Virus record (IMG/VR): IMGVR_UViG_3300049846_001452
Location: 1 to 28,219 of that record
Reading direction: 5' to 3' (one strand)
DNA: 28,219 nt
Source of the DNA: a virus
The notes beneath the pieces are model-generated. The model saw only the letters and a list, made by a program, of their open reading frames with translations. It was not told where the DNA came from and made no database searches. Within the stretch, counting starts at the first letter, position 1. Each line of letters opens with the position of its first letter. Of the stretch, positions 1-28,219 are shown piece by piece. The position numbers and the translations under genes were made by a program.

Positions 1-489
1 TTCATTGCGAATTCCAGTATTATAATCAGTGATTACGGTACGGTGCTACCGGTAATTGAAGATGGCAGGTATGTGCATGATAATACAGCAACGCGATATT
101 TAGTGAATGGATATTTAAAGCGCAGCCAATCAAGTGGAACGGACAGTGGTGAGGATACGGATATTACAACGAATGACACGGCTGGCGGCAATGTTACCAG
201 TTATTTATATCGAGGATATTTACTAGGGTACAGTGTAGTGGGATCAACGTTCCAGCATGGCCTAGATAATGAGGACAGTTTAACGTATCAGTCATTGGGT
301 ATTACGGTACCTGATTTTATCAGTAATTGCGGTAAGCAGCGTATCAGTTTACGATTTGGTGATTATTTAATGGATGGATATGTCCTCAGTATTGGCGGGA
401 CGTATGGTTCCAGGGGAATTGATGAGATCATATATTCAGAGATCAGTGGTGTACCAATTGTTCTCAGGGGATCAAGTGTGAATGGGTAA
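1..489 (+). CDS. Hypothetical virion protein, 5' end outside the window
   Basis: The frame is open from the first base of the window to the TAA at 487-489, so this is the 3' part of a gene that starts upstream. A GTG at 43 is in frame but has no convincing ribosome binding site, so I treat the gene as truncated by the window edge. The visible 162 residues alternate hydrophobic and polar residues with many Gly, Ser, Thr and Tyr, as in an all-beta protein, and show no membrane segment or catalytic motif. I do not recognise the family. It overlaps the next gene, a tail-completion/neck candidate, by 8 bases (ATGGGTAA), so the two are probably translationally coupled. A head-tail connector or other minor structural role is inferred from position only. 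Confidence 0.7.
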   Translation, partial: FIANSSIIISDYGTVLPVIEDGRYVHDNTATRYLVNGYLKRSQSSGTDSGEDTDITTNDTAGGNVTSYLYRGYLLGYSVVGSTFQHGLDNEDSLTYQSLGITVPDFISNCGKQRISLRFGDYLMDGYVLSIGGTYGSRGIDEIIYSEISGVPIVLRGSSVNG

Positions 490-985
490 TTCGAGTGAGT
501 TCGGATTAAATTTACCGAATGAATTAACAAAATATGAAATCCAGGGCACTGCCAGGATTGGATTTTCAGCAAACATAAAATCAACCAGTAATATATCGGG
601 AATTGGTTCAAGCATCAGCAGAAAACTACGCAATGTGGATGCGGAATTTACGGTAATATTAGATCAAATATTACGAGAAGCTATCAGTTCAAGCACCTGG
701 CAACTCAGGAATGGTGGTAGTGGGGATATAATTGACAGTGGAGCGCTGTTAGCATCACAAAGTGTTACCAATACGGGTAGTGGTTTAAACATCAATTATG
801 ATGTACCGTATGCGGCATTAATTCATTATGGCGGGTATATTGTACCATATGGCAATAAGAATGCGCAGCGTGTTTATATTCCAGCGAGGCCATGGGTTAG
901 CACGGTTTTAGGTTCACAATTCAATGGATATGACATGTACCAGATATATCGGAATTTGGTTACAGCGGTAATAAAGAATTTATAA
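482..985 (+). CDS. Tail-completion / neck protein (HK97 gp10- or Mu gpG-like)
   Basis: This 167-residue protein probably acts at the head-tail interface, stabilising the tail end that joins the neck. The C-terminal half has the layout known from HK97 gp10-like and phage virion morphogenesis families: a VPYAALIHYGG segment near residues 107-117 followed by RVYIPARPW near 129-138, like the 'YA..H.GG ... IPARPF' pattern of those families. An IDSGALLASQSV segment before it also fits. The ATG overlaps the preceding stop, and AGGGGA at 466-471 lies 10 bases upstream, which supports this start. The next gene is the tail assembly chaperone, consistent with a neck/tail-completion role. Exact family assignment is by eye; a profile search would decide between gp10 and gpG types. 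Confidence 0.7.
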   Translation: MGNSSEFGLNLPNELTKYEIQGTARIGFSANIKSTSNISGIGSSISRKLRNVDAEFTVILDQILREAISSSTWQLRNGGSGDIIDSGALLASQSVTNTGSGLNINYDVPYAALIHYGGYIVPYGNKNAQRVYIPARPWVSTVLGSQFNGYDMYQIYRNLVTAVIKNL

Positions 986-1011
986 TTGGAACATTAATAT
1001 GCTGTCTAATT

Positions 1012-1647
1012 TTGGGCAAATATATGATCAAGTTACCGTTTGTAATCGAACCACGACGCAAGCCAATTTTGGAGCGTATTGGCAGTGATGAATCGGGTTA
1101 TATTGAAATTGAGCGTCGAGGTTATTTAACGAGCGGGGAGAAAGCATTTGTACAGCAGGCAGTTTCCAGTGACGAGGGAACATTACGAATCATTGGATTA
1201 TCACGTAAGGTAGCCACCAGTCAATCAATTACATTAGAGGAAGCATACCGCAGTGTTATTGGGGTATTAGGTGGATCAGCATCAGATGATCCAAAATTAA
1301 AAGCAATTGAGGATGAATATTTTGAAGAATTCAATGATGTATTAAATGTTTTGGCATTAATGCAATCAAAGGAGGAATTGATTACTGCTGTTTGCATGTT
1401 ACGTTATCGAGTGGATCCGGATATTGATATATCCTCAGTATTGGATTTACATCCGGACATTGTAAGTGGCCTAGGTCGGCTGTACAAGGATGAGGAATCG
1501 AAATCAGTTGAACGATTGATCCTAGCAGAAGAAGCAAGTAAACAAGAGGAAACGGAAGATGCAGCAGATGAATCTGCGGTGGATGATCAAATTGATCTTG
1601 ACAAGATGGAAAAAAAGCAAGGTCGCCGAACTCGAGGGAGTATGTAA
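1012..1647 (+). CDS. Tail assembly chaperone, short form (G-like)
   Basis: This is the zero-frame product of a chaperone pair analogous to lambda G and GT. It would bind the tape measure protein and keep it soluble until tube subunits assemble around it. The protein is about 207-211 residues, helical and increasingly acidic, ending in a low-complexity Glu/Asp-rich tail followed by a Lys/Arg-rich end. The start is uncertain: TTG at 1012 and ATG at 1024 are both in frame and neither has a clear SD; I favour ATG 1024. Identification rests on position before tube and tape measure genes and on the A AAA AAG slippery site at 1611-1617, ten codons before the stop, which leads into an open -1 frame. 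Sequence similarity to G proteins is not evident by eye, which is usual for this diverse family. Confidence 0.65.
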   Translation: MGKYMIKLPFVIEPRRKPILERIGSDESGYIEIERRGYLTSGEKAFVQQAVSSDEGTLRIIGLSRKVATSQSITLEEAYRSVIGVLGGSASDDPKLKAIEDEYFEEFNDVLNVLALMQSKEELITAVCMLRYRVDPDIDISSVLDLHPDIVSGLGRLYKDEESKSVERLILAEEASKQEETEDAADESAVDDQIDLDKMEKKQGRRTRGSM

Positions 1648-2249
1648 TACCATTTGATGAATATTATTGGTATTTAAAGAAACAATATCCCGGTGATTTG
1701 GAATTTACGCATTCCAATTACTGGGAGTTACCTTATTGTTATATTATAGATGCGGTAAGTCATGCCAGATTACAGCGTCAGAAGGAGCTACATGAAAATG
1801 AAGTGCCGATGTCACTGTTGGCATATCAGCAAGCGGAGATGAACAGGGACCGCAAGAAGACGAAGAAACCATATCAAATAGATGATTTTTATTGTTATGC
1901 ACCGAGTGATCTCAGGGATTCGGTGGATGCAATATATGGTAGTGCTGCACTGGAATTGATTAAGATGGGATCATTCCCAAGGTGGGGATTGTATATGTAT
2001 AAGGAGTTAACAGAAAATGCGGATAAAACAAAAGCACCCCAGATATTGTGTTACCAATGTGAAACGGCCATACTGCTAGCGCCCAAAATAATGGACAATA
2101 TATGTAAAGGAATGTTAATAGCGCAAGAGAGTGCTTCCAACCGTATGCTGGAGTTAACAGCGCCAAATGGTGATCTGATACGCCTCAGAATGCCAGAAAT
2201 CAATGGCAAAGTTGCCGCTCTGGAAAATTGTTACTTGGATATTGTATAA
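1602..2249 (+). CDS. Tail assembly chaperone, frameshift extension (T-like part of GT)
   Basis: This frame is open from 1602 (just after a TGA at 1599-1601) to the TAA at 2247-2249 and has no ATG near its beginning; the first usable codon is a TTG at 1698 without an SD. The part upstream of that TTG (SPNSREYVIPFDEYYWYLKK and onward) looks like genuine protein. It is therefore best read as the C-terminal part of a -1 frameshift fusion starting at 1024, giving about 408 residues in total. The extension is rich in Tyr, Trp and Cys and carries a basic segment near KKTKKPYQIDDF. In lambda the T part recruits tube subunits; the same role is inferred here. Its 3' end overlaps the convergent HNH gene by about 50 bases. 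Confidence 0.65.
   Translation, partial: QDGKKARSPNSREYVIPFDEYYWYLKKQYPGDLEFTHSNYWELPYCYIIDAVSHARLQRQKELHENEVPMSLLAYQQAEMNRDRKKTKKPYQIDDFYCYAPSDLRDSVDAIYGSAALELIKMGSFPRWGLYMYKELTENADKTKAPQILCYQCETAILLAPKIMDNICKGMLIAQESASNRMLELTAPNGDLIRLRMPEINGKVAALENCYLDIV
1611..1617 (+). promoter_or_regulatory. Programmed -1 frameshift slippery site A AAA AAG
   Basis: In the zero frame the codons read GAA AAA AAG, which contains the heptamer A AAA AAG, identical to the well-studied E. coli dnaX slippery sequence. A one-base backward slip joins the zero frame to the frame that stays open to 2249, and the fusion length is arithmetically consistent (409 codons from ATG 1024 including stop). No clear upstream SD-like stimulator is seen. 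A 7-bp stem (1646-1652 with 1668-1674) lies downstream but is AT-rich and further away than usual, so the stimulator is uncertain. Confidence 0.7.
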
Positions 2250-2598
2250 ATTCGTCCTCATTCAATACATCACCTGTTTTTAACCAGTGATCAATGCGTT
2301 GCTCTTTAGCTGGGCTGTAAAATGATTGACGACGAAACCATGTACGCCAATCTTCTGAACCCTTGGAGGCGTTACATGAGCGATCAGCGGGCACAATATT
2401 AGCAGTCAGGTCCTCACCACCGCGACATTTTGCCTTTACATGATCTAATGTTAAGCTGTTGTCATCAATTGGTGGTTGACCGCAATAAGCGCAACAGTTA
2501 TTCCAGCTATCTTTGATTGATTGTCTCCACAAACGTTTAGCTTCTTTTACTGTCAATGCTTCCATGTTATACAAATAATCGGAGATACATTGATGCAT
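2200..2598 (-). CDS. HNH endonuclease, likely free-standing homing-type
   Basis: A metal-dependent nuclease of about 132 residues. The core is visible: a CAYCG zinc-knuckle half, then LDHVKAKCRGG with the catalytic Asp-His, NIVPA with the central Asn, and SCNASKGS with Asn in place of the last His (an HNN variant, common in the family). A basic and aromatic C-terminal part follows (WRTWFRRQ). ATG at 2598 is preceded by AGGAG (2608-2612 on the reverse strand) at 9 bases; a GTG at 2601 is an alternative. It is the only minus-strand gene here and sits between tail genes, overlapping the end of the chaperone frame, which is typical of phage-borne homing endonucleases. No intron boundary is seen. 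Its target is unknown. Confidence 0.88.
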   Translation of the reverse strand: MHQCISDYLYNMEALTVKEAKRLWRQSIKDSWNNCCAYCGQPPIDDNSLTLDHVKAKCRGGEDLTANIVPADRSCNASKGSEDWRTWFRRQSFYSPAKEQRIDHWLKTGDVLNEDEFIQYPSNNFPERQLCH

Positions 2599-2601
2599 CA
2601 C

Positions 2602-2795
2602 GCAGTTCTCCTGTGTTGAATAGCACAGAAGCCCTGTCGTTTAGATTTCAGCACTGACTTGTTACGACATTAACTGATCAATCGCTGTTCCAGTACTGTT
2701 GGCGAATTCAAAGCTTGCCATAAATCAGTATATGCGATTGTCAATATATTTTTCCGGAAATGCTGACAATTTAAGTCGTTATTCAGGAAGAATAA
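2602..2795. other. Intergenic gap between divergent HNH and tail genes
   Basis: This roughly 200-base gap holds no ORF that I can support. On the minus strand a TTGACA (2739-2744 read in reverse) could be a -35 box for the HNH gene, but no good -10 lies at 16-18 bases, so I do not call a promoter. The 3' end carries AGGTGAT (2795-2801), which matches the 3' end of 16S rRNA and serves the next gene. Confidence 0.4.
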
Positions 2796-2804
2796 GGTGA
2801 TTAT

Positions 2805-3251
2805 TTGTTAAATTTAGTTGTGCCGCAAACCAGGGTAACATCAGCGCTAGACATATATAATACCCTGGCTGACGACAGTACATTTATGTCGTATGTGGGT
2901 GATTATACGTTTAAAGGTGGCAGTACATCAACAGCTCTCAGTATTATTACACCTGGCAAGGCGTTACCAAATCTGGGTGATGTGCAGGGACTTGAGGTTA
3001 TTATTCATGATGCGGGTCGTGCTGGACGCATTGATTATTTAACAAATCCAAGTGATGCACTGATTACTTATCAGGTTTACTTATTATTGTGGGAACCAGC
3101 CAATGGTGACACATTGAATAATGCATCAACCAGAATAATCGAGGCCTTTAGTGGTACAAATGTACTACAAATCGTCCCTATCAAAGAAAACAAAAACATT
3201 TTAGTACAAAGTTTAGCTGAAATACCGAATAATGCAGCAATTATGATCTGA
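2805..3251 (+). CDS. Tail terminator / tail completion candidate
   Basis: A 148-residue protein lying between the chaperone and the tail tube gene. The segment ITYQVYLLLWEPANGDT followed by a helix-like NNASTRIIEAFSG resembles the alpha/beta layout of small tail terminator proteins (lambda gpU, SPP1 gp17 type), which cap the tube at its head-proximal end. This identification is inferred from size, predicted fold pattern and position, not from a diagnostic motif. The start is TTG at 2805: the frame is open only from 2796, there is no ATG, and AGGTGAT at 2795-2801 is a strong match to the anti-SD at suitable effective spacing. It is separated from upstream tail genes by the HNH insertion. A different minor tail role is possible. 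Confidence 0.6.
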   Translation: MLNLVVPQTRVTSALDIYNTLADDSTFMSYVGDYTFKGGSTSTALSIITPGKALPNLGDVQGLEVIIHDAGRAGRIDYLTNPSDALITYQVYLLLWEPANGDTLNNASTRIIEAFSGTNVLQIVPIKENKNILVQSLAEIPNNAAIMI

Positions 3252-3368
3252 AGATGGGTAAACTAATGACTGTTTTGTGATATTTATATTTGGAATCCTA
3301 GTTTAGGCAGGTAGGTACCTGCTACAAATCCTTGTCGTCTCGTACTAGGACCCCTACCTAGCTAAATC
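3252..3368 (+). promoter_or_regulatory. Structured leader of the tail tube gene
   Basis: Two stem-loops can be drawn. The first is GCAGGT-AGGT-ACCTGC at 3307-3322. The second is CTAGG-ACCCCTA-CCTAG at 3345-3361, ending just 7 bases before the ATG at 3369. AT-rich TATTTATATT at 3281-3290 could be a -10 region, but no convincing -35 is visible. There is no SD at normal spacing; the nearest AGGA (3347-3350) is 18 bases upstream and sits partly inside the second stem. The leader may control initiation of this highly expressed gene. Confidence 0.4.
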
Positions 3369-3968
3369 ATGGCAAACATTTCTACCGCGTTTGGTTACGA
3401 CGTTTACATCATCCCGCTGCTGGCATCCAACGTGGACACCGCTTTCACCGGCGTGACTGGTTCTGTTGGTGCTGGTACTGGTAATTTCATCAACACCACC
3501 TCTGTTGTGGGTGCCGGTGACACCGTCAGCTATGCCGCTGGTGCATTCACGGTTGAAACCACCGTTTATGACATGGATGGCACTGATAAGCCGGTGCGTC
3601 TGTATGGTCTGACCAACGCTGCCCTGGAAACGGACACCAACTCGGAAGATGTGGTGACCTATGACTCCACCACTGGTGGCTTCAACCTGAGCCTGCCTAC
3701 CTCCAAGTCTTGGAGCATCTCGCTGGCTGGCGTGGCTGACTTCAAAGATGCTGGTTATCAAATCCTGCGTCTGGCTGAGCAGAACACCGTGGCTGACGCA
3801 CTGCGCGTGAAATTCGCCCGCGTGGGCCCCACTGGCACGACCGAAGCCGTTTATGGCTATGGCACCCTGAGCGGCTACACTGAGTCGATTGAAGCCGGTT
3901 CTATCGTGTCCTGGGAAGCCACCGTGCAAGGTTACGGTGCGTATAAACTGGACCTTGATGCCAACTGA
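3369..3968 (+). CDS. Major tail tube protein (TP901-1-like family)
   Basis: This 199-residue protein forms the stacked rings of the tail tube. The second half carries the pattern of TP901-1-type phage tail tube proteins: a VVTYDSTTGGF stretch, LPTSKSWSISLAGVADF, YQILRLAEQ, LRVKFARVGPTGTTE and finally a GYTESIEAGSIVSW segment followed by QGYGAYKLD. The gene uses far more C- and G-ending codons than its neighbours, consistent with high expression. It starts at ATG 3369 after a structured leader without a good SD, and ends two hairpins upstream of a strong terminator, so it may be expressed as a single-gene unit. The tape measure follows immediately, as expected in tail modules. A long antisense frame here is a by-product of the codon bias. 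Confidence 0.88.
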   Translation: MANISTAFGYDVYIIPLLASNVDTAFTGVTGSVGAGTGNFINTTSVVGAGDTVSYAAGAFTVETTVYDMDGTDKPVRLYGLTNAALETDTNSEDVVTYDSTTGGFNLSLPTSKSWSISLAGVADFKDAGYQILRLAEQNTVADALRVKFARVGPTGTTEAVYGYGTLSGYTESIEAGSIVSWEATVQGYGAYKLDLDAN

Positions 3969-3985
3969 TGATATTTTGATATCAT
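3968..3985 (+). repeat. Stem-loop just after the tube gene stop
   Basis: ATGATAT-TTTG-ATATCAT forms a 7-bp perfect stem that begins at the last base of the stop codon. It is AT-rich and not followed by a T run, so it is not itself a terminator. It may protect the 3' end of the tube mRNA together with the terminator downstream. Confidence 0.5.
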
Positions 3986-3993
3986 ACCAAAAC

Positions 3994-4016
3994 GGGGCCT
4001 TCGGGCCCCTTTTTTT
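3994..4016 (+). terminator. Strong Rho-independent terminator after tail tube gene
   Basis: GGGGCC-TTCG-GGCCCC forms a perfect 6-bp GC stem closed by a C(UUCG)G tetraloop and is followed by seven T residues (4010-4016). This is a textbook intrinsic terminator. It separates the tube gene from the tape measure and downstream tail genes and should lower their transcript level relative to the tube. Confidence 0.95.
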
Positions 4017-4064
4017 GTTGTTTTATTAGGAATTCTAGACCTAGAGATGTGCTGATTGGGTTAA

Positions 4065-7000
4065 ATGGCCGGCGATCTGAATTTCAAAGTTAATTTTGAT
4101 ACAGCACAAGCCGGCGCTGAACTGCAATCGTTACTGGAAAAATTTGTTGCCGGATCGGAGTCTGCTGGCAATCGACTGAACAGAGCGCTGGGTGGCACGA
4201 CTGAACGCAAAGTTGTAATTAGAACTGAAGTTGATGAAACTGGTATCAAGAAATTAACATCACAGGTCGTAACACTGCGTTCCGAGGCAGATAAATTAAA
4301 GAATGCATTTGCTACTGCAACGCGTGTAGATCGCGACAGTATTACTAGCTTACGCGGACAAATCCGTCAAGCTACGCAAGCGCGAGATGCTGTGCAGCAA
4401 TTTGGTCAAGCGATTGACCTAACCAGCAGAAAACAGGTATTAAGTGCAAAGCAAACTGAAGAATATACTGCCCTAGATGCCAGGGTAAAAACCTTACAGC
4501 AGTCTTTAAAAAATCTGCAGGATGCCGATAAGGGTCTGAGCGGTCGATTAGCCGACAGTTTTGGTGAACTACTGAACAGGGGTCGCAAATTACAGGATAT
4601 AGTTACTATCTTCCAGAGTGTTGGCATTGCAATAAGTGCTGTAACAGCACCAATAAAAGCTGCAACCAATGCACTGGCTGATCTTGATCAGTTCAGGTTG
4701 TCATTCCAGGCAATTGGTCAAAGTTCTAGTGCAGCGGCTGGAGCCCTGGCTGATGCTAGTCGCATTGCACTTGGACTTGGTGTCAATATCAAGACAGTCA
4801 GGGATGGCTTCCAGCAATTATCACCTGTTGTATTGAATACTGGTGGCAGTTTAGATGATGTTTCGGCAATTACCGAATCATTATCAAGCCGCTTCGCTGC
4901 GTTTGGTCTTGGCGCGGAAAAATCTCGTCGCGTCTTAAATGGCGTCATCCAGGCCTTTGGTAAAGGCAAGTTACAAGCAGAAGAATTAACGCAGCAAATA
5001 TCTGAAGCTGATCCGGCATTCAAAACTGACTTTGCTAATGCATTATTTAAATCTGTAGATGCATTAAAAGCGGCTGGCGGTGAAAGCGCACAACTTGCAT
5101 CAGAGCTATCAGCACTAGCAAAATCTGGGCAAAGACCAGTTGCGGCCCTTGAGGGACTGGTAAAACAGGGTAAAATAACTGCCGCTGTACTGACTGAAAT
5201 CCTGCCCAAGCTTAGCAAAGCTGACATATTGTTTGGTAAATTAGGACCAACGGCTACTACTGGAGTTGAAGCATTTAAGCGAGGCCTGCTTGGCCTGGAT
5301 AAAATTCCAGTTACGTTGCGTCAAGTACAAGCAAATATTGAAAATATCAATCAGTTAAACCTAGAAAAGTTTGCTAAACTTGCTGAACCATTAGTAATTG
5401 TATTCCTAGAGCTGCAGGCTGCAGTTACAGATTTCATCACTCGACTGGCTGATACTAGTGCAATCAAAGATTTAATATCAATATTATCTGCTATTGGTAC
5501 TGGTATTGGCAATGTTACGAAATTTATTCTTTCTGGAATTGAAGGACTGGTTAGACTTGTAGGAATATTTACGCCATTAATTAGCTTGCTGACTAAAATT
5601 CCTGGTTTGGTTGAATTGATTGGTGCAGCATTACTGATCAAGTTTGTCAAGCCAGTTTCTGAATCTGTTGCATCAGCTAAAACTTTAATTCAGGCATTCA
5701 GGGATATCGGTAAAGCGAAAAGTGCCCTTGATAGCACTGGTGGCAATCAATTATTCGATCCAAAAAGTAGTCAGGTCGCGCAGAAATCATTATCGGAACT
5801 GAGAAAAGAGTTACAAGCTCCAGTCAGTTCTGGAACCACTAAAGCTGTCAAGGAAACATCGACAGCACTAGAGGAAACTACTAAAATTAGCAAAAAATCA
5901 CTGAAAGAAGCGACTAAACTCAGGGCTACTATACAAGAACTGGGTGACGAGCGTCGAGCAATTGAAAAAGAAATTGCGGATACTCAAACTCGACAAGCAA
6001 CTGCAACTGCTGAAAATGCTTCCAGGAATCAATCCATCAAGTCTATTAAATCAGAGATTTCTGAACTAGAGCGACTGCGTAATACGTCAAAAACCACGGC
6101 GCAGGGCCTCAGGAATTTTTATTTTCAACAGGAACAGGCTCAGCGTTCTGCTGCGGGTATTGGCCCTCGGGAGGCTTTTGTGCCACAAATTCCCGATTCT
6201 GCTAATTTAATAAAGCAAATCCATGAAACAGACGCGGAAACGAATAACTTAACTAAAAGAATAGAAGTATTACAAACAGAATTGAATAAACTCAATGCAA
6301 TAAAAGCAAGCCCGGAAGTGAATATAGTTGGTGATCTAGACGGTCAAATAAAAACGCTAAAAGCAAGGCGTGTTGAACTGGAAAAAGAGATAAGGGATAG
6401 CGCAAAGAAATTATCACGTATTGAAGTTGGCCCTGCACAGGAAACAGTTAATATAGCTGCACCAACTAGTAACATAGAATCTGCTGATAAGTTAATAAAA
6501 GATTACAAAAATAATGCGGTAAGGTCATATATTGAAATGAAAATGGGGTCAGAGGACTATGTACGACAAGTAACGTCAGAGATAGAAGCACTGGACCGCA
6601 GGGCTAAACTATTAAAAGGCTCCAGGGGCAACCTGCCATCTCTTAATGTCGCATTGCCTGGTTCTTTTGATGTTACCGATGAGCTAAGGTCTGTTCAAAG
6701 CCAAGCCGATAAGCTGCGTAGTAGCCTAGCCCAGCTCGATGCTTCTTGGGCTCGTAGCTATAAGGGTGTCTTGGATTATGAAGATGCGCTAACCACGCTT
6801 GATTCTGGTGCAAAGTTAACAGAACAGCAATTAAGTCGCCTTGGTGCTGCTGGTGATATAGTTCAGCAAGCGGCAGTGGCAGCGGCTGCAGAAGTAGCTG
6901 GATTAACCGATGAGCAGACAAGACTCCAAGGAGTTGCTAGTAATCTGAAAACAGAATTAAGCAAGCTTAGCCTGAGTGATAATGTCAAGGCTGACGAGCT

Positions 7001-10000
7001 AAGAGGTCAGCTTACGGATGTCAACGGTCAGTTAGGCGATCTCGACAAGAAACTGCAAGGTTCAGCCAGTGCAGCTAATCTGCTCGCACAAGAGTCACAA
7101 TTGATTGGCAGTGCGCTAGAACAAGCAGCAAAGCCAAGGCCTAAGTTGGATGGCATTACCCAAAGTCTTAAGCAGATGTCTGGGTCAAGTAATACTTTTG
7201 CTTCTAACTTTGGCAAGCTTGGCCTAGGTGTTATCAATACTGGTACCAGATTAGCGAATCTATTTAAGGGTATAGGCGCATCAATAGCTAGTCTTGGGCC
7301 ACAACTTGCAGTATTTGCTGCAATATCAATTGCTGTATCTGCATTCAACAAGCAATCCGAATTGGTTAAGAATGTTCAACAACAGAACAAAGCAGAACTC
7401 GACAAGTTGAATGCTACTGTTAATGACCTGAAAGATAGCTATGGCGCGTTGACCAGTACTGCACAGCAGACTAATATAGATACTTTGATTCCTAAGTTTT
7501 CTGGCCTAGAAGTTGTTCTAATCAGTCTTGGTGGTGCGATCAAGACTGTAATTGATTTCCTTGGTGGATTATTTAACAAACTTAGTTCAGTTGCTCAGGT
7601 TGACGCTCTTACTGGTCAAGTAACAAAAGCTGGAGATGCGTTTGGTGCGTTTTTTGGTGTTCTTGGTACAACCGCTGCTGGCGCTCTGACTGGATTCTTG
7701 GTCAGTGGATTGAATCCTCTTGGTGCAGCAGTCGGCGCTGTTACTGGTCTGGTTGTAGGATTGATTGGTGTCATGAACCAATCTGGTGTTACGGTTGACC
7801 AAATAAAGCAAAAGAATGAAGAATTAAGAAAAGGATATCAGCAACAGTTTGGGGCATTGCGTGAACTCGTTACTCAAATTGATATCTACGGAAAAGCATA
7901 TGATAAAGTAAAAGCCAAGAATGATGCTGGAAAAGGCAATGAACAAAGCTTAAACAATCAAATACAACTGTTCAGTAGGATAACTGCTGCTTATGGTGCG
8001 CTGGTTAACAAGTCCAGGGAGTTAAAACTTGCCCAGGATTCAACCGTTAGATCGTATGATGCAGCTTCAACTAGTCTGGTTACGCTTGATCAAAAGATAA
8101 AATCTCTGCAGGGTGAGCTTACTAAGTTAAATTCCATTAGAAGCAATCCTTATCGCGCTAAGGAAATAGAACAACAGATAGCTGGGCTTACTCAACAAAA
8201 AGCTGCAACAGCAGCCCTAAGGCAGGAACTTGCAAAAACAAGCAATACTTTAAAGGCGCAGTATGCGATCATTCAGGCGGAAATCGAAAGGCTAAGGAAA
8301 AAATTCGGGTTATTATCGCAAGAACAGCTTAAAAATGCGACTAGTGTCGATAATTTAGATGCAAAATATAAGGAATTGAAGAGCGCTTTGGAGCTGTTGG
8401 ATTTTGGTACGCAGAAGCAAAAATTTAACGAAGTAGCCACCGAGATGGGTAAAGTAAAAGCCCAAATCGATCAAATTGAAAACGCAGCAAAAAGCAGGGA
8501 ATTAGCTGGATATATATCTGAAGTAAAAAATCAACTTGCAAATGGCGAGATACCGACAAGTCTGGCTACTATACAAAATTTGGTTAAATCACTAGAGGAG
8601 CGATCGATTTCACTTGATATAAATTCACCTGAACTTCCAAAAGTCCTGCAAGATCTGCTTAAGGCTGAAGACTTTACCAACCGTTTGGATGGCAAAAAGG
8701 CTGAAATAACGCTAGAACTGATTGAAAGAGGACTTCAAAGCGGATCGCTGGCTAATACTTTAGCGTTAAGAGAGAAGCAACTGCAGGAACTTGGCAAGGT
8801 CAAGCAAACAACTCCTATTGGGAGCAATGAATACGAAGCTATCTTAGCCAAGGAAAAACAGCTCACTCAGGCAAAGGAAAATGATGAGAAGACTGTTGAT
8901 GAATTACGTTCAGAACTAGCCCAAAAACAAATAGATAGAATTGATAATATAGTTGAAGCACAGAAAAATGCTAGCGAAAAACGCATCCAACAAATTGACA
9001 GGGAATCAAAAGCAATTGAAAAGCAGTATGATGCGCAAATCAAAGCACTAGAAGGTCAGCGTGGTCCAGCCGAACAAGAACTAGCAAAACTGCAACGAGC
9101 GGATCTGGAGGCGAAAGCTAAGCAACCGGGCCGTTCTGGACTGGAGGCCAGGGCTGAACTAGAGCGTCTTGCCAGGGAAGAGAAAGTGACGCAATTAAAA
9201 GAGGAAAAGGAGAAAAAAGTGCAGGAGCTTGCCGATCAAAGGGCCGCCATTGAGGAAACAATAACACAAAATGAATACCAGTTATTAGACACCAGAATTT
9301 CGGCTGAAAAAGAAATCGCTAAAATCAGAGGTACACAAATAGATCAAGAAATTAGCGGCCTGCAACAATCAATCAGGAACAGGGCATCCGGACAAACTGG
9401 TACAACTGGCACGACAACTGCTGTTCCTGGTGGAACACAACAATCTGTTGACCAAGCGAAGGCTGCTGGCGAGCAGGCAGGAAAGGCCTACAGTACTGGA
9501 TACCAGATGTCAATTAAAGCTGCTGGGCCACCGGAGAACGATCCTAACGCAAAAGTTAAATACAACTTTCAGGATCCTGCTGTAATTGCTGCTTCCAAGG
9601 AACGCAATACGCTGCAGGAGCAGTACAATGCCCTGCTTGCCAGCACGAAGGCCCTGGAACAGCAGCAGGCCAGGACCACTCCTGGTCAACAGGATTCCAG
9701 TGTTACTGATCAAATCCTGAGCAATTATCAGCAATTAGCTGCACTGCAGGCCCAAATGGCAAGTGCTGAGCAGAATTATTCTAACTCATTACAAGCTACG
9801 AAGCAAGTTACCGGTCAAATAGTCATTACAAATCAGACATTAGCTCAACAATTTGGGCAATTATCAAATACGAAACCAGCCACTCCGGTTGACCTTTCAA
9901 AGCTAAGCGAAGCCTATCAGAAGGTAACACAGCTAAATGCTGAATACAAGAAACAGCAGGGAATTGTCAATGCACTAAAAGCGCAGACATCTTCCTCCGA

Positions 10001-10934
10001 TCCGGCCGTACGTCAGGCTGCAATACAGCAGCTTGCTATTGAAAACACAAAACTACAAGATTTACAGACGAAACTTAATGGTGTCAAATCTGCCTATAGC
10101 AGCCTGGAAAGCACCGCTACTGGCCAAGGGCTCAGTAATTCAATTACCCCAGACAATCTAGATCAGCTCAAGACTGAAATCAAAAACTGGGCAAGCGGTT
10201 TGGATACCGTCGACCAATCTGGAAAATCGGTTAGCAGTACTCTGCAATCAACCTCGGATGTAATCTTACAGATTGCGGCTGCATCAAAACTTACAGAAGA
10301 TTCGTTCAAAAACGCTGCTGGCTCCGTGGGTTCTGAAATGCTACCAGCGATACAGCAAATTGAACCTGAATTAAACAATATACAACAACAGCTTGATGAT
10401 ATTTTCAATAAAACATATGAAGTGGCTGTTGTCCTGAAAACTGAAAAGCAAGGACTGTGGACTGGTGGCCCTGCCACTGGCGGCACCGTCTACAAGGTGA
10501 ACGAACTTGGCCAAGAAGGCTTCATGAACAAGTTTGGCCGGGTTACTCCGATCAGAAAGGCCCGTAACAGCTCCTGGAGAGCCCCTGGAGATGGCTTCGT
10601 TATCCCGGCTGATATCTACAGTCAAATGTCACAAACATCGCCTGCAGCGCCTTCTGTGGGTATTTCACCGGCAACGCCCAAGGCTCCTAGTACGGGCAAT
10701 GACTCACTGCGTTCGTTGGCCAAGTTTACCGCAATGTTGGCGGCAAAAGCGATGCAACCATCTGGCGACAATGGCACGTACGAACTCTCGAAAGTTCAAG
10801 CACATCAGGCCCAGGAGATCGGAAAACTAAGCCGCGCAGTGCAAGAATTGAACGAAAAAGACTGGAACGTAAATGTTAAAGTACGAAACGACAACAGTCT
10901 TGCATACCTTAAGGCCTTAAATCACCGACTGTAA
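4065..10934 (+). CDS. Tape measure protein
   Basis: At 2,289 residues this is the tail length ruler, threaded through the tube and ejected at infection. Residues about 200-415 match the tape-measure N-terminal domain type (DQFRLSFQAIG, a long run of small-residue helices, ELTQQISEADPAF). Hydrophobic segments lie near residues 469-530, 1071-1093, 1149-1168 and 1192-1237, as expected for parts that enter membranes. Long charged Gln/Glu/Lys coiled-coil stretches occur near 600-800, 1290-1420 and 1570-1775. Near 2129-2156 is the conserved C-terminal motif type GGPxxGGxxYxVxExGxExF. ATG 4065 has no SD. The stop overlaps the next start (TAATG). No lysozyme or peptidase motif was recognised. By the usual 1.5 angstroms per residue, the tail would be roughly 340 nm. 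Confidence 0.95.
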   Translation: MAGDLNFKVNFDTAQAGAELQSLLEKFVAGSESAGNRLNRALGGTTERKVVIRTEVDETGIKKLTSQVVTLRSEADKLKNAFATATRVDRDSITSLRGQIRQATQARDAVQQFGQAIDLTSRKQVLSAKQTEEYTALDARVKTLQQSLKNLQDADKGLSGRLADSFGELLNRGRKLQDIVTIFQSVGIAISAVTAPIKAATNALADLDQFRLSFQAIGQSSSAAAGALADASRIALGLGVNIKTVRDGFQQLSPVVLNTGGSLDDVSAITESLSSRFAAFGLGAEKSRRVLNGVIQAFGKGKLQAEELTQQISEADPAFKTDFANALFKSVDALKAAGGESAQLASELSALAKSGQRPVAALEGLVKQGKITAAVLTEILPKLSKADILFGKLGPTATTGVEAFKRGLLGLDKIPVTLRQVQANIENINQLNLEKFAKLAEPLVIVFLELQAAVTDFITRLADTSAIKDLISILSAIGTGIGNVTKFILSGIEGLVRLVGIFTPLISLLTKIPGLVELIGAALLIKFVKPVSESVASAKTLIQAFRDIGKAKSALDSTGGNQLFDPKSSQVAQKSLSELRKELQAPVSSGTTKAVKETSTALEETTKISKKSLKEATKLRATIQELGDERRAIEKEIADTQTRQATATAENASRNQSIKSIKSEISELERLRNTSKTTAQGLRNFYFQQEQAQRSAAGIGPREAFVPQIPDSANLIKQIHETDAETNNLTKRIEVLQTELNKLNAIKASPEVNIVGDLDGQIKTLKARRVELEKEIRDSAKKLSRIEVGPAQETVNIAAPTSNIESADKLIKDYKNNAVRSYIEMKMGSEDYVRQVTSEIEALDRRAKLLKGSRGNLPSLNVALPGSFDVTDELRSVQSQADKLRSSLAQLDASWARSYKGVLDYEDALTTLDSGAKLTEQQLSRLGAAGDIVQQAAVAAAAEVAGLTDEQTRLQGVASNLKTELSKLSLSDNVKADELRGQLTDVNGQLGDLDKKLQGSASAANLLAQESQLIGSALEQAAKPRPKLDGITQSLKQMSGSSNTFASNFGKLGLGVINTGTRLANLFKGIGASIASLGPQLAVFAAISIAVSAFNKQSELVKNVQQQNKAELDKLNATVNDLKDSYGALTSTAQQTNIDTLIPKFSGLEVVLISLGGAIKTVIDFLGGLFNKLSSVAQVDALTGQVTKAGDAFGAFFGVLGTTAAGALTGFLVSGLNPLGAAVGAVTGLVVGLIGVMNQSGVTVDQIKQKNEELRKGYQQQFGALRELVTQIDIYGKAYDKVKAKNDAGKGNEQSLNNQIQLFSRITAAYGALVNKSRELKLAQDSTVRSYDAASTSLVTLDQKIKSLQGELTKLNSIRSNPYRAKEIEQQIAGLTQQKAATAALRQELAKTSNTLKAQYAIIQAEIERLRKKFGLLSQEQLKNATSVDNLDAKYKELKSALELLDFGTQKQKFNEVATEMGKVKAQIDQIENAAKSRELAGYISEVKNQLANGEIPTSLATIQNLVKSLEERSISLDINSPELPKVLQDLLKAEDFTNRLDGKKAEITLELIERGLQSGSLANTLALREKQLQELGKVKQTTPIGSNEYEAILAKEKQLTQAKENDEKTVDELRSELAQKQIDRIDNIVEAQKNASEKRIQQIDRESKAIEKQYDAQIKALEGQRGPAEQELAKLQRADLEAKAKQPGRSGLEARAELERLAREEKVTQLKEEKEKKVQELADQRAAIEETITQNEYQLLDTRISAEKEIAKIRGTQIDQEISGLQQSIRNRASGQTGTTGTTTAVPGGTQQSVDQAKAAGEQAGKAYSTGYQMSIKAAGPPENDPNAKVKYNFQDPAVIAASKERNTLQEQYNALLASTKALEQQQARTTPGQQDSSVTDQILSNYQQLAALQAQMASAEQNYSNSLQATKQVTGQIVITNQTLAQQFGQLSNTKPATPVDLSKLSEAYQKVTQLNAEYKKQQGIVNALKAQTSSSDPAVRQAAIQQLAIENTKLQDLQTKLNGVKSAYSSLESTATGQGLSNSITPDNLDQLKTEIKNWASGLDTVDQSGKSVSSTLQSTSDVILQIAAASKLTEDSFKNAAGSVGSEMLPAIQQIEPELNNIQQQLDDIFNKTYEVAVVLKTEKQGLWTGGPATGGTVYKVNELGQEGFMNKFGRVTPIRKARNSSWRAPGDGFVIPADIYSQMSQTSPAAPSVGISPATPKAPSTGNDSLRSLAKFTAMLAAKAMQPSGDNGTYELSKVQAHQAQEIGKLSRAVQELNEKDWNVNVKVRNDNSLAYLKALNHRL

Positions 10935-11680
10935 TGACCGTCACAATTGGCAGTACTACGTTTGGTAACTTAACGGCCCAGCCATTCGGCTATGAAGGTA
11001 CAGATGTAAAAGAAGGCATGTCTGCCAGACAATGGCAGATAAGTGGCCTGCTGAAGCCTTCTGAATGGTTGAATTTAGTCAATACGTATAATACGTGGCG
11101 CAGTACCAGGATTCAAGACACACCAACAGATGTTTCTCTGGTTGTTGGTACGACAATAGCATTCAGCGGAACAGGTCCTGGCGGCAGTAGCTGGACGAAT
11201 ATTGCTTGCTGGTTTTCGGAAGCGCCAGCGGCGGAAGATGCCGGTGCATTTCTGCGTGTTACGGTAACACTTGTAGATGCAAACCAGGCGCTCGAGGTAA
11301 AGCTAAAGGAAAAGGAAGCGACTGATACAGCAGAAGATCTACCCGATCTTGGCACGATTACCATCGGTGGTACGACTTTAGTCCTGACGAAACCGATGGA
11401 CTCTTATGGTCCTGGTCCGACCATGGAACTTACTGCATCTGGTACGCATTTAATATCAGGAGCGCTTGTTGTTTATAAAATACGAGACGTAGAAGGAACT
11501 ACTGATCTGACGGGATGGAATAATATAAGGACTTGGTATGAAGCACAAATTGTCGCAAAACCCCTTGCAACAAGTTGGTTTCCAGTTAGCATACCATCCG
11601 CAACAGCGGAACGCAAGACCATCAATGGCGTAGTTTCTGACGTTTACACTGTATCAATTCAACTGGGACAAGTATTGTAA
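10934..11680 (+). CDS. Distal tail (Dit-like) protein with duplicated domain
   Basis: A 248-residue protein directly after the tape measure, the normal site of the distal tail protein that joins the tube to the tip. Its start overlaps the tape measure stop by one base, implying translational coupling. The protein appears to be an internal duplication: VTIGSTTF near residue 3 and ITIGGTTL near 141, LSGLLKPSEW-like and ISGALVVYK-like strands, then LVNTYNTWRS versus NNIRTWYEAQ, and each half closes with a beta hairpin (LRVTVTLVDANQAL versus YTVSIQLGQVL). Both halves are beta-rich. The assignment to a Dit role rests on position and size; the family is not identified by a signature motif. It could alternatively be another tail-tip ring protein. 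Confidence 0.6.
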   Translation: MTVTIGSTTFGNLTAQPFGYEGTDVKEGMSARQWQISGLLKPSEWLNLVNTYNTWRSTRIQDTPTDVSLVVGTTIAFSGTGPGGSSWTNIACWFSEAPAAEDAGAFLRVTVTLVDANQALEVKLKEKEATDTAEDLPDLGTITIGGTTLVLTKPMDSYGPGPTMELTASGTHLISGALVVYKIRDVEGTTDLTGWNNIRTWYEAQIVAKPLATSWFPVSIPSATAERKTINGVVSDVYTVSIQLGQVL

Positions 11681-13782
11681 TGGCAATTGATGCAAGGGCT
11701 ATATGTAGCTGCAGCCTCGGCCCCTTAGTTAGTGCATCAATAAGTGACGATTATATCCAAGGCTCTGGTTTGATTAAAGTTACTGGAAATTGTGTAATCG
11801 ATGACTTGATTACACCAGATCCGGGTACTATCGTAACTTTTACGTATACCAAGAAATCCACAACTGGTGCAAGTATAACTCGAACTGTTCCACGCAAATT
11901 GCGAGTCCTCAGTTCTTTCGCTGACCCTTATCGTAGAACAACATCCGTCCAACTAGGTTGCAAGTTAACTTATAATTCTAACCTGAAAGAGGCGTATACG
12001 TGGGATGCGTTTGATGATCCTTTGAATGCAGAGGAAGATCCAGCAGATGAAGCTATTGTGATAATCCCGATCAGTGCCGCCAGCGTAGCTGCTGAATGCT
12101 GCTTAAAGCTCGGAATAGGTGGTGCGCCGGCATTATCCAACAAATTTAGTGTCGCAACTTTTGATTACAGCCCAGGCTATGTAGCTGTTCTTAGCGATCT
12201 GATGGTATCAGAATGTAAGTATGGATATCTGGATATGAACGAGAACTTGGTTGTAAAAAGTCTTAATTCATCCTTGGGAACTGTACCAGTTATAACCAAT
12301 TCTCAGATAATTGATATTTCAGAAATCAATTCTGGCGAGCTACCTGGTGAGTCTGTTGTTGTAAATTATAATACACTAAGGCTGAAGGATCCAGAGCAAG
12401 ATGATGAGAATGCTGCCAGTGAGGGGCAATGGGAATACGAGGAAACAACTGGCACTATGGAGTATACAACAATTACAGCGAAAGGTTTAAACGATGAAGT
12501 ACTAGAGTATCAATATTCAAATCTGCCAATTACTAAAACATACACGACATATGATGATTGGGACAGGGTTATAAGCCGTATAGAACTTCAGCCAGAAGTA
12601 AGAGGGGCATTTCTGTTCAGTAGTTATATATCTGAATATCTTGCATTTGGTGCATCTAAAAATGATCAATATCAGCAAGTCAATGCAAGGAATATTGCTG
12701 GTGCATTGTTTGACTTGAATACTAAAACTACTATTACCTATGTAATGCCAGCCGTTGGCACCAAGCCAGACGAAGGTTATGACGAGGTATATCAAGAAAT
12801 AGTAGAAAAACAAGAATACAATTTAAGTGTTCATGGCGCTTGTAGCGTAAATTATATAGATAACCAGGGAAATTTTGACAGCCAAAGCATATATCCAATG
12901 ACTACAGAAAAGACGGTTACTACTTACGAAAAAACTACTAAGTATGTCGAGTGGGACATTAATAACTTTTACTATGCTTATCAGTCGTCCATACCTGTTA
13001 ATACTTCTTCGTACTTTACTGATGTAACAAAGACAGTTGTCCAAAAAACAGCAGCTTATGGCTATACACCATTAGGGCAAGCCGATATAAGTAAGCGCAA
13101 TGATCAGGGCATCGAAGCTCCCAAAAGTTATAGCAATATTCTGAATATGGTCGATGCTGGCACCGAAACTAGAATAACTTCAGGCAGAGAAGTTGGTCTG
13201 CAATCAAGGCCAGATTCCTCTACGCTTGTTGCTGCAACAACAAGTGATAATGGTGATCCCAACAATGGCTACAGCACCCCAAGCATGAGTCAAATTGAAC
13301 TTGCACTTGGATCGGTGGCAGATACAGCTAATCGTGTAGAATTTACCATGCCATATGCTCCAGATGATATATTTATTAAAATAGGCGTAGAGCCAAATCA
13401 AACCTATTCATCGCTTAAAAGCGATGCCAGCTCCAAGGCAAATGCGTTCGGCAGAGTTCAAAATGAATTACTGCTTGGCAACAGGTATGGCATGAATATT
13501 CAAACATTGCCAGAATATATACCATTAAACCCATTCTCTGGATTCGTCGTAGAGGCAGCAGGTTATCAAGTGGCATATCGAGTCAATGGATTAACTTGGA
13601 CGATGGATGCAAATGGTGTCATCGTATCTACGGATGGATTGTTCAGAGGCGGTATTGGTGGCACCGGTAATGCATGGTTCCCAGTGGCCCCTGGTGTCGT
13701 GAATTTACCAACTACTTTACCAACGTCTAATAGTGCTCCAGTCCAATACATTGGGTCTTTACCCAATGTAAATGTAGGCTAG
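11680..13782 (+). CDS. Tail hub / tail-associated protein candidate
   Basis: A 700-residue protein coupled to the preceding gene by a TAATG overlap. Position after tape measure and Dit-like genes suggests the tail hub (Tal or gp27-like). The N-terminal 200 residues look like the beta-rich hub fold: a strand-rich start (CSCSLGPLVSASISDDYIQG), RKLRVLSSFADPYRRTTSVQ and a helical SAASVAAECCLKLG segment, similar in layout to hub proteins whose first domains bind ligands. The middle is rich in Tyr and Thr with many YTTYD-like strands. No peptidase or lysozyme motif was recognised. The C-terminal codons contain a perfect 10-bp RNA hairpin, and the stop overlaps the strong SD of the next gene. The function is inferred mainly from context. 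Confidence 0.55.
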   Translation: MAIDARAICSCSLGPLVSASISDDYIQGSGLIKVTGNCVIDDLITPDPGTIVTFTYTKKSTTGASITRTVPRKLRVLSSFADPYRRTTSVQLGCKLTYNSNLKEAYTWDAFDDPLNAEEDPADEAIVIIPISAASVAAECCLKLGIGGAPALSNKFSVATFDYSPGYVAVLSDLMVSECKYGYLDMNENLVVKSLNSSLGTVPVITNSQIIDISEINSGELPGESVVVNYNTLRLKDPEQDDENAASEGQWEYEETTGTMEYTTITAKGLNDEVLEYQYSNLPITKTYTTYDDWDRVISRIELQPEVRGAFLFSSYISEYLAFGASKNDQYQQVNARNIAGALFDLNTKTTITYVMPAVGTKPDEGYDEVYQEIVEKQEYNLSVHGACSVNYIDNQGNFDSQSIYPMTTEKTVTTYEKTTKYVEWDINNFYYAYQSSIPVNTSSYFTDVTKTVVQKTAAYGYTPLGQADISKRNDQGIEAPKSYSNILNMVDAGTETRITSGREVGLQSRPDSSTLVAATTSDNGDPNNGYSTPSMSQIELALGSVADTANRVEFTMPYAPDDIFIKIGVEPNQTYSSLKSDASSKANAFGRVQNELLLGNRYGMNIQTLPEYIPLNPFSGFVVEAAGYQVAYRVNGLTWTMDANGVIVSTDGLFRGGIGGTGNAWFPVAPGVVNLPTTLPTSNSAPVQYIGSLPNVNVG
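13747..13770 (+). promoter_or_regulatory. Perfect 10-bp stem-loop upstream of the giant fibre gene
   Basis: TACATTGGGT-CTTT-ACCCAATGTA is a flawless 10-bp hairpin with a 4-base loop inside the last codons of the hub candidate. It is followed by AATGTAGGC rather than a T run, so it is not an intrinsic terminator. It ends 10 bases before AGGAGG (13781-13786). An mRNA processing or stabilising role at the junction is an inference. Confidence 0.6.
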
Positions 13783-13786
13783 GAGG
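13781..13786 (+). promoter_or_regulatory. Consensus ribosome binding site AGGAGG
   Basis: AGGAGG overlaps the TAG stop of the preceding gene and lies 10 bases before the ATG at 13797. It is the strongest SD in the window; most other starts here have none, so this gene is singled out for efficient or independent initiation. Confidence 0.85.
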
Positions 13787-13796
13787 TAAATAAGTT

Positions 13797-16700
13797 ATGG
13801 CAGCACCAGTTTTCCAGGCCGTAGGAACGCAGTTTGCGGCAACCAACGCGACAACTGCTACGTGGCCAACGCACCAAACTGGTGACATCGGGGTCCTCGT
13901 TGTTGAAATTGACGGTCTAGGCACTGCGATTACTATAAGTGGTTGGACCAGTCAAACAAATGCAGGTGACAATACGGTAGGGAGTAAATTACAGGTTTTG
14001 TGGAAGCGGGCAGCCAGCGCCGCCGAACCTGCGGTATCTATACCCGATACCGGCGACCACCAAATTGGGGCTATTTTTACATTTAGGGGTTGTAGGGCTT
14101 CTGGTAATCCATTCTTTGGTACGCAAACTTCATCTTTAATACTTAGTAACGCTGGCTCCGTTACTTGGCCAACTCTTACTACAACAGAAAATGATCTTTT
14201 AGTGCTGCTAATTGCGACTAGAAATAATGATAATGCTAGTACTACTTTCTTTGGAGTAGCTCAACCTGGTACTGGCGCTGCTCTTACTGGTGTTGCAGAA
14301 GCAGGTGAAATAGGTGCCATTTCCGGTAATGGTGGTGGAGCTACTGTTCAGTACGGAACTTTAGCGCTTGCTGGTTCCACTGGAACCTATACTTCAACTG
14401 TTACGACGGGTGGTGTAGCTCACGTAATGGCCACTATGGCCCTGCTGGGTCCTGTTGGTGTTACTGGCGAAAAAGGCGCATTCAGCGTTGTCGGCAAAGA
14501 TGCAACTTTCAAGAGAAGTTACAGTGTTTTAGCTGCAACTGGCAGTTATGCTGTCGCGGGAAAGAATGCAAACCTCAAAAAGGGCTGGCTCGTATCGGCT
14601 GGAACGGGCTCATTCTTGGTCGCCGGAAAGAATGCAACTTTCAAGAAATCGTATTCACTGCTATCCAGTAAGGGTTCGTTCTTAGTTTCAGGAAACCCTG
14701 TTACCGTTAGGACAATCAGGGCCCAGGCTGGCAGCTTTACCGTAGCTGGTAAAAATGCTAACTTCAAGAAAAATTCTGTATTTCCTGTTAGCGCTGGCAG
14801 CTTTAACATAGCAGGCAAGAATGCTTCATTTGTCAAGGGCAGGGCATTTATTGTTGGGCCTGGTTCGTATACAGTTAATGGCAAAAACGCCATACTTATT
14901 CGAACTATTGATCCTCAAAACAATTTAAACAATAACTTCCCAGATGCGCAACCTGGAGATGGCGTGGTTGATCAAAATACTGGAGATGTATGGATATATA
15001 ATGGCACTTTATGGGTTAATTCTGGACCTAATCCTGGTACAACTATTGAAGCAAGCAGACAAATACCAGTCTATAACGAAACCTTGCTTTGCACATGTAT
15101 AACTGGCATCAGTTTTGGTTCAAAAAGCCTTGCGTATAAACTGGATCTAGATCCTGTAATACTTGAACCATCTATAGTAACCACTAGTATTTCTGTATCG
15201 GTGTTGAATGCTGTGTATGCGCCACCGAACAGTGGCAGAATTACCTTATCTTACAATACACCAAGTATCAGGAAAGGCACAGCGGTTTTTGGTAAATCTT
15301 ACAATATAGCTATAAATAGTTTTGCTCCAACCGTTACGGCTTCTAGCGGTGTTGGAGTACCTGCTGCAAGTATAACTATCAATGCTTTTGCCGGATCGAT
15401 CGCATCTCAGACAAAAACGATAGGCATGCCGAGTGCTGTTGCTGTAAATATTACCACTGGAACACCTACGTTGATAAATATTAGTGATCCATACTGGAGC
15501 AATGTTGTTTTATTGCTTAGGACGGAAGGTTCTTCGTTTGCTACCAATCCATCCGGTAGATATTTTGCTGATGCTGGACCATACAACCTGACAATAAGAA
15601 CAACCGCAAAAGACTCGCTCGATTATACAAAACAAAACGTTCTTTATAGCAGCACGCGTGTTAAGTATGGTGCAAATTCTGCACTTTTCTGGGACGCAAG
15701 TTCGCTGTTGAAAATTGAAGCAAACTCTAACACTGTTATTGGTACCAGTCCATTTACGGTCGAGTTATGGATATATCTCACTTCTCTTGGTAGCACAAAT
15801 CAAACAATTATTGGTGAAACAAACCTAAGTAATGGTGGAGAGCTGGTAATATACTTCAACCAGACATTGATAGGTGTCGGGAAAGCTGATACAAGTGAAG
15901 GGTTTACCACTATTCATAATGGTTCTTTAACTGTAGGAGCCTGGCATCATCTAGCGGTTGTCAGGGATACATCTAGCAATGCTTACGTTTTCCTGAATGG
16001 TATTCTTAAGTCTAGTCCAATCCAACTGCTATCAGATTTCTCTTCAACAGAAGGAAACCAGGGTAAGTTAACAGTAATTGGTGGCGATGGAACTAATGGT
16101 GGTACACTTAGGGGCTTTGTAGAAGACCTCAGAATTACAAAAGCTGCAAGGTATACCAGTAACTTTACTGTGCCATCGGAGCAGTTTGAGGGTAAGGATA
16201 TTACTCCTGTCGTTACAGAACCCAGTGATATACCATATTCTGCTGTCAAATTATTGATTCATGGATCTGGATCAATTGCAGATTCCAGCTCCAGCGGTAC
16301 ATCGATAACGGCAACTGGTGTCAGCATTAATACAACTGTCCAGGATCCATTTGGCTTTACGTCTGGCGTACTAAGTTTTGGCGGTACCAGCAGTTATCTA
16401 ATATTTGGCTCAAATACTGGCCTAGTATTCGGTACTGATCCATTCTGTCTTGAGTTCTGGGTTTATTTAACATCTGCATATTCGGCTAATATATTTGCTC
16501 CCTTTGCTAATAGTACTACAAATACTGGACTGCCTAGTATTAGGATGTTCTGTGATTCAAACGGCTATGGCACTGAAACTATTTTTGACATATTGAAGAC
16601 TTCGTGCTGCCCGACGGTACTGAATACATGGCATCACATTGCTTTTACCAGGGATTCGCTTGGTGAAGGACGTGTATTTGTAGACGGCAAGCTGGTTGAT

Positions 16701-19700
16701 TATCCGGAATTTCTAGCGAACTACTTGGCTGGATATTATTGGACTGGTAATGGTAAAACATCCTTTGACACGCAAATCAACAGCATAAACAAACTTGCTG
16801 CCGGTGATCCATATTACGATAACGTCGTACTGAGAGTTAACTTCGATAGATATAATCCAGCAAATGGAGTTTACTACGAAGATGAAGCTGATCCCGTTAG
16901 TGCTGTTTTATGGACATATCAATTTGGCTCCGGTGTCATCAGTACGGCCGACAGTAAGTATGGCGGAGCATCTTACTATAATGGTGATTTAACCCTTTCT
17001 GGGGCAAAAGTACAAAGTAGTGCTTACTTTAATACTGGCGCAACCAGATTCAACCTTGGGGTTCAGTACGGTGGCGAGACAGTAGTCAAGCCAACAACAA
17101 TAGAGGCATTCATAAAACCAACTGCCAATCCAATTTCTGATGGTCAATGGCTAGAGTACTGCGTCGTTGGTAGGGCTAGTGATTATAATCTACATGTATA
17201 TCCAACTGCAAGCGGAGTTGGTAGTTACATCAGTGTATGGAACGATGCTAGTTTCTTCTATACTGGTGGCGCCAGTCCCGGACCGGCTGAAATTAAAATA
17301 TATCCACCAGCGCCTGGTATCACGCTGAATCAATGGCACCATGTAGCCATTACAACCGACAGCAGCGGCAATATGTTCTTCTGGCTAAATGGGGCACAGG
17401 TCGGCTGGGTTGTTAAATCTTGGTCCGCGGGTACTGGCGACAATAGCAGTACAGCCCCTGTTATTGAAATAGGCGGCATCCGTAGATCTAGTTTTGGAAC
17501 ACCTCTTAATTGCTTTAAGGGATATATTGATGGCGTTAGGATAACGAACGGCAAGATTGTCAGTGGAGGCTGGACCCCTGGGGTGACAAGATACACGGGT
17601 GTCGCGGGCCAGCAGACTGGTGGAACTTATACAATTCCTACATACGAGAGCATGTATTCTAACCTCGCCGGATCTTCTCCAGGCCTTAATGGATACATGT
17701 GTGAAGTCAGGGTAACTAAGGGATACGCCAGATATGTTGCTGATTTTGATGTGCCAAATGGAAGGTATCCGAATACAGAAAAGCTAGGTGTAATGGTATT
17801 AAAGACAATAAAAGTTACTGTATCGGCTATTACGCCCGAATATATTGGTTCCAGACCGGTGTTTGGATCGGTTCAGCATTATCAATCACTAAATGGTGAA
17901 AATATTACAATTACTTGGCCATCGGATGCCAGTACTTATGATGTCGGATTGCTCGTTATCGCATTGGAAGGAAATGCTGACACGGTCCCAACAATGCCGA
18001 CTACAACCTATCCGGTATGGAATAGTGCTATTACTGGTGGGAAATTTTCAACTTCGCAAATTGCATCAATCAATAATGGCGCCGATAGCGATAGTTCTAT
18101 TGTGGCTGCATGGTGGACTAAATTAACTGGCGGATATCCAACCGCCAATCCATCTTTTACAATATCTGGTTCTCCGTCAACCGCTACGCGTCTACCAATA
18201 GCTAACATATCTACTATTTACGGTTCTCCAAATACATTTGTATCCGTAAATGGAAGTGGTAATTTCTATACCGATGCTGCAAACCCATCAAATACTATAT
18301 CGTTTCAAACTGATGTTAACAACAAAGCAACAGTATTTGGTTGTACATTAGATAAAAGTGCTGGAAACTGGTACGATTCGCTGCCGTCAAGCGCAACTGC
18401 TACTTTTACACTTAAATATGCACTATGCGATGCTGACGGATCTTTAAATAATGGATACGTTCAAGGCCCAATTGCTCCAATAAATACAGGTAATAATATT
18501 ACTTTTACGGTGCAAATTGGTGTATATAACACTAGTACAAGCACATTTACTCCTGTATTTACAGGTCCCAGCTTAACTACTACTTTAACACTTTCTTGGA
18601 CTCAGGTATCGTATCAAATTAATACAAGTTTACTGGTTCCATATGCATCAAGTCCTTACAGGCTTGCCATGGGAGTAAATGCAGCAGCCAGTGGCGGTAG
18701 TCCCAATACCAGGAGATCATTGGCAGTTTGCTATTATAATGCAACATGGCCGCTTGGTATTTCAAAGGTGGCTGCCAGCTTTGTTACAATCAAGAATACA
18801 AGCACTCATCCCAGTGGTGATCCATTTCAGCTTGCTATAGAAGATACCGCTACTAATATCACGGCAAGAAGTGGAAGCCAGAGAATATGTCCTGTTTATA
18901 GTACTGTAACGACGCCAACTAATACTTGCCAAAGCCCGGCTTCCTTTTCTGAGCAAAAGGCGTGCGTAAATCTTGCATGTTTTATTACACCACTTGGATC
19001 AAACTCGGATATCTTTTCTAACGATGCCACATGCTCCAGCTTGACTGGTATAACAAAGACAACAGCAGGTGGTGTCAATGATGCGTCCAGCAATCTTGGC
19101 AGCACAATTCAGTTTGTGTACGGCAGTACGAATAAATTTGGCGATTTAGCTCCAATCACAATAACAAAGTCAGCCAGTACAAAATATATATCACTTAGCT
19201 GGGTCTTTGAGAACAATAAAACTGATGCGTATACGAACTATATTTATGCGAGAATTTCTGGCGCCGATGGTGAGCCACTTAACGAAACCTACTGGGCTGC
19301 GTACAAGACATTCCTGCTCAATCTTCTTGTATATAATGGGTGCAGTCTTGTTTATAATTTTGGTGGAGCAAAGTACTATTCATCATGCATGTTTGCTACT
19401 ACCTGTGGAATAAAAATCATTGGTAGCACTCAATACTATATCACCAATAGCAGTCAAACATGGTATCAGAAAACTGAATTAACCGCAACCAACTTTGAAA
19501 ATGATCAATACAGTAGAACAACTGGCTTAAGGGGAAGTCCTTCAAGGGGTTCATATATTGCAATGCCAAGCGCAGGCACGCATTGGTGGTTAATAAGTGA
19601 TGTTACGCCAGCTACGACGATTACTACATACGCTCGCAGAGGCGAAATAATATACGGAAATAGCCCAAGTGGATACGCTCACACGGAATGGGCTATTGAG

Positions 19701-20078
19701 CAGGACGACTTGGGGTGGAGTTACACACCATGGGACTATAATGCTTCGACTGGAGGTATTGATGGATATCGATACAATAACTATGGTGTTGCTGGTCCCG
19801 GAACGGAATTCGTTGGATTTAGTGGCGCATATTTTAACAATCCTTATTACTGGTGGATCGAGGGCACATGGAATTCACTAACTAGCTCTGGGTTAAGTTC
19901 TTCGCTTACTGGTACTCCTTACCTGTTTGCCAGTCCAGGTACTACTGGGATGACAAACTTCTCAAATGCTAAGGTATTTTGTGGCGTACATGTATATATG
20001 AATAGCTCTAGCCAGGCTAGTGTGATCAAAAGCTATATGGATACATTTTACAATAGTGTAAAAGATTTACAGATATAA
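13797..20078 (+). CDS. Giant multidomain tail tip / fibre protein with LamG domains
   Basis: A 2,093-residue protein, probably host-binding. Domains in order: a beta domain at residues 1-222 of a type common in phage fibres (PVFQAVG, TWPTHQTGDIGVLVVEI); seven repeats of about 22 residues at 226-370 (GSFxVAGKNAxFKK); a module at 375-455 shared with the next gene; 22-residue beta repeats at 482-560; LamG-like domains at about 563-798 (WHHLAVVRD, VEDLRITKAARYT), 813-995 (WHHIAFTRD) and 1004-1280 (WHHVAITTD, YIDGVRITNG). Residues 1297-1325 look like the displaced last strands of the second LamG. A second copy of the N-terminal domain follows near 1352-1478, then an unrecognised aromatic-rich C-terminus. 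Concanavalin-like LamG folds often bind glycans, which is the inferred role. No enzyme active site was seen. Confidence 0.8.
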   Translation: MAAPVFQAVGTQFAATNATTATWPTHQTGDIGVLVVEIDGLGTAITISGWTSQTNAGDNTVGSKLQVLWKRAASAAEPAVSIPDTGDHQIGAIFTFRGCRASGNPFFGTQTSSLILSNAGSVTWPTLTTTENDLLVLLIATRNNDNASTTFFGVAQPGTGAALTGVAEAGEIGAISGNGGGATVQYGTLALAGSTGTYTSTVTTGGVAHVMATMALLGPVGVTGEKGAFSVVGKDATFKRSYSVLAATGSYAVAGKNANLKKGWLVSAGTGSFLVAGKNATFKKSYSLLSSKGSFLVSGNPVTVRTIRAQAGSFTVAGKNANFKKNSVFPVSAGSFNIAGKNASFVKGRAFIVGPGSYTVNGKNAILIRTIDPQNNLNNNFPDAQPGDGVVDQNTGDVWIYNGTLWVNSGPNPGTTIEASRQIPVYNETLLCTCITGISFGSKSLAYKLDLDPVILEPSIVTTSISVSVLNAVYAPPNSGRITLSYNTPSIRKGTAVFGKSYNIAINSFAPTVTASSGVGVPAASITINAFAGSIASQTKTIGMPSAVAVNITTGTPTLINISDPYWSNVVLLLRTEGSSFATNPSGRYFADAGPYNLTIRTTAKDSLDYTKQNVLYSSTRVKYGANSALFWDASSLLKIEANSNTVIGTSPFTVELWIYLTSLGSTNQTIIGETNLSNGGELVIYFNQTLIGVGKADTSEGFTTIHNGSLTVGAWHHLAVVRDTSSNAYVFLNGILKSSPIQLLSDFSSTEGNQGKLTVIGGDGTNGGTLRGFVEDLRITKAARYTSNFTVPSEQFEGKDITPVVTEPSDIPYSAVKLLIHGSGSIADSSSSGTSITATGVSINTTVQDPFGFTSGVLSFGGTSSYLIFGSNTGLVFGTDPFCLEFWVYLTSAYSANIFAPFANSTTNTGLPSIRMFCDSNGYGTETIFDILKTSCCPTVLNTWHHIAFTRDSLGEGRVFVDGKLVDYPEFLANYLAGYYWTGNGKTSFDTQINSINKLAAGDPYYDNVVLRVNFDRYNPANGVYYEDEADPVSAVLWTYQFGSGVISTADSKYGGASYYNGDLTLSGAKVQSSAYFNTGATRFNLGVQYGGETVVKPTTIEAFIKPTANPISDGQWLEYCVVGRASDYNLHVYPTASGVGSYISVWNDASFFYTGGASPGPAEIKIYPPAPGITLNQWHHVAITTDSSGNMFFWLNGAQVGWVVKSWSAGTGDNSSTAPVIEIGGIRRSSFGTPLNCFKGYIDGVRITNGKIVSGGWTPGVTRYTGVAGQQTGGTYTIPTYESMYSNLAGSSPGLNGYMCEVRVTKGYARYVADFDVPNGRYPNTEKLGVMVLKTIKVTVSAITPEYIGSRPVFGSVQHYQSLNGENITITWPSDASTYDVGLLVIALEGNADTVPTMPTTTYPVWNSAITGGKFSTSQIASINNGADSDSSIVAAWWTKLTGGYPTANPSFTISGSPSTATRLPIANISTIYGSPNTFVSVNGSGNFYTDAANPSNTISFQTDVNNKATVFGCTLDKSAGNWYDSLPSSATATFTLKYALCDADGSLNNGYVQGPIAPINTGNNITFTVQIGVYNTSTSTFTPVFTGPSLTTTLTLSWTQVSYQINTSLLVPYASSPYRLAMGVNAAASGGSPNTRRSLAVCYYNATWPLGISKVAASFVTIKNTSTHPSGDPFQLAIEDTATNITARSGSQRICPVYSTVTTPTNTCQSPASFSEQKACVNLACFITPLGSNSDIFSNDATCSSLTGITKTTAGGVNDASSNLGSTIQFVYGSTNKFGDLAPITITKSASTKYISLSWVFENNKTDAYTNYIYARISGADGEPLNETYWAAYKTFLLNLLVYNGCSLVYNFGGAKYYSSCMFATTCGIKIIGSTQYYITNSSQTWYQKTELTATNFENDQYSRTTGLRGSPSRGSYIAMPSAGTHWWLISDVTPATTITTYARRGEIIYGNSPSGYAHTEWAIEQDDLGWSYTPWDYNASTGGIDGYRYNNYGVAGPGTEFVGFSGAYFNNPYYWWIEGTWNSLTSSGLSSSLTGTPYLFASPGTTGMTNFSNAKVFCGVHVYMNSSSQASVIKSYMDTFYNSVKDLQI
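14472..14905 (+). repeat. Seven tandem ~66-bp coding repeats (GSFxVAGKNA)
   Basis: Seven units start at GAFSVVGKDA, GSYAVAGKNA, GSFLVAGKNA, GSFLVSGNPV, GSFTVAGKNA, GSFNIAGKNA and GSYTVNGKNA, spaced about 19-23 residues. The fourth is shorter and degenerate. The DNA is similar but not identical between units (for example GGAAAGAATGCAA recurs), so expansion is not very recent. The pattern suggests a stack of short beta hairpins forming a stalk. Confidence 0.85.
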
Positions 20079-20088
20079 TTAGGCAACC

Positions 20089-20110
20089 TAGGCACAGATC
20101 GTGCCTATTT
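20089..20110 (+). terminator. Weak intrinsic terminator or spacer hairpin
   Basis: TAGGCAC-AGATC-GTGCCTA is a perfect 7-bp stem followed by only three T residues, in the 48-base gap between two large fibre genes. It could cause partial termination or stabilise the upstream mRNA. The short T run makes strong termination unlikely. Confidence 0.45.
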
Positions 20111-20126
20111 CATATAAAACCAAGTA

Positions 20127-22703
20127 ATGGCAGATCCCCAGCAAACATTAAACAATGCCTTTCCTGGAGCAGAAACTGGAGATGCCGTTGTTGACGAACT
20201 CACTAACGATGTATGGGTTTACGATGGCAGTTTATGGATAAATAATGGAGGAAATCCAGGCGAATATTTAGTAGATCCAACACCGATTCCGACACATAAC
20301 GAAACATTGCTGGTTACATGTATAATGTCAACCGGCTTCAGTTCAAAAAGCCTAAATTATGGGCTTCAATTACTTTCTGAATTAAATCCAATATCGTTTG
20401 GTATTGGTCTGCAGGTCAGCCCAATATCTGTAAAGATAGATATGTCTGGCGAAACAAAAGAATTCGAGATTGTAGCAGATCATCCAGATGTCAGGACAGG
20501 AATAGCTGTATTTGTGCCATTAAATAAGGTAATAGCAGTAGTCGCAATACCGCCAGCGGATATCAAGGCTAGCGTACAAGTTCAAGCTGTTATCAGCATA
20601 GCAGTTAGCGCTAATTCACCGTATATTTATACGGCTGTCAACTGTCTGAGTAAAGTAATATCAGTAAGTGCAAATGTGCCGTATATTTCGACACCGGTTA
20701 ACGCTACGATTGTTAATATTGCAATCAGTCCGCATACCCCCATTGACATAGGATCTGTTCTCTCAATACTTACGACTAGCATAGGTATTCAACCGTTAAC
20801 GCCATATCGAGTTGGACAAGGCATGCCTAGTGCAAAAGTGTATTTATATGGATTGCAGCCAAGCATCAGAACTGGTCTTGTTGTACCGAAGACAGACGTA
20901 TTAATTATTGCTAATTTACCGACAATTGGTTCTCGTTTAGTTGCAAACACGATTGCTGTTTCTGTGCAATCAGCTATTCCTACGATATCAGCGATACCAG
21001 GTATTGATATTCAGTGGCCGGCCGTATCGATACTGATAAATACTGATACTGTTGGCAATGGTACTATGACCAATAAGTCAACCAATTGGTGGTTTGGTCT
21101 TACCGGAAATCACGATTTATGGGTTGAATGGCCAAGTATTTTATGCCAGAATTCAATCACAAGGTTTAATTCAGTATGTATGCAACTGAGATCAGCTAGC
21201 GTAACTGGGATAGTTACTAGACCATACTATGCTATGGATAATATACTTGCAAGTTCAAATCAAAACTGGACAATAGATTTCTGGTTTAGAGCTGATACCA
21301 CCTCGTTTAGTGCTACAAATGATAGAATAATTTTTGGTAGCCAGTACACGCCAGTCAGTACTGCCTATGAGCACTTTACTTGCAGCATATTAGGCCCAAC
21401 TACTGGTGCAACCCTTAGATTTAGAATGGCATTACGCAGTCCTAGCACAGGCACTTATTCGCAAGCCGTTTTTACATCTACAGCCAATGCGATTGTTCCT
21501 AATACGTGGTATCATGTTGTCATTGATTGTCTTTATATTTCCGATTCGCTAGTTAGTGGTAATACTAGTTCCAACTGTAATTACAGAATTGGCATTAATG
21601 GCAACTGGGGACCTACCTATACAAACCCTTCTGGGACGGAAGTTACTAATACCTATTGGAATACAATTGTTTTTGGCCACTCAAATTACTCAAATGTAAC
21701 AACAACAAACGAATTTACTGGTTATATAGATGATTTCAGGGTTTCCGCTAGGCCGAGGTGGATTGGTTATGGAAATACTGACACTTATCTAAATGTTCCC
21801 ACTAGCGCTACCTATTGGCGTGGACTTAGGAGGTTCCCAGGCGACATAGGCACTCCGTATGATGTACCAACGCGTGCGGCACCAAGGATTGCACCACAGA
21901 ATGAAACATTCAGATGGTGGATGAATGTAAGGAAAAATCAAGCATCAAACCAAAGTGTTTGGTGGTATACCCATTATTCGGATAGGCCATCGATTCCTCT
22001 GGCTATAGATCAATTTGTAAGGGATTGCAAGAATGATAATATTTGGGATTCTATAAGCTATTGCGTACCATTTCTGGAAAGTTTAAGTTACTCAAATGGC
22101 TCTTCGTGGTACCCGCTAAAGGACCCCAGTCTTCCATATGGTGAGCCAGGCCTGCAAACTACGGGTTACAATATAGCAAGTTACGATAGATACAGGGGAA
22201 TAACTGGAAATGGTACAAGCACTTATATAAGTTGTGCGTTTAATAGCACAAGTCAAAATAATAATCACTACGCTGTTTATACTACTGCCATAGGTACTGG
22301 ACCACTGTTAAGCCAAGGGTTTACAGAAATTGGTGAATCCTACATGGATATAGTGCCAGGTCTTGGTGGCACGCGCCATACGAATAAACATGGATCACTA
22401 GCTACAAGTGGATCTGATGCGATGAACATATCGGATGGATTTTTTGGAATGTCAAGAAACAATTCCGAGAACTATTCTATAAGAGTACCAGGTTTCAGCG
22501 GTACCAGGACACTGAAATCGCTTAGCAGTTCTACGCCGGATCCTTTTTATATTCTTGCTAGATACGGCAATACTGGAGCACTTGACGCGTACGCAAGTCA
22601 TCGAATCAGTATATTTACCTGCGGAACATCAATAGACCTAGAAAAACTAGAGAAGAATATGACTGCGTTGAAAACAAGACTGGACCTCATCTATGGACTC
22701 TGA
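20127..22703 (+). CDS. LamG-containing tail fibre / adhesion protein
   Basis: An 858-residue protein. Residues 1-90 are paralogous to residues 375-455 of the preceding giant protein: AFPGAETGDAVVDE, NDVWVYDGSLWINNGGNPG and IPTHNETLLVTCIM align with NFPDAQPGDGVVDQ, GDVWIYNGTLWVNSGPNPG and IPVYNETLLCTCIT. Residues about 154-290 hold six or seven beta repeats of about 20 residues. A LamG-like domain covers about 321-560 (WTIDFWFRAD, NTWYHVVIDC, GYIDDFRVS). The C-terminal 290 residues resemble a receptor-binding end found in other phage fibres, with YDRYRGITGNGTS and a final helix (LEKLEKNMTALKTRLD). ATG 20127 follows a hairpin and lacks an SD. A role in host recognition is inferred; which of the two related proteins contacts the receptor is unknown. 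Confidence 0.75.
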   Translation: MADPQQTLNNAFPGAETGDAVVDELTNDVWVYDGSLWINNGGNPGEYLVDPTPIPTHNETLLVTCIMSTGFSSKSLNYGLQLLSELNPISFGIGLQVSPISVKIDMSGETKEFEIVADHPDVRTGIAVFVPLNKVIAVVAIPPADIKASVQVQAVISIAVSANSPYIYTAVNCLSKVISVSANVPYISTPVNATIVNIAISPHTPIDIGSVLSILTTSIGIQPLTPYRVGQGMPSAKVYLYGLQPSIRTGLVVPKTDVLIIANLPTIGSRLVANTIAVSVQSAIPTISAIPGIDIQWPAVSILINTDTVGNGTMTNKSTNWWFGLTGNHDLWVEWPSILCQNSITRFNSVCMQLRSASVTGIVTRPYYAMDNILASSNQNWTIDFWFRADTTSFSATNDRIIFGSQYTPVSTAYEHFTCSILGPTTGATLRFRMALRSPSTGTYSQAVFTSTANAIVPNTWYHVVIDCLYISDSLVSGNTSSNCNYRIGINGNWGPTYTNPSGTEVTNTYWNTIVFGHSNYSNVTTTNEFTGYIDDFRVSARPRWIGYGNTDTYLNVPTSATYWRGLRRFPGDIGTPYDVPTRAAPRIAPQNETFRWWMNVRKNQASNQSVWWYTHYSDRPSIPLAIDQFVRDCKNDNIWDSISYCVPFLESLSYSNGSSWYPLKDPSLPYGEPGLQTTGYNIASYDRYRGITGNGTSTYISCAFNSTSQNNNHYAVYTTAIGTGPLLSQGFTEIGESYMDIVPGLGGTRHTNKHGSLATSGSDAMNISDGFFGMSRNNSENYSIRVPGFSGTRTLKSLSSSTPDPFYILARYGNTGALDAYASHRISIFTCGTSIDLEKLEKNMTALKTRLDLIYGL
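20588..20990 (+). repeat. Tandem ~60-bp beta-repeat array in fibre gene
   Basis: Six to seven degenerate units of 20-22 residues follow the pattern hydrophobic-x-hydrophobic, four residues, Pro, then about 12 residues, for example ISVSANVPYISTPVN, IAISPHTPIDIGSV, IGIQPLTPYRVGQG and LIIANLPTIGSRLV. A matching set occurs in the preceding gene at 15240-15475. They probably form a repetitive beta stalk. Confidence 0.65.
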
Positions 22704-22715
22704 TTGGCATACTAT

Positions 22716-23236
22716 CCCAGATAGTTCTCATTACGCAAGTGGCTGTTACAGTTAGTGTTTACAACCAGGCAGCTAGCTTATTTGCGCAAGGCGCAATGAA
22801 TAGCGCTGGTACGTTTACCCAACCGGAGACTGCTGATACTTTTAAAGTTGCACTTTATACCAACAGCCCTGCTACAACGCCGACGCTAAGTGACGTAAAT
22901 ATGTCATCTTTGACCGGCACGTACACGGAAGTTTCGAATGGCGGCTATACTGCTGGCGGCAAGACTCTTACTGGGGTTACCGTAACGCAATCTAGCAACG
23001 ATGCGACGTTTGATGCTGACGATCCGAGCTGGACTGCTGTCACCAACCCGATCAGCGCAACTTATGCTATTTTGTATCGTGCCTCTAAAACGGGTGATCT
23101 CGTAAACAGGCCACTGCTGTTTATTGATTTTGGTCAAACAGAGACGGCAGCAGCGGCAACGGACTTCAAAATTGTTTGGGCCACTAGTGGAATCTTCAGT
23201 TTTGTGGTAACCTGATTACAGTTTTAACTATCTGGG
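22716..23236. repeat. 11-bp inverted repeat flanking a small distal-tail gene
   Basis: CCCAGATAGTT at 22716-22726 and its exact reverse complement AACTATCTGGG at 23226-23236 bracket the 158-codon gene. The left copy is also part of a small hairpin of its own, ACTATC-CCA-GATAGT (22711-22725). The arms could pair in the mRNA, or could be coincidental. Confidence 0.4.
22739..23215 (+). CDS. Small distal-tail / fibre-associated protein
   Basis: A 158-residue protein starting at GTG 22739; no ATG is available in frame between the previous stop and the conserved beginning of the protein, and no SD is seen. The layout is that of a common environmental-phage structural family: an N-terminal YNQAASLFAQGAMN segment, TFKVALYTNSPAT, a YTEVSNGGYTAGGKTLTGVTV strand pair and YAILYRASKTGDLVNRPLLF near the end, with FDADDPSWTAV in between. 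Such proteins are encoded near tail fibres and are usually annotated as hypothetical or baseplate-associated. An exact function is not known to me. It is flanked by an 11-bp inverted repeat. Confidence 0.7.
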   Translation: MAVTVSVYNQAASLFAQGAMNSAGTFTQPETADTFKVALYTNSPATTPTLSDVNMSSLTGTYTEVSNGGYTAGGKTLTGVTVTQSSNDATFDADDPSWTAVTNPISATYAILYRASKTGDLVNRPLLFIDFGQTETAAAATDFKIVWATSGIFSFVVT

Positions 23237-23245
23237 TATAAAATA

Positions 23246-23662
23246 ATGACAATTATCGCCAATATCAGCACAAAAGAACTGAAGCGAGTTGCCGCAGAAG
23301 CGTACGAAGGTAAGACGCTTGCTGTTATTTTGTGCAATGTTGGGCTAACAAATTATTCAGAAGAAAGCACGATTGTTAACTGGCAATCAGTTGAGCTGGC
23401 AAATACTAATGGTTATGCTGCATTCAGTCAAACCATAGGTGTTGGCACGTATGATTCCGTAAATGGAAGGTATCAGTTGCCAGTAATTGATGCAGCCTTT
23501 ACAGCCAATGGCGGTGCCTTGAATTATGATCGGGTTGTTTTGTATATTGATGACGGTATAGCTACATATCCTCATTCAATCATAGTTGAATCGCCTAATA
23601 TTATCCTGCAAGATGGGCAAACGCAAACATATAGGATTGATCTAAACACTGATACATTTTAA
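23246..23662 (+). CDS. Small structural protein of the tail-tip region
   Basis: A 138-residue protein beginning TIIANISTKELKRVAAEAYEG, followed by KTLAVILCNVG and a beta-rich body (WQSVELANTNGYAAFSQTIG, YDRVVLYIDDG). Its plan, a short helix followed by a KxLxVxLC strand and a later YDRVVLYID strand, parallels the preceding 158-residue protein (KVALYT and YAILYRAS), so the two may share a fold. It starts at ATG 23246 with no strong SD and ends two bases before the next ATG, so it is probably coupled to the 1,067-codon gene. The role is inferred from the neighbourhood as a fibre adaptor or minor tip component; the molecular function is unknown. Confidence 0.65.
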   Translation: MTIIANISTKELKRVAAEAYEGKTLAVILCNVGLTNYSEESTIVNWQSVELANTNGYAAFSQTIGVGTYDSVNGRYQLPVIDAAFTANGGALNYDRVVLYIDDGIATYPHSIIVESPNIILQDGQTQTYRIDLNTDTF

Positions 23663-23664
23663 TA

Positions 23665-26600
23665 ATGGCCATCAGTATTAATATCAACCTCAATCTTAGC
23701 GGATTGAGTAATACTGCCCTGCGTAATGCTCTTGAAAACAGGATAAATGCCCTTACGAGAGAAAGTTATAACAAACTTTCTAAAGAATTACTAAAACAAG
23801 GCCGTGATCAGCTCGCTTCAAGCAGCAAAAGTGCGTCTGGACTGAATACGCTAGGTGGTCCATATCGTCCAAGAAGATTCCAAAAATCTGGAGGTCCTTT
23901 TACGGTTAACAAGGTGCCGTGGGGTAAGTTTTGGTATGCACAAGTAAAAGACGAAACCACGAAAAAGGCTAGGGTATATCTTGGTTGTGGTAATGGGACA
24001 AAGGTACTAGAAGTTAATTACGATTTCCTATTTAGCTACCAAAGGCTAGAGAATATTACGGAAGATACAGTGCAAAATGGAATAAATGATATCGTTCCGG
24101 ATTGGGTTGGCGGCGGCAATCAACTGCTAAAAAATACAGATTTTCCTCCTGGGACCTTCTTGCCACCATCGGCAAGGTTCGCGGCTGGTAACAGTACAAG
24201 GGGTTATATTTATACTCGCAACGGGAATCAGTGGGTATATTTGCCTATGTTCACGGAGCTTTCATTGTTAAATACTGGTCCATTCTGGCTGGGCCAGCAT
24301 TTGCTATATGACTACACTAAACACTATTTCAAACTCGAGCATCTCGTTTTACCATATAAGGAAGACAGGGCCGTTATTGTTGTATATGGATCGAATGTAA
24401 TACAGCAAAGAAAAATCGACATGGTTCGATCAATCTTTGCGGGCGGTGACAAGGGGAATGTATCAACCAAGCAAATCATAATGCATAGCCCATTTCGCTA
24501 TAGTATAACGCAGAATGATCCCACTCATGAGTATGTTGTTGGCAAAAAATCACCTAGCTTTACTGTGACTGGCATCTCAGCTAGGATGGCTCCCTATCCG
24601 AATGGTTCACTGAGCCAATTTGACGAAAATCAGACAATAAGATTTCAGATAATGGCTGGACCAGAAGTTGGGCCATATTATGCTAATGGGGCCATATCGG
24701 CAGAATCCCTTGCAGTAAGCCAACAACTTCAGACGGAACCGGTTCCAGAATGGTACAAAGATTGCTATGCAGTTACACCGATTTTAACAGTAACAACTGT
24801 TCCCGTTAACCCATCAGGCGATTCTCCTGATGATCATGGATATGACCTTGATGATATATTTAGTTTTAATATTGTGAATGGAGGTTCGACAGCGCCAAGG
24901 GTATACAGAAGTCGGGCATCTCTTTATGGATATCAGCCTGGTGAAACATTCACTCAACCTGAGAATGGTCATTATATATTCATTCGCATTCATTCGGTTA
25001 GGGATAAGTTTGGTGAAGATATCTACCCAATACAAGATACAAGTGGCTATAGCTACAATCGGGATTATCATCAGTGTTTATTTATTGATATTGCTACAAC
25101 CGATGATGGCACGGTTGGACCAACAGATGCATCGGCCACTAGTTTCTATGATGCATGTGATGTAATAGATAACAGATTCCAGCAAGATGTTCATGTCGAT
25201 GCGGATGAAGAACCCCTTGTTAAGTGCTTCCTGGTATCTGACACGGCAATAAAACAAATAAGCACACCTTCTGCCGTTAAAGATAGGGTGATTCCTAGAG
25301 TTATCGGCACGCGAACACAAACAAATCAAACAATTGACGAAGGAGGAAATCAGCCAATACCCGAGAACTTTATAGTTGCACAAACGACGACAGGAATACT
25401 TAACTGGGCATGTGGATCCGATGCTCTTGACACAGAACAATATGGACCACAGGTAACATGCTCAGCATTTAGCAGACAACCAGTTAACAAAATTTATATA
25501 TCTGAAAACTTTACTTCGCCAATATATCCATCGTGGACGGCAGGAACCAATTCTGGTATCAGTAATCATATTTCGTATGCGCAGAATAATGCCGACAGGC
25601 CAATAACAACTGGCTATAAAAATGCCGATAGGATAACAATGAAGAAGCGAACAGTTAATACGTACTACCAGACTGCGGACATATTCAACGCAAAAGACTT
25701 GAATTTATCGCTAGAAGTTGATAAAAACTACGTAATCTCATTCTATTGTAAATGGGCTGGCACGGGGGAAGTGGAGCCATCCTACCCTGGCGAAGTCGTT
25801 GACAATAGCAAAGATGCAATTCTAGGAAGAACATTCTTCACATTACAACATATAAATGAAAGTGGCCTGGTAGACGAAAGAGTAGTATCAAAGCTTGGAT
25901 TTGAATGGACAAGGCAGTCACTTATGTTCAAATATACCGGCAAACAGGATACAATCAGAATTTCCAATTGGAATAATTCTGAATACGCGGATCTTGACAT
26001 TCATTTATGGGGGTGTCAACTCGAGGAATTCACTGGTCAATTGCAAGCTGAGAATTCACAAGAAGGGCCGTCTGAATACCAAAAAAGAGGACCATTTACT
26101 CAGGTTTACTATACTGGAATATATCCAGATTATTACGCAAGAAAGCAAAACCTTGCTTATCCTGTTTTCAGTGTAGATTCTGTACCAATTTATCAATATA
26201 TAAGACCGGAAATAGGTGGATACACATATGAGGACTTTCCTATCGACCTAGGTATTAAAGGACAGGAATATAACTGGATAGATGCCGCTACGTGGCGTAA
26301 TTTTGATCCACAGGCGGGCGATTACATCAATCCTATAGATGCTCCGTTTTCAAAATGGAGTCCAGTGATATATGATGTAATATTTAACGATACCTATCCT
26401 GGAGATGGGACCGGTACTTCAAGGGGTGACTATAATGCGCCTACTTTCGATGTTGGCCCCAAGAGTGGTGAAAGGAATGCGGAGAATGAAATAACCAAAA
26501 CGTCGCTAAATTATAAGCCAACAGATTACGAATCGAATCCACCATATGATGCTATTATTCAGGCAATGACTGAGGGTACAGAATTGCCAGACGGCACCCT

Positions 26601-26868
26601 CAAAAAGGGGCAGAGGACGGCAAGACTGTTTACGCAAAGTGATAACGCAATTTATGGTCCCTTTAAAACTGTAAAGACACAATCAATCAACTTGGATACA
26701 GTAGATGAATTTGAAGAAATAAACAAGAAAAAATTCAGAAACAGGTACAACTGGTCACTTGATTCACAGCAAATGAGGCTGTGCCAGTTTACTGATTTCA
26801 ATAGGGCTGCAGAAAACAAGCAAAGACTGTTAGAACTTGGATTTACAGAATTAGACCTGAAGTTCTAG
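23665..26868 (+). CDS. Large tail fibre-like protein with WGAQLE-type jelly-roll domain
   Basis: A 1,067-residue protein. Residues 1-60 are helical and may anchor it (LSNTALRNALENRINALTR). Residues 65-110 carry PYRPRRFQKSGGPF and WGKFWYAQVKD. Residues about 672-790 look like the carbohydrate-binding jelly-roll domain frequent in phage fibres, with KNYVISFYCKWAG, FEWTRQSLMFKYTGKQ and the ending IHLWGCQLEEF, which is the 'WGAQLE' signature with Cys in place of Ala. The rest is Tyr- and Pro-rich and not recognised. The final residues (AENKQRLLELGFTELDLKF) form a short helix. The ATG lies two bases after the preceding stop, so translation is likely coupled. A glycan-binding virion role is inferred; no enzyme motif is visible. 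Confidence 0.7.
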   Translation: MAISININLNLSGLSNTALRNALENRINALTRESYNKLSKELLKQGRDQLASSSKSASGLNTLGGPYRPRRFQKSGGPFTVNKVPWGKFWYAQVKDETTKKARVYLGCGNGTKVLEVNYDFLFSYQRLENITEDTVQNGINDIVPDWVGGGNQLLKNTDFPPGTFLPPSARFAAGNSTRGYIYTRNGNQWVYLPMFTELSLLNTGPFWLGQHLLYDYTKHYFKLEHLVLPYKEDRAVIVVYGSNVIQQRKIDMVRSIFAGGDKGNVSTKQIIMHSPFRYSITQNDPTHEYVVGKKSPSFTVTGISARMAPYPNGSLSQFDENQTIRFQIMAGPEVGPYYANGAISAESLAVSQQLQTEPVPEWYKDCYAVTPILTVTTVPVNPSGDSPDDHGYDLDDIFSFNIVNGGSTAPRVYRSRASLYGYQPGETFTQPENGHYIFIRIHSVRDKFGEDIYPIQDTSGYSYNRDYHQCLFIDIATTDDGTVGPTDASATSFYDACDVIDNRFQQDVHVDADEEPLVKCFLVSDTAIKQISTPSAVKDRVIPRVIGTRTQTNQTIDEGGNQPIPENFIVAQTTTGILNWACGSDALDTEQYGPQVTCSAFSRQPVNKIYISENFTSPIYPSWTAGTNSGISNHISYAQNNADRPITTGYKNADRITMKKRTVNTYYQTADIFNAKDLNLSLEVDKNYVISFYCKWAGTGEVEPSYPGEVVDNSKDAILGRTFFTLQHINESGLVDERVVSKLGFEWTRQSLMFKYTGKQDTIRISNWNNSEYADLDIHLWGCQLEEFTGQLQAENSQEGPSEYQKRGPFTQVYYTGIYPDYYARKQNLAYPVFSVDSVPIYQYIRPEIGGYTYEDFPIDLGIKGQEYNWIDAATWRNFDPQAGDYINPIDAPFSKWSPVIYDVIFNDTYPGDGTGTSRGDYNAPTFDVGPKSGERNAENEITKTSLNYKPTDYESNPPYDAIIQAMTEGTELPDGTLKKGQRTARLFTQSDNAIYGPFKTVKTQSINLDTVDEFEEINKKKFRNRYNWSLDSQQMRLCQFTDFNRAAENKQRLLELGFTELDLKF

Positions 26869-26877
26869 GCAAATTTA

Positions 26878-26886
26878 TGGTATAAT
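26878..26886 (+). promoter_or_regulatory. Extended -10 promoter for the scaffold/capsid unit
   Basis: TGGTATAAT is a perfect TGnTATAAT extended -10 element, placed 10 bases after the stop of the fibre-like gene and 14 bases before the next ATG. No good -35 lies 17 bases upstream (TGAAGT), which extended -10 promoters tolerate. Transcription would start near 26893, giving a very short leader. Confidence 0.6.
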
Positions 26887-26900
26887 TATAATAAACACCA

Positions 26901-27062
26901 ATGAACAACGCCGCTAACGCAGACGAATTGGTATCCAATGCTCAGTTGCAATCAACGGTAAACAGATCTGCGTTTATACAAAAACAGAATTTTAATAAAC
27001 TTTTAGAGGCAGGAATTCGTTCCCTCAAGACTAACAGCAAAGCCTCCAAGGCTTTCTACTGA
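26901..27062 (+). CDS. Hypothetical 53-residue protein upstream of scaffold
   Basis: A short open frame from ATG 26901 to TGA 27060-27062, too small for ordinary gene finding. The protein begins MNNAANADELVSNAQ, is rich in Asn, Ala, Ser and Lys, and is predicted by eye to be mostly helical with a basic C-terminus (SLKTNSKASKAF). There is no SD, but it would be the first gene after the extended -10 promoter. It is followed after 8 bases by another 53-codon frame. I do not recognise a family. Support comes from tight packing between promoter and next gene; it remains unproven as a protein. Confidence 0.5.
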   Translation: MNNAANADELVSNAQLQSTVNRSAFIQKQNFNKLLEAGIRSLKTNSKASKAFY

Positions 27063-27070
27063 GGAAATAA

Positions 27071-27232
27071 ATGGAATTGATTCAACAGCCATGCATCATT
27101 GGTCGAACCAGGGACAATATTCCAGAAGTTCGTTCTCATCCAGTGCTTGAAAAACTTGGCATAGAAAAAATTGACGACAACATCCAGGTTGACGAAGGAA
27201 ATAGGCAATCTATCGGGCAACTTAAGGCGTGA
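27071..27232 (+). CDS. Hypothetical 53-residue protein before scaffold
   Basis: ATG 27071 is preceded by GAGGA (27061-27065), a good SD at about 5-6 bases, so this small frame is well supported. The protein begins MELIQQPCIIGRTRDN and continues with PEVRSHPVLEKLGIE and a charged C-terminus; it is soluble with no membrane segment. It ends at a TGA that forms the loop of a small hairpin (AGGCG-TGA-CGCCT, 27225-27237), 12 bases before the scaffold ATG. The position between promoter and scaffold suggests a small head-assembly accessory, but no family is recognised and function is unknown. Confidence 0.6.
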   Translation: MELIQQPCIIGRTRDNIPEVRSHPVLEKLGIEKIDDNIQVDEGNRQSIGQLKA

Positions 27233-27244
27233 CGCCTAGCAACA

Positions 27245-27985
27245 ATGTCCGAAGAAAATCAGTCGACACTTGAGACGAGTGCCACCAACCAAGAAGAACA
27301 GAATACTGCTGATTCTAATGGTAATAATCGGAATTATTCCGAAGAAGAAGTTCAAAACTTGCTGAAAGCGCTAAAGTCTGAGCGTGAAGCCCGTAAAGTA
27401 TACGAAAAGGAAGTAAAGGAGAAGGCAGCACTTCTTGAAAAGTTTGCTGATATTCAACCCGATGAATATCGCAAGCTGCAAGAAGAAGTGGCAACTTCTG
27501 CACGCGAAAAAGCCGCTGTCGAAGAGCGTACTGCACTGTTGGAAGAGAAATACGGTGCGCAGACTGCAGAAGCAATCAAGGCACGCGAATCTGCTACGCG
27601 TGAACTGCTTGAATTCCGTAAGCGTTATGCGCTGGAAAAAGTCTTCTTCGCAGCCGGTGGTCGAACCGATTCTGCTGACGGTGTATCGTTCTTCGATATG
27701 CTCGCTACTCAGATCGGTGGACAATTCCGACTCGAAAACGATGGCAGTATTACTGTCGTTGACAATGCTGGCGATCCTATTCTGGACAAGGAATCTGGTC
27801 GACGCATTAACCCTGAAGACTACCTGGGTCAGTTTAAATCGCACCCGATTTATGGCACCTTCTTCAAGGGTAATAAAGGTTCCGGCGCTGGTATCGGCTA
27901 TGGCGGTACCGACAGCAATGGCATCACTTCGGAAGACCTGATGGGTCTTACTCGCGAAGAACTGTTCCAGCGTGCGTTTGGCTGA
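27245..27985 (+). CDS. Capsid scaffolding protein
   Basis: This 246-residue protein has the classic scaffold layout: an acidic, disordered N-terminus (about residues 1-30, Glu/Asn/Thr-rich), a long charged coiled coil at roughly 33-125 (EEEVQNLLKALKSEREARK and onward), a more compact middle with FFAAGGRTDSADGVSFFDML, then a Gly-rich segment and a short helical C-terminus (LTREELFQRAFG) that could contact the capsid protein. It lies directly upstream of the putative major capsid gene. Codon use is richer in C/G-ending codons than in the fibre genes, in line with high expression. There is no SD before ATG 27245. A terminator follows at 28030. In function it would direct shell assembly and then leave or be cleaved. 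Confidence 0.85.
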   Translation: MSEENQSTLETSATNQEEQNTADSNGNNRNYSEEEVQNLLKALKSEREARKVYEKEVKEKAALLEKFADIQPDEYRKLQEEVATSAREKAAVEERTALLEEKYGAQTAEAIKARESATRELLEFRKRYALEKVFFAAGGRTDSADGVSFFDMLATQIGGQFRLENDGSITVVDNAGDPILDKESGRRINPEDYLGQFKSHPIYGTFFKGNKGSGAGIGYGGTDSNGITSEDLMGLTREELFQRAFG

Positions 27986-28029
27986 TTATCACCGCAAAAT
28001 ACGTATTATTTAGCCCGTAAAATACTCAT

Positions 28030-28053
28030 TGGCCAGCTTTTGCTGGCCATTTC
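28030..28053 (+). terminator. Intrinsic terminator after scaffold gene
   Basis: TGGCCAGC-TTTT-GCTGGCCA is a perfect 8-bp GC-rich stem with a 4-base loop, followed by TTTCT. The T run is short, so read-through into the capsid gene is possible. It separates scaffold and capsid transcripts or sets their ratio. Confidence 0.8.
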
Positions 28054-28195
28054 TATAATTTCGGTATTATAAGTTTGAGTACCCAGCCCTGAGTTGGTTG
28101 TGATGACCTATCGGGGAGGGTCTAGCGCCAATGGATGAGACATCCTGGGGCGATTTACCTTTCCTGTCCAACGTTCATCTAACCCATTTAGGACC
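28054..28195 (+). promoter_or_regulatory. Promoter region and structured leader of the capsid gene
   Basis: TATAAT (28054-28059) and TATTAT (28065-28070) are candidate -10 boxes; no -35 at ideal spacing is seen. The following leader of about 120 bases can fold into two elements. In the first, ACCC (28081-28084) pairs with GGGT (28118-28121) and CCC (28087-28089) with GGG (28113-28115). In the second, CGCC (28126-28129) pairs with GGCG (28149-28152) around an inner GGATG-AGA-CATCC stem. AGGA (28190-28193) is only two bases from the ATG, closer than usual for an SD. A palindrome AATACGTATT lies upstream at 27998-28007. Confidence 0.45.
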
Positions 28196-28219
28196 ATGGC
28201 TTTAACCCTTGCTGAAGCT
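28196..28219 (+). CDS. Major capsid protein, first eight codons only
   Basis: ATG 28196 opens a frame reading MALTLAEA at the window edge. This opening resembles that of many HK97-fold phage major capsid proteins, which often begin with a similar 'TLAEA' helix. Its position immediately after the scaffold gene, with its own leader, makes capsid the most likely identity. Only eight residues are visible, so the call depends on context. Confidence 0.6.

Follow-up and report, generated by a model that had tools for sequence, protein, structure and literature searches.

The closest described counterpart of the locus reported here is the G/T pair of phage lambda, in which two frames overlap within the tail operon, T lies in the −1 frame and the slippery heptamer, GGGAAAG, is placed near the end of G. 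Two-frame loci of this −1 frameshifted type in the tail operons of siphophages are a hallmark of tail chaperones; in lambda, G and GT are absent from the virion, and the chaperones leave before it is finished (PMC5009743). A second point of reference is dnaX of E. coli, an unrelated gene whose heptamer, A AAA AAG, is read by Lys tRNA.

The DNA analysed, referred to below as the window, is a stretch of 28,219 nucleotides (IMG/VR virus record IMGVR_UViG_3300049846_001452). Its locus has in common with lambda the overlapping frames in a tail operon, the −1 position of T, the heptamer near the end of G and the expectation that the fusion is a minority product; in P-SS2, a phage with a homologous locus, G and T are missing from the table of virion proteins (PMC2784084). 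It differs from lambda in three respects. The genes precede those for the terminator and the major tail protein, whereas in lambda they are placed between major tail and tape measure; homology of the proteins to gpG and gpT could not be demonstrated; and in half of the present family a stop codon abuts the heptamer. The slippery site of the window is identical to that of dnaX, as an earlier first-pass annotation of this DNA had remarked, and the lambda heptamer is used by 31 of its relatives. In contrast to dnaX, frameshifting here would yield the longer product, and a Shine-Dalgarno-like stimulator is unsupported.

Two overlapping frames and a slippery heptamer

The elements of the junction are as follows.

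1024-1647, + strand: G-like open reading frame in the zero frame, 207 residues, from ATG 1024 (in-frame alternative TTG 1012)
1602-2249, + strand: open −1 frame, of which 1617-2249 (210 residues) is the T part of the fusion; matches phrog_34388 (cyanosiphovirus T) with E=1.1e-32, as do 84 of 84 T members
1611-1617, + strand: slippery heptamer A AAA AAG in the right phase for −1 slippage; a heptamer of this kind is found at 102 of 103 junctions
1645-1647, + strand: TAA stop of G, zero frame, separated from the heptamer by 27 nt (nine sense codons)
1698-1700, + strand: TTG, first ATG, GTG or TTG of the −1 frame, downstream of the conserved N-terminal T segment PFDEYYWYLKKQYPGD

The G frame had been listed from TTG 1012; since M-x-KLPF forms the N-terminus of its homologues, ATG 1024 is the likely start. 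In this frame the codons at the heptamer are GAA (1609), AAA (1612) and AAG (1615). The −1 frame opens behind a TGA at 1599. A fusion read from ATG 1024 would comprise 198 codons of G and 210 of T, exactly 408 residues, which agrees with the approximately 408 residues predicted in the first-pass annotation. Its other statements about the junction were confirmed as well: the heptamer is in phase ten codons ahead of the G stop, the −1 frame is open over its whole length with no ATG nearby, and the early part of that frame looks coding, the conserved segment preceding TTG 1698. Being located past this segment, TTG 1698 cannot yield the whole conserved domain.

On comparative grounds we consider it very probable that G and the −1 frame together constitute a tail-assembly-chaperone locus expressed by −1 ribosomal frameshifting in a cyanosiphovirus-type phage. 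Most ribosomes would translate G and terminate at 1645. In a minority, both Lys tRNAs would slip one base back at the heptamer, and translation would continue in the −1 frame to give the GT fusion. As in lambda, G would be expected to coat the tape measure protein and T to recruit the major tail protein, and G and GT would both depart before the virion is completed. Slippage in cells, and its rate, we infer.

The junction in homologous phages

Among annotated phages, matches were found in S-CBS2, S-CRES1, S-CRES2, S-CRES3 and P-SS2, which have Synechococcus or Prochlorococcus as hosts, and profile searches of IMG/VR yielded about 140 further loci. No relative of T was detected in bacterial or archaeal genomes in one scan of genome contigs. 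Each locus was read using G and T profile HMMs, and 103 distinct junctions remained after reduction, from S-CBS2, S-CRES1, S-CRES3, P-SS2 and IMG/VR contigs, corresponding to 69 clusters at 70% T identity. The G homologues of S-CBS2, S-CRES1 and S-CRES3 show 40–44% identity, that of P-SS2 20%, and all start at a matching M-KLPF region. The four phages carry homologous G and T with the same junction and heptamer class as the window. In the deposited annotation of S-CBS2, S-CRES and P-SS2 the frames are unjoined and T is truncated: the T genes in GQ334450 (35124-35765), GU936714 (9796-10413), OQ587939 and OQ587941 have an internal start, which drops the conserved N-terminal segment.

T lies in the −1 frame at all 103 junctions. 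An in-phase heptamer is present at 102 of them, that is in the window and in 101 of the 102 others, the types being A AAA AAG (62), G GGA AAG (31), G GGA AAA (8) and A AAA AAA (1). Elsewhere in G only 3 in-phase sites of these kinds occur in 17,417 other codons, so that about 0.2 junctions with a heptamer would be expected from background. Synonymous shuffles retain such a heptamer in 17.6 (about 18) of 102 loci, as against the 102 observed. Between lineages, A AAA AAG is exchanged for G GGA AAG or G GGA AAA, with several bases and one amino acid altered and tandem re-pairing retained. Judged by the shuffle comparison and by these exchanges, slipperiness is kept beyond the amino-acid need. Across the family, 0 to 117 nt lie between the heptamer and the stop.

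The single exception is the lineage of L034 and three identical copies (L036, L121 and L122), the only one without a full heptamer. It reads ACG GAA AAG TAA, with both frames intact, identically in two metagenome assemblies; in G GAA AAG the Lys codon can still slip (A-AAG), with imperfect re-pairing in the P site. Alignment of homologues had been proposed as a check, and homologues with a disrupted heptamer and both frames intact as evidence against a frameshift. This combination occurs in the L034 lineage alone, with the Lys slip kept, and is absent elsewhere. The heptamer (102/103) and both frames (103/103) are conserved, and the proposed −1 frameshift joining the two frames thus finds support in 103 junctions from 69 clusters.

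Position in the tail operon and the role of G and T

The neighbouring genes of the window are listed below.

482-985, + strand: gene for a tail completion / Neck1 protein, preceding G (phrog_5, 1e-6)
2200-2601, − strand: HNH endonuclease gene that runs towards T and overlaps the 3' end of T (PF01844, 1.3e-8); present in 101 of 102 loci
2805-3251, + strand: probable tail terminator gene, assigned from position in a conserved order, with no family match
3369-3968, + strand: major tail protein gene (phrog_38654, 2.3e-82; PF06199, 1.3e-7)
4065-10934, + strand: tape measure protein gene (PF20155 TMP_3, 5e-18; phrog_167, 1.8e-20)

The order neck, G, T, HNH (on the minus strand), terminator candidate, major tail and tape measure is conserved, and S-CBS2 and S-CRES share both the order and the convergent HNH gene with the window. 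Throughout the family, G and T come before the genes for terminator and major tail protein and do not occupy the interval from major tail to tape measure. The latter is the usual position of chaperones and no functional requirement, and departure from it lowers a claim of membership that is based on synteny. In the window only 96 nt separate the major tail and tape measure genes; there is therefore no chaperone gene between them and the lambda position is empty.

The minus-strand HNH gene lies inside a plus-strand tail operon. In 90 of 101 loci it overlaps T at the 3' end, and most of its HNH-type residues and its Cys pair are conserved. Homing endonucleases tend to occur sporadically; presence in nearly every locus suggests that this one serves the phage. 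Further downstream of the tail genes are two very long genes (13797-20078 and 20127-22703) with Laminin_G_3 (concanavalin-like) domains, which probably encode receptor-binding or fibre proteins. A head scaffolding protein gene (27245-27985; phrog_206, 1.4e-26) follows the tail and fibre genes and is not beside the neck gene.

The virion proteins of P-SS2 have been tabulated (PMC2784084, Table 2). Peptides are given for ORFs 061-063 and 066-068, and ORFs 064 and 065 are unlisted. By position, the two unlisted ORFs are G and T. Their absence fits chaperones, and low abundance or poor detection could also explain it. In the labels of S-CBS2, the flanking genes are structural, G and T hypothetical.

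Similarity searches gave a faint signal for T. Weak matches to PF06223 (Phage_tail_T) were obtained with 17 of 84 T members (best E 0.0012); one member examined scored 14.4 against a curated cut-off of 25.9, and the T of the window itself gave no match to this family. Nine T members score against the tail protein family phrog_5297. Family searches that used G members returned nothing consistent. Homology of T to lambda gpT was considered and found no support, as profile comparison with hhalign was non-significant (probability 1.9%). AlphaFold2 models of G and T had pLDDT values of 90.7 and 93.5, and neither matched a solved structure in the PDB. The best match of the T model in BFVD was C7F4B1, an unnamed protein of 177 residues, a length equal to that of the annotated P-SS2 T; the remaining matches were short uncharacterised proteins.

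The first-pass assignment as a G/GT chaperone pair remains probable: gene context, the P-SS2 table and the weak Pfam matches of T agree with it, but significant similarity to lambda gpT was not found. By analogy, the locus would work like G/GT, with membership in the gpG/gpT sequence family not demonstrated. One might instead accept the frameshift and regard the proteins as another pair of assembly factors, for the neck or the tail terminator for example, considering that G and T adjoin the neck gene ahead of terminator and major tail and that neither significant gpG/gpT homology nor a fold match is available. We think this unlikely. Two-frame −1 loci in siphophage tail operons are the mark of chaperones (PMC5009743), no other chaperone locus is seen in the window in the interval from major tail to tape measure, the P-SS2 virion table contains neither protein, and T members match PF06223 weakly (17) or score against phrog_5297 (nine).

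Ribosomal frameshifting and other ways of joining the frames

A chaperone pair could also be produced if the RNA polymerase added or dropped an A within the run of seven As in the window (1610-1616), joining the frames at the mRNA level, and 63 of 102 loci do carry six or seven As. Seven As are short for polymerase slippage. In the other 39 loci the same junction is built from GGGAAAG or GGGAAAA with only three or four consecutive As, and polymerase slippage is for this reason not the common mechanism; the conserved property is phase and tandem codon re-pairing, and the length of the run varies. Transcriptional slippage thus appears very improbable.

Likewise very improbable is independent translation of T, with initiation at TTG 1698 or at a noncanonical codon and perhaps with coupling to the end of G translation, as suggested by the presence of that TTG and by the deposited records of S-CBS2, S-CRES and P-SS2, where T is a separate gene with an internal start: in 90 of 102 loci the open −1 frame has no ATG, GTG or TTG ahead of the conserved WxLKxxFPGD segment (YYWxLKxxFPGD in longer form), which excludes independent initiation for most of the family, a noncanonical start aside. 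The opening of the −1 frame coincides exactly with the heptamer in 24 loci, and no start is conserved in the family. A conserved separate start for T, which the first-pass annotation had regarded as contrary evidence, was accordingly not seen. Programmed −1 frameshifting by the ribosome is the reading adopted below.

A stop codon directly after the heptamer

No codon separates the heptamer from the zero-frame stop in 53 of 102 loci. The window does not belong to this group, nine sense codons being interposed. A zero-frame stop right after the shift site has a precedent in dnaX of a few bacteria (PMC5009743). The abutting stops are UAG (32) and UAA (21), never UGA. UGA makes up 4 of 16 stops at a distance of one codon and 13 of 33 further away, and 91 of 211 in other genes of the stop-abutting loci. 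The raw figure of 0/53 overstates the independence of the loci; in clusters of 70% identity the comparison becomes 0/33 versus 13/43 (p=0.0003), with deeper relatedness ignored. The T stops of the same loci are likewise poor in UGA (5/53). At the sites that end in G, the −1 codon would encode Val whether it is GUA or GUG, and of the two GUG is more frequent in these loci; the absence of UGA is hence not explained by the coding of T.

The avoidance of UGA suggests competition with a release factor. Tentatively, and as no more than one of the possibilities, slippage in the abutting half (A AAA AAG UAR or G GGA AAR UAR) may compete with release factor 1 while the stop is in the A site, the kinetics of termination setting the ratio of G to GT; on this reading UGA would be kept out since only release factor 2 recognises it. 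If true, this would be a −1 counterpart of release-factor-sensitive recoding. With UAG or UAA invariably next to the heptamer, the abutting loci offer a natural −1 site at which competition with a release factor can be tested directly.

Downstream stem and upstream sequence

Folding of the region downstream of the heptamer (1618-1705), which had been recommended along with the original proposal, gave a candidate stem in the window.

1620-1628, + strand: 5' arm AGGUCGCCG of the candidate stimulator stem
1691-1699, + strand: 3' arm CGGUGAUUU, over the conserved Pro-Gly-Asp codons (fold and arm-swap test)

The stem is modest in the window: the fold has −20 kcal/mol and a z of −1.75 versus dinucleotide shuffles (range of z −1.2 to −1.75). 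Across 65 representatives, the 70 nt past the heptamer have a mean z of −1.2 versus synonymous shuffles, compared with about −0.2 further downstream. The value falls to −2.45 in loci of the GGG group with a near stop, where GCCAGG (about +7 to +12) pairs with the Pro-Gly-Asp codons some 50 nt on. When arms were swapped among 66 representatives, own arms paired better than swapped ones (z −5.0; 0 of 5000 permutations), and none of 12 control placements fell below −1.8. The register of the stem is conserved in the GGG group, and no register shared at base-pair level was found in the window's own subgroup. Conserved structure is therefore claimed for the GGG group only, together with the energy signal of the whole family. 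From these folding statistics, the downstream stem is likely to act as stimulator in part of the family; for the window it is a weaker candidate, and the data are suggestive only.

A Shine-Dalgarno-like stimulator finds no support. The family shows a peak 4–6 nt upstream that is nearly equal in synonymous shuffles, and no such motif was apparent by eye in the window, in line with the first-pass remark that none was obvious.

A proposed tail chaperone locus for cyanobacterial siphophages

No prior report of a tail-chaperone frameshift at this site in cyanophages or cyanosiphoviruses was found in the literature accessible without subscription. The locus is of a known kind, the frameshifted tail chaperone locus, in a new family that is set apart by its altered gene order and, in half of its members, by the abutting stop. 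A group of cyanobacterial siphophages in which it was unannotated would thereby gain a tail-chaperone locus, a function is proposed for phrog_34388 and its uncharacterised G partner, and the truncated T annotations of S-CBS2, S-CRES and P-SS2 can be corrected. In these phages the frameshift architecture would have persisted although sequence similarity is no longer recognisable and the gene order has changed.
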